A program made the translations under genes and the position numbers. A DNA stretch of 64,000 nt from contig OX344762.1 in assembly GCA_947034895.1 (NCBI GenBank), positions 14,389,501 to 14,453,500 on the forward strand, in the 5' to 3' direction. A model generated the notes under the pieces. It did no database searches. It was not told the origin of the DNA and saw only the letters and a program-made list of their open reading frames with translations. Source of the DNA: Rhytidiadelphus loreus. Taxonomy: Eukaryota; Streptophyta; Bryopsida; Hypnales; Hylocomiaceae. Shown one piece after another: positions 1 through 64,000 of this stretch. The first letter of the stretch is position 1; each line of letters starts with the position of its first letter.

Positions 1-2051
1 ACTATCATATAATTAGCGCCTCTTGCAAATTCACATCATTCTAAAATTGTTAAAACATTGAGGTTATTTTTGCACGACACACCAAGACCACACCACTTGA
101 GTACTTAACTTTACCAATAAAATCAGTAAATTGCTCATTTTGGATGAAACCAATGATTTTTCATCTACGTTCCCCATATTTCATCCAAACCCACACCGCT
201 TTCCAAAATAGTGAAATAGGGATCATTTCTATTAATAGCACAATGAGCCAATTACGCGTCTTCCCTTTTTTTTAGCATGCCCAGCACACGGGAACGTCGG
301 TAGGGATGAAACACTTGCGAACTCCGATACGGAGGTGGAGTCCTCGTTCGGGCGGTTTGGCCACTACTGAAGTTTTTTTTGGAGGGGGGGCGCACTAATT
401 GCAAGGAAGTCCGACAAGTCCTCTCTGCCGACCCCTACAACGGAAATTGAAGCGTCGAGCATGCCGGCACCATCGATGGCCAAAATCGGGATATAAGATT
501 GTCAAGCACACACTGCTACATAGATGTATAGATTTTCATTGTATCCTGTGTGTGAAGGATTCGCAGTGATATCACTCCTTGCTTGACCCTCTTGCAGACG
601 CGCAAGTTCTCTAGCTTGCAAGCTAGCAATCGTTGCAATTCCGGCCACGGCTATTCGCAGCTACTGTTCCACTTCCAGAGTTCGTGACCTTCCTTACTTT
701 AATTTTGTCAATTTCAACCTTGCTTCACTGCTTCTGCAATTGATATTTCGCTTGGGCTTTTCGTGCTTTTGGATGCGGCACACCTTGTTACATAGGCACA
801 AGAATCCATCAACTACAAGCAGTTACTTAGTTTCTTGAAAAACGAGGTTTGCTTCACACAGGGTATTTGCAAAGAGATCGTGCTAGCTCAGTCTTTCAGG
901 TTCTAGGAAACCATAAATCTTCAAACTTCGGGGATCGATGCTAAGTTTTAGTAGGAATTTATTGGTCAAAATGCGCGTGAAAGAAGTTCGTCGTCTTCGG
1001 AACTGAAAGGCAATTAGGAATAAACCAATTTTGGATTCATTCCTAAGACCTCATCTTGTAGTTTTAGTCTGGCAAGTTGAGATATTGAATAGCTTTGAAC
1101 CCTCTGAAAAAATTAGTGGCCTTATCAACTTTATCAGTCCCAGGTGGGCGTGGAGCACGTATTAGCTCGTGTGATCGAACAACTGGTATTCATGCAGAAT
1201 TATGATCAATTACGGTTTCCAATGATCGATAGCTTGACCGAACGGAAATTAAATCCTTGTGTGAATGAATCAGTAGTATGTTTGATCGGCCATGAATTGT
1301 ACCGTGATAGATGTGTCCGGAATAAGCATGAGTTGGGCTGCAGTAAGTGCGAGTGAATTCTGGTCCTACGTAATCTCAAGCTCATATTAATTGATGGGAG
1401 GGGAACCCTGGACAGGTCTGTGCCTTAGAAACCACTGGAAATTATTGGCGACCAAGAATTTACTTGCAGGACGGCAGCAGGGGGTGCCTGACTAGATCCC
1501 GATTCTAATAGAATTACTTATTCCTGTAACTGTTCATTTGAGCATTTCTCTAAACTTCTTGTTTGTTGTGTTGCATGCAGATCGTGTATATGTTCATAGG
1601 GACACTTGATGTCGTTTTGACCTGCAGTACGTAAACGTACACCCTGAAAATCTCGAACTTTTTATTTGGTCAAGTGTCACGACTTAGAGGTTTCAATTTC
1701 GAGAGTATTCATATTCATTTGCGCTATATCGTGCTTATATCAGAGCATTAGACATACCGATATATGTTTCGTCGACCTACATCCTTAGAACGACTGAGCT
1801 AGGTGATCGAGCAGCTTGTGGAAAATTTGCAAACTTTCTCAGAAAAGACTTCCATTCGACGGTGCGTTCGTGTCAACCGCCAATTAATTTGATAGAGCTT
1901 CTGCGACGCTTCGTGAAGGCGTGCAATCATACAACTGTGTCATTGACACAAGTGGGGATTAATTTGGTCAAGCGTCACGAGTTGGAGGTTTTACTTTCCA
2001 GAGTATTCAGCCTATTTCGTGGCTACATCACAGCATTAGACACCGTACACC
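1..2051 (+). other. 5' flank and leader of Ca2+-ATPase copy 1, no protein gene seen
   Basis: This stretch is homologous to 54690-57643. From about 1441 to the ATPase start it is nearly identical to copy 2, with only single-base differences. Upstream of about 1380 the two copies diverge through many substitutions and indels. Position 105-108 is a single TTAA; in copy 2 the matching site carries an 847-bp insertion. The short open frames here are not conserved as proteins. The leader probably holds 5' UTR exons and introns, but I could not fix splice sites. Confidence 0.6.
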
Positions 2052-5000
2052 ATGGCCAACAAAGGCAAGGTTCACTCTGGCCCCTCATCAATTCCAGCTC
2101 CGGAATGGGGAAATGACCCTGAGAACCCTGATTTCCATGGTGGAGAGTCCAAGAGGTTGCATCGAGAACTTGCGTGCTTCAAAGCATGTCTCCGATTTAG
2201 AGGGGCCACAATCGCCATCTGTGCTTGCGCTCGGTTCCAAAGAGGCATTCGCATTCAGCCCTTGCCCGATGGCTATGGGATCTCCGCCACCGCGCTGGTC
2301 CAATTACTCCAAGACCGGCAATTAGAGGATCTCGACAGATTAGGTGGGGTTGAAAAACTGTCTTCCAAGCTCAACACAGATAGGGAATATGGCCTCGATG
2401 AAACAGAGGAACAAATGGAGAAGAGGCGTGCAGCTTTCGGGTCCAACACGTACCCGAAGAAGGTGACGAAAGGCTTCTGGTCCTTCGTCTGGGATGCTTG
2501 CAAAGACACCACGCTCAATATCTTGATGGTATGCGCGATTGTGTCTCTTGCCACGGGGATCTGGACGGAGGGGATCCAAGAAGGCTGGTACGAGGGCACC
2601 AGCATCGGCTTCGCCGTGATCCTGGTGATCGTGGTCACGGCCGTCAGCGACTACAAACAGGGGTTGAATTTCCGCAACTTGAACGATGAGAAGGAGAATA
2701 TTCAACTGGAAGTTCTCCGAGCTGGGCGGCGACAGAAAGTCTCCATATTCGACCTGATGGTGGGCGACATTGTGCCGTTGTCCATTGGAGGCCAAGTTCC
2801 GGCGGACGGGGTGCTGGTGGAGGGCCATTCGCTGTCGATCGACGAGTCCACCATGACGGGGGAGAGTTTGCCCGTGAAGAAGGACAAGACGCGTCCGTTT
2901 CTGCTGTCGGGATGCAAAGTGCAGGACGGCCAAGGCACGATGCTGGTGACGGGAGTGGGACTGAACACGGAATGGGGCCAAGTCATGGCGTCCATCAGCG
3001 CCGACAATGGCGACCAGACGCCTCTTCAGGTGAGGCTGAACGGCGCGGCGACTTTGATTGGGAAAGTGGGTCTCTTCGTGGCGACGCTGGTTCTCGTCAT
3101 CTTGGTGATCCGATACTTCGCGATCACGTTCAAAAACGCGACGGCGAAGGATCGGAGAACATCGGAGGTGATCAAGGATATGGTGAGCATTTTCTCGATT
3201 GCGGTGACGATTGTGGTGGTGGCGGTGCCGGAAGGTTTACCCCTGGCGGTGACGCTGACATTGGCGTACTCCATGCGCAAGATGATGGCTGACAAATCGT
3301 TAGTCCGGCATCTGGCCGCTTGCGAGACCATGGGATCGGCCACCACCATTTGCAGTGACAAAACAGGGACACTCACGACCAATCAGATGACCGTCACGAG
3401 AGTCTACTTGGCCGGGGAGATGAAGGACGAACAGTCCCTCGCGGATGCCGAATCGCTTCCTGTGAGTTTGCGAACATCGCTCATGAATTCCGTGGATTTG
3501 AACAGCAACGGGAATGTCTCTCCTCCGAAGGAAGGAGAGAAGCCAGTCGTGACGGGAAGTCCCACAGAAGCCGCGATTTTGACATGGGGGCTCCAGCTGG
3601 GGATGGACTTTCGCGCCATCCGTCACGAGAATGAGGTGCTGCATGTGGAGACCTTCAACTCGGAGAAGAAACGCGCAGGGGTGGTGTACAAAAACGGGAA
3701 AGGCGAGGTGGAAATGCATTGGAAGGGCGCAGCGGAAATCATTCTCGACCTCTGTGATCACTGGGTGGATTCCGACGGCAAGTGTCAGCCCCTGACTGGC
3801 GAGAAGCGGGTGGAGTTGAATGGCATGATCGAGGGCATGGCAGCTCAGGCCCTCCGTTGCATCGCCTTTGCTTACAGACCTTTCGACGAAGCCGAAATTC
3901 CTGCAAGCGAAGATGCGCGGTCGGATTGGAAGGCGCCGGATGAGGGACTCATCTTGATGGCCATAGCCGGAATCAAGGATCCTTGCCGGCCCGGAGTGCG
4001 TGAGGCCGTTTCTCGGTGCCAACGCGCGGGGGTGAAGGTGCGCATGGTGACGGGAGACAACATCTTCACCGCGAAAGCCATCGCTAGCGAATGCGGCATT
4101 TTGAAAGAAGGAGACCTGGTGGTGGAGGGCAAAGACTTTCGCCTCTGGGACGAGGAGATGCTGAACAGCGACGCACTGGACCGTCTGGTGGTGATGGCGA
4201 GATCTTCCCCGTTGGACAAGCTGAAGCTCGTGAAAGCGCTGAAGGAGCGGCGCGGCGACGTGGTGGCCGTGACGGGGGACGGGACGAACGACGCGCCGGC
4301 GCTGAAGGAAGCCGACATCGGTCTGTCCATGGGCATCGCCGGGACGGAAGTCGCGAAAGAAAGCTCCGACATCATCATCCTCGACGACAACTTCACGTCG
4401 GTGGTGAAAGTGGTGCGCTGGGGTCGCTCCGTGTACGCCAACATCCAGAAGTTCATTCAGTTTCAGCTCACAGTGAACGTCGTGGCGCTCGCGATCAATT
4501 TCGTGGCGGCGATCAGCTCCGGGGAGGTCCCCCTCACCGCCGTGCAGCTGTTGTGGGTGAATCTGATCATGGACACCATGGGCGCGCTCGCGCTCGCCAC
4601 AGAAGCTCCAACGGACGACCTCATGGACAAGAAGCCCATCGGACGAACCGAGCCACTCATCACCAACATCATGTGGCGGAACATCTTCGGCCAAGCGACT
4701 TACCAGATCATTATCCTCCTGGTCCTCACGTACCGCGGGATCGAAATTCTGGGACTGAAGGGAACGCACGAGGAGCAAGTGCTGGAGCGGAACACTATCA
4801 TCTTCAACGCCTTCGTGTTTTGCCAGCTCTTCAACGAGATCAACGCGCGTCGTCCCGAGGCTTTCAATGCGTTTCAAGGCATTCACAGAAACTACTTGTT
4901 CCTGTCGATCATCGCCATCACCGTGTTCTTGCAGGTGATCATCGTGACGTTTTTGAATAAGTTCGCGGAGACGACTGCTTTGGAGATCAAGTGGTGGGGT

Positions 5001-5285
5001 TTGTGTGTGGGCATTGGATTGGTGGCGATTCCTCTGGCGCTGTTGGTGAAGTGCCTGCCGGTGCCGAAGAAGCCTTTGTTGGAGATTTCATGTTTCCCCA
5101 GCCAGGCGTGCTTGCGCTTGAAGCGAAGGAATCGACCCAACCATTTGGGCACTACGAGCGATGACGAATTCGAGGCGTCGTCGAGGATGGGAAGCCGGCG
5201 TCGTCAGGTCGCGAATGGCGCGCAATTGATATCCAGAGACCGTGATTTGGGATTCAGCAGCAATGTGATCAGCATTCGGAGTTGA
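2052..5285 (+). CDS. P-type IIB Ca2+-ATPase (autoinhibited, ACA/PMCA type), copy 1
   Basis: The 1077-residue protein should pump Ca2+ out of the cytosol across the plasma membrane or an endomembrane, driven by ATP. The start is the ATG in CACCATGGCC. The N-terminal ~100 residues are basic and divergent, the usual place for a plant ACA autoinhibitory and calmodulin-binding domain, followed by a GGVEKL-type segment. Hallmarks visible are the actuator motif TMTGES, the membrane motif PEGL (393-396), the phosphorylation site DKTGT with Asp436, KGAAE in the nucleotide domain, and the hinge TGDGTND (741-747). About ten membrane spans are expected, including the QFQLTVNVVAL and LLWVNLIMDTMG segments. 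Length fits the family. The coding region has no intron and is much richer in GC than the surrounding DNA. It differs from copy 2 only at Thr53 (Ser) and Asp482 (Gly). It converges on the GLP pseudogene. Confidence 0.96.
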   Translation: MANKGKVHSGPSSIPAPEWGNDPENPDFHGGESKRLHRELACFKACLRFRGATIAICACARFQRGIRIQPLPDGYGISATALVQLLQDRQLEDLDRLGGVEKLSSKLNTDREYGLDETEEQMEKRRAAFGSNTYPKKVTKGFWSFVWDACKDTTLNILMVCAIVSLATGIWTEGIQEGWYEGTSIGFAVILVIVVTAVSDYKQGLNFRNLNDEKENIQLEVLRAGRRQKVSIFDLMVGDIVPLSIGGQVPADGVLVEGHSLSIDESTMTGESLPVKKDKTRPFLLSGCKVQDGQGTMLVTGVGLNTEWGQVMASISADNGDQTPLQVRLNGAATLIGKVGLFVATLVLVILVIRYFAITFKNATAKDRRTSEVIKDMVSIFSIAVTIVVVAVPEGLPLAVTLTLAYSMRKMMADKSLVRHLAACETMGSATTICSDKTGTLTTNQMTVTRVYLAGEMKDEQSLADAESLPVSLRTSLMNSVDLNSNGNVSPPKEGEKPVVTGSPTEAAILTWGLQLGMDFRAIRHENEVLHVETFNSEKKRAGVVYKNGKGEVEMHWKGAAEIILDLCDHWVDSDGKCQPLTGEKRVELNGMIEGMAAQALRCIAFAYRPFDEAEIPASEDARSDWKAPDEGLILMAIAGIKDPCRPGVREAVSRCQRAGVKVRMVTGDNIFTAKAIASECGILKEGDLVVEGKDFRLWDEEMLNSDALDRLVVMARSSPLDKLKLVKALKERRGDVVAVTGDGTNDAPALKEADIGLSMGIAGTEVAKESSDIIILDDNFTSVVKVVRWGRSVYANIQKFIQFQLTVNVVALAINFVAAISSGEVPLTAVQLLWVNLIMDTMGALALATEAPTDDLMDKKPIGRTEPLITNIMWRNIFGQATYQIIILLVLTYRGIEILGLKGTHEEQVLERNTIIFNAFVFCQLFNEINARRPEAFNAFQGIHRNYLFLSIIAITVFLQVIIVTFLNKFAETTALEIKWWGLCVGIGLVAIPLALLVKCLPVPKKPLLEISCFPSQACLRLKRRNRPNHLGTTSDDEFEASSRMGSRRRQVANGAQLISRDRDLGFSSNVISIRS

Positions 5286-6764
5286 TTCCGTTAAGCTTGC
5301 TGCAATCACAGGCTAACAGACCTTGGAATCCCCACCAAGGTCAAAATGGAAAGGGAGAGTTCACAGTGCAAAGAGGGCTTGGAATCACAGGCTAGCATTC
5401 CGTGAAATCCCCACCAAGGTGAGAAAGTAACGGGATAGTTGCACTTGGAATCATAGGCTAGCAAACCATTCTTTTGAGCTAATGTTCAGGATTCATTTGT
5501 TGAGGACGATCGGTATTCCAGATATGCGCATTCTTTTTAGTCCTGAGGACCAGGGAATTTGGGGTGGGGTTAGAGGGGTTGATACGTCCAGTGGCGCCTG
5601 GAGTCATGTGCCCTGATTTTTGAGGTCTGAGCCTCAGGTAGAAGCATCCATTCTTAAATTTGTACCCTACGTTAATCTTGAAAATATAGGGATAGAAGAA
5701 TTGCGAAAACGTATACTCTGTACAAAGTTGAACTTCAGAAGTTCACAAATTTGTTTTATATCTGAATATGATCATCAAATTTTGTGGATATGCATGATTT
5801 TCAATTCCCTATGTGTGGAAAAGAGTTTCATGTGTTGGTTCCATCCCAAAGTATGCGGAATTGGTTGGAGTGCTGGTCATCTAGGTGTTCCAACATGCCA
5901 TTCTGACTCATTTCTCTTATACCAGTAAGCATTTGTCATTTTTCTGAGGTGGAAGAGTCACCAAAATTTGTGGATATGGCTAAAAGAGTACCTTAGATGG
6001 CCTGATTTTTTTTATCATATTATACACTTGATCTTTCAACAAGTAATGCATTAATGAAGAGAAGGCTCATGGCATGCCTAGAGCTGAAAAATAGCTTTCC
6101 AGTCGCTCCATCAACTTCATGCACCAAGCCCAAGTAAGGATCCTAGAAACAATTCAGCTTTCAACTTGCTCGCTTAGGGCTGTGACTGATTCTTAGCTCA
6201 ATTAGGAGGAAGACATAGAAACCGCCATGTTAGGATCATACGATAATACTATGAAAACTCGATATTGCTAGTGACTTTCTCCGCAGGCGAAGTCACTCGC
6301 ATCCAGACGTGGTGCTGAAGACCAAGAAGTGATGCTCACAGGGTAGCACTAATCTTTTTTAGAATTGTGAATCGAAAAGGTACCAACTACCAACAGGATC
6401 TTTTTAATAAAAAGTGTACCTTGCAGATCATGACTCTGACTACATTGATACCATGTGCACCGAATCAGTACGAACTCATAGGATCTTGAAATGGCTTTAT
6501 TGAGTACAATAGGCGGCACAAGAATTGAATTTAACCGTCCCATGAGATCAGTTTGTGCCAACTGGTCTATGTGACTGGACTCTGGGATCCTATTTCTAAA
6601 TGAATGGAATGTACTGGAACTGTGTCCGTCTAAATGTCTAATTGTGATTTCTACACAGTGTCTGGGTCAATGAATGAATCATGGCTAGTTCACGAGTACC
6701 CCGAATATATGTAAAAAATTACTGTGTTGGTAGAGGCAGATTCAATTCCTTTTTGACAGACAGC
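5286..6764. other. Intergenic region between ATPase copy 1 and GLP pseudogene
   Basis: This region is homologous to 60878-62349. The first ~350 bp, probably the ATPase 3' UTR, differ from copy 2 at only about five bases. After about 5700 the copies diverge by indels. A block at about 6420-6680 is again almost identical to about 62000-62280. A short motif similar to CACAGGCTAACA/GCTAGCA with a CCCCACCAAGGT segment is repeated three times at 5300-5465. I see no gene. Confidence 0.6.
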
Positions 6765-7390
6765 TTACATGCGGGTGTTTGTCCGGATCATGTCCACGGT
6801 CTCCTCGCTGATGCGGAACTCAAGGCCTTCTCCAGCACCTCGTCCTTGATGTCCGGCTTGAACAACGCCATGGCGATTTGCTGCACTCCAGGGTCCAAGC
6901 CAGAGAAGGCCGGGCCGTTGCCCACGATGAGCTGGAAGTGCACCAGGGCCTTGGGGAACACGAACAACTCACCGGTGGTGGCGAACAAAGTGTTGTTGGT
7001 GTCGTCAAAGCCCACGTACAGCTCGCCCTTGGCGACGATCAGAAGCTCGGTGGTGCGTGGGTGCGTGTGCGGGGGTTGATGCCTCCGTTGGCGTGGCGAA
7101 GTCAATGCGGGCCGCGGAGATGCCCAAGGTGTTCAATCCCGGGAATTCCTTCATGGAGGAGGGGTCACCATAGGGTTGTTGGGGTTGTTGGGGTTGTTGG
7201 GGTTGAAGCCGGAGGCGGACACCTTGTTGGCGGGCAGGCAGGGGAAGCCATTGATGAAGCCGGTGGAGTTGTCTGCGATGCAGAAGTCCTGCAGGGGGTC
7301 GGCGTCGGCAGCCATGGGCATGGGCAGCATCACCATCGCAAACACCGCCACGGTCACCCAAATGCTTCTGCGCTGGGTCATGATGCCCAT
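6765..7390 (-). pseudogene. Germin-like protein, broken copy 1
   Basis: The sequence aligns over its whole length with the intact GLP at 62350-63021 and keeps the same start context (MGI.TQRRSIW) and a recognisable signal peptide. It still carries the cupin boxes PPHTHPRTTE and FVFPKALVHF. It is broken by several small deletions and frameshifts. The segment between the N-terminal Cys region and the EFPxLNTLGIS motif is shortened and replaced by a GGGGTTGTT-type microsatellite that reads as an Asn-Pro-Asn repeat. A second frameshift lies just before the first His box. The C-terminal IRTNIRM end is also lost. Its 5' leader has been cut off by transposons (hAT at 7399, then 13470-37266), so it is unlikely to be expressed normally. 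Confidence 0.88.
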
Positions 7391-9492
7391 GTTGGCTCCA
7401 GTCTATTTTCTACAGGCGACATTTCGCCACTATTCAACCAAATCGACCAAATGCCGTCAAGGTCTGCTTCCTACAGTACAACAAAACTCGTCAAGTGTAC
7501 ATGGCGACATAAAATATTCAAATAAAATGTGCAATTGTTGTTGGAAATGGCTATGGCAACATAAAATATTCAAAAAAATTCTATATTGTTGCAGGTGATG
7601 GATATCTTACAATCAACTAATAAGTTGGTAATAGATAACTTTGCCTGTAGGATGTAACAGGCTACATGCCAATCTTGAAACCCTATCTAAGGTAAACCTG
7701 ACTATGATAGGCAAACCACCTAATGCAGACATCTAGAAACACCCTCATTATAGGCTTACATCAACCCATTTTAGATTTTAGCTAATAAGTGACATTAGGA
7801 CTTCATTAGGGGGGTTAGTGGCCAAAATCAATGCCTTGGGAGATGGTCATGGAATAATTAGAGATTGTCATAGGAACCTTACCCCTTTTTAGTGTAAACT
7901 TGTCAAACAAAGTTATTTTTTTATTTCTTCAATGTGATGGCCATGTTAGGAGATCTTCCAAAGATTTTAGAAGGACAAGGTTTGCTCATCTTCTCACTTT
8001 TGTATTCAGTTTTTCAATTGTAAAATTGATCTTTGCTATGATTTTGTATCTTATGGAGAGAGTGGGCTTAGTTGGGTGATTAGGAAATGATCATGATTTC
8101 ATCTTGTTCATTTTAAAGTCGTTCCAATGGCTACTGAATTTTGCTTTGCTCCGTATGCATTATTTAAACTAGGGTTTCTTGAGTTTAAAAGCCCATTTGC
8201 TTTAAGTTTTATTGATGATCATTGATTGTCAAATTGCTTTTGTTTGTGTCTTTTATTGTTGTTTGTGTTTCAAGAGAAATGGGTTGTAACTGGAATGGGC
8301 TAAGAGAGGTTGAAAAATTGATTCATAGCTTTAGGGTGGAAGTAGAGGTGGAGCTTGATCATTGGATCTTGTTGGAACAGAAATAGAGATTGGGCTTGAT
8401 TTATCGCTTGGATCAATAGAAGTCTTACTTGTGTAAGTGCTCGTAGTGAAAGGGAAGGTATCCGGAAAGAAGCCAAAGTCCATTCCTGGCAATTCCCTAA
8501 AGAGGTATTTTGTAGCAGTTGTAATGTAGACAATCCTGGCACATTGTAGATGCCGAAGAAGACTACCAAAACTCCCTTTGAGGTGTTAATCCCTACATCA
8601 TCAATCGCAAGTTCATCGTGCAATAATCCAACAATTCAATTGTTGTCAACTTCACTACGAAGTAATGTGGCTGTGAAGTTGGTTTGTCCTTAAGGCCTAC
8701 CTAACATGGCTCCACTGCCAAAAGAATTAGAAGAGGTAAGCTTTCATGATCCCAACTTTTATATTTGTGCTTTCTAGGGTTTAGAAAGAAGACTTCAAAA
8801 ATACATTCTCTTGCAAAATGTTTATAGAAATAACAAAATGAAGTCAAAAAGACGGCATGCAATATATAAAACAACTAATTGATCAAAAGATTTTATTGTT
8901 TTTTGCAATGTCTGAGGACTACCCACCTATGTGTACTAGCCTATTTGGATGAAAAATAGACTATTGTTGTGAAGATGCATTGAGCTTGCTACTTTTGTTT
9001 TAAGGATTGGAATCTTTATTGTAAATTGATAGCAATGATCTAAGTTTGAGCGGCTTTTTATCATTGTTTTGCACACATTCTCCTATTCATTTTTTGCTAT
9101 TTTTTTATAGTAGTGGCAAGGTAGACATCCATTGTATTAACGGCTTTAAACAATTGATAAGCATATCCTAAGAAAGGATTATTGGATGAAGCAGAGGACC
9201 ACTTAGTTACAAAATGAATGTGGATATTGAACCATAAAGACTAGGACTCTTATATAATACAAAGACATATTTGTGCTTTATTGGATAAATAATACCACAA
9301 TGTGCCATGCTATTTATGAGCTTTTCTCATAGTACTAGTATTTTATCCAAGAAACAAAGGCTCCAAAGTGTACTCATAGTACATATATAGTACTAATGCG
9401 GTAGATCTTTCTTTGCTTGTACAATGAGACCAGTTCTGTGGTTTCAGTGGAGGACCTCGGCCTACTTGTTTTCTGGTTAACATATAATACTA

Positions 9493-12290
9493 ATGTTTCT
9501 TGTACATGGCTATTGGCAAGTGATCAATCTTGATGTAAAAGATGAGCTTGCAAAGAAAAAAAGCTATGAAAGTCACTGCAAATTTCAAGATTTTTGGGCT
9601 ATTAAAACGCCGTGGGCAGAGATGATTGTTAGAGCCAACGGAGAGTACCACAATGTCAAGTGCATCATTTACTCAATAGTCTCAAGGTGTGTAAAACTAC
9701 TTGCACCCAAGCTCGATACCATTTCAAAGTATGCTAGAAAGCAAAGAAAGATCTACCACATTTGGGAGTCAAAGAAGGAGAGTTTTATATTTTGGAAAAC
9801 TGCAAGCATACTACCAACACAAAGCTTCATAAAACAAGGAGTAAGGATTCTGAGGAGTCGCTTGTTGCAAAAGGAATGAAGGGTGAGAGAAGTAGAAAAA
9901 AAATGCAGTTTGCAATGATTTTTCATTTACTAGTCCAAGGTCGTCCCATGCTCAAATACAAAGCATATCAGGCTGAAAAATGGCTGATGCAGTGTTGAAG
10001 CAGGTATTGAAACAAAACTGTCTTATCATGCAGTCGTTGAAATTTTTGTCTATGTCTTGTAACAAAGTCACAACTATAGATAACTAGTCTTTAATCTCAA
10101 TTTATATCTATTACATTAATAAGTGGCATCAGGTTCCTTTATTGGTCAAATTAGAACGAGTTGATGTTTCACCCATTGTAGAAAATCTCATTGCTATCTT
10201 GAAAAGACATGGAGGCTTTCTAGGGAGCAAGTCAATAGCATGTTGGTATCATTTGGAGCAGATGCCCGGGGAGGACACTCCCTATGTTTTAGCAAACTAC
10301 GTGCGGCGGAAAAAGTAAAACAAGTAATACACCTTAAAATTTAATTTCTTTTTCAAAAAAAAAATTATGGATAGATTTTACTACTTTATAAGTTTATGTT
10401 TTGAATTATTGGTATTTTTTTGTGCTAATAGTAATTAGTTATAAATTTTTGAAGAAAAAAGATACACTGTAAAGCTGAAAATAACTTTCACACCTCTATA
10501 TTATATAAGAAAAAAAATTTGAAAAATGAAAAAAAAATTATATAGAATAGCTTTCTATTGAAAGTTTATTTTGGTTGAATATTGATGCAATAGTCATCTT
10601 CATGTGAGCTCTATAAATATTTTAGTTGGAGAACATGCCATTTTAGTTCATTTTTCAACCCTTTCTAGACAATATATCTTATGTTATTTGGAATTGAATT
10701 TTTTGTCAATAGAAACCTTTAGTCATTGTTAAACAAAGCTCAAAATTTTAGAATGAAATTATAGTTTATTCAAGGTGAATTACATGAATTACTTTTTCCA
10801 CCGCCGCACGTAGGTACCCCAAATGTAGTGAGAGTGTCCTCCCCTAGAGCAGATGGGGCTTCAATGTTTCAGGGTGTAAGGAATGGGGTCACAAACAAAA
10901 TCCAACAATGAACAATCCACTACCCCTTTTTAGAGAGGATTCACTATATGGCTCATTGTACAAATTTAGCTGTTGCTCACTTGAGCAAACTCCATATTAT
11001 GTGTGAGATTGAGTCTCTTTTGTCTGGCTTGCACAAGTACTTCAGCCATTCTTCCAAAAAACATGCGAAGTTTGTGAAGCTTGTAGCATTGATGTAGACT
11101 AAAGGCAATAAGATTCAACGGAACATTAAGACTTGTTGGATCTCAATGTTGAGTCCAACCCAAAGGATGATTGACAAGTATAAGACTTTGATTATAAAGA
11201 TGGCAGAGGACGCATTCAAGTACAATGATGCTGAGTCTAACTGGGAGTCAATGTGCAATGTGCAAGTTGTTCTTAAATTGACATGCTTGCTTCCTTTACT
11301 TGTTGTTCATTTTTTTTATTAAGTTTATCCAAGGGCGAGATGTTTACGAGTGTGACTACGTTGTAGCAGTCAAACAATATCAATTGCAGCTCTACAAGCT
11401 TTATCTTGATCCAACTACTAAGTTTGATGCCTTTGCTTTTTGGAACTTCAAGCCAGTCCTTGATTGTGCTTACCCTATTGTTTCATAAGGTGGCAAGTGC
11501 CATATTTGGATATGAATGGCATAGATATTGAGCACCTTGCTTTTTTTACTAAAGCTTATTCTTGGTGGGCTACTCATCCTCACCCCATCATTGGAAAACT
11601 AGTGATGGTGATGAAGGAAATTTTTATTGACATTATTGAAGTTGTGAAAACTTTATGTATTGGCGTTGCAGAAGCTTTAATGAAGGAACTGACAACCCAT
11701 TTTCCAACATCCACTCTAATGGATGCTCTTGGTTTTTGTTACCCACAATATTTGTTGCAAAGGAAAGTTCTACCAATGCTGATCTAGAGACTACATTCCC
11801 AATATATTTGAGTATTGTGAAAGCCCAATATACTGTGGATCGTGAAGCGAAGGATTTATCTGGGATTATAAAGGTCGTTCATGCTTTGTTGTATGCTTGA
11901 ACCTTGAACATGCAATCTTCTTTATTCAAAATAACTATACAGTCTAATACATCCGCAGCTTTGCAACAACCTTTTGACACAAATCCATTTACTTGGATTT
12001 GGAGATTAGTCACTGCAAATGCTCTTCTTAGGAGGGATCTATCGGAGTAGGTCCTGAAACTTGCAGAAATTGTCGCAGTTTAGGTCTCTAGTAGTGTTGA
12101 CGATGAGAGAATGTTTTCAACATTGAACTTCATAAAGATGAAGCTTTGAAATCGACTTCAAGACCACTTGCCAATAGTAGTTGGAATGTATTCCTAGAGC
12201 CACTTTAACATGCAGAATTTTCCATATGATTCAACCTTTGATGACTGGTACTCATTGAAGATCTGACAGGTTGAAGCTGATGAAATTTTG
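9493..12290 (+). pseudogene. hAT-family transposase, decayed and interrupted
   Basis: Translated pieces in different frames follow the order of a zinc-finger/hAT transposase (ZNF862/DUF4371-like). First comes an N-terminal part with FQDFWAIKTPWAEMI and HNVKCIIYSIVS. Then come a GADGASMFQGVRNGVTNKIQQ-like segment, MAHCTNLAVAHLSK, KTCWISMLSP, and finally the C-terminal dimerisation signature (VDDERMFSTLNFIKMKL, NRLQDHLPIVV) at about 12090-12190. Many stops and frameshifts separate the pieces. A 582-bp Mutator-like element (10265-10846) splits the GAD-GAS segment; removing it and one 9-bp duplicate restores the reading exactly. It is not functional. Confidence 0.75.
10265..10846. mobile_element. 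Non-autonomous Mutator-like element (582 bp)
   Basis: It has long terminal inverted repeats of about 55 bp: left GGGGAGGACACTCC... and ...TACGTGCGGCGG, with the complement on the right. It is flanked by a perfect 9-bp direct repeat GAGCAGATG (10256-10264 and 10847-10855), the usual MULE target-site size. It contains no coding frame and is AT-rich inside. It lies inside the hAT transposase relic, so it is younger than that insertion. Confidence 0.85.
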
Positions 12291-12380
12291 AGCATACAAG
12301 TAAATTCAAATTTGTTTGTAGTTCTTGTATTCTTAGTTTCTCACTAGTAGTTGTTAAATTGTTATCCAAAGCCTTCAACT

Positions 12381-12640
12381 CTAATTGATCTCACCAATGT
12401 GAGCTCACCGGTCTAATCTTATTGATGTGAACTCTTTGTTTGCAAGTTATTGAAGAATCGCTAATTCACTAGGCAAAGCTAGTGGGCATGCAGACCATCA
12501 TGAGCAAGTTTGATTGCAAATCTAATTGATCTCACCAATATGAGTTCACCAATCTAATCTCATCAATGTGAGTTCTCTGCGAGTTATTGACTAATCATTA
12601 ATTCAATAGGCAGAGTAGATATGCAAAACATCATAAGCAA
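12381..12640. repeat. Two degenerate tandem copies, period about 141 bp
   Basis: The unit begins CTAATTGATCTCACCAAT at 12381 and recurs at 12522 with some substitutions. Both copies contain GTGAG/TGAGTTCACC and a CAAGCATCATGAGCAAG-like end. They lie in the 3' subterminal part of the hAT relic. Confidence 0.6.
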
Positions 12641-12699
12641 GTGCTTTGTCTGGGATAGTCATGGATTCCCAATCACCATGTATATATAGGATGCTTGAT

Positions 12700-12830
12700 G
12701 TGCATGTAGAGTGTTGTGCAAGAATGCCTGATGTGCAAGAGGACTAGGTGGTGAACATGTAGTGCATGTAGAGTGTTGTGCAAGAATGCCTGATGTGCAA
12801 GAGGACTAGGTGGTGAACATGTAGTGCATA
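12700..12830. repeat. Two perfect tandem copies of a 62-bp unit
   Basis: The unit containing GTAGAGTGTTGTGCAAGAAT and GAGGACTAGGTGGTGAAC occurs at about 12701 and 12763 without visible change, so the duplication is recent. Just downstream (12905-12950) a short unit GATCTACAACAAGT is repeated three times. Confidence 0.75.
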
Positions 12831-13997
12831 TCTACATGATTGTGATTGATTATTAGACCATGATCATTAGCTAGTGCATGTGATCAATTCTAATGTATGT
12901 ACTTGTAGATCTACAACTAGTGATCTACAACAAGTGATCTACAACAAGTGATTGATTAATTTTGCAGATCATCGATACCATTTTGTATAGGTGATTGACT
13001 ACTACATGGATTATGTAGACATGGTTCACTAAACTTCAATATGTAATGTTGGTCTTTAGTTGAACTTGATTATAACTTGCAGAAGTATTATTCATACTCA
13101 TTCACATTTATTTTGCTTATAGCCAGATTTTGTTGATTTGAAATGCCTTATTGCCAAGATATCTTATTTATTTTTATTTTGGTCACCTCTAAACTACTTG
13201 TTTGTGAATATTGTAGCCACTTTGGAGTGCAACTAGTTTGAGTAATTCGCCATATGGATCATCATACTATATTTCTTGTGTAGCCAAAGTAAATTTCAAT
13301 AATTTTTGCTATAGCCATTGTTATTTAGTTACTAAAGTAATTATTGTAGCCAAAACTTCAAGGTCTAAATAAAACCAGAAAAATCATTGGTTGGCTTGCT
13401 CTTCGATCACTAGAAACTAGAAATGTATGTCAATGCCTTCAACGAGGATAGATGCCTTGTGAGAGCACTAGGGATAGTCACACCTTCTTCACTTGACACT
13501 TGAAGAATGAGAAGTGGTGAGGGTTTGGAAAAGCCAATGGAAAGTTGTGGTGGGTGAAGAAGGTGTGACACCCCTAAAAGATGTGTTTGGAATGGAAAAT
13601 GAATAAATGGAGAATCCATTTACCTAGAAGTAAAGGTTGGAGGTAATTGCCTTGGGTCACAAAGCAAATGAACTGGAGGTTGCGCCAAATGCTGACAAGA
13701 TTAAGAAGCTAGGCATACTGGCTCTGTTATAGATTGAGTTTTGCTTCTGTGATTGTTATAACACTATATTCATTAAAATGGGAGGATCGGACCCTCTCAA
13801 AATGAAATAGTCCATTTAGACGTTAACAATTGAGTTTTAATTCTAGCCAATATCCATTCATAAACACAAAATCTATTAGTTGCAAAGTGTAGTTTCCATT
13901 AAAATGAGAGTTTTGATAGTCACGAATGTACAATTGATTTTGTTTTGTGTAACACTAGTCTTCAAATTCATATAAGTAACGATTAGGTCCTACGCTA

Positions 13998-14240
13998 GAC
14001 ACCAAGTCATGAGCTCCGTGGTTGGTTGTAAGGGGTTATTTATCTCATCCACGCGGTCCGGGTTCGATTCTTCTTGAATTCGTATGAGCGCATGACAGAA
14101 ATACATGACTTGGTGCTGCTAAGTGAGCTTTGCAGGCAGGAAAGTCGTAACGACCAACCAACCCCTACCCAAAATGTGACAAGTACTTTAAACATCATCA
14201 AAATAAAAAGTGGATATGTCCACTCCACTTTTTTTGTAAT
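13998..14240 (+). mobile_element. tRNA-derived SINE-like element
   Basis: An RNA polymerase III box A-like sequence (TGAGCTCCGTGGTTGG, 14010-14025) is followed about 35 bp later by a box B (GGTTCGATTC, 14061-14070), as in a tRNA. The sequence then departs from a tRNA and ends near a T-rich stretch at about 14228. Inverted repeats CACCAAGTCATG (about 13999) and CATGACTTGGTG (about 14104) surround the tRNA-like head. It cannot fold as a complete tRNA, so a SINE is more likely than a tRNA gene. Confidence 0.55.
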
Positions 14241-14556
14241 AATTACTACTATAATTTGAAATGAAATATATACTCAATGATACAAAAAACAAAAAACAAA
14301 TCGAAAAACTATGATAAACGAAACACGACAATATAATAGGAAGTATATTGATATGGTATGAACATTTCATTGTCATCTAAAAACATTAATTGCACTCCAA
14401 AACATCTATACAACAACAAAAACTAAATTAGTAAAAAATCAAATGAAACCTACACCACATAAATATATAAAAACAAATTTGTTATATGAATGAAGAAGTT
14501 GGTAAAATCATAATTAAACCAAATTTACACCATCAATTCATATAAAACTTCAAATA

Positions 14557-17394
14557 TCATGTGTATGATGCAAGACTTTGGTTGATGACTTCAATTTGAG
14601 CCGCCGGAATCTTAATCATGCATTGCACAGTATCTCTTCTGATTTGAGACTTCCATGCTGTCATCAAGGCATTTGTTTCCTCCCAAACCGGTGGTTCAGC
14701 TTCATCGACCTTCCAACGCAAACCTCTTTCACTATCCCATCCTATGTAGTTGTTCTGAACATCCTCATTTCGGGATGTTGGACGAAAGTATTGAATGAGC
14801 ACACAATTTGGTTTCTCTGGATTACAAAAAGGGTTAGACAAAGCCCTTGCAATCCAAACTGGTCGAGTATCAGCATCTGCGGGTCGAATTGCAACAAAGT
14901 AGCCTTCGAAGAGATCTCGAGCGACCCTGAAGGATGGTTCTGGGCGTCCTCGTAAAGGCCCGACGTAGGCGTCATCTTCCCCGAACTCTTCGCGAACCTC
15001 ACCATCTTCATTTAATTCGTCAGCAGCAGTTGCTTCAACACGAGTAGTTGGCCAAAAACCATCCTTCAAAACCAAGGATGGATCTACTGGTTCTAGCAAT
15101 GCTTCCTTCACACCACGCCAATAGTGTATCAAATGCTCATACCGTCTTCGATACTCTCCACTTACATCTGAATCGCACAAATTCTGCCAATATCTCACAA
15201 ATCCAGATATCCCTTTCAGAATGTCCTCCATGCCTCTCATTGTCCTCTGTGGAATTGGCAAAGGTGCCCCACGAGGCCACAAACTTTGCCCTCCTACATC
15301 TTCTTTCCACAACTTAATGCCTCTACCTTCTTCCCCTAGCCATTCTACGTCAGTGCACAACAATTTGTACTTCATGACTGGACACCCACTTGAATCTAGG
15401 TAGAACTTGACTTGTTGTGGCTTCATGTGTCCAATGAGCCTATCATCACCATCAAGAAATGATCCTTCAATAAATCCCTTGAAATCTGGCACCTCTTCTA
15501 TAAGGTGAGGGATAGTGGGAATGGATTCCACATCCATGAAGGACTTCATGAGAGTAGGGATTGTTGGAAAACTCTCCTTCTTCAATAGCATGCTCCATCT
15601 TCCAAACAACGCATCAATGTCATCATGTGTGTGGCCAACAATCATAAAATTTACATAAACTTCACGAAAGATTTTGTTTGCCACAAGTAGAGACCAAAAA
15701 CCAAAAACGAATCTGTTTTTGTTGTCCCCAGTAGCGTTATCCATTTGCACATTGAGAATGGGTGGCAATGGTGTTGCAGGAACCAATGTGTCCGTTGGTG
15801 GGGGTAGTGAGGCTTTACACATCTCTGCGCCTTTCAAGACCGCATCAAACAAAGAGGTAGACCTCGAATTGATGAACAACTGCCGAGAAGAAGACTTTGG
15901 TGGTTGTTCGAGGTCCCGCAACAACTTCGCCATTGAACCAATGGTGTAATTTGAATCATGGGGGAAAAGGTCTAAGCCGTAATGTGCATACCGCACATCA
16001 GCATGACCATGTGCAATCATGCCAGTCACAGACAAAGGCAACTTCATTAGGCTATCCAACTCTTTACTCTTATGAGAGAAGACCGGAGAAGCTGTTTTGG
16101 CATGATCCATCTTGTCATGCATAATTGTCAAACACTCGTGTGGAAAATTATGCGATCGATACCGATTTGCATAGTACAACTCCCTATGTGCTCGAGCTAT
16201 AGCCAGATGTTTATCAAGTAACATCTGCCACTTCAAACAAGTTTGTGATCCAGATAAAGTACCCTTAATAAGCTCTCGTAGTTTGTCACATTTCGCACAA
16301 CGGGCAAAATTATCTCCAGGCTTCTTTACATCGTACTCTGGGAACCTGGAAGATCTAATCTTGCTCAAGTTTGATGAAGAGACCTCCTTCAGTCCGAAAG
16401 CAACATTGGTTTCGTTTATTTTTGCCATCTATCCTTTCCATTGAAAAGTTGCCGGGAGAATCATGGAGACAAACTTGTCTCTGGACTTGAGAGTCCGAGT
16501 ACGATGTGGCATGTGATCCGCCTCTTGCTCAAGAATGCACTTCAACGTAGCTGTAGCTTGTTGAGTATGCATCCTAGTCTTCACTTGCCCAGTATTGCCA
16601 TGAACCGTTGCTTCACGGCCGTCCTTCTTATATGCTTGGTAGCGGTAGAAGGTAGACTCTGGGACCCCAGAAATAAACATCCACGCTCGCATGCAAACAT
16701 CTATCCCATCAATTGTCACCATCCTTCTCCCTGCATAGTCACAATGCATTTGTCTATGCACCTCAGTCTTCATGAAAGCTCTGTGCTTGAATGTAGAATT
16801 CTGGTACATGCGTTCCCGAAAGGCTCGAATTTTCTCTCTCGGAAACGGCTGCACGCAATTTCTGCTACAGCAAACCTTGCTTGAAACTATATTGATAGAG
16901 TCTTGAGTGAGTAGGCCTCTCGTTTTTATGCATGTCTCACGAGGCGGGTTCCGAATGTCACTTGCATACGGACGAACAGATGTTCTCAATGGTGGATTCA
17001 AAAGACTCGCTTGCAAACGATTATAATTATCTCGGGCTTCATGGTCATGCAAACTTGCTCCTCGGCAGTGCACTAATGTGATTGGCTAGACTATCAATGA
17101 GTACACTTGCTCTTCGGGGATGTCAGCCTCAGAAAATGATTTAGAAAGATGAACAGCCACATTCTCATCCCCAAGCGGACCATTCGCTCCAAGCACCAAG
17201 TCCGAGTTCACGCTATGACAAGTACCTTCACCAACAAGTATTCCTTCAACGTTGTATAGAGTTACACACTTTGTGTTCCACAGACGACGAGGAAGACCTT
17301 CGCATTCGGGAACGTCCACAACTGCTACATGAGGCACTTATACCTCAGCGTCCAAGAAGTCCATGTCACTGAAATCCTCAGCCGTGGAATTCAT
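14557..17394 (-). pseudogene. DUF7869/DDE-like transposase gene with three in-frame TAA/TAG codons
   Basis: From the ATG at 17394, which follows a possible 3' splice site, one reading frame runs 946 codons to a TGA without frameshift. It is interrupted only by TAA (17338-17340) and TAG (17086-17088 and 16429-16431). Each is one C-to-T change from a Gln codon. Visible motifs are a Cys-rich segment CCSRNC (about residue 173), CAKCDKLR (about 366), QMDNATGDNKN (about 550) and GHTHDDIDALF (about 587). The last two resemble the core of the DUF7869 family of plant and oomycete genomes, with a DDE/RNase H-like look; I assign this from memory. It is the best transposase candidate for the surrounding 18.6-kb element. 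Either it is freshly decayed by methylation-linked deamination, or the stops are bypassed. I favour decay. Confidence 0.65.
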
Positions 17395-18200
17395 GATGTC
17401 TGTATATTACAATGTCAGAATCAAGAATGATAAGAACTTTATTCATATGAAAATTTACAAAATAGTACTATAAAGAATTCAGTTTCAATAAAACAGGCCA
17501 CAATAGAGAGACAGATCAGCTCGATTCGAGCTGATCTGTAAATATCCCAAATTATCAAGTCTTCCTATGAAATTAGAAACGAACATATTGATGTTGACTC
17601 GTGATCATAATCCAGAACATCTTACTCAATTACATATGAGTTCATGATTTGATATTTAAGCAAAAGGTGAGTAGATATGCAATCAAAACACGTGGAAACG
17701 TAATGTAAACATAAAGGCATATAAGATATTTTAAAAAATGGAATATTTCACCCACTTTCATATCATACTGCATATCAGCTCGAGTCGAGCTGATATGCAA
17801 GGATAGTATATTCAGGTTCAATATTACTAGAGGCGATTTGCATTGATTTGCGTATCAGCTCGACTCGAGCTGATTCACACCTTCTCGTTCAAGTTCATTG
17901 TATATAATAAATTAATATATTCAAGTTCAATGTATTCAGGTTCATTGTATATAGTCAATCAATATTCACACAATGATTCTTAAGTTCAGATGGATCATAA
18001 ATAGATTGAGATGATACATAATGTCTTGCCAACGTAAAGAATATATTAAGATTTGTAAATCAGCTTGAGTCGAGCTGATTAGCGAGATAGATTATTATTC
18101 TCTACCTTTGTTATTCCTTCCGCATGGGATTCACATATGAATAAACTACACATCAGCTCGAATTGAGCTGATATGCTAGCCCATTAGAACATGATTCTAT
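17395..18200 (-). promoter_or_regulatory. 5' region of the DUF7869-like gene with five 21-bp palindromes
   Basis: Palindromes of the type ATCAGCTCGA, centre base, TCGAGCTGAT lie at 17512-17538 (27 bp perfect, centre T), 17770-17798 (29 bp perfect, centre G), 17854-17874 (perfect, centre C), 18059-18079 (one mismatch) and 18152-18172 (centre A, one mismatch). They sit upstream of the first - strand coding exon, in sequence that looks like 5' UTR or intron. Spacing varies (about 260, 85, 205, 95 bp), so this is not a tandem array or a CRISPR. Confidence 0.8.
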
Positions 18201-19180
18201 TAATAGAATCCGGGGTTTGCGGCGCACTTCTCGGAGTTCAGTTCACACTACAATTATTCGATTGTGGAGAAATGTGCTAGGAAATCAAAATGAATTGCAC
18301 CCTGAATGCAACATCATTATCGTTTTTGAAAATGCACAGATTGAATAGAAGTATACAGAATCAACGAACAAAAATCTCAAAAATAAGTCTGCGAATACGA
18401 ATACAAAATCAACGAACAATAATCTCAAAAATAAGTCTGCGAATTCTATGAACGTAGAGCAGTGAAGTGGCTGAGGAATTGCGACTGACTTACAGTAATC
18501 GAAGTGCGGTGAAACACTTCCTCTTAGAATGTAATGGTACTGAAAGCAACGTACTCCTAAAGACCTCTTCTAGACTCCCCAAACATGCACAAAACTAATC
18601 ATTACATGCTGAATACAATCCGGAAAGAAAAAATGCGCAAAGAGGTTCATACAATTGAAGAAGAAGTGGGAAATGAGGTTTGGAATTAGGGTGACGACGT
18701 ACACCTCAATGTATGGCGGGAAGAAAAGAGCGCCATCTTCAAGACGTTTTGAAATGAGAATTTCTGAAAGTCGGGAATCCCTGAATACCATGGCCTTGCC
18801 CACCTTTACCCCAGGAAACGACACAAAATGTTTGATACAGTAGTTGACCCCACGAAAATTGTGGTGTCAGCAAGGTTGATGAGATTCTTTTTAAAAGAAA
18901 ATGTTGACTTTCCTAACTATCGTGGCTCTACTTCGGATCCGCGGCCTCTCGGTTATCTACAACGTCAATATCACGGGATCTTCACATTCCATGTATTAAA
19001 AGTAATATAACAGTTGCCTAGGAGTACCTTTTCAATTTTTAGTAAGTTGGAATATCTTTGTGTCTAGTTTTTTTAAAATGAGTAACTTTCGGGGTTCCCC
19101 CCCCCAAAAAAGGCAATTTAAATCTTCCATAAATAAATTGATAATGAAGGATTCACAGTAACTTTTAGTAGTTGTTGGAT
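18200..19180. other. Non-coding centre of the 18.6-kb element, left part
   Basis: I see no gene here. A short duplicated phrase, AATCTCAAAAATAAGTCTGCGAAT, occurs at about 18375 and 18420 (given in part: CTCAAAAATAAGTCTGCGAA). The rest is AT-rich single-copy sequence that could contain the promoter of the - strand gene. Confidence 0.4.
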
Positions 19181-19182
19181 TA

Positions 19183-19232
19183 GGGTATAGGGTTTAGGGT
19201 TTAGGGTTTAGGGTTCAGAGGTAGGGTTTATC
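19183..19232 (+). repeat. Interstitial telomere-like repeats (TTTAGGG)
   Basis: Three to four consecutive GGGTTTA units with degenerate neighbours (GGGTATA, GGGTTCA). Orientation is G-rich on the + strand. They precede the 188-bp tandem repeats; a C-rich counterpart lies behind them at 20641-20662. Confidence 0.8.
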
Positions 19233-19620
19233 ATTGTTTTGGATTGGCTCTAGGAATCATCAAAACACTTGTATAATCCAATAAAAACACAATTTTCGGG
19301 TTTAGTAAAAATTAGAATTTGACTGACAAATGTTTTGAAACAAATGAATGCAAATGCTTTCAATTGGGAAGCCATTTCATTTTTGCTTCTCTTTATGCAA
19401 TGATTTCTTGCACTTGAAATTCCACAAATATCAATTATAGATAGAGAAGAAGATTCACTACTTATTTCATATGTAGCTAATTCTAATAACAAAGCTTCTC
19501 TACAAAGAAACAAGTGTTTTCATTATTGGTTATATTCCTCTAATCTAATGTAAAAATATAAACTAACGAACATATGAAACAAAAACTTAAGCACCCAACC
19601 TACTGAAGAACTCCCAAAAA

Positions 19621-20555
19621 TATGCACTTCGTAGTCTCTCACTTTGAATGATTTTGTACGTGAAACTAAAAATTGGGGCATTCAACGGTCTTGCCCTATA
19701 CTTTAATGACTGTCCAAAAAAATATAATGTCATGAAAATTCACGTAAAGAAAATGGTAAAACATGTTTGTGCAAGTTGCAATTATTCCTAAACTCATGAA
19801 TTCAAAAGAATATGCACGTCTTGATGGTCACTTTCAATGATTTTGTACGTGAAACTAAAAATTGGGGCATTCAACGGTCTCGCCCTGTACTTTAATGACT
19901 GTCCAAAAAAATATAATGTCATGAAAATTCACGTAAAAAAATATCGAAAACAAGTTGTGCAAGTTGCAATTATTTCTAAATTCATGAATTCAAAAGAATA
20001 TGCACGTCTTGGTGGTCACTTTCAATGATTTTGTACGTGAAACTAAAAATTGGGGCATTCAACGGTCTTGCCCTGTACTTTAATGACTGTCCAAAAAAAT
20101 ATAATGTCACGAAAATTCACGTAAAAAAATATCGAAAACATGTTGTGCAAGTTGCAATTATTTCTAAACTCATGAATTCAAAAGAATATGCACGTCTTGG
20201 TGGTCACTTTCAATGATTTTGTACGTGAAACTAAAAATTGGGGCATTCAACGGTCTTGCCCTGTACTTTAATGACTGTGCAAAAAAATATAATGTCACGA
20301 AAATTCACGTAAAAAAATATCGAAAACATGTTGTGCAAGTTGCAATTATTTCTAAACTCATGAATTCAAAAGAATATGCACGTCTTGGTGGTCACTTTCA
20401 ATGATTTTGTACGTGAAACTAAAAATTGGGGCATTCAACGATCTTGCCCTGTACTTTAATGACTGTCCAAAAAAATATAATGTCACGAAAATTCACGTAA
20501 AGAAAATGGTAAAACATGTTGTGCAAGTTGCAATTATTCCTAAACTTTTGAATTC
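19621..20555. repeat. Tandem repeat, five copies of a 188-bp unit
   Basis: The unit with GTACGTGAAACTAAAAATTG and AATTCACGTAAA begins at about 19648, 19837, 20025, 20213 and 20401 (steps 189, 188, 188, 188). The inner copies are nearly identical; the first and last carry a GTAAAGAAAATGGTAAAACATG variant. Each unit reads as a 63-codon frame whose TGA overlaps the next ATG, a by-product of the period and not evidence of coding. Confidence 0.92.
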
Positions 20556-20640
20556 AATGTGCGATTTATTTCATTGGTGCTTATTTCGACCTTGTATGTT
20601 AAATTATAATTTAAAGGTATGAATCGGTCATTGTACACTA

Positions 20641-20662
20641 TACCCTAAACCCTGAACCCTTT
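20641..20662 (-). repeat. Telomere-like repeats in inverse orientation
   Basis: CCCTAAACCCTGAACCC reads as TTTAGGG-type repeats on the - strand. Together with 19183-19232 it brackets the 188-bp tandem array in inverted orientation. Confidence 0.6.
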
Positions 20663-21480
20663 AACAACTTCAAATCTAAATATGAAATTCATGTGAAACG
20701 CTACTACGTGAAAACTAAGTGACTTGACTACTCAAACCGTGTAGTACTAGTTACAATGATGCCAAATGAATGATGTTTGTTAGATGACATTATTTAATGT
20801 TATACTAAAACCGAAAACCGAAATTAGAACTCTAAAACCGAAATTGATTTTTGAAGTCTAAAACCAATGAGCTTTTTAATTGTGTCATAATAACAAAGTT
20901 GCCTCCGTCACACAAAAGTTAAATATTAACAGTTGCTTCTCTGATTTGTTAAATCTCATTGTGTACAAACAATAGTGAAGTTAGTCATGAATCCTCCTAG
21001 CCTCGTGCAGTGCATCTTTACAGTAAAACATACAAAGCATGTAAAGAATGATTTTCGGTTCATGAAAGATTGACCAAAAAACAATCCATGCAAGAGAGAA
21101 GTGCAACTATGCGTCTTACTTCCAAATTTGGTGTAAGAAGTAAATGATTTCTAGAGTATTATGACATTCAACCAATGTTTAATGTTTTAGGATCATAAGG
21201 TTAACTAAAGATAAAGGATTCATTAACCCAGAATTTTATGCTTCAAGCTATGCATTGTGCTATTACTATCTTGCATTAAAGTTTATTTGTATCTTCCAGA
21301 AGGTCAGTCTACTGTGTAGGTATTGAACAAAGAGTATTCGCGAAGGTGGTCCACAAGTATCGCTCCGGGTATACATAGGTCCGGAGTAGGCAATTGAAGC
21401 CTGGGTTTAGGGCTGGACAAGTTCGGGTATTTTGGACACGTCCAGGCATGCCATACGGGTCCAGGTATACGCAGCTCCAG
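20663..21480. other. Non-coding stretch
   Basis: AT-rich at first, then moderate GC from about 21300. No gene or repeat structure that I can support. Confidence 0.35.
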
Positions 21481-21860
21481 CACAGTGACGGAGGTAGGGT
21501 TTCGCGATCTTGTTTTTTTCTCTTCCTCATTTGTCGCGCAATGTTTTGACACTGGCGTTTGTTTTTGGTTTCCATTGCGTTAGGATTTGCTGTGGTTTTA
21601 GCTGCTTGTGAGCATCTTCTTTCTTGTAGTTGGATTTGCGAAATTGAAGAGGGCTTCTGTGCGAGCATTTGCATTTCCGAGATTAAAGAGGGATTTTTCT
21701 GCGAGTATTCAGGTTCTACTGCGACCGTTTGGGCTCTTGTGTATGTGCTTTGGGAAGCTCCAGGGAGCACGCTGGAGTGGGGCTTCTACTGCGAGCGTTT
21801 GGGTTTCCTTCACGGAGCCTTCACGGAAGGGAGCACGCTGGAGGGGGGCTTCTACTGCGT

Positions 21861-22115
21861 GCCTTTGCATTCGTGACGTTGTGGCCTTCACGGAGCGACA
21901 TTGAGGCGGAGCTCGCGAGGAGCTGGCCTTCACGGAGCGACACTGTGTGCCTTTGCATTCGTGACGCTGTGGCCTTCACGGAGCGACATTGAGGCGGAGC
22001 TCGCGAGGAGCTGGCCTTCACGGAGCGACACTGTGTGCCTTTGCATTCGTGACGCTGTGGCCTTCACGGAGCGACATTGAGGCGGAGCTCGCGAGGAGCT
22101 TGCCGACGCTGTTGT
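21861..22115. repeat. GC-rich tandem repeat, about three copies of 88 bp
   Basis: GCCTTTGCATTCGTGACG recurs at 21861, 21949 and 22037. Each unit contains a shorter internal repeat, GGCCTTCACGGAGCGACA, twice. Related degenerate pieces extend back to about 21770 (GGGAGCACGCTGGAG). The GC-rich, pyrimidine-rich context (21480-22190) before the + strand genes could be a promoter or 5' UTR region, but no start site is visible. Confidence 0.8.
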
Positions 22116-23034
22116 CTTCACGGAGCGACATTGAGGCGGAGATTGACGCTCACCCGACTGCAGGAGTTTGCAGGGACATTTGAGGAAGGTTAGTTTCTTT
22201 GCTGGACTCTTGGATTCAATTCTTGGGCGTTGGGGTTTGTTGCACTTGTTGTGTGTTTGGTTTCCTTCCTGGGTGCTGGGCGCTGGGCGCTGATGGTTTC
22301 CTTTGCTGGGCGTTGGCTGTGACCTTAGGGTTTAGACTTTAGATTGATGCTCGTGTGTGTTTGGTTTCCTTGCTGGGTGCTAGGCGCTGGTGCTACTCGC
22401 TTGGTTTCATTTGCTTTGCTAAACCGCTGTGACCTTTTTCTACAATTTGGGATTGCTTTTGATTCTGTAGGGTTTAGATTGAGGCTCTAGTTTTCAGTGA
22501 CCATGTTTTGCAATGCGGAGTTGCTTTGAAAATTAAAGTGACTTTGTAATTTCCAGTCAATGCCAATTTCGTGGTTCTGAAATTTTTGTGACTTACTGAA
22601 TGTGTGAGTTTAGGTATTCGTTGTTTTGAAACGTCTATGAGTTCGTGAATGTGTTTTTCTTGCAAGTGTGTGAGTTTCTTTGTGAATTTAAAGTTGTTAT
22701 TTGCAAATGTTGTGCGTACTTGCCAATTGCGCAAATGCTCATGTGAGCTTCTGTCTGTCTGAAATTTAGTAATTTCTTTCAAATGTTGAGTGATTAATTT
22801 GTTGTTCATCTTGACAATGTTGTAGGATTTGGAGCTCCATTTGTCTTGTGCGTTTTAGGATTTTGACAGTCAAGGTTTTCACTTCCGAAATTTGCAAGTG
22901 AGTTTCAATTATCAGTTCTCTACCAAATGTATAGGTTCTCACTTTGGGTACTGGACTTGGTGTTCAATGTCCAAGGTTCGGCTTGGCATTTAGGGTCTCC
23001 ATTTAGGTTCTCACTTTGGGTTCAGGGTTTGGGG

Positions 23035-23085
23035 TTCAACGATTAGGGTTTAGGGTTCAGTGATTAGGGTTTAGGATTTAGCGAC
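23035..23085 (+). repeat. Degenerate telomere-like repeats
   Basis: Several GATTAGGGTTTAGG and GGGTTCAGTG phrases occur in a row, with further TTAGG/TTCGG variants back to about 22960. They lie about 100 bp before the first palindrome upstream of the ParB-like gene. Confidence 0.5.
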
Positions 23086-23180
23086 CAGAGTCCCCAATCA
23101 AAATTGAAACCCTAATTAAAACAGAGAACTCAAAGCAAAAGTCACAGCTAAACCCTATAAAAAAACCACGACTAGTAATT

Positions 23181-23581
23181 GCAGATCAGCTCGATTCGAG
23201 CTGATCTGCTGTGTTTTTTCAGTACTCCCATTCCCCTCATGACCAAATCTCAAAAAATAAAAAAATAAAACCAAGCAGATCAGCTCGAGTCGAGCTCACC
23301 CGCAGCAACAAGTCAGCGTTAACTTTCTCAAACATTCACTGCTAACTCATGAAGTCAGCGTTAACCTTCTCAAAAATTCACGAAGTAAAGTGTTTCTAAA
23401 AATACTTTTTAAACATTAAACCTTACGAATCAACTCGATTCGAGTTGATCCGCTAAACAATACATTCAAAGTTGAACATACAAACGACCAAACCATAAGT
23501 TTTAGACAAACTTGTGCAGTCCTACTCGTACGTTAATTAAGAGATGTTTAAATCGAACGGATCAGCTCGATTCGAGCTGAA
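23181..23581 (+). promoter_or_regulatory. Four 21-bp palindromes upstream of the ParB-like gene
   Basis: Copies lie at 23181-23209 (29 bp perfect, centre T), 23275-23297 (right half damaged), 23429-23449 (perfect but with changed arms, ATCAACTCGA and TCGAGTTGAT) and 23561-23581 (one extra A near the right end). The third copy carries matching changes on both arms, so symmetry is kept. A 3' splice-like site (ACATGCAG, ending 23619) lies between the last copy and the ATG, so this is probably 5' UTR intron. Confidence 0.8.
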
Positions 23582-23620
23582 TCACAATTGTCACTCATCA
23601 TTTGCAACTGAACATGCAGG

Positions 23621-26011
23621 ATGGAAGATCAGCTTGAAAGCTTAAACATGTACTTCCAAAAATCGGAGGTTCAGTTCTCCGAAGAATGCGAAGGACTGGA
23701 CGAAATCCTTATCGAAGGCGAATACAGGGAATTTAAAGAACCCGAAAGGGTTGAATCCTGGAGTCTATTCATGGTTCCTTTTACAAATTTAATAATCTTC
23801 TCCTACAAGTTCAAGAACGCCCAGGTCTTCATCCAGTTGTCATTCGAGGAGAAAGTCAAAGACGTTGAAGTTGACGCCCATCCCACAATAAAAATTAAGT
23901 GCGTCACTGCTAAACCGGGGATCCCAAGTGCCGAGCAATATCACTTCACAATTTGTATTAATTCTCTCCTCGTTCCATTTTCTATGACCCCCTTCTTGCA
24001 GAGCCTTGAGCCTACTCCATTTAGTGACGAGATAAAGGAGCTCGAAAAGAAAATTGACAGAAGGGAATATCAGAACGGAGACGGGACCCCCCTCAACAGA
24101 AAAAGGTTGTGCTCTAAAATTCGAGCGCTATTCAATGACTTCAATACTCTAAAGGGGAAGCTTGAAATGCAGACAGCTTTGAATAAACCCCGATCAGTAT
24201 CAATTGACATAGTCAGCGGAGGTGGTAGTGAAGCCTCCCGCAGGAACACTCCCCAAGCATCCGGTTCTGGTCGCGGTAAGAGGAAATCCCTAGCACAGGA
24301 GAGGCCACCACCGCAAAAAAGCGGCAAGAGAAATGAGGCGTCCCCGTCAACAAACAAGCCGTTGGAGAGAGCTTCAGATCAATCTGGACTGGCTGAGGGA
24401 AGTTATGTCGAGGAAATGATGAATGTCCCTCACTCTCGAGCCACAGATAGGAAACCTGACTATAAGCTTGTGAGCGAAGCGTACAAGCGCTTCTGGACGA
24501 CCTGTGAGGACGCATATGTCTTCAAGGTGGACGACAAGAAGGAAATACCGATCGAACAGCTTATTGGAGCTCCGGCCACGTTCAATATTTGTTCGAAGGA
24601 GAACCGGCTTGTCGAGGATATGGTAACATACTTGGTCAACATGCCAGACATGTCGACAAAGCAAACACTTTGTGTTATGCTAGTAGGAGTCAGCATGAAG
24701 CCATCAAGCTGGGATGAAATCAAGAACAGAAAGTTCTACATAATCAATGGACAGCACAGTGTAGACGCGAGCAAGAAGATCGTCTCTGAGAACAGTAAAT
24801 TTCCTGACGACATCAAAGATCAATTTCGGAAATGGAACTGTTTCATTGTCTGGTCCACCGACGGGGAGAAACTTCGAAATATCTCGGCCTACTACAACCG
24901 GGTCAACCATTTCGTCGCAGCTAAGCCGTCGTGGGCAACTAACATTCTGGGAGCGCGCACAGTGTGGATGGAGATGGGGAGTCCAAAAAATCCCCTCCAA
25001 GCTCAGTCCGTGGGGACAGTCACTGCCACGAGGCGGACTATTGAAAACACTCGTAACGCAGCAAAATTCCATGTATGTATATGAGCTCGACTCGAACTGA
25101 ATTGCTTTCCTTAATTCCTCTTGAGTTGGTAGAATAAAATACATCATCCATTCATGCAAATCAGATCGACTCGAGTTGATATGCAATTGCTAATTCCTTT
25201 CTGTCCTTATTGTTCGCAGGAGTTCGAGAAGGCTGTATACGTTCGGTTCTCGTTGATCGACGTCAATAAGAGCTTATCAATTTCCAAGAAGAAGGGAAAG
25301 GAAGAGAAGCTTAAACTCACAAATGAGTTAAAGTTAATAACAGCTCCAGAAGACGTCTATAAACTCTGGAGCGATGTCATTACAAATGCCGCACACGGAG
25401 AGCTCATTAACGCGGACACGGAGAAGCAGTTCAACGCAAGGACAGACTGGAATCCCGAGAACTGTATGCTGACCAGAGAATTCTTTAAGTTTCTTGGGAA
25501 TTTGAGTTATGATGAACTTGGGAAGCTCGCAATGCATATTCTAAACCAATCTAGTGGGAAGCGCAATCTGCCATATCCGAAGGTGACTATCAAGTCCATC
25601 TCATCGGTCCTAGATAGTTGCTATACAACAAAGGAGTGGGCAGAGTGGCGGAAACGCAAGCATTTGGTCAAGAAGGAGTTGCATACAATCAACCCAGATC
25701 TCGGTTTAATGAACGCTAGAAATGAAATCATAACTAAAAATTGGAAGGCGTTCAAGAAGGACTGGTGCGTTACGAAAGCCACCATGGATGTTCTTTTCGA
25801 CCGGCTTGGAGAGGCGTACTTTGCTCAAGCAAAGCAAGTCAGATCAAAGAACAAGAGCTGTGCAGAACTATCGGAGCACGCCTATGAGTTCTTCAAGGTC
25901 TTCCTAGAGCACAGGAAGAACTTTGTGAAGCCCACGGCGGCAGGATACTACAGAACGTACGAAACCGAGAAGAATACTCACTCAGATTGGATGAAGTACG
26001 CTGTCGTGTAG
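23621..26011 (+). CDS. ParB/DGQHR-like protein of the large element (two exons)
   Basis: The exons are 23621-25072 and 25220-26011, with a GTATGT donor and a TTCGCAG acceptor, giving about 747 residues in phase 0. Residues about 1-130 form an acidic N-terminal region I do not recognise. About 195-270 is a low-complexity basic and Ser/Pro linker. About 290-440 look like a ParB/sulfiredoxin-type fold. That region has IPIEQLIGAP, a helix-rich NRLVEDMVTYLV stretch, and FYIINGQHSVDAS (NGQH at 376-379) in the place of the ParB DGQHR motif. Known members of that fold bind DNA or hydrolyse nucleotides; the Asp-to-Asn and Arg-to-Ser differences make activity uncertain. The second exon is Lys-rich and unknown. 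Two damaged palindromes lie inside the intron. The frame has no internal stop. Confidence 0.65.
25081..25183 (+). repeat. Two diverged 21-bp palindromes inside an intron
   Basis: The copies at 25081-25101 (GAGCTCGACTCGAACTGA core) and 25155-25183 (TCAGATCGACTCGAGTTGAT core) lie in the 147-bp intron of the ParB-like gene. They make up about a third of it. Both have mismatches between arms. Confidence 0.7.
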
Positions 26012-27337
26012 AGAGAGTTTGCCTCGGGAAATCACGAGGATTCTGGCTGCGACTAGAAATGGCTCGGGAATGAAATAAATTGTAACTTGTCGAATCTTCA
26101 AATCTTCGAGTCTTCAAATCTTCAAACTGCTACTCGTTGTCCTATCCTGTTGTGTTTCTAAATAGGCCAAGGGTTAAGGTAGGGTGATAAGAAACCACGG
26201 GCTTCGGACGTGTAAAACGGGACGGCCAGACCACGAGCTGAGCCGTCCGAGGGATTGGATCCTAAATTTCAAACCCACGGTGACCAGCAAACTTGCCTCA
26301 CCAGTGGGAACAACATAAAAGTCTCGACCATGTGGGCAATTAACCCCACTTCGTCGCATCCACAACACCAAATGAGGCTAGTATTGGTGTGAACCAAACT
26401 GCCCGCAACAATAAAATGAAATTTACAAAGCCACAAGCCACACACACACAAACACACAAGTCTTCCAACTCCTTCAACTCCAACTCCCAAGCTGATCTTT
26501 GGATGAGTGTCTTTGTTGATCTATAACTCCAAATGAACTAAATGATAGCTTTTCGGAAAGCTAAAACAATCATCTACTTCTCCTCCAAATTTCATACAAG
26601 TCTAAGACTCTGTCCAACCTCTATGGCCATCCAAAGTTTCGGCCTTGAGAAGGGAAAGGCAGCAGACCTTCCTTCGCTTCCACACTCACAACTTTCTCAT
26701 ACAAACTCCAAATAGAACGAATGATAGCTTCATGAAAAGCTAACACAATTTCCTACACTCCCTCCAAATTTCAAGGCAAAACAAGAACCTGTCCGTCTTT
26801 TATTGTCGGTCGAAGTCTCTGCCTCTTAATTTTAAAGGCAACAAACCTCCCTCCACTCAAACTAGCACAACTTTTGCTTCACAACTCCAAATCAAGCAAG
26901 TGAGATCAATTTGAAAACTACACACCATGATACACAACACCTCCAAATTTCATTTCAAAATACTTCAAATTCACAACACAATGAGCCCTCAAACATTCGG
27001 GCCTTTCTAAACTCACAACGGGAGAGAAGATGAATAGTGTTCCCTTTTTTCTCCACCTTATCTCTACTCTAACCACACAAACAAGTGGGGTCAGCCCCTA
27101 ACTCACTCCCAAAGCTCTCACATCAATAATTGAGCCCTTATTTGACCCCACAACTATCTCTTTATCTTTATCTTAGAAAGAAAATTCACTTCAAGTTCAC
27201 CTAGAAGGAAAACTATTTCATTAATTCCTTTCTATCTTTTCTTTCTCTATTTTCAACACCCAAAATGAAATCTACAAACAACTAACATAAAATAAATGTC
27301 TTCTCAAAGGTAAAAAACTAAAGTCTTCAAAGAAACT
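26012..27337. other. Non-coding, with three degenerate ~180-bp repeats
   Basis: A phrase CTCCAAAT...GATAGCTT...GCTAA.ACAAT...CTCCAAATTTC recurs at about 26527, 26707 and 26887, each time diverged, suggesting an old tandem triplication or an eroded retroelement end. Plain AT-rich DNA follows. I see no gene. The 3' UTR of the ParB-like gene is probably within the first 150 bp. Confidence 0.45.
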
Positions 27338-27796
27338 TCACTCCATCTTCAAGAACTTGAGAATTCGCTTGATGGTAGTAGCAACAAACTCAACACGATC
27401 CACCTTTGTCAAGGGATTGACCGGCCCCTCTAACCATCGTTGGTGACCGCGACTCCCTTTAATAGGCCTGACCATACAATAGTATTGATCGTCGTTAAGA
27501 CCTTCAAAACTCCCTTCGAATGTCACTTCTTGGGTACCAGGTTCAACACACACAACCTGCAACAGGATCACTAGTGCTCGAGCTCCACGCTGTAGGTTCC
27601 CGTGCCATCGCTGCTCCACACGGGGTTGCTTTGGCGGTCGAGAAGGCCCAGATTCATCTTGAGGACGCTCGTGCGATAATGAAAGACCTAGCGGTTGAAG
27701 AGGTTGAGCCAGTAGTTGAGATAACGAAAACTCAAATTCCGATTCTGGTAGAGGCTCCTCATCCTGAGACTCAGAAAAAACCCTCCAATTCGACAT
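27338..27796 (-). CDS. Hypothetical protein, 152 residues, antisense within the cluster
   Basis: From the ATG at 27796 the frame begins MSNWRVFSESQDEE and is acidic and Glu/Ser/Pro-rich for about 45 residues. A Pro/Arg stretch follows, and then a more ordered C-terminal half (VILLQVVCVEPG, YYCMVRPIKGSRGHQRW) ending KRILKFLKME. I do not recognise it. It lies on the strand opposite to its neighbours in the large element and may belong to a nested insertion or be the start of a retroelement gag-like frame. It has no introns or recognisable promoter. Confidence 0.35.
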   Translation of the reverse strand: MSNWRVFSESQDEEPLPESEFEFSLSQLLAQPLQPLGLSLSHERPQDESGPSRPPKQPRVEQRWHGNLQRGARALVILLQVVCVEPGTQEVTFEGSFEGLNDDQYYCMVRPIKGSRGHQRWLEGPVNPLTKVDRVEFVATTIKRILKFLKME

Positions 27797-28047
27797 ACTG
27801 AAATCTATAACATACAATAAAAAAACTACTTCAAGTTTGGTGGCATTCTAAGATGATAACCTATTCTTATATAGATGGCTCATGTCATTATGAGAAGGCG
27901 TCATCTTGAAGCTACTAAGGATGATGTCATCTTTATTTTTTATATTATTAAAATCAAATCTATGGAAATAATGTATTACTATGCATTTTTACACTATGTA
28001 CACATTTACAGTGCGACAACGCATGGGTATCGGATACACCAAGGAGA

Positions 28048-29828
28048 ATGGCCCTCGGTGTGATTGATTTTAGGAACTTGCCAGGGATTGAGAAGAAGGA
28101 AAAATCAACAGTCGATAATCCTTTCTTCATTGAAGTTATTACATCTTTGTGCAAAGCAAAGAAACCGACATTCGAGGAAGTTCCGTCGTGGCTCTTCATC
28201 TGCGCAGATGAAAAAGAGCAGGCTCAAATACTTAGCTTCGTAGAATCGAACGAAGTCTTGAGCTCGTATACTGCTGACTTTGCAATGTATAGCGCGGGCA
28301 AACACGATAGATTGTGCAATCTTCCAGTGTCAAAGACGCCGAAGAAAGTGTTGCTCCTGTTCTTACAATGCATAAGCAATACGAATCCTGTTGAAATTCC
28401 AGAAGAGTTTGGCTGCCCTGAAACAGCTCGGTACATGAAGGCAAGGGCATACAGCGAGCTTGAGTACCGTATTTACAATACGGAATTACAGATGGAATTT
28501 TATTTATGGCTCATTAAGAAGTTCTGCAATCCGGGCATGTGCGTATTCTCAGGATTTGCAGGTGGAAAATTTACATGCGCTGCTATGGTACGAACTAGTC
28601 CCGAAGAAATGAGTGCAACCTAGTCTATCATGGTGATTGTATTGACTTATGATCAGTTTTGTTGATTCATGTGTATGATCAGCTCGACTCGAGCTGATTC
28701 GTTACGTGATTGTACTCTTCGTCTAACGTTTAGTGTTCGGTTGTGCAGATGAGTTCAGTTGACATTTACGCATTAGGTCCATCAGAGCTCGGACCCTGGT
28801 GGCAAGATATCTGTACGAAGGCCTTGACTTTAGACAAGTCGGATTTCTTGGAGAGTGGATATCTTGTGCAGTCTTCAATTGTTACTCCAGGATCACAGAC
28901 CCCTTCATCGTCAAGGCGTATATTGCGATCCAGTCAGGAGTCACCTCGCACTCATCCGAGGAGGCCCCCTACTCCAGTTGTCGACGATGTTGAGGAGTTA
29001 TCCTCGGATGACATTGACGATGGGGAAGACATTGATTTGATGGATGTCGAACGGTTGGATGATATGCCGACGCCTACAAGTCGCATGTTCGGCGATGTCC
29101 CCGGATCCTCTGGTTCGTCGATGCTGCCGCCCTCGTCACAGACTCCATCTGGGACTGCGCAAAAGAGAAAGAAACGAGATACCATGGCAAGCGTCGTTCA
29201 GCAGATGGCGGATATGAACCAGAGAAATAACGAAACCATCGCAAGAATGCAGGAGCAGAATGAGTTGTCGCAGAAGCGAACTGAGCTCGCTATTGCGACA
29301 TTGCGAGCCGAACAGGCAGAACAGCGGGAACTCAATATGCAGATGCATAAAAATACGCAACAGTGGATGCAAAACAAGTCTCAAACGAACAGGGACTTCT
29401 TTCAGGCCCTATTGATAGGGAAAGTGATTCCACCGTTAGCGTCAATTGCGCCACCGGAGTCGTCAGTACAGTTGTTGCTTCGGGAACATCCGACTACGTC
29501 CAACGTCAGCGGAGCATCAAGCCATCCGGAGCCGCTGAGCCAACGCCCTCCTCTACCTGCCGATGTACCACATTCTCCACCTCTTCCTCCATCACATGAT
29601 CCGGCGGCGGCGGCTGCTATATCTTCACCTCTTCCTCCTACGGATGATCTGACGGCAGCGGCTGCCACACATGACTCTCCGTCAGATGAGCCCCTTGGTG
29701 GATTGGAAGTGGCATCATCATCAGCGGATATTGCCATTGGGCACAACCTGACCTTGGATGCTTCCGACGTGGAAGTCGGAAGTGGTGTGCAACCCGCCGA
29801 TGATCCACCAGCAGGTTGTGCCCAATGA
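28048..29828 (+). CDS. Beta-class DNA methyltransferase-like protein with coiled coil (two exons)
   Basis: Exon 1 is 28048-28587 (possibly beginning at 28012 after a TTTACAG acceptor) and exon 2 is 28749-29828, joined in phase 0 (donor GTACGA, acceptor TTGTGCAG); about 539 residues. Exon 1 follows the order of beta-class N6/N4 amino-methyltransferases. A DNPF at residues 23-26 stands where DPPY/F is expected. Later LIKKFCNPGMCVFSGFAGGK has the form of the motif X/motif I block (LI..F..PG..V.D.F.GSGTT), with FSGFAGGK at 167-174. Key residues are changed, so catalysis is doubtful. Exon 2 has an acidic region (EELSSDDIDDGEDIDLMD), a Gln/Glu-rich coiled coil of about 80 residues and a Pro/Ala-rich tail. 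One palindrome lies in the intron and another 25 bp after the stop. Confidence 0.55.
28678..28698 (+). repeat. 21-bp palindrome in the intron of the methyltransferase-like gene
   Basis: It is a perfect copy (ATCAGCTCGA, centre C, TCGAGCTGAT) lying 50 bp before the 3' splice site of the 161-bp intron. Confidence 0.9.
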
Positions 29829-29852
29829 TCACCCGTGCATTGTTTTGTAGTT

Positions 29853-29872
29853 TCAGCTCGAATCGAGCTGAT
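29853..29872 (+). repeat. Palindrome copy downstream of the methyltransferase-like gene
   Basis: TCAGCTCGA, centre A, TCGAGCTGA with flanking T's; the arms match over 9 bp. It begins 25 bp after the TGA stop and lies between two genes. Confidence 0.85.
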
Positions 29873-30056
29873 TAGAGTGGTTTTGCGGCAAGTGTAGATT
29901 TCTGTAGATATCACATTCTTTTTTGACGAACCATCATGCCGGAGGGGTGTGGGTCCTAGAGTTCAGATGTTTTGATCTCAGTTTTGTATCCTGAAACTCA
30001 TTTTAAGAGCATGTAATATATGATTTTCTCACGGACCATTATGTACTCTATGTTCA

Positions 30057-31993
30057 ATGGCAGGCCCTCTGAATCTTCCAATTGTGAATGATATTTGTCA
30101 ATCCCCCTGCATTCACACTTGTATGCAAGCCCCACCGATCATCAATGACATCTCTGCACCCACTAACTGCTCCAATGAACATATCGCCCAAGGCTCTGAT
30201 TTGGGTACTGCACCTGCTAGACTTGCTGATGCGGATCACTTATCGGGTGCTACAGAGAGAGAGGTACGATAACTCTCAAACAATTATATCTACTCCTAGG
30301 ATATTTCGGCATCGCGTTTTGTTGTTGATCACCATTGATTTCTTGAATGATCTGTTTCTCTTGGACGTAATAAGCCAATATTTTGATTGTAACTGGTTCC
30401 ACAATTCGTCCGTTTCCTAGCAGGAATGCGATCCTATCGTAGCTCTTGAGGGAACCTCTGAGACCATCCATCGTCCATTGAGGTCCGGGGTGGTGGAGAA
30501 GTGGGTCAACGTCGTCTTGGACCTCAATGGGATTCTATGTGTAGCCGAAGATTGGAAGTCCAAGGGGCCGGTGGCACAGTTCAACCGTTACTCTGAGCCG
30601 CATTCTGCGACTGTTGCCGCGATTGTGGGGCCGAAGGCGGTGTTCGTCCGGCCCAATTGCTCTACGTTTCTAATTGAATTAGAGAAGATTGCATTTATTT
30701 CAGTATGGAGCTCCATGAAGAAATCCACCACTGATGAGGTTTCCAAGTACCTATTCCGTGACGGAGTTTTGCCCATTCATATTTTGGGACAGGACTCCTG
30801 CAAAACTGTTAAGGTCAGGGATAGGGCCGGAAGATTGACGTCCTATAAGGAACCCGGGACGCAGAAGGATTTGTTTCTTAAGAATATGGATTCTCTCCTC
30901 TCTGGGTTTCGGGGATGGTTTACTTGCGAGAATACCATTCTAGTGGACGATAGCCCTCGGAAGCATATCATGAACAAGCCTGAGAATGTAATACTTCCAG
31001 ATTCATGGTCAAATCGGGGAAATGGGGACAAGGATTCGTTTCTCATTAATGTCCTACTGCCTTGGTTCAAACGATTACATGTCAGTCGCAGCGAGGGACT
31101 AAGGTCGTTTCGCTCAAACGGCCCTGGGAGAATTGGGCGTAGAATGCTCTGTGATGAGAGGGGGCGGCGGGAGTATGACAGGCTCTTGGAGGTAGTTCGT
31201 GGATCAGCTAGTGTTAGCTAGTGCTATTTCGAGAGGTATGTAGTTCAGCTTGGATCGAGCTGATTTATGATACATTTTTGGACGTCGGAGTGTTTTCATT
31301 GTTCCTCAGCGGGTGGGTCGAATGTGTATTTACGAATTTGAATTTGTTGCAATACAGAGGGCCAACACTTCCACGTCCCCAGCATCAGATGGTCGCCTCC
31401 AATGCCAAGTGTCAGCCGACTCTATTTTTGACTATGGTCAATATGTCATCCTCAGTACCGGGAACTTCTTGTACTCCGCGCCCACTGTCAACTCGTCTAT
31501 GGACTTCTCTGTGATGCCTATTGAAGAAGGGGTCGTAGATAGTCCTCCTGATCGGAAGCAACGCTTGGCGGTGTCCTGTTCACCATCGCCACTTCGCTCT
31601 ACGGACCCTATTATGTTGTCCAATTCGCCGTCCGCATCAAACAGATTTACCCAAAGAAGGCTCTACGAAGACGCCAACTATCCAATGTCTACCCCATAGT
31701 TGAATCTGCAAGTCCTGTCTCATGCATGTCAAGATGTTGTGAAGGTCTCTGTTATACCACCCACGCTCCCTCCTCAGTGTGCACCGTCTCACGTGAAGAG
31801 GTTCAAAAGAAAACATGATGACCCACCATTTAGTCACTCCTCTAGTCGCAGTTGGAATTCATGGGAGTGGAGGTCTTTGCGAGCACAACGAAGGCAACAA
31901 TTTCGCGATGAGGGGAGATCTATCAAAACTTATAGTCGAGGACCAGAGATTCTAAAGGCCATGGAGAAGTTGAGGACTAGCTCGAATTGTTGA
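30057..31993 (+). CDS. FCP1/HAD-type phosphatase-like protein of the large element
   Basis: Proposed exons are 30057-30263, 30424-31191 and 31358-31993, all phase 0 with GT-AG ends. The second exon carries a HAD/FCP1-like domain. VVLDLNGILC is the nucleophile motif (Asp102 kept; the second Asp of DxDx is Asn104). VRPNCSTFLIEL and ISVWSSMKKST follow, as in FCP1-type CTD phosphatases, then VDDSPRKHI with Asp244-Asp245 as the metal motif. Loss of the second motif I Asp, the usual acid/base, predicts weak or no phosphatase activity. The third exon is Ser/Arg-rich and contains one in-frame TAG (31697-31699), again a possible CAG change; if exon 2 is not spliced, the protein ends at 31221. The second intron carries a palindrome. 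Confidence 0.6.
31244..31264 (+). repeat. Diverged palindrome in the intron of the FCP1-like gene
   Basis: TTCAGCTTGGATCGAGCTGAT keeps the right arm intact and has changes in the left arm. It lies in the proposed intron 31192-31357. Confidence 0.75.
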
Positions 31994-32358
31994 CAATGGA
32001 CTGTACTATAATCCCGATTGTTAGTCTTCTATAGACATTGCGTACAAGTGTGTCCACGGACTTTGTCCACAATAGATCTTATGTATATCATTCCAGGTCT
32101 TTGTTAAGAATTCGTCTTCCTTAATACATGATGTGTATTAGTATTTCAAGATTATTTCCACGTCATTGTCATTTGCCTCACAATTGTTGTTTGTTGTGCT
32201 ATATTTCCGCTATCATTTACATGTTTTGTTTGCCAATACATTGCATTTCTATTTTCATGAGAGAAATTCATATGTAAGTTTGAAATTTATGTGATTGTTA
32301 GGACTCACATTTCTCTGGAAAACTCTCATTTTAATGAATATAGTGTTTTATATGTTAA

Positions 32359-33182
32359 CCCCAAAGTGACATCCAATTTCCAGGCGGGCATTGAACTAAA
32401 AAGAGTTGCTCAAATATAAACATTACTTCGATAGCATCTGAGGACTTCCAGATGCATCTCACCATGCAATCCAATCGATCGTTTGTACATGTACATCGTC
32501 AAAAAAAATCAACCGTAAAATCCTCTTTCATGTTGCTTTTTTCTTCCCGTTTAGGATGGTACAGTGCAGCAAAAAATCACTGATTCAGCACAAAAGTTCA
32601 TGTCGGGGTCGTTTCACTTGTAGAGGACATTGAAATAGCGCTAACAATAAACTACAAAGTTCTAGACCGCAACATAATCTACCGAGTCCACTTGAGAAAA
32701 TTGAAAAAACTTCAAATCCTTGCCGCACACAAATGACGTAAGACAAGCATGTCCACGTGGTGACTTCCACATCCTTGAATTTCAAAAAAAAAATACAAAG
32801 GGAGAGCACATATTTTGGATAATCGCTTCGGTGCAACTCAAAATCTTTCAAGTACAAGCAGTGAAAAAAAAATTGAAGTGAATTGGACGCTCTGATCTGT
32901 AGTTTCTGGACAGAAAACACCCAACACTACCAAACTTCTTCGTGAACCCTAATGCTTACTTGGCGTGGCTCACAGCACTAGTTTTTTGGTAGTCCTAAAA
33001 TTCAAACGCGTCCCAAAAATTGAGAATTCATCAGATTATTGAATGGAAGATGTCATTGGGAAGAACTCTCGAAGATCTACCAAACATCTGTAGAATACTT
33101 TTTCGATTGACGCCTCGAACTGTAAGTTCTGTCCTCCCAAAAAACTACGAGGACACTTTATGTCCTGTTTGACGCTTTGGGG
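32359..33182. mobile_element. TTAA-flanked element (piggyBac-like, 824 bp)
   Basis: It is flanked by TTAA (32355-32358 and 33183-33186). Termini are CCCCAAAGTGACA on the left and, as complement, CCCCAAAGCGTCA on the right. It starts just 4 bp outside the TTAT flank of the 18.6-kb element. There is no coding capacity. Confidence 0.65.
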
Positions 33183-33186
33183 TTAA

Positions 33187-34220
33187 TGGCCACATTTTAA
33201 ATCAGCTTGTGCCTGTACAGCATGAAGCTTGAAAATTTACAAATGGAGGCCTAGATGGTTGAGATTCTGGAGATTGGGTAGTCAATAGTTTTTTTAGTTT
33301 TTTAGTTTTTTAATTTTTTAATTCATTCAAACTTTGAAATTCAATAATTTTCTCAAAGTGGAGTGTGAGAGGGTGCGTTTTAGGTATAAAAGTAAAGATT
33401 TTTTTTTCACAAAAAATTGCAAGGGCTTCATGTTGTGACGTTTGGAGATGCCATGAGCGATTTATATTCTCACCAAAATAAAAGATACTGAGTAATTTAA
33501 TTCAAAATTTTAATTTACAAACATCAATAACTTCTACATTGTAGGTCCAAACGCCATGAAACTAACACAAATAAAAAGCTTTATGCACAAAGAAGGCCAA
33601 GGGTTTAGTTTTGTGGCATTTGGACATGCTACATGAGTTATGATTTCCCCCAAATTAAAGATAATTTATTTCAATTTTCAAGTTCATAAAAAAATTGAAA
33701 TTCTATAACTTCTACATCATAGGTCCAAATGCCACAACACAAAGTCCATGCTCCCCTCTTCCAAAGAGTTCTCCAACAATACCAAGAACCTTGTAGGACA
33801 CCTAATGGTATCTTGAATCTTAGAGTAATAAACAACCAAAAGAAAACAAAAAATCTAATTTTAAAGTATGCATATTTTTAAAAGAGAAAAGCAAAAAAAT
33901 ACACAAACTTCGGACATAATTTCCAAGAATATAACTGGATAATGTATAAGAAGAAAATTAGAAGTCAAATACATACAACCCTATAATTTGGTAAAGAATA
34001 AAGAAAGAACTAAACTACGCAAAAGACCACTTTCAAAATTGTGTGTAATTTAGGCAACAACTCTTCCAAATCATTCTACATCATTAATAATTATTACAAA
34101 TTATAATTGAATGTAAAGGCCAAAAAATACTCTAACTTCAAGGTTCTAACTCTAGTTTTAGTGAGTTCAAAAAAGTAATTTAAGAAGAAAAGTAAAAGGG
34201 AATCAATTTAGAAGAAAACA
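33187..34220. other. AT-rich non-coding stretch
   Basis: A phrase about 'CTTCTACAT.GTAGGTCCAAACGCCA' recurs imperfectly at about 33533 and 33708 with surrounding similarity (about 175-bp spacing), so a degenerate duplication exists. No gene seen. Confidence 0.35.
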
Positions 34221-34737
34221 TTAGTTAATTAAAAAAAGTAAAAAAAGTAAAAGATTGATATCAAAACAAATATATAAAAATCATTCTATATTACTAACAT
34301 GTTACTAACATCATTAGAAGTTTTGTTCGTATATATTTATATTTAAATTTTGATATCTATTAATATATAGAATACATAACCATACACATGGGGCAGACCA
34401 CATTAAAAGGTACCATTGGGATTATTTTGCTAGGACAAGACTTGAGTCCTTTTTGGAACTTTTAAAGCTTTAAATTACTTTGATATTGTTATTTTTAAGA
34501 AAAAATTATAGATGAACAATATTGAAAAGTCTCCCTTTAACAAATTGGAGAAAAAATTTCATTGAAAAAATCTTTAAAAAGATGTTAATCACCAGTTTAA
34601 AGGCTAAATTTAATATCTTTTTTACAATATAGTACTTTAAAAGGATATTTTCATCCAATTTTTTTATATTTTTCAAACATATGACTATTTAAAAGAATCT
34701 TTAGTGATTAAATTTGGAACTAAAAATAGTAAGATTT

Positions 34738-34797
34738 AATTTGTAAATAAACAATTAATTATTAAAGATTTAATAATTAATTGTTTATTTACAAATT
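34738..34797. repeat. Perfect 60-bp palindrome
   Basis: Two 29-bp arms (starting AATTTGTAAATAAACAATTA) separated by the two bases GA are exact reverse complements. The sequence is almost pure AT and could extrude a cruciform. It lies in the part found only in the left arm of the large inverted repeat. Confidence 0.9.
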
Positions 34798-35402
34798 ATT
34801 GATTTCATCTAATACAAAATTTAGACATTCAATTTGAAAAATAGCTTATATAGGGACCTTGAAGTCAATAATATATAAAAAAATTGTTTGAATACAATCA
34901 TCATAATTTGGATTATTTTTTATATTGAAAAAGATGTTCACAAGTTTTTACTTTTGAATATTATTGAAAATGAAAAGTACTCAAATTGTAGCAAAATAGT
35001 CCTTTTTTACTCTATCATGTAATTATACATAAACATGATTTTTTTGGATTCAATCACATCATTATTCATCAAAAATGAGAACCTTTTTCTACCATTGAAA
35101 AACTTGACATGTTGACATCTGAACTTCAATTGGAACTAGAATAAAGAAGTTTTTATTTTTTGATGAATAAAATGGTATTAGGCTTAACATGACTTGAAAT
35201 ATTGGACAAAAAGGACTAAACTACCTAAAATTAATAGATTAGCATTAAGAAACAATAGCAAAAAAAAAGTGACATTGCAGATTTCAGTGGGCTTGACCCC
35301 TTTTGTCATACATTTGAGTGTGATTTGATCCACATATATATACATATAGTATACATTGCCTTCTACTTCATCATTTCTTGTAAACACTATTCATTTGTAA
35401 GA

Positions 35403-35738
35403 ATGCCTCAATATAATGCACAAGCAGAAGTTATTGAAGACCTTGAAAATCATCTTATAACGCATATAATTTCTAATTTGATGGAAATGGTAGCTTCATT
35501 TAGTAATGATTCAAATGGAGTAACAAACAATTTTGATCCTTATGATAGTAATGATGACTTCCTCATAGATGATGTCCTCACAATTTGTAATTTCGTAAAA
35601 TCACAAGGATACTTTTTGGAAAGACAACATGGAAGAGTGAATCCATCACTCATGGCAAATGATTTACTTTGTTTGAACTCTACAAGGTTTAGGGCAAGAT
35701 TCAGGATGACAAGATTTATAATGTCACCTAAACCCTAA
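35403..35738 (+). pseudogene. Harbinger-like transposase N-terminal fragment
   Basis: The frame starts MPQYNAQAEVIEDLENHLIT and includes YDSNDDFLIDDVLT and STRFRARFRMTRF before stopping. The order (acidic 'DSDDD' segment, then an RF..RFRMS-like motif) resembles the start of plant PIF/Harbinger transposases, which would continue with the DDE domain; that part is missing or unreadable here. A near-copy lies inverted at 36277-36534. Assignment is from memory of the family and weak. Confidence 0.4.
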
Positions 35739-36276
35739 TCCCTAAACTATGTGTAATGCTACAATTTTGGTCATTGACTATCATACATGAAACATAGTAC
35801 CGGCTTTTCCTATTGAAATGTTGTTCCCCTTGGTAGCTCAATTTGGTGGCTAGTACAACATGACTACCATCCCATTATATCAATGATGTAGGAAATCCAT
35901 TTGAAGTTTCTAAGAAGGCTTTGATGGCTTGTTTTTCCGTTTCATTAGGCCATCAAACAAACACTCTTTTCAAGACACAAAAGAACAATGATAACCCGTT
36001 TTGTGAACTTTGAAGTAGCACATGTGAAAATATTGAAGTTTGCTGCAATGTTTGACCTGGATACTCCATTTCTATAGGTTCCAAACTTGTTGAAAACCAA
36101 TAAGAATTGTAAATTAAAGAACAACGCTTTCATTGGTGAAGATGTGATGGTCTTTAATCATTTTTCATATTTTGTCAAATGGCAAGGAGAACAACACTTC
36201 AATAGGAAAAGCCGGTACTATGTTTCATGTATGATAGTCAATGACCAAAATTGTAGCATTACACATAGTTTAGGGA

Positions 36277-36534
36277 TTAGGGTTTAGGTGACATTATAAA
36301 TCTTGTCATCCTGAATCTTGCCCTAAACCTTGTAGAGTTCAAACAAAGTAAATCATTTGCCATGAGTGATGGATTTACTCTTCCATGTTGTCTTTCCAAA
36401 AAGTATTGTTGTGATTTTACGAAATTACAAATTGTAAGGACACCGTCTATAAGGAAGTCATCATCACTATCATAAGGATCAAAACTATTTGTTACTCCAT
36501 CTGAATCATTACTAAATGAAGCTACCATTTCCAT
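36277..36534 (-). pseudogene. Second, inverted copy of the Harbinger-like fragment
   Basis: It encodes the same 85 residues as the end of the 35403-35738 frame, with few replacements (Asn to Asp in the acidic run, Gly to Gln). It forms part of the right arm of the large inverted repeat. The upstream bases at 36541-36600 continue the homology in broken form. Confidence 0.5.
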
Positions 36535-37096
36535 CGAATTAGAAATGATACATGTTGTAAGATGATTTTCAAGGTCTTCAATAACTTCTGCTCGTGCACT
36601 ACATTGAGGTATTGTTACAAATGAATAGTGTTTACAAGAAATGATGAAGTAGAAGGCACTATATACTACATGTGTGTGTATGTGTATGGTTATGCATTCT
36701 ATATATTAATAGATATCAAAATTTAAATATAAATATATGCAAACGGAACTTCTAATGGTGTTAGTAATATAGAATGATTTGGAAAAGTTTTTTTTTTTTT
36801 ATATATCTATTTTGATATCAATCTTTTACTTCTTTAATTTCAATTTTGTGAAGGATCCTAATACCTCTAATTTATGAGCCGCTACCACCACAATCCTTGT
36901 AACTCCTTAAACTAAGGGCTTTAACAACGATACTCTCCACCAAAAAATAAAGTTGAAGGCTTGAACGACGACGACCTAAACCAAGAAACAAAATTGAAGT
37001 CGGTCGGCAACACAAACAAAGTCCATAGTGGCGTAGGTGAAATTGTCAATGAAGGTGAAAGTGCCCATGATAAAGGGAAAAATGAGAGGATAAAGG

Positions 37097-37190
37097 TATA
37101 TTCTTAGTTACATATATCTTCCGCACTCTCAATCTTCACCTCCAAAGGTGAAGAGTGGGAGTACGAAAGATATATGTAACTATGAATATT
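37097..37190. repeat. Long hairpin near the right end of the insertion
   Basis: TTAGTTACATATATCTTCC...CTTCACCT is followed almost at once by its imperfect complement AGGTGAAG...GATATATGTAACTA, giving arms of about 43 bp and a loop of a few bases. It lies about 75 bp inside the right terminus of the 13470-37266 insertion. Confidence 0.75.
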
Positions 37191-37266
37191 CTGCTACGAA
37201 AGGACAATGTCAAACCAACCCTAACGCACCACGTTTGTGTTCTTCATTCTCCATGTGACTACCCGT

Positions 37267-37545
37267 ACTTGTGTGCGAGAGAGTTTGAGAGTTGTCAAGG
37301 AAGAGTTAGTTGTTGAGTGTGTGTTCCAATTGCCTTGAGATGCTAGTTCTTTTATACCTTCGATTGAGTGCGCAATGGGCTTATTAAAGTGGGTCAAGCC
37401 TATTCCAGGACACGCCCATTAAGTGGGCCTGGAGAATCACTATACTGCAGTTGGGGTGGACTCTGAGGGGGTGAAGTGACGCCACGCTCAATGCAAGTCA
37501 TGAGAGTCTGGTTCCAATGAGTAAGCTCGTCGCAAAGGGGAGACG
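37267..37545 (-). promoter_or_regulatory. Displaced GLP promoter and leader (orphaned from its gene)
   Basis: This matches the upstream region of the intact GLP at about 63108-63425 (GAGAGTTGT.AGGAAGAGT, TTGAGTGTGTGTT, CTTTTATACCTTCG, GTGGGTCAAGCCT, GTGGGCCTGGAGAA, GAGAGTC.GGTTCC). On the - strand a TATAAAAG box (37349-37356) stands where copy 2 has TATATAAG. About 30 kb of transposons now separates it from the GLP coding pseudogene. Confidence 0.8.
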
Positions 37546-37549
37546 TTAA

Positions 37550-38194
37550 TCCCAAAATAACCTTGAGGACAGAATGTGTCTTTGACCAATTTTTGAAGTT
37601 AAATAAAACCTTACTAAATTAATTTTTTTAGTAGTGTATATTTTTGAAAAAATCTTTTCAAAGTCTAGTTTTAGCTTCAAAAATCTGATTTTGAAAATGA
37701 TTGATTATGATTTTTCTATTCAAGATTTTGTGCACGGGGTCCATTGCAATCTTGACTTTTTGTAGTGTTGAGGGCTCTTGGGAATGAGCCTCAAATACAC
37801 TAGATCTTTAAGAAAAAATCACATTAGAAATTCATTTAAAAAATTGTAGAGTATATTTTGAGAAGTCATAAATTGATTGGGGTTATGCATGTTAGGCCCT
37901 TTAACCTTATATTTTTTTGGTGCCCAAATTTTTAGATTTGATATGTGAAAAGAGGATTGAAAGACTTCAAATCACTTTCACAGCTTTAACACCCTCATGA
38001 TCAAATACTATAATATTTCAATCCATAAGAGATATTGTTGTATTTTCTTTTCTAATGTGATCTCTAACATGTCTAGATTGATTTTATATGGTTACAATTC
38101 AAAAAAACATGATATAACTTATCAAAATGTTGGCTTTTTGTTCAATTTAGAACAAATTCCTAGAAGCTCAGGAAATTCTAGGGTCATTTTGGAG
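37550..38194. mobile_element. TTAA-flanked MITE, copy A (645 bp)
   Basis: It is flanked by TTAA at 37546-37549 and 38195-38198. The termini are TCCCAAAATAACC and, as complement, CTCCAAAATGACC. It is about 95% alike to copy B at 42282-42927. Its insertion marks the end of recognisable GLP promoter homology in copy 1. Confidence 0.85.
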
Positions 38195-38200
38195 TTAAGT

Positions 38201-38700
38201 AGGCCGAGGTGAACTAACCCCTTGCTTGTCCCTGAAGGAAAACCCTGAATTTTTTGATTTCCCATGCCTGATAAAATTTGCAATTTCTGAATTCATATTT
38301 GCAATGAAAGGTCCCAAATTAGTCACAAAGATGTAGAGCATACATTTTCTGGGTTCAAAATAGGGGGTCTTTTTTTTACTTGCACCCCCTCAACTGACTT
38401 TGGGGGATGAGTGAGGGGTCAGTTCACCCCGACCCGTTAAGCACCCCCGTCAAGTAAATTGGAGGTTTGCAATGGCGCAGGGAGAATTGATCCCCTCATT
38501 GCCCCGGTCAACTTTGGTTTGAAAAAAAAGCCCCCTATGTTGTGCTAATTTTTTGGTAATTCTTGCATCTCCCGGAAGTAATTTGGGGCCTCTGATTACA
38601 AATATGAATTCAAAATTTAAAAAAAAATTTAAGCCTTGCAAATAAAAAATTCCAAAGTTTGCCCTGGAGGGGCAATGAGGGGGTCAATTCACCTTAGCCT
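38201..38700. mobile_element. Foldback-type element with ~200-bp inverted arms (500 bp)
   Basis: The left end reads AGGCCGAGGTGAACTAACCC; the complement of the right end reads AGGCTAAGGTGAATTGACCC. Similarity between arms continues for about 200 bp (CATATTTGCAATGA.AGG.CCCAAATTA and its complement). I find no clear target duplication and no coding frame. Confidence 0.6.
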
Positions 38701-39444
38701 TTGTAATGGGGCTGAATCCTGTCAGGGTGGCTCACTTCTTCCGTCCCCCAGCTTTTGTCCTATCCGGGTCCTGTCCAAGTCTCCTTGCCTAGATTCCATT
38801 CCATCTTCACTACCCGGCCCCATTTCATCCCTATTGAGCGTCTTGTCCTTTAGCCAAATTGCCTTCCCTAGTTCATAGTGGTGAGAGTGTATTAGAATTA
38901 TCAAATATCAGACGCGTTACAATAAACATCAAAAGCAATTAAATTCTTGACTTTGGGGTAATGGATCCATCAAAAGTTAGACTTGAAATTCCATTTTAAA
39001 CACTTCTTTAAGTGTTTGCTCTTGTTTTTAAGTCACTTGTGTCTAGTTCTATCTCTTCTTTTTTCGCAATGAGATTTTGTTTCACATGTTTCAAAAATAG
39101 AAAAAAATACTTCTTAAGTACTACTCATTCTAGAATCAAGGTCAAAATCTTCATCAATATTTGTTTTTTAACAAATCCAACCATAGGATCATTTAGTTAA
39201 CTTATTCAAGCACATTGTCTCAAAATTTTAGAATGAATATCCCCATCAGTTGGAAGTAAAATATGCCAAAACTTTTAAATGTAGGCTTTCCTAGACCTTC
39301 TAAATGTTGAAGACAAAATTTCACCTTTTCATAACTCTGAAGTTACTATTTCATAACAAGGAATTTTGCCATAGTTGGTGCTGGAAGTCAAAAGGTTTAG
39401 TCAAAAGGTTAAGAGAAGATGATTTGAGGAATGATTAGGGGTTG
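38701..39444. other. AT-rich stretch without a gene
   Basis: A pyrimidine-rich segment at 38730-38880 and otherwise AT-rich sequence. No gene or element boundaries that I can support. Confidence 0.35.
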
Positions 39445-39735
39445 CATTAGATGGGTTTTCCCTACCGGGAAGGGCTGTGAGTTCCCAGCCCCGAATTTGG
39501 CCGAAACTGCTGAAATAGGCCGTTCCCAGGCACTGCTGACCTGGCAGAACGATTGCCACGTCCTTTTTTTCAAAAAAAAAAAAAAAAAAAAAATTAAACT
39601 TTGTTTCTCATTTTAAGAACTTTAAAATTTTTTTTTTTTTTTTTTTGAAAAAAAAAAAATTAACACCCGCATTCGATGGGGGCCGGGGGAACGGGCCTGA
39701 AACAGCCCTCCAGCCCCCCCAAATCCCATCTAATG
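39445..39735. mobile_element. CATTAG-terminal element with long A and T runs (291 bp)
   Basis: It begins CATTAGATGGG and ends CCCATCTAATG. Near the ends GC-rich segments can pair. The middle has a T7-C-A23 run followed by T20-G-A12, forming an A/T foldback core. It is related by its termini to 42071-42271, 48181-49455 and 51720-52092. Target duplication not resolved. Confidence 0.6.
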
Positions 39736-39958
39736 AGTTAAGGTAAAAGTGCTTGTATCCATCTTCTTACCAAAAGGGTAGCAACATGTGGTGACAATGT
39801 TTTTCTTATGCTCAATTTATTGCCAAATGGCTACACCCAAAAGACTTTGGTTACATTTTTTCAAGGAATTTTTCATTTCGTTTTTTTCAATCAAAACAAC
39901 CATATTATTGTTTTTTTTAAGATTAGTCAATTAGCTGAATTTTATCTAGGTATCATCA

Positions 39959-40133
39959 CACTATAAGAAATCCATGTTTTTCTTGACGGATTTTTTTGGA
40001 CATCCACTTGTTTTCATGTTAACTGTGACGTCAAACATAACATCAAAAATGTTATGTTTGACGTCACTGTTAACATGAAAACAAGTGGATGTCCAAAAAA
40101 ATTCATCAAAAAAAACATGGGTTTCTTATAGTG
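39959..40133. mobile_element. CACTA-type miniature element (175 bp)
   Basis: It starts CACTATAAGAAATCCATG, ends with the complement TTTCTTATAGTG, and is flanked by a 3-bp direct repeat TCA (39956-39958 and 40134-40136), the pattern of CACTA/EnSpm elements. The whole sequence is an almost perfect inverted repeat with arms of about 85 bp, so it has only hairpin-forming capacity. Confidence 0.88.
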
Positions 40134-40136
40134 TCA

Positions 40137-40849
40137 ACTTTATCATCAACTTTTGATATAGATCAAGTATCACCTAAGTATCACATGTGTATTGAAGAAA
40201 TTGTTGGCTCCTTCTCCAAAATGATAAAAATAAATAAAATTGTGTGGTAATTTCAAGGTTGGACTAGGAAAGTCTTTTGGGCGTAGGAGCTCCTTGCATG
40301 TGTCGGTTTGCAACAATGGGCACCTGGGGTATTTAATGGAATGTTGTCTTTCTTTTCCTTGGGACTCAAAGGGTCCCTTCCCACCTAGCATTTGCAAACT
40401 CCTTGGGTTTAAAAATAAAACCATTGCATAAAAAGAAAATATTCTTTTCTATTGGAATTCAGTTCAGGTCCTGAACTACTGTAATTGTTTTTTAACCATG
40501 TGAAATTCTCACATGGCTCAGAAGTTACTTTCTTTAGCCGTCCTAAGGGATCTCAAGTCCCTTGCACATCCAATTACCATAGCTAGAAGTGACACTTGAC
40601 GGAAAATAATCAAAGATTCAATCTTCGAATGATTTTGAAAATTAACAAGTCACCTTGTCAAATCCAAGGACAAATAAGTGTAAAAAAAATCCAAATATTG
40701 GAAAGGGTATCATTATAATTCAAAGTCAACCAATGTCTTAAATATTAACAATGTGTGGAAAGATCATTTTTACAATGGAATTCATTGTCCATCACGAGTT
40801 CTCAAAGGGTATGGGATAATTTGAAAATGAGAGCTTGATCACTAATTGT
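40137..40849. other. AT-rich stretch without a gene
   Basis: No coding frame, repeat or element termini seen. Confidence 0.35.
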
Positions 40850-41350
40850 GAAAACGCAGGAATTGTGTTTAATGTAGAACTTCATACTTCATTTATGCGT
40901 AGTACAAGAATTTTTTTCAAGAAACTTTGAACTAAGAAAAGTTGGTAAACTAATCTAACTTTCATCTCCAAAAATCCGTTTGTTATTTGGAAACTCCAAT
41001 AAAAATTCAAGAACAAAATTTGGAGAGGGGTCAAAGAGGGGCATTTTCTTTGACATTTTCAAACATCCTCTCAGAATTTTGTCTATAACTTTTGATTGGA
41101 GGATTGAAATGTCAAACGGATTTTTGGAGATGAAATTTGGTTTTCTTTTCTACCTTTTCTTAGTTCAAAAATTTCTAAAAAAGTTATTCTACAATTCCAA
41201 AATGAGGTCTTAAATTCTACTTTCCCACAATTTCTATTTGTACACTTAACTATGAGCGGTTGAATTCCTACTCATCCAAATTAACATGTCCCACACATTC
41301 TATCACCCCATTTGTATAAAGAGATTGCCTACATAAATTCTTGAATTCAC
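40850..41350. mobile_element. Foldback element, family member 1
   Basis: Left and right halves are reverse complements at moderate identity: CATCTCCAAAAATCCGTTTG on the left answers CAAACGGATTTTTGGAGATG on the right, and TTGAACTAAGAAAAG answers CTTTTCTTAGTTCAA. The right end carries ACTTAACTATGAGCGGTTGA and a TGTATAAAGAG, as in the copies at 48.4 and 50.8 kb. The left outer end looks truncated. Confidence 0.7.
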
Positions 41351-42070
41351 ACCAATAGTCGCTTCCTCTTCTTTGTGAGGTACTTTCTCAACTATTGAAA
41401 TAATTGGGTATTTAGATCAAAGTTTTTTGAAACTTTGAACCAAATGTCCGATAATAAACTAGAAAACGAGTAGGAATTGACTCAAAAACAATTGTAGTCA
41501 TTTTCTAGTCATTTTTTGTTATTATACATGACTATTTTATAACTTCTTAAACATGTAGGAGGTGTAAAAATGATTTGAATTTGGAGTGCCATATGTTAGA
41601 CCTATAGTATAAAAGTTATTAAAGTTTGAAGTTTTTATGAATTAAAAAAACTAGAAAATGACTTTTACTTTCAATACTTTTTTTTTCAACGTTGGTCTTG
41701 CTAATTTCTACGTTCAACCACCATTGCTCTTACGTAATGGGCCATCTAGAGCTCCATTTCATAGGAGTGGTACTTAGATGTTGAAATCTTCATAGTCAGA
41801 AGATAGACCAATTTTAATTACTCAATACTTCTGTAGTGTTAGGGCAACAATAAAAAAATGATTATTGGTTGTAACAACAATATCAAGCCTTGACTGTTGT
41901 GGCTATCATCTAGGTTTGGTGGTTAACAAAGGACTTAGGTGGGAATATACCACCATTTTTAGCTTGTTTTATATATTAACAGTGCCCCCCTAAGGCCAAG
42001 TGGGAAGGAATCCAAAGCAATGGAACATACTCTCAAAAATAATTCAAATAAAAAAGCTATAGAACGTACT
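41351..42070. other. AT-rich stretch without a gene
   Basis: No gene or repeat boundary that I can support. Confidence 0.35.
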
Positions 42071-42271
42071 CATTATATGGGATTCAGTCCTTCGAGAGGG
42101 CCGTTAAATTTTATTTATTTTTTAAATAATAATAATAATTAAAAAAATATTTTTTTAATATTTGTTGATGTGGTCTTTCGACCACATCAACATCCTATGT
42201 GGCAGAGTTCCCAGTGTTTAGGAACGCAAGAAAACTCGTAGCCCTCTGATGCAATTGAATCCCATCTAATG
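42071..42271. mobile_element. CATTAG-terminal element (201 bp)
   Basis: It begins CATTATATGGGATTCA and ends TGAATCCCATCTAATG after interruption by one base, with paired GAGGGCC/TAGCCCTC segments inside the ends. It is immediately followed by TTAA MITE copy B. Confidence 0.6.
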
Positions 42272-42281
42272 TAACCCTTAA

Positions 42282-42927
42282 CCCCAAAATGACCTTGAGG
42301 ACAGAATGTGTCTTTGACCAATTTTTGAAGTTAAATAAAACCTTACTAAATTAATTTTTTTAGTAGTTTATATTTTTGAAAAAATCTTTTCAAAGTCTAG
42401 TTTTAGCTTCAAAAATCTGATTTTGAAAATGATTGATTATGATTTTTCTATTCAAGATTTTGTGCACAGGTGTCCATTGCAATCTTGATTTTTTGTAGTG
42501 TTGAGGGCTCTTGGGAATGAGCCTCAAATACACTAGATCTTTAAGAAAAAATCACATTAGAAATTCATTTAAAAAATTGTAGAGTATATTTTGAGAAGTC
42601 GTAAATTGATTGGAGTTATGCATGTTAGGCCCTTTAACCTTATATTTTTTTGGTGCCCAACTTTTTAGATTTGATATGTGAAAAGAGGATTGAAAGACTT
42701 CAAATCACTTTCACAGCTTTAACACCCTCATGATCAAATACTATAATATTTCAATCCATAAGAGATATTGTTGTGTTTTCTTTTCTAATGTGATCTCTAA
42801 CATGTCTAAATTGATTTTATATGGTTACAATTCAAAAAAACATGATACAACTTATCAAAATGTTGGCTTTTTGTTCAATTTAGAACAAATTCCAAGAAGC
42901 TCAAGAAATTCCAGGGTCATTCTAGGG
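42282..42927. mobile_element. TTAA-flanked MITE, copy B (646 bp)
   Basis: TTAA flanks lie at 42278-42281 and 42928-42931. Termini are CCCCAAAATGACC and, as complement, CCCTAGAATGACC. It is the best-preserved copy and matches copy A nearly throughout. There is no coding frame of its own. Confidence 0.88.
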
Positions 42928-42931
42928 TTAA

Positions 42932-43676
42932 AGGATGTTGAGGTTAAAAAATGGTTGGTGCAAATGACTTGACTATTCGTGAGAGAAACAAAGAATGCTC
43001 TTATTGGTCCAATAATTGGAGAATTTTGGTCATAGGGAGTTGTGTTCTTCAAGGGTTATTGTGAACCTGGTTACAAAAATGTACTCATTTACATTCCTAC
43101 ATGAAATGTCACCCCTGTGAATATAAAAGTTTGGAATTCATTTTGGATACAACAATAATCAATTGAAAATTCAATTTGCCGTTCATTTATTTATTGTACA
43201 ATAAAAGTATAGCTTTTCAAGAAAGCCAGGTCATATATCCATAATGCTTATTCAAACAATTTGGGATGTACTTATGTGTACTAACATTCCTAGTGCTAAA
43301 AGTTCATTGACAAAGAGCTACTGAGTGTTTTTTTTAATTAAATTTTTTCTTAATGAGTTGTTAATTTTTAGTATTGTTTGGTTTACAACATTTTGCACTA
43401 TTAATCAAGAGCTTAGAAATTCAAAGCACTCTTATTAGACCAAAGATATCATTCTTGATTTTTTAGAAAACTACGTGAGTTAAAAGATAGGGTTCATTTA
43501 ATTCAAAAAGGGAAAATTTTATATAATATGTAGGATTACTTTAGGGTCCATGAAGTTCTACATACTCTAATATATTTAAAGTATGCTACATAAAAACATC
43601 ATGTAGTAATAATAAGTTAGTCTTAACATATAGGCGCCATGCCACCATTCAAATTTTTCATAGTACCGTGAATATG
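42932..43676. other. AT-rich stretch without a gene
   Basis: No feature supported. Confidence 0.35.
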
Positions 43677-44396
43677 GGTGATTGCAAGAAAGACCAAACG
43701 ATTTTGGTAGCTTTTGGTCAAGAATTGCGTTTTTTTTGCTCAGTACTAGGAGTACTACAAAATGGAGCAATCTCAGCCGTTGATCTGAAAAATCAATGGC
43801 CAATAGTACTTTGGAGTACTTTATAATACTGAAACAGTACTACTTAAAAAAAATGACAGTTTGTCACAGAAAGTAGATAAAATTAAGTATAAATTAATAA
43901 AAATTAGAAAATTATGAATAAAAAAAAACTAGAAATTGGCCATTTATAAAGACTTGATAGTGATTACATTTCACCAAAAACTAGAAGTTGAAACCATCAT
44001 GAAAGTTTGGAGTGTTATGCACAAGGGACTCCTATTTGCATGCATGTTGAGGACAAAGAACTTTTTTTTTTTAATTCCCTTTGGTGGACATATGCCTATC
44101 TAGTGTGGGAATAGGCCACAAAAAGTCAAGTGAACATCATGTTTTTTGGATACTTCACAGTACTAAAACCCCCTAAACCACAAAGTGTAACAAATGAGCT
44201 AAATTGATATTTAATTATAAAATTATTTTTCAATTTTTTTGAAAAATAACAAATCTCATGTTTTATGAGTTAGCAAATAGAAATCTCCCATAAAAATTTC
44301 AAGTCCATTGGCTTCAATTCCCAAAAGTTACGGCCAAAACCAACTTCGTCACTTCAATTGTGACGCCTCATAAGACTGGTCTTTCTTGCAATCACC
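43677..44396. mobile_element. Non-autonomous element with 20-bp perfect TIR (720 bp)
   Basis: GGTGATTGCAAGAAAGACCA at the left end is matched exactly by its complement at the right end. Similarity stops right after. No convincing target duplication or coding frame. The superfamily is undecided. Confidence 0.6.
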
Positions 44397-47269
44397 TGTA
44401 TAGATGAGGTCAAATAATTTTATGTAGATGATGAAATTAACAAATTCAAGAAAATTTACAAAAAAGGGGGTTTGATTGAAATTAAGCCATGGTAATAATA
44501 GTGTATATATCAAAAAAATTAAGTGTAAATGTAAGACTTTGACCACAAATAGCAAAAATTGTCAAATTTAACAAATAAGAAGGTTTACTTTAGTGGATTC
44601 AATTATCTAAAAACTATACAATATGAGGATAGAGTTTATACTTCATTTAACTTCAATCATTGAAGCTATAAGTGTGAAACACACTCATATTGAATGGAAT
44701 GTTCATGCGATAGTTTAAGTAGGTATTTTGAAATGTTTAATAATAAAATTATAATTAAAAATTGCCACTTGGCTAATGGCACTTGAATTGAATTGATAGT
44801 TATTAGTTTTATGGTGTACACCCTATATATGTATATAGTAGAGAGAAAGAAAAATTTGTAGAAAAAGGCAATGGCAGGAAAAAATTGGACACTTAAATTT
44901 TGTATGTAAATAATCCTACATAAAAAAACTACATGAATGAATTTGTAAAAAAATATAGGGGATTGGAAATACATCCTCCTATTTTTTTAATGTAAAAATA
45001 TGGTCCTCTTAAATGCAATAATTAAGGTAAATAGCCACATCAAATATCCTTTTAATTCATATCTATACCTTAAATTACAAGGAGTGATCACCATGAGTTC
45101 CTTAATTCTCACTAATAATCCACAATTCTCACTTAATCACTTACTATAAGAGCTTAAAAATGATTTGAGTTTGACCACTAGAAGGTCAAATTTGACTATT
45201 TTTTTGGCTTAGCCTTGAATGAGTATAAAGTTCCCCTTTGTGAGGCCCTTAGTGGGACAAGTGTAAGGTAGTTTCCGAATAAGAATGCCTTTCACCTAAT
45301 CATGAGAAAATTAAGGTTGTTCATTGTTAAAGGAAAGTGAAAGTATGCATCTCAATGAAGGATCCTTAACGCAAGCCTTGAACACAAGCACAGTCTAGCC
45401 ATTCAACCCTAAGATTACTGTTAACTGTAAGGTCGATTGCATCACTCGAATAGCAATAGCAACAAAGTTTGACAAAAAAGGAAAAAAAGTTCTGTGAGTG
45501 ATTCGAAGTCTTAAATTTGCAACAAGCTGCAGTACCAGTCCTACAATTCCCACAATTAAAAACCAGTGCTCACAAAGACCCGCAGCAACAATTGTGAAAA
45601 CAGAACTTTTCAACGCGCTTTCTTCATTTTTGTGTGAAGCTTCTTCAACTTCTGCAGCGTTTCTGAAGTCAAAAGCAACTTAGGCTTCATGATGGAGTTT
45701 GAACGAACACAGAAATTTGGCAAAATCTGTGTTGTCACCGTGTACGTCTGCCACGAAAGTCACAGACTTAGTAGTGTGAATTACCCTTCTAAGGATGGAC
45801 TGATCACCAAGTACGTCAATCTCCTGGAAACCTTGTGACAATGCATTTTTTTGCCACCTGTTTATTTGGATCCACGTCCACTCTCAGAATTACAGGCAGT
45901 CTAATTAAGCTCCTGACATGAATGTGTCACTGACTGTGATATTTTTTTAGATCACAAGCATTTGGAATTCAGATGGGCTAAAGAATAATTGAAGTAGTTT
46001 GTTGAGGATTCCAAAATTATTACCCACACGGGACGAAAGTAACACAGCCTCCAGACTTTGGGGATCCACCACAACTTTGATATACGAAGTGATCATGATA
46101 GTTTGTTACCATAAGTTCATGAAAGTGAAAGCTGAATTGTTGCATGATTTTGAATTGTACATGGATTTGTTTTTTATGATATTCAAGCACGCTTTTAGTA
46201 TGATTCGACCACAACTTGCGGTTTGAAAATCTAGATGCATTTTAATTTTGAGCATGTAAGAGACAACCTTCGAATCTCCCGAAAGTACTTCGACTACTGC
46301 ACACGCATTTGCTGTTCATTCTTGAAAGGCCTGAAATTTTGCCACCATGCATCGATTGCTTGCAGACAGGAACTGTCATATAAGTCCGTCATGCAAACGT
46401 ACTGTTCAATTCGACGGTCACGCTTCTAGCTTGTTGAGTTTGATGATCATCCGTGGACCCGTGTCTTCATTTTCTAGATTTAACCTTCCGACTTGCCTCT
46501 CACTTGTCGGTATAAATTTGTCTGTCAAGAGATAGGAATCTAGACGTCAGTCAGTCCACGCCTACAATCAATCCAACCAAATGGTCGATCCCCTAGTACG
46601 TGCCGATAATTTAGTTTCGATCGATGATTACGGCTTGGAGTCTGATTTCTCCGCCATGCCGTATTTTTGACATTCAATGGCCGCTTAAATATATTTTGTA
46701 CGTCAGCACCATTATCTTGACGTTCATTGCAGTTACGTACCACCAAAGGATGGAATTCACGCCCACCATACAGTAACTTATAGACAACGTCTTGTATGTA
46801 TGATCGATCGAGATCGATGTCCCACACAATCTGCATGTCGGCCGAGCTAGCCATTAATTCTTGGCAGGGAAGGCCGTTAGGAGTCGTGGACCGTTCTGCA
46901 CGTATCGATCAAGACTGGTGCAGAATCCGTTTCATTTGTGTCCAAGATCGAAGAAGAAGACGAGTGCAGACTGATGTTGATACTCGCGTCCGAGGAGGTT
47001 CGTAGCTCCCCTGGCTACCGGTAGTATTCTTCGTATGTCTGAGTCCTGGGCATGGGCAGGGACCGGGGCAGGGATTTTTTTTTCATTTATTTTGGGCAGT
47101 GCAGAAAGCAATCTTTGCTGAAGTGATGCAGCTGATTACATCTATTTAAATGGATGAAACATGCAATTTCTAAATGTCATTCGGAAGAGTGTACATTCAT
47201 AGAATATATATAGTCAGTCAGTAATTTCATCTACTGAAAATGGGGGATTATTTTGCCTAATGTTCCTTC
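44397..47269. other. Mostly non-coding stretch with one small possible frame
   Basis: 44397-45400 is strongly AT-rich with nothing recognisable. 45400-47050 is less AT-rich, lacks the repeat families of its surroundings and could be old single-copy DNA. The only frame worth listing is 46540-46854. Confidence 0.35.
46540..46854 (-). CDS. Hypothetical small protein, 104 residues
   Basis: The frame starts with ATG at 46854 (MASSADMQIVWDIDLD...) and has balanced composition and higher GC than its surroundings. It contains LLYGGREFHPLVVRN and a basic C-terminal third. I recognise no family, and there is no second copy in the window. It could be a degenerate exon or chance. Confidence 0.25.
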   Translation of the reverse strand: MASSADMQIVWDIDLDRSYIQDVVYKLLYGGREFHPLVVRNCNERQDNGADVQNIFKRPLNVKNTAWRRNQTPSRNHRSKLNYRHVLGDRPFGWIDCRRGLTDV

Positions 47270-47273
47270 TTAA

Positions 47274-47855
47274 CCCCTAAAGGACAATTGTCCATTGAAT
47301 GGACAATTGAAAATCTGGGTAGGTACCTATGAAGTCCAGTTTGGTCGGATGTTCATGAAATCTTGACACAAGGTGTCAAGGTGTGAACATGTACCCCCTT
47401 AGTGGGAAGTTAATTTTTTTTATCAAGTGTCTGGATCAGAATTATGTTGCCACGAACTTTTCTAACAACTCACGCAACGTTGGGCATCTTTTGCAAAACT
47501 CCTCCTTTACTTTTGAAATTTGGCATGTATGTAACTTACATGATATAACTGATGAAGACTTCAGAAGAAAAAAATCCATGTGTAGTATAAAAATCTCACT
47601 CTAGGAGGAGTTAAAGGTTGCTAGCCCTATTAGGCAAGGTTGGAAAAAAAAATCTTCTTACTTCTAATGTTATGATCTTTCAATCCTTGCAGTCAAAGTT
47701 TCTGAAATTTTTTCCACACATTCCCATAGTAGTCTAATAAAAATTTGAACATTTGAATTTTGAAAAAAAACTTTTTTTTTCATTTTTTTCACACTACCCT
47801 AAAAACTGGCAGTTTTTCACAATTCTGCCCAAAATATGTCTATGGAATTTAGGGG
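47274..47855. mobile_element. TTAA-flanked element (piggyBac-like, 582 bp)
   Basis: TTAA lies at 47270-47273 and 47856-47859, with CCCCTAAA at both ends in inverted orientation. The inner sequence differs from copies A and B. No coding frame. Confidence 0.6.
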
Positions 47856-48180
47856 TTAAAAAATTGTATCACTTTTAAGTGAAGTATTACTCAATCAAAA
47901 ATGAAAACTAGACTTGTGGCAACTAAGGCCCTTATGAAAAAACAAAAATGATGGGCCTAAAAAATGAAATGTCTCCTTCCTTTCCTCTTCGTTTTGCCTC
48001 CTTTACAGAACATGATCTTTGGATTGGTGTAAATCACCAAGAGAGCGTGAAATGACAAAAAAAATATTTAGAAATACACTTCCTAGCAAGGACCCCTAAG
48101 TTTCACTCATATCCACATTTTTAGGGCAAGCTTGCTTATAATTACAAAGGGCTCAAAATTTGAGAACTTTTATTTCCACA

Positions 48181-49455
48181 CATTAGAGAAATTCTTAGTC
48201 CTCCGGAGGGCCGCTCCAGAGCAGCTGAAAGGACCCCAAGATTACATTTAACTTTGCTTAATGATTTGTTTTTCTCCTATAGTCGATCACCGCAAGTCAC
48301 GATGTCCAACGACAGTTAGTGGTTCAAAATTCAAGTATAAGTAGTTAAATAATCAGGGTTCAAGTATTGTAAATTAAGCAAATTCAATGAAATTAAGCAA
48401 AATGAAGTGAATTTTCAAGCTAGTTGCCAAAAAAATTAGAAAACTCTAACATTTTCCAACTAGCTTCCAAAGCCAATTGATTTAGAGTATTTAATGATGA
48501 AAAGAGAATATCTTTATGTACACATGGGGTGATAGGAGGTAGAACAACCAATGTGAGATATGTAGTTTAGAATTTGTAGTTTCTCAACCGCTCATAGTTA
48601 AGTTTAAAGTAGGAATCATGTTAAAACTAGAATTTTAAACCCCATTTAGGCATAGTGAAATGATTTTTTCTAAAACCTTTGAACTAAACAAAGTTGAATA
48701 ATCAAACTAGTTTTCATGTCCAAAAATCCATTTGATGTTTAGAGCCTCCAATAAAAATTTATGGACAAAATTCTAAAAGGGGTTGAAAGGGAGATTTTCT
48801 TTGACATTTTCAAAAACCTTCTCCCAATTTTGCCCATAACGTTTTATTGGAGGCTCTAAACTTCAAACGGATTTTTGGACATGAAAACTAGCTTGAATCT
48901 CCAACTTTATTCCGTTCAAAGGTTTCTGATAAAAATTATTCTACTATGCCTAAATGAAGTCTGAAATTCTAGTTTTAACACAATTCCTATTTTAAACTTA
49001 ACTATGAGCGGTTGAAAAACTACAAATTCTAAACTACATATCCCACATGGGTTGTTCTACCTCCTATCACCCCATGTTTATATAAAGAGATTCTCTTCTC
49101 ATCATTAAACATCTTAAACTAAATGACTTTAAAAGCTAGTTGGAAAATGTAAGAGTTTCCTAATTTTTTTGGCAACTAGCTTGAAAATTCACTTCATTTT
49201 GCTTAATTTCATTGAATTTGCTTAATTTCCCAATTAATCACTTTGTATGTTCACACGAGTGATTATTAAACAAACTTCTACACTTTCATTATTAGAGTTT
49301 TGACGTCTTTTGTGATATTCATCCACTCTACAATGCACTGTGGCTATACGCCCCTAAAGAAGTAAAGAAGTAATAACTACTAATTCTTACGTGATTAATA
49401 GATTGGTTTGGTCACTATAGAGCAGCCCTTTGGAGGGCTGAGAATTTATCTAATG
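48181..49455. mobile_element. CATTAG-terminal element with nested foldback (1275 bp)
   Basis: The left end CATTAGAGAAATTCTTAG...CTCCGGAGGGC is answered on the right by GAGGGCTGAGAATTTATCTAATG. Inside lies a foldback element (48366-49229) with arms of about 430 bp, so the outer element probably served as its target or the two form one long-armed element. Confidence 0.55.
48366..49229. mobile_element. Foldback element, family member 2 (about 860 bp)
   Basis: Both arms run from AAATTCAATGAAATTAAGCA through TTCAAGCTAGTTGCC, CACATGGGGTGATAGGAGGT, CTCAACCGCTCATAGTTAAG and CCAAAAATCC, in inverted order on the right. This is the longest and best-preserved member. It has no coding frame; the transcript would be a very long hairpin. 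Confidence 0.8.
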
Positions 49456-49865
49456 TGAGAAAAAATTGTGCACTATGTCATTGGGCCTTTTTAGAGACCC
49501 ATCATTAGATGATTTCTAAGGCCATTGGAAGACTCTGAGTTCTGAAGGATCCAAAATGTTCTCGTAAACTTGCCTTTGTTGTTGGTTGTTGTGGGAACAA
49601 ATTTGATGAAGTCAAAAGACTACCACATCAAATAAGAAAATGATTGTAATTGGATAGCAACATCAATGTGATTTAATTTAAAATGCAAGACAATCTAGAA
49701 TATCCATTAACAATTCATTCAATCAATTATCTAACTTTCATTTGATTGTCTACCATTAGAAAGAAAATTTGATGGCAAAATGAAGGAATGAATTCATTTA
49801 CATTTTGTGAGAATAAAAGGTAGAGAATTCTTTTTATAAAAAAATGCATTGTCATCTATAAATCC
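49456..49865. other. AT-rich stretch without a gene
   Basis: No feature supported. Confidence 0.35.
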
Positions 49866-50811
49866 TCAAAGAGTGAGATGAGAGCTTGACCTCTCATTGT
49901 CAAAATTTATGAATTATATTCAAACAATAGAATTTCAAATATCATTTAGGCATGATAGAAGTTAAATAAAACCTTATGTTATTACTTTTAGTAGTTTATA
50001 TTTTTGAAATTTTATTTTTGAAATATAATTTAAGCATCAAAAATTTTATTTTGAAAATAAATGATTATGATTTTTCTATTTAAGATATTGTGCAGGGTGT
50101 TGATTGCAGATTTTGATTTTGCAATGTTGAAGTTTCTTGAATATGAACCTCAAATACACTAGATCTTCGAGAAAAATCACATTAGAAATTCACTTAAAAA
50201 AATTGTAGAACAAATTTCAAGACGCCATAAATTGATTGGGATTATGCATGTTATGCACTTTAACCTCATATTTTTTTAGTCACCAATGATTTAGATTTGA
50301 CATGTGAAATGAGGATTGAAAGACCTCTAATCACTTTCATAGTTTTAACACCCTGATTCATGATCAAACATTAAAATCTTTAAATTCATAAGTGATATTG
50401 TTGTGATTTCTTTTCCTATGTAAGGTAAATCAGCCCATTGTGGTCAGAATTTGGAGTCTGCCCTCATGCCATTACTGAAATTTTTCAAATTTTTTCCCAC
50501 ACAAAGATAAGTGTGAGAAATAGTGAGAGCAATTGAAATTTTATTTTTCAGACAAAGTGTGAATTAGTAATGTAATTCTGAAGTGATCTTCCCAAAACGG
50601 TCTATAGGCTGCCCCATAACAAACAAAAAGTGTACCCAATAAGCTTATCTTAACCACCTAAAGTGGTCGCAATAATTTCTAATGTAGTATGCCACGAAAA
50701 GTAACTTCTGACAATGATTTAGAATATCCCCACGGTGGGGCTCCAAAGGCAACCAACACAGGGAGTGGGCTTCCTATAGTGGAGCAAACTTGTAGTTAAT
50801 ACATTACCAAT

Positions 50812-51424
50812 TAAAATTGAGTTTTAGATGAGAGGAAGAGTTCATTATATACACGTGAAGTAGTAGGATGTAGAACAACCCATGTGGGATAATGTAAATT
50901 AAAATTAGTAAGAACTCAACCACTCATAGTTAAGTCAAATGTAGATTTTGTTTCTTAATAGATTTTCAAACCTCATTTAGGCATAGTAGGAAAAAAAAGT
51001 TCAAAACTTTTTGAACTAAGAGAAGTTGATTAATGAAGAGAAATTTCATTTCCAAAAATCCGTTTGAGATTTCAAATCTCCGATCAAAAGTTATAGACAA
51101 ATTTGAGAGAGGGATTGGAAGGGAATTATTTTTTACAATTTCACTCCATATATTTTAATTGGATGTTCTAAATCTCAAACGGATTTTTGGAAATGACAGC
51201 CATCTTCATTTACCAACCTTTCTTAGTTCAAAGTGTTTTGAAAAAAAAAATTCTACCATGCCTAAATGAGGTTTGAAATTCTATTGAAAAACAAAACCTA
51301 CTTTTGACTTAACTGTGAGCAGTTGAGTTCCTACTAATTCTAATTCACATTATCCCACATGGGTTGTTCTACATCCTACCACTTCATATGTATATAAAGA
51401 GTTTCTCTACTCAATTCTAATCTC
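50812..51424. mobile_element. Foldback element, family member 3 (about 610 bp)
   Basis: The left arm has GTAGAACAACCCATGTGGGA, CTCAACCACTCATAGTTAAG and CCAAAAATCCGTTTGAGATT; the right arm has their complements in reverse order. It ends near GAGTTTCTCTACTCAATTCT. Confidence 0.75.
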
Positions 51425-51719
51425 AAGGTAAGATGGAGATATTTTTCAACAAACGTGAGATGGTTGGTGGATTTAATTCTCTTAATTAACTAAAAGCATT
51501 TTTGTGATTTGGCACTCCTATTTGGCGAGTTTGCCATGGGAATGCTCTTACATTGAAAAAATTGGGTGTTCCTAATGTGGTCACTAATCACTCCATGAGC
51601 GTCAGGTTAGATAATGATTGTGGTTTGAAAAAACCATCATGGGGTCATAAGGTGTCCACTATGGGCAATTTGACCGTAATGGGCTGTTTTACCTTATTTT
51701 CTAACATGTCTAGTTTGAA

Positions 51720-52092
51720 CATTAGAGAAATTCTAGGGTTTCTAGAGGGTTGCCTCACTATGACAAACCAAGCTAATTCAAGCTTGGTCTGTCACCCCGA
51801 AAAGTGCCACACCTTTGGTGTTAGCCAAGGTGAATATCTCAAAATTTGCCAATTTTTGCCAATTTTTTTCTTTTTTCTTTTTTAAAAATTTTAAATTAAA
51901 AAAAAAATCATTTCAGCCTAGAAAAAATTATTAGTTTTAGTCAATTTTTTATTCATTAATTTTGATTTTTGCGTTGCTGCCACTACAGATTCAAGCGGGC
52001 AAAAATAGGGGGAAAACAATTTTTTTTGCAAAAAAAAACCAAATTTCAGGTTCCCTGAAGGGCCTTCTTGAGACCCCAAATTTTCTCTAATG
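51720..52092. mobile_element. CATTAG-terminal element nested in MITE copy C (373 bp)
   Basis: It begins CATTAGAGAAATTCTAGGG and ends CCCCAAATTTTCTCTAATG. The flanks match MITE sequence TCTAACATGTCTA and ATTTGTATGGTTA, which are neighbours in copies A and B, so insertion into the MITE is clear. A frame of 110 codons at 51553-51885 runs across the boundary and is not a gene. Confidence 0.65.
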
Positions 52093-52562
52093 ATTTGTAT
52101 GGTTAGAATATTAAAAAATTGATGAAATTTATCAAAATGTTGTCTTTTTGTTCAATTTAGAGCAAATTCCAAGAAGCTCAAAAAAAGCCTTGGGCATTTA
52201 GGGGTTAAAATGCTGAAGCTCAAAATATAGCTACATAAATTTTTTTCCCTGTGGTATATAGACATATAGTACACCATACATATACTGAGTGTCAATTTTT
52301 CTACATCATTGACTGATACAATTCTTTTGTGAAGGAAAATTATGTTTTCTTTCTTTAGCACAAACAAACTTTATGAATTAATGGTTCAATATTCACCCAC
52401 ATTGACTCATTTGTTTCAAAAGTGCTCTAGCATCTAACATGTAAATTTCACACCAAAACACCACTTTTATGACCTTTGGGAATGCCATTTTGCACGAGAG
52501 TTTCTTATTTTGCCAAAAGCCACTTGAATGACACATGCTAAGGAAAACAATTAATGAATTAA

Positions 52563-53148
52563 CCCCTAAATGTCTAAAATCTTCTCCAGAATTGAGGATT
52601 TGAGAGAAATCATTATAAAGTGCTATTTGGAAGAATATTTTGGAATTGATATAAAAATAAAAGTTGTAGATTTTGAATTTTAGATTATACCCATATGGTT
52701 AAATTCACCAATGCTATCACCAATATTTTTTCTATAAATTTAAAAAGAGAAATCTCAAAATTCTTTCTAAATTCAATTATAAATAAAATATTATCATTTT
52801 TTGAGTAAAACTTATTGGAATGGATTTGAAATGAGATTCTCTTCACACAATGGTTTTTTGAAACTTTTGTGTTCTTTAAATCTATAACCTCATTTTTGCA
52901 AATCCCATTTTGAACTAGAATTAATGCAATTTGGGCTTGGTTGACAACTTGACATACTTCCACATTTGTAATTTTTAGAAAAATAAATGTACTCTAGTAA
53001 CTCCAAATCCAACCATTAGATAGGACAACAACTTATAAAACATCTCCACAAATTAAAATGACCTTCATCCAAACAGTAATGAGAAAGAAACGTTAGTTTC
53101 TTTCTGTTCGTTGTCCAAAAACTAGACATCCGTCCAAGCGCTGAGGGG
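52563..53148. mobile_element. TTAA-flanked element (piggyBac-like, 586 bp)
   Basis: TTAA lies at 52559-52562 and 53149-53152; the ends are CCCCTAAATGTC and, as complement, CCCCTCAGCGCT. Inverted similarity beyond the first six bases is weak, so the pairing of these two ends is likely but not certain. Confidence 0.45.
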
Positions 53149-53499
53149 TTAAAGTAAAAGCGGTTTCTTATATGGTGTCTCATGGAGACATCCCCGGCCG
53201 TCCAAAACCAACCGGTTGTAGACCGACCGACCGACCGGTGGGTTGGAACCGAAATTTTTCAAAAGAACTGTTTCAGTGTCTGCTCAGCGACTTCCAAGGA
53301 CACACGTGCAAGGAGCCTCCTCAAAAGCGTACTTAATTCAAAATAAAACTTGTAATTCAGGTAAAAAAATTTGAAATGAAATGAAGAAAAAGATAATAAT
53401 TAAAACTACACATTTTGTGGCCTCAAATCCTGGGCGGTCAATTTGAGATTTCAGTTCTGTTTGCCTAGTTTTCAACATCTGCTAGCCGAAGTGGTGGAC

Positions 53500-54178
53500 A
53501 TAAATGAGCAAGGCCTTTTTTTGAGCTTCTGGGAGTTTGCTCTAAATTGAACCAAATAAAATAAAATTTGATAAGTTTTATCAATTTTTTTGAATTTTAA
53601 CCATGCAAATTCAAGCTAGACATGTTAGAGATCACATAGGAAAAGAAAACACAACAATATCACTTACAATAGGGATTGAAAGATTATAATATATGTTTGA
53701 TCATGACTTGGGTGTTAAAACTGTGAAAGTGATTCAAAGTCTTTCAATCCTCTTTTTACAACTCAAATCTAAATTGAGATCACTAGAAAATATGAGAATA
53801 CCAAAAAACAATGAGGTTAAAGGACATAATATGCATAACCATGATCAATTTATGACTTCTCAAAATCTACTTTACAATTTTTTTAAATGAATTTCTAATG
53901 TGATTTTTTCTCCAAGATTTAGCGTATTTGAGGCTCATTTCCAAAAGCCTTCAACAAGCTAGAAAATTGAGATTTGCATTAGACACCCTTGCACAAAATC
54001 TTGAATAGAAGAATCATAATCCTTAATTTTCAAATTTGGATTATTGATGTTAAAACTACAGTAGATTTAAAAAAAATTGTCTAAGAAAGATTATTGAAAA
54101 TAGTAACTTGAATTAAAGGTTTTATTTAACTTCAAAGTTTTATCGATATTAGAATTTGGTGCCTTCGACATTTAGGGG
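53500..54178 (-). mobile_element. TTAA MITE copy D, inverted and degenerate
   Basis: Read on the - strand it follows MITE copies A and B (AAATTCCAGAAGCTC-like end, GATCTCTAACATGTCTA, TTCAATCC, CACTTTCACAG, TTTAACACCC, CAAGATTTTGTGCA). The right boundary is AGGGG followed by TTAA (54179-54182). The left end is eroded. Confidence 0.65.
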
Positions 54179-54775
54179 TTAAATTAAAGAGATCTCAATC
54201 TTTTGCCACAAAATCGTGAATGCCTTGGATGTTACACTAGTTGACAGAAGGGCATGCATGCCCGACTAAATGTCTAAAGAGTGTAGGGATTTTTTATTGG
54301 TTCACTGACATCATGGATGAAAAGTTTGAGATGACATGTCATTAATTGACCTAAATTTGGAATTATTTTTCAGTGAGTTAAATGGCAAATTTCATCCGCA
54401 CTTAAGAATGATACTATTCAATGTTGGGGGAGATATTGAACGCTAGCCTAGATCATTGTTGACCAGTGGATTTGGGAAAAACCCTGGTTGCAATTTGAAA
54501 ATATTCGACAAAAATTGGTGAAAAAATAGAGAAAAAAATGGACTGGGAACTTGAAAAAATGGTCAATATGGAAATTAAAAGAAAGTAGGTGGTAAAAGTA
54601 TCTTGAACACTGATACTATTTGAAATAGTGCAAAAATAGAATAGATCACAAAATATTGATTTCACCTAACATATTTAATATAAACTATCATATCATATAA
54701 TTAGTGCTACTTCTAATTAGTAAGAAATAAGGTTTAGGGTTGGCAGATATTATGACATGCAACTTGAGTATTTAA

Positions 54776-55622
54776 CCCCTAAAGGTCCAAACACCATTTT
54801 TTGGCAATATAGTGATTTGGGGCAACTTACTACAAACAAAAAATTTATTTATATTTTTTCAAAATTTTTACAAAACATGTGCCCAAGGAATAGCTTTAAG
54901 GCGCAACAATTTTTATAACTTTTGAATACTTGGTTAAAACGTTATTGCATGATATGTAATTTTCAACAATTGGTAGGCAACCCAAAAGAATTCTCTTAAA
55001 ATCACAATTTTAAGAAATAAAAATTTGAAATAAGGTCAATTTTGTTAAAATGACGGTATTTTGCATGCCATTTTTAATGGAATATCTTCTACAAAAGAGA
55101 ATAAGTGTGCCGCAATAGGATCATACATGTACCAATTTTATGCCTAGCACATTCAAATCACTCCTAGTTCACACATTTCCACTCCTCTTGAACAATCTTT
55201 CCATTGTTTTCATTCTTTCAGTGATTTCATTTTTTGCCATTTTAATGGAATACCGCCATTTTAACGAAATTGACCATTAAATTGGTTCTCTACATTTATA
55301 TATACATGGAAAACTTTGAAACATTCCATTTTGATTAATGAGATAAAGTATATTATCAAGTCTCTTGATGCTATACCTACCCACAAACTAAATTTTGTGT
55401 CATGCAATAACTACCAACCAACCATTGAAAATTATGTGTCATGCAATAACTTTTTAACCATGTAGTCAAAAATTATGAAAATTGTTGTCCCTTAAAGCTA
55501 CTCCTTGGACACACGTTCTGTTAAATTTTCAAAGGAAAAATAAATAAATAAATCCTTTTGTAGTGAGCTGCCCAAAATCACAATGTTGCAAAAAAACAAA
55601 ACAGGGTTTGGATCGTTAGGGG
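54776..55622. mobile_element. TTAA-flanked piggyBac-like element with known empty site (847 bp)
   Basis: It is flanked by TTAA (54772-54775 and 55623-55626). Termini are CCCCTAAAGGTCCAAACACC and, as complement, CCCCTAACGATCCAAACCC. Locus copy 1 has the uninterrupted sequence GAGTACTTAACTTTACC (TTAA at 105-108), while copy 2 reads GAGTATTTAA, element, TTAACTTTTAC. This shows duplication of TTAA on insertion and dates the insertion after the locus duplication. Confidence 0.9.
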
Positions 55623-55626
55623 TTAA

Positions 55627-57643
55627 CTTTTACAAATCTCTGGAACGAATTGTTCATTTCGAATGAAATCAATGAATTTTCATCTACAGTAGGTTTTCCA
55701 TGTTCCATCCATCCCCACACTCCTGTGACGATCGCTTTCCGCCACTGCCCAAAATTATGGAAAACCCGAAAAAGGGTTCACATTGCTAGTAACAGCACAG
55801 ACACCAAATCACGCGTCTTGAGCACGGGTATGTCGGTAAGGAGGAAACGCGAGGCACTTCCCACGAGGAGTTCTACTATTCCAGACTCCGATGACGGAAA
55901 GTTGACTCCCGGATCACACATATCGGCAACATAGAGATCTCACCGACATCGACCGACTTCGATTGTATCTTGGGAGTGAAGGAAACGCATTTTTGACTGC
56001 TTGCTCGACGCAAGCACAGACGCACGATCGAGTTCTCTACAGTAGCTGGCAAGCAAGCAGTCGTTGCAATTCCAGCCACGGACGAAACGTTGACTCCCGG
56101 ATCGATCACATATGTCTGCACCGTACATAGGCCGGGATCTCACCGACATCGATCGACTTAATTCAATTATATCTTGGGATCGGAGTGAATGAAGTGCAGG
56201 ATCACTGCTTTCTTGAAGCAGGCGCAGGCGCACTGATCACTCTAGCTTGCAAGCAAGCAAGTCGTTGCAATTCCGGCCACGGTCATCTACAGCTACTTTT
56301 CCACTTTCAGGGTTCGTGTCCGTCCTTACTTTTGTCAATTTCAACCTTGCTTCATTGTTTTTGGATGCGGAACACCTTGTTCGATAGACACAAGAATTCA
56401 TCAAGCACACGCAGGTCCATAGTTTCATGAAAAACGAGGTTTGCCTTCACACCGGGTATTTCCAAAGAGATCTTGCTAGCATAGTCTTCAGGTTAAAAGA
56501 AACTAAGAGTTTTTAATGAGTTATTAGGTTGGAGGATGCCAGATTCTGTTAGGAAACTAGGTGTCCAATGCGCGTGAAAGAAGTTCGTCGTCTTCGGAAT
56601 TGAAAGGCAATTGAGAATAGACCATTCAATTCTATCACCACCCCTTATAGATTTAGTCTGGCTAGTTGAAATATAGAATAGCATGTGAACTCTCAGAAAA
56701 AATCAGTGGCCTTACCAACTTTGTCGTCTGTTCCGGGAGCGGAGCAACTACTGTAGTAGCTAGTAGTGTGATCGACCAACTGGTACACATGCAGAATTAT
56801 TCTCAGTTACGGTTTCCAATGATCGATAGCTTGAACGAACGGAAATTAAGCTATTGTGTCAATGAATCAGTAGTATGATTGACTGTGCCGCGACGTCATG
56901 TGTCCGAAATACGCATGAGTTGGGCTGCGGTAAGTGTGAGCGAATTCTGGTCCTACGTAATCTCAAGCTAGCTCATTTTCATGGAAGGCTACGGGAACCC
57001 TGGACAGATCAGTAACGTAGAAACCACTGGAAATTATTGGCGACCAACAATTTACTTGCAGGACGGCAGCAGGGGGTGCCTGACTAGGTCCCGATTCTAA
57101 TAGAATTACTTATTCCTGTAACTGTTCATTCGAGCATTTCTCTAAACTTCTTGTTTGTTGTGTTGCATGCAGATCGTGTACATGTTCATAGGGATACTTG
57201 ATGTCGTTTTGACCTGCAGTACGTAAACGTACACCCTGAAAATCTCGAACTTTTTATTTGGTCAAGTGTCACGACTTAGAGGTTTCAATTTCGAGAGTAT
57301 TCATATTCATTTGCGCTATATCGTGCTTATATCAGAGCATTAGACATACCGATATATGTTTCGTCGACCTACATCCTTAGAACGACTGAGCTAGGTGATC
57401 GAGCAGCTTGTGGAAAATTTGCAAACTTTCTCAGAAAAGACTTCCATTCGACGGTGCGTTCGTGTCAACCGCCAATTAATTTGATAGAGCTTCTGCGACG
57501 CTTCGTGAAGGCGTGCAATCATACAACTGTGTCATTGACACAAGTGGGGATTAATTTGGTCAAGTGTCACGAGTTGGAGGTTTTACTTTCCAGAGTATTC
57601 AGCCTATTTCGTGGCTACATCACAGCATTAGACACCGTACACC
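55627..57643 (+). other. 5' flank and leader of Ca2+-ATPase copy 2
   Basis: Homologous to 109-2051. The part before about 56985 is diverged and contains an internal duplication: GCAAGC(AG)TCGTTGCAATTCC(AG)GCCACGG and neighbouring CACCGACATCGA segments occur at about 55940-56090 and 56140-56285. The part from about 57030 on is nearly identical to copy 1. Confidence 0.6.
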
Positions 57644-60600
57644 ATGGCCAACAAAGGCAAGGTTCACTCTGGCCCCTCATCAATTCCAGCTCCGGAATGG
57701 GGAAATGACCCTGAGAACCCTGATTTCCATGGTGGAGAGTCCAAGAGGTTGCATCGAGAACTTGCCTGCTTCAAAGCATGTCTCCGATTTAGAGGGGCCT
57801 CAATCGCCATCTGTGCTTGCGCTCGGTTCCAAAGAGGCATTCGCATTCAGCCCTTGCCCGATGGCTATGGGATCTCCGCCACCGCGCTGGTCCAATTACT
57901 CCAAGACCGGCAATTAGAGGATCTCGACAGATTAGGTGGGGTTGAAAAACTGTCTTCCAAGCTCAACACAGATAGGGAATATGGCCTCGATGAAACAGAG
58001 GAACAAATGGAGAAGAGGCGTGCAGCTTTCGGGTCCAACACGTACCCGAAGAAGGTGACGAAAGGCTTCTGGTCCTTCGTCTGGGATGCTTGCAAAGACA
58101 CCACGCTCAATATCTTGATGGTATGCGCGATTGTGTCTCTTGCCACGGGGATCTGGACGGAGGGGATCCAAGAAGGCTGGTACGAGGGCACCAGCATCGG
58201 CTTCGCCGTGATCCTGGTGATCGTGGTCACGGCCGTCAGCGACTACAAACAGGGGTTGAATTTCCGCAACTTGAACGATGAGAAGGAGAATATTCAACTG
58301 GAAGTTCTCCGAGCTGGGCGGCGACAGAAAGTCTCCATATTCGACCTGATGGTGGGCGACATTGTGCCGTTGTCCATTGGAGGCCAAGTTCCGGCGGACG
58401 GGGTGCTGGTGGAGGGCCATTCGCTGTCGATCGACGAGTCCACCATGACGGGGGAGAGTTTGCCCGTGAAGAAGGACAAGACGCGTCCGTTTCTGCTGTC
58501 GGGATGCAAAGTGCAGGACGGCCAAGGCACGATGCTGGTGACGGGAGTGGGACTGAACACGGAATGGGGCCAAGTCATGGCGTCCATCAGCGCCGACAAT
58601 GGCGACCAGACGCCTCTTCAGGTGAGGCTGAACGGCGCGGCGACTTTGATTGGGAAAGTGGGTCTCTTCGTGGCGACGCTGGTTCTCGTCATCTTGGTGA
58701 TCCGATACTTCGCGATCACGTTCAAAAACGCGACGGCGAAGGATCGGAGAACATCGGAGGTGATCAAGGATATGGTGAGCATTTTCTCGATTGCGGTGAC
58801 GATTGTGGTGGTGGCGGTGCCGGAAGGTTTACCCCTGGCGGTGACGCTGACATTGGCGTACTCCATGCGCAAGATGATGGCTGACAAATCGTTAGTCCGG
58901 CATCTGGCCGCTTGCGAGACCATGGGATCGGCCACCACCATTTGCAGTGACAAAACAGGGACACTCACGACCAATCAGATGACCGTCACGAGAGTCTACT
59001 TGGCCGGGGAGATGAAGGACGAACAGTCCCTCGCGGATGCCGAATCGCTTCCTGTGAGTTTGCGAACATCGCTCATGAATTCCGTGGGTTTGAACAGCAA
59101 CGGGAATGTCTCTCCTCCGAAGGAAGGAGAGAAGCCAGTCGTGACGGGAAGTCCCACAGAAGCCGCGATTTTGACATGGGGGCTCCAGCTGGGGATGGAC
59201 TTTCGCGCCATCCGTCACGAGAATGAGGTGCTGCATGTGGAGACCTTCAACTCGGAGAAGAAACGCGCAGGGGTGGTGTACAAAAACGGGAAAGGCGAGG
59301 TGGAAATGCATTGGAAGGGCGCAGCGGAAATCATTCTCGACCTCTGTGATCACTGGGTGGATTCCGACGGCAAGTGTCAGCCCCTGACTGGCGAGAAGCG
59401 GGTGGAGTTGAATGGCATGATCGAGGGCATGGCAGCTCAGGCCCTCCGTTGCATCGCCTTTGCTTACAGACCTTTCGACGAAGCCGAAATTCCTGCAAGC
59501 GAAGATGCGCGGTCGGATTGGAAGGCGCCGGATGAGGGACTCATCTTGATGGCCATAGCCGGAATCAAGGATCCTTGCCGGCCCGGAGTGCGTGAGGCCG
59601 TTTCTCGGTGCCAACGCGCGGGGGTGAAGGTGCGCATGGTGACGGGAGACAACATCTTCACCGCGAAAGCCATCGCTAGCGAATGCGGCATTTTGAAAGA
59701 AGGAGACCTGGTGGTGGAGGGCAAAGACTTTCGCCTCTGGGACGAGGAGATGCTGAACAGCGACGCACTGGACCGTCTGGTGGTGATGGCGAGATCTTCC
59801 CCGTTGGACAAGCTGAAGCTCGTGAAAGCGCTGAAGGAGCGGCGCGGCGACGTGGTGGCCGTGACGGGGGACGGGACGAACGACGCGCCGGCGCTGAAGG
59901 AAGCCGACATCGGTCTGTCCATGGGCATCGCCGGGACGGAAGTCGCGAAAGAAAGCTCCGACATCATCATCCTCGACGACAACTTCACGTCGGTGGTGAA
60001 AGTGGTGCGCTGGGGTCGCTCCGTGTACGCCAACATCCAGAAGTTCATTCAGTTTCAGCTCACAGTGAACGTCGTGGCGCTCGCGATCAATTTCGTGGCG
60101 GCGATCAGCTCCGGGGAGGTCCCCCTCACCGCCGTGCAGCTGTTGTGGGTGAATCTGATCATGGACACCATGGGCGCGCTCGCGCTCGCCACAGAAGCTC
60201 CAACGGACGACCTCATGGACAAGAAGCCCATCGGACGAACCGAGCCACTCATCACCAACATCATGTGGCGGAACATCTTCGGCCAAGCGACTTACCAGAT
60301 CATTATCCTCCTGGTCCTCACGTACCGCGGGATCGAAATTCTGGGACTGAAGGGAACGCACGAGGAGCAAGTGCTGGAGCGGAACACTATCATCTTCAAC
60401 GCCTTCGTGTTTTGCCAGCTCTTCAACGAGATCAACGCGCGTCGTCCCGAGGCTTTCAATGCGTTTCAAGGCATTCACAGAAACTACTTGTTCCTGTCGA
60501 TCATCGCCATCACCGTGTTCTTGCAGGTGATCATCGTGACGTTTTTGAATAAGTTCGCGGAGACGACTGCTTTGGAGATCAAGTGGTGGGGTTTGTGTGT

Positions 60601-60877
60601 GGGCATTGGATTGGTGGCGATTCCTCTGGCGCTGTTGGTGAAGTGCCTGCCGGTGCCGAAGAAGCCTTTGTTGGAGATTTCATGTTTCCCCAGCCAGGCG
60701 TGCTTGCGCTTGAAGCGAAGGAATCGACCCAACCATTTGGGCACTACGAGCGATGACGAATTCGAGGCGTCGTCGAGGATGGGAAGCCGGCGTCGTCAGG
60801 TCGCGAATGGCGCGCAATTGATATCCAGAGACCGTGATTTGGGATTCAGCAGCAATGTGATCAGCATTCGGAGTTGA
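57644..60877 (+). CDS. P-type IIB Ca2+-ATPase (autoinhibited, ACA/PMCA type), copy 2
   Basis: It has 1077 residues and the same start, motifs and lack of introns as the copy at 2052-5285. It keeps all signatures of an active pump (TMTGES, PEGL, DKTGT with Asp436, TGDGTND). Relative to copy 1 it has Ser53 and Gly482. I see only about three base differences over 3.2 kb, fewer per base than in the leader and much fewer than in the outer flanks. It faces the intact GLP gene, so the two transcripts converge. Cytosolic Ca2+ export is its expected role; the membrane it acts in cannot be told from sequence. Confidence 0.96.
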   Translation: MANKGKVHSGPSSIPAPEWGNDPENPDFHGGESKRLHRELACFKACLRFRGASIAICACARFQRGIRIQPLPDGYGISATALVQLLQDRQLEDLDRLGGVEKLSSKLNTDREYGLDETEEQMEKRRAAFGSNTYPKKVTKGFWSFVWDACKDTTLNILMVCAIVSLATGIWTEGIQEGWYEGTSIGFAVILVIVVTAVSDYKQGLNFRNLNDEKENIQLEVLRAGRRQKVSIFDLMVGDIVPLSIGGQVPADGVLVEGHSLSIDESTMTGESLPVKKDKTRPFLLSGCKVQDGQGTMLVTGVGLNTEWGQVMASISADNGDQTPLQVRLNGAATLIGKVGLFVATLVLVILVIRYFAITFKNATAKDRRTSEVIKDMVSIFSIAVTIVVVAVPEGLPLAVTLTLAYSMRKMMADKSLVRHLAACETMGSATTICSDKTGTLTTNQMTVTRVYLAGEMKDEQSLADAESLPVSLRTSLMNSVGLNSNGNVSPPKEGEKPVVTGSPTEAAILTWGLQLGMDFRAIRHENEVLHVETFNSEKKRAGVVYKNGKGEVEMHWKGAAEIILDLCDHWVDSDGKCQPLTGEKRVELNGMIEGMAAQALRCIAFAYRPFDEAEIPASEDARSDWKAPDEGLILMAIAGIKDPCRPGVREAVSRCQRAGVKVRMVTGDNIFTAKAIASECGILKEGDLVVEGKDFRLWDEEMLNSDALDRLVVMARSSPLDKLKLVKALKERRGDVVAVTGDGTNDAPALKEADIGLSMGIAGTEVAKESSDIIILDDNFTSVVKVVRWGRSVYANIQKFIQFQLTVNVVALAINFVAAISSGEVPLTAVQLLWVNLIMDTMGALALATEAPTDDLMDKKPIGRTEPLITNIMWRNIFGQATYQIIILLVLTYRGIEILGLKGTHEEQVLERNTIIFNAFVFCQLFNEINARRPEAFNAFQGIHRNYLFLSIIAITVFLQVIIVTFLNKFAETTALEIKWWGLCVGIGLVAIPLALLVKCLPVPKKPLLEISCFPSQACLRLKRRNRPNHLGTTSDDEFEASSRMGSRRRQVANGAQLISRDRDLGFSSNVISIRS

Positions 60878-62349
60878 TTCCGTTAAGCTTGCTGCAATCA
60901 CAGGCTAACAGACCTTGGAATCCCCATCAAGGTCAAAATGGAAAGGGAGAGTTCACAGTGCAAAGAGGACTTGGAATCACAGGCTAGCATTCCGTGAAAT
61001 CCCCACCAAGGTGAGAAAGTAACGGGATAGTTGCACTTGGAATCATAGGCTAGCAAACCATTCTTTTGAGCTAATGTTCAGGATTCATTTGTTGAGGACG
61101 ATCGGTATTCCAGATATGCGCATTCTTTTTAGTCCTGAGGACCAGGGAATTTGGGGTGGAGTTAGAGGGGTTGATACCTCCAGTGGCGCCTGGAGTCATG
61201 TGCCCTGATTTTTGAGGTCCGAGCCTCAGGTAGAAGCATCCATTCTTAAATTTGTACCCTACATTAATCTTGAAATTATAGGGATAGAAGAATTGCGAAA
61301 TGTATAGTTGGAGGAAATATACTATGTTGTTGCATGTACTTCAAAAGTTCATAAATTGTTTGTTTTATAACTGAATATGATCATTTAATTTTTTGGATAT
61401 GCATGATTTTCAATTCCCTATGTGTGGAAAAGAGTTTCATGTGTTGGTTCCATCCCAAAGTATGCGGAATTGGTTGGAGTGCTGGTCATAGGTGTTCCAA
61501 CATGCCATTCTGACTCATTTCTCTTATACCAGTAAGCATTTGTCATTTTTCTGAGGTGGAAGATTCACCAACTTTGTGGAATGATATGGGTAATACGGGT
61601 GCTGTAGATGACCTGTTTTTTTTATCAAATTATAGACGTGATCTTTCAACAAGTAATGCATTAATTTGAAGAGAAGGGTCAACACACGCCGAAAGCTGAA
61701 GAATAGCTTTCCTGTCGCTCCATCAACTTCATGCACCAAGCCCGAGTAACGATCCTTGAAGCAATTTAGCTTTGAACTGGCTCGCTGAGGATGGTGACTG
61801 TTCATGGAAACCGGCATGATATTCAAACTCGATATTGCTAGTGACTTTGCCTCCGCAGGCAAAGTCACTCGCATCCAGCCGTGACCGAGCATCACCAGGA
61901 AAGTGCTGAGGACCAAGAAGTGATGCTGCACTAATCTTTTGTGGAATTGTGAATCGAAAAGGTACCAACTACCAACAGGATCTCTTTAATAAAAAAGTGT
62001 ACCTTGCAGATCATGACTCTGACTACATTGATACCATGTGCACCGAATCAGTACGAACTCATAGGATCTTGAAATGGCTTTATTGAGTACAATAGGCGGC
62101 ACAAGAATTGAATTTAACCGTCCCATGAGATCAGTTTGTGCCAACTGGTCTATGTGGCAGGACTCTGAGATCCTATTTCTAAATGAATGGAATGTACTGG
62201 AACTGTGTCCGTCTAAATGTCTAATTGTGATTTCTACAGTGTCTGGGTCAATGAATGAATCATGGCTAGTTCACGAGTACCCCGAATATATGTCAAAAAT
62301 TACTGTGTTGGCAGAGGCGGATTCCATTCCTAATTGATAGCTAGCTACC
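60878..62349. other. Intergenic region between ATPase copy 2 and GLP
   Basis: It is the counterpart of 5286-6764. The ATPase 3' flank is conserved to about 61280, the middle has indels, and the segment of about 62000-62280 is again almost identical to copy 1. No gene seen. Confidence 0.55.
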
Positions 62350-63021
62350 TTACACCATGCGGATGTTTGTCCGGATCATGTCCACGGTCTCCTCGCTGAT
62401 GCGGAAGGCCTTCTCCAGCACCTCGTCCTTGATGTCCGGCTTGAACAACGCCGTGGCGATTTGCTGCACTCCAGGGTTCTGGCTGTCCAAGCCAGAGAAG
62501 GCCAGCGCCGGGCCGTTGCCCACGTTCAGCTGGAAGTGCACCAGGGCCTTGGGGAACACGAACAGCTCGCCTTCCTTGATGGTGGTGGCGAACAAAGTGT
62601 TGTTGGTGTCGACAAAGCCCACGTACAGCTCGCCCTTGGCCACGATCAGAAGCTCGGTGGCGCGTGGGTGCGTGTGCGGGGGGTTGATGCCTCCCTTGGC
62701 GAAGTCAATGCGGGCCGCGGAGATGCCCAAGGTGTTCAATGCCGGGAACTCCTTCACGGAGGCCCCCGTGACCATGGCGTAGTTGCGGTTGTTGGTGTTG
62801 CCGGGCTTGGTCAAGGCATAGGACTTGAAGTTCTCGCCGGACACCTTGTCTGCGGGCAGGCAGGGGAAGCCATTGATGGTGAAGCCGGTGGAGTTGTCTG
62901 CGACGCAGAAGTCCTGCAGGGGGTCGGCGTCGGCGGCCACGGCCAGCATGGGCAGCATCGCCATGCTCGCGAACACCGCCACGGTCACCCAAATGCTTCT
63001 GCGCTGGGTCACGATGCCCAT
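62350..63021 (-). CDS. Germin-like protein (secreted cupin)
   Basis: The protein has 223 residues, the usual GLP size, without intron. Residues 1 to about 30 form a signal peptide (TQRRSIWVTVAVFASMAM...AVAA), so it should act in the cell wall. DPLQDFCVAD follows, with the first conserved Cys, then INGFPCLP with the second. Germin box 1 is GGINPPHTHPRATE, with the two His and the Glu that bind Mn; box 2 is FVFPKALVHFQ with the third His. Many GLPs are Mn superoxide dismutases or oxalate oxidases; which applies cannot be told, though bryophyte-type GLPs are often SOD-like. The start is the only ATG before the signal peptide; stop is TAA. The tandem paralogue at 6765-7390 is dead, so this is the functional copy. 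Confidence 0.95.
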   Translation of the reverse strand: MGIVTQRRSIWVTVAVFASMAMLPMLAVAADADPLQDFCVADNSTGFTINGFPCLPADKVSGENFKSYALTKPGNTNNRNYAMVTGASVKEFPALNTLGISAARIDFAKGGINPPHTHPRATELLIVAKGELYVGFVDTNNTLFATTIKEGELFVFPKALVHFQLNVGNGPALAFSGLDSQNPGVQQIATALFKPDIKDEVLEKAFRISEETVDMIRTNIRMV

Positions 63022-63425
63022 GTTGGCTCGCTCTTCACTGGAAACTGGAAATGTTTGTGGATGCCTTGGACGCGGATGGATGTTTTGTGCGATTTCAAGT
63101 GCGAAACTGAGAGCACTGTGTGTGGGAGAGCTCGAGAGTTGTGGAGGAAGAGTCGGTTGCTGAGTGTGTGTTACAATTGCGTTGAGTTTCTGGGCCTTAT
63201 ATACCTTCGGTTGAGGGTGCAGTGGGCTTAAAGTGGGTCAAGCCTGTTTCCCAGGACGCGCCCACTGGGTGGGCCTGGAGAAACACTCCAGCTAGGGTGT
63301 GCTCGGAGGAGAGGTGACTGCAAAGTGAGGTGCCGCACGCAGAAGGGATTCGCGAGTAGCTGTCCCAGTGAAAGTCCCGAGAGTCCGGTTCCGACGAGTG
63401 AGCTTTGTCGCAAAGGGAGCTGATG
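63022..63425 (-). promoter_or_regulatory. GLP promoter and 5' leader
   Basis: A TATATAAG box on the - strand at 63196-63203 lies about 175 bp before the start codon. The leader of about 150 bp contains the two sites where transposons struck in copy 1 (GTTGGCTC next to the ATG, and GAGAGCACT about 85 bp upstream). Sequence up to about 63425 is shared with the displaced promoter at 37267-37545. Confidence 0.7.
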
Positions 63426-63691
63426 TGGACTCGAGAGGATGTTCGGGACTCTCGGGAGGCGATGATGAAAACTTCAGCTGGTTGCGAGTGGCTTCTTGAG
63501 CTTGTAATAAGCTTTCAATAAATTCTTCACAAGTTTCTCTTCGGAACTAGAAGTTCGTCAAGTGCCAGTCAACACCTCTGTCAATGGAAAATAATGAGAA
63601 GGAAAACACTGTCTCGGTCCTTAAGCCACCCCGTGTTTTGGGAAAGATGGGTTAGACTACCTGCAATTGCGATAAAGCCATTAATCATTAA

Positions 63692-63913
63692 CCCTTAAAC
63701 GACGAAGAGGTGACCTTGAAAATCATCTCTTTTCATTAGCGTGTGAATCATGGACTTTAGAAATAGTAAAAGCACTCATTGGAAGTCAAACTACTATAGG
63801 AGACTTTTTCTTTTCACATTAAAATTCCAAGGACAAATAGTTGCACTTTTGTCCTATTGCAAGAATTCTCTGTCATGCACCGGACACCAAACGTCCTCCT
63901 CGACATTGAAGGG
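63692..63913. mobile_element. Short TTAA-flanked MITE (222 bp)
   Basis: TTAA lies at 63688-63691 and 63914-63917. Ends are CCCTTAAACGACGAAGAGG and, as complement, CCCTTCAATGTCGAGGAGG (15 of 19 match). It has the same target and CCC start as the larger TTAA elements in this window. No coding frame. Confidence 0.78.
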
Positions 63914-64000
63914 TTAAATGAAGCCAAGAACAATTTTTTGTCCAATGGATGACTTCTATGTAGGAGAGGAGAGAAATTGTTCATCCTTGGAATTTTGTGC

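What the first reader, a model, noticed from the sequence alone, without database searches (positions are those of the whole stretch)
17512..31264. Fourteen copies of a 21-bp palindrome confined to the large element
ATCAGCTCGA, one variable base, TCGAGCTGAT occurs 14 times, at irregular spacing, on both gene arms and nowhere else that I saw in 64 kb. The centre base takes all four values while the arms stay symmetric. Such a site could bind a dimer encoded by the element, for example the ParB-like protein in a parS-like role, mark introns, or be a methylation target.
Basis: partly seen in the sequence, partly recalled or inferred. Interest (0 to 1): 0.9.

Follow-up and report, generated by a model that had tools for sequence, protein, structure and literature searches.

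The report
Transposon's co-evolving palindromic docking sites
A giant plant jumping gene carries many copies of one short mirror-image DNA word beside and inside its genes, and related jumping genes each use their own version of that word, as if a protein made by the element reads it to recognise its own DNA.

Summary
The palindromes are real: 14 places (5 exact, 9 with 1-3 mismatches) against 0.01 expected by chance. All lie inside an 18.6-kb DNA transposon (13760-32347; inverted ends, 4-bp target duplications) in a 407-Mb plant, probably bryophyte, genome. The exact form occurs 145 times genome-wide; 49 of the 50 sites listed lie at pieces of this element. The window's sites are non-coding, and 0 of 327 sites in 56 copies lie in exon 1 of the ParB-like gene.

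The strongest evidence is concerted change. Sister subfamilies carry ATCAGCTCGA, ATCAGCGCGA, TTTAGCGCGA, TTYAGCTCGA or CTTAGCGCGA half-sites. Both arms and most sites of an element share a variant, and no listed element holds exact sites of both types searched. Peptides read into the same intron in relatives can encode such palindromes (9 of 21 tails, 0.01 expected).

The likeliest reader is the element's own protein: a ParB-fold domain plus a probable methyltransferase-like domain without the DPPY motif, akin to ParB-methyltransferase accessory proteins of algal giant transposons. I propose sequence-specific self-recognition that works like Arabidopsis VANC anti-silencing. Site recognition is strongly inferred; the binder's identity is likely; anti-silencing is a hypothesis.

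The parts
13760..32347 (.). Whole DNA transposon, 18,588 bp
   Evidence: 36 of 40 other left-end matches start at query 949-961, i.e. 13748-13760 (capped list); 6 other copies end at 32347-32350
13760..13784 (+). Left terminal inverted repeat AACACTATATTCATTAAAATGGGAG; preceded by TTAT at 13756-13759
   Evidence: flanks of other copies; compared by eye
32323..32347 (-). Right terminal inverted repeat (24 of 25 bases as the left one, by eye); followed by TTAT at 32348-32351
14557..17399 (-). DUF7869 gene, the transposase candidate; read as ORFs 14557-16428 and 16429-17073 plus an upstream part (start by eye)
   Evidence: Pfam PF25273 E 2.9e-42 for 14557-16428; 71 matches in the genome, capped
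17515..18172 (.). Palindromes 1-5 (17515, 17774, 17854, 18059, 18152) just upstream of, or in a 5' leader intron of, the DUF7869 gene
   Evidence: splice-like signals read by eye
23185..23581 (.). Palindromes 6-9 (23185, 23279, 23429, 23561) in the 5' leader or leader intron of the ParB-like gene
   Evidence: comparable leader sites in 59 of 60 copies
23621..25072 (+). Exon 1 of the ParB-like gene: N-terminal domain (weakly PH-like), linker, ParB/Srx-fold domain (residues about 300-432)
   Evidence: 88 matches genome-wide
25073..25219 (+). Intron 1; holds palindromes 10 and 11 (25081, 25160)
   Evidence: splice signals by eye; sites at similar places in most other copies
25220..25995 (+). Exon 2 of the ParB-like gene (end approximate)
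   Evidence: compared by eye with P. patens models P0014 and P0072
28012..28623 (+). Exon 3: probable adenine-methyltransferase-like fold without DPPY motif; motif-I-like FSGxxGGKxTCAA
   Evidence: relatives such as P0077, P0079, P0092 read exon-2 end and exon 3 as one frame; P. patens models join them; fold matches; motif check
28678..28698 (.). Palindrome 12, exact, between exon 3 and the start of the coiled-coil gene
28749..29828 (+). Coiled-coil, Ser/Pro-rich protein (MSSVD...), in the same order in P. patens models
   Evidence: coiled coil by eye
29852..29872 (.). Palindrome 13, between the coiled-coil gene and the NIF gene
30056..31218 (+). NIF/FCP1-type HAD phosphatase-like gene (first exon by eye)
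   Evidence: Pfam PF03031 E 7.5e-15 for 30421-31218
31244..31264 (.). Palindrome 14, in or after the NIF gene, next to a GTATGT donor-like signal

Best explanation
The palindromes are recognition sites of a factor encoded by the transposon that binds as a symmetric dimer, most likely the protein that combines a ParB-fold domain with a probable methyltransferase-like domain. They sit in the 5' leader or introns of, or next to, each recognised gene of the element. By binding copies of its own subfamily, the protein marks the element as 'self' and keeps its genes expressed (anti-silencing or auto-activation), in the way VANC proteins act on VANDAL transposons. Shown: the sites, their symmetry, their limitation to the element within what was examined, concerted subfamily-specific change, and the ParB fold. 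Inferred: dimer binding and the identity of the binder. Hypothesis: the effect on silencing.
Confidence: 0.55

Rival explanations
1. Self-methylation mark: the ParB/methyltransferase-like protein methylates adenines or cytosines at the palindromes, so that element DNA is tagged chemically.
Against: [DNSE]PP[YWFHL] was found in 0 of 41 relatives (37 of which cover the WLFI strand before which or at which it would be expected) and in 0 of 3 P. patens models. The model is of low confidence (pLDDT 61), so an unusual catalytic motif cannot be excluded.
Confidence: 0.12
2. The transposase candidate (DUF7869) reads the sites, for assembly of the transposition complex or for auto-repression.
For: Five sites lie next to its gene; the gene is in the same element.
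Against: Sites are not subterminal: the nearest are 3.8 kb and 1.1 kb from the ends. DUF7869 is 81-99% alike in the paired elements while exon 1 of the ParB-like gene falls to 58%.
Confidence: 0.12
3. RNA-level element: each palindrome forms a hairpin in leader or intron RNA and controls splicing or stability.
For: Sites lie in leader regions and introns; in several subfamilies one lies directly after the intron-1 donor.
Against: Single-arm transitions that keep a G.U pair are not favoured (126 vs 141 that break it; shared ancestry not corrected, many copies decayed).
Confidence: 0.1
4. The sites are bound by a host factor (transcription factor or CG-reader) that the element exploits.
For: CpG-containing palindrome; genes carry sites in the leader.
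Against: A host factor gives no clear reason for subfamilies in one genome to switch type wholesale.
Confidence: 0.08

Closest known systems
ParB-methyltransferase accessory proteins of algal giant DNA transposons (Sola1-1_Ec32 of Ectocarpus; green and red algal parallels cited there)
   Same: Giant DNA transposon (21.5 kb there) with a ParB-like plus DNA methyltransferase protein encoded on the strand opposite to the transposase (passages of PMC12477816)
   Different: Here a plant; the methyltransferase-like part lacks the canonical motif IV; the passages seen name no recognition site, which is what this finding offers
VANC / VANDAL anti-silencing of Arabidopsis
   Same: Short motif concentrated in introns and upstream non-coding regions of one TE family; motif types differ by subfamily and are proposed to co-evolve with the protein (passages of PMC5735166; abstract of PMC10398659)
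   Different: VANC motifs are 9-bp, in one orientation, in tandem arrays; these are 21-bp palindromes at irregular spacing; the proteins were not compared here
Bacterial ParB-parS
   Different: GxxR box (recalled) reads GQHS; no ParA-like match seen; 21-bp site with variable centre, many sites, some in introns
En/Spm TnpA binding repeats (recalled, no call)
   Same: Element protein binds a repeated motif in its own element and counters its methylation
   Different: TnpA sites are subterminal; these are internal, by the genes

Membership tests
VANC-type anti-silencing system | Motif concentrated in non-coding parts of the protein's own TE family | tested here: met
   0 of 327 sites in exon 1 (56 copies); 14 of 14 window sites outside recognised frames; 49 of 50 listed sites at element pieces
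VANC-type anti-silencing system | Motif types diverge by TE subfamily | tested here: met
VANC-type anti-silencing system | Motifs arrayed in tandem in one orientation | tested here: not met
   palindromes at irregular spacing
VANC-type anti-silencing system | Protein binds motif and removes DNA methylation | not testable with these tools
   needs binding and methylation assays
ParB-parS partition system | ParB/Srx N-domain fold | tested here: met
ParB-parS partition system | GxxR-type nucleotide-binding box (recalled) | tested here: not met
   N376, G377, H379, A383 invariant, S380 nearly invariant in 28 aligned sequences: NGQHS
ParB-parS partition system | ParA partner gene | tested here: inconclusive
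   no ParA-like Pfam match among 9 element ORFs scanned
Algal-type ParB-methyltransferase transposon accessory protein | ParB-like and methyltransferase domains in one transposon-borne gene, opposite strand to the transposase | tested here: inconclusive
Algal-type ParB-methyltransferase transposon accessory protein | Intact methyltransferase motif IV ([DNS]PP[YWF], recalled) | tested here: not met
   0 of 41 exon-3 relatives, some of them fragments
Sola DNA transposons | 4-bp target-site duplication (recalled) | tested here: met
   TTAT, CTAC, CGTG, TGAA, CGTA in 5 of 6 copies with both ends read; none in the sixth
Sola DNA transposons | Sola-type transposase | not tested
   no Sola reference was held; DUF7869 was not compared with it
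RNA hairpin element | Excess of G.U-keeping single-arm changes | tested here: not met
   126 vs 141

The most novel reading that the evidence does not exclude
A eukaryotic transposon has turned a bacterial-type ParB plus a dead DNA methyltransferase into a self/non-self chromatin system: the protein loads at parS-like palindromes in its own introns and leaders and spreads over the element to keep silencing off, and subfamilies escape each other by switching protein and all sites together.
Probability: 0.25. Interest if true: 0.95.

Novelty: new variant of a known kind. Interest (0 to 1): 0.8.

Why it matters
ParB-methyltransferase accessory proteins were reported in algal giant transposons, but no target site was given in what I could read. 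This offers a candidate target, with at least five natural variants in one genome, so specificity can be tested directly by swapping proteins and sites. If confirmed, it would be another case of transposon self-recognition by a co-evolving protein and motif, built from bacterial-type parts, and would make the evolution of anti-silencing directly testable, possibly in the laboratory moss Physcomitrium patens, which has the gene.

Tried and rejected
Rejected: chance repeat or tandem array (shuffles; irregular spacing). Genome-wide common motif unrelated to the element. Subterminal transposase sites (distances from the ends). Known RNA family: no Rfam match at gathering score in the window. RNA hairpin as the main reading.

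Limits: the genome searches score only the best candidates (88 ParB matches, 71 DUF7869, 40-41 DNA matches) and print 50 sites, so counts are lower bounds. 60 of 87 ParB copies were read in DNA, the window's included; the other 27 were not fetched. L034 had no site by the threshold, only two remnants with 4 mismatches. Sites were counted only if 7 of 10 arm positions were symmetric, which raises agreement at every position; the contrast between variable and constant positions carries the weight. L016, L032 and L033 (17 sites), whose offsets were shifted, were left out of the exon-1 check. The DUF7869 anchors were a part of the list plus one left-end match. P. patens gene models that join exons 1-3 also run on into the next genes, so a model join alone is weak; relatives with exon 2 and 3 in one frame are the better support. 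The majority-label trees ignore sampling of sites. Identity of organisms behind unnamed relatives is unknown.

Full report
WHAT IS THERE. The window lies in a 407-Mb genome with five large contigs (contig lengths). Flanking genes are plant-like by my reading: a cation-transporting P-type ATPase and a germin-like reading frame (by eye). Relatives of the element's ParB-like protein with a named source are from the moss Physcomitrium patens, so the host is probably a bryophyte; it was not named to me. A DNA transposon runs from 13760 to 32347. Its left end is shared by 36 of 40 other left-end matches and its right end by 6 other copies. It has about 25-bp inverted ends. Five of six copies with both ends read have 4-bp target duplications of differing sequence; the sixth has none. 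One arm (minus strand) encodes a DUF7869 protein, the transposase candidate. The other (plus strand) encodes, in this order, a ParB-like protein, a coiled-coil protein and a NIF/FCP1-like phosphatase. P. patens gene models P0071, P0072 and P0074 between them hold the same order. I take 23621-25072, 25220-about 25995 and 28012-28623 as three exons of one gene: P0014 spans the first two, and relatives such as P0077, P0079 and P0092 read the end of the second and the third as one frame.

THE PALINDROMES. Fourteen places match ATCAGCTCGA-N-TCGAGCTGAT with up to 3 mismatches, 5 exactly; 0.01 are expected. All lie in the element and outside the reading frames I recognise: five at the head of the DUF7869 gene, four at the head of the ParB-like gene, two in its first intron, one before the coiled-coil gene, one before the phosphatase gene and one at its end. 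In some sites the symmetry runs on for a few bases.

GENOME-WIDE. Exact sites: 145, reversed control 0. Of the 50 listed, 49 are within 10 kb of a ParB-like, DUF7869 or left-end match. ParB-like exon 1 has 88 matches, 87 full or near-full copies. I read 60 of these 87 in DNA (30 close, 30 divergent). Of the 60, 59 carry at least 3 sites, 344 in all. In the 56 copies whose start is in register, 0 of 327 sites lie inside exon 1. One decayed copy (L034) has none by that threshold, only two remnants.

CONCERTED CHANGE. Divergent subfamilies mostly do not have the window's palindrome; they have their own: ATCAGCGCGA, TTTAGCGCGA, TTYAGCTCGA and CTTAGCGCGA half-sites. Arms agree at the variable positions far more than independent draws would (pos 7 0.93 vs 0.52, pos 1 0.77 vs 0.47, pos 3 0.73 vs 0.46; sites were pre-selected for symmetry, which raises all positions, yet the constant positions show no excess). 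Sites at two different places in one element are more alike at these positions (0.78, 10 elements) than sites at the same place in different subfamilies (0.48, 90 comparisons). On the tree of exon 1 the majority base changes 2, 5 and 1 times at positions 1, 3 and 7, against shuffle minima of 13, 12 and 12; this shows inheritance with the gene and does not by itself prove co-adaptation. A at position 1 is found in two separate clades, with T and with G at position 7. Type C (TTTAGCGCGA) has 68 exact sites genome-wide, control 0. Of the 50 listed type-A sites 46 fall at 11 ParB copies; of the 50 listed type-C sites 36 fall at 13 ParB copies; no copy has both. Sites 4.3-9.1 kb upstream of the gene, on the DUF7869 arm, are of the same type (24 A, 7 C). 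The unassigned sites (4 and 14) may belong to copies beyond the capped list. Some elements (L038 and relatives) mix T and G at position 7, also between the two arms of one site; they look like intermediates.

CONSERVATION. Across subfamily representatives the 20 arm columns keep 0.85 majority identity while flanks keep 0.47 (13 sequences, leader site) and 0.51 (12 sequences, intron site). None of 74 of 75 relatives compared is above 76% identical to the copies read here, so these are other genomes or unread subfamilies. Codon ambiguity makes this an inference, not a reading.

DNA OR RNA. Single-arm transitions that would keep a G.U pair in RNA (126) are no more frequent than those that break it (141). 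This argues against RNA hairpins as the main constraint, though copies share ancestry and many are decaying.

LITERATURE. [quoted passage not shown] The two works cited there were not read (one not held; the other a 2011 book chapter seen only as a reference). Passages of PMC5735166 and the abstract of PMC10398659 describe VANC proteins and their motifs in VANDAL introns and upstream regions, with subfamily-specific motif types. In the listings of the searches I made I saw no report of such palindromes; subscription journals are mostly not held.

MECHANISM. Most likely: the ParB/methyltransferase-like protein binds the palindromes as a dimer, in copies of its own subfamily, and keeps their genes accessible or active. 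Shown: sites, symmetry, restriction to the element in what was examined, concerted subfamily-specific change, ParB fold, linkage. Inferred: dimer binding, identity of the binder. Hypothesis: anti-silencing rather than methylation, repression or clamp-like spreading.

Noticed in passing
C3 of the genome, 49-85 Mb (outside the window): 47 of 87 ParB-like copies lie on C3 (21% of the genome), 42 of them beyond 49 Mb, many with stops: this arm looks like a graveyard, perhaps non-recombining or sex-linked.
   Followed up: partly
window 32355-33186: An 832-bp dispersed repeat starts 8 bp after the transposon's right end; 33 further matches at 90-96% identity in the capped list. The element may have inserted at or beside it.
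   Followed up: no
window 1169-7320 and 56766-62945: Direct repeats about 55.6 kb apart, 74-99% alike by segment, each with a 1077-aa P-type cation ATPase reading frame (the second frame by length and place): a segmental duplication around the transposon.
   Followed up: no
window 19639-20630 and 21854-22117: 188-bp and 88-bp tandem repeats in the middle of the element between the two gene arms.
   Followed up: no
window 30056-31218: NIF/FCP1-type phosphatase-like gene carried by the transposon, its start also in P. patens gene models; could act on the RNA polymerase II tail, which would fit a role in expression.
   Followed up: no
window 27338-27817: Minus-strand reading frame of 159 aa inside the long second intron of the ParB-like gene, no Pfam match.
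   Followed up: no
window 35328-36687, 48371-49228: Long imperfect inverted repeats (505 bp at 94%, 298 bp at 90%), probably foldback or MITE-like elements.
   Followed up: no
subfamily of L036-L038, L065, L066, L069: Sites with G on one arm and T on the other at position 7, possible evolutionary intermediates of the site switch.
   Followed up: partly
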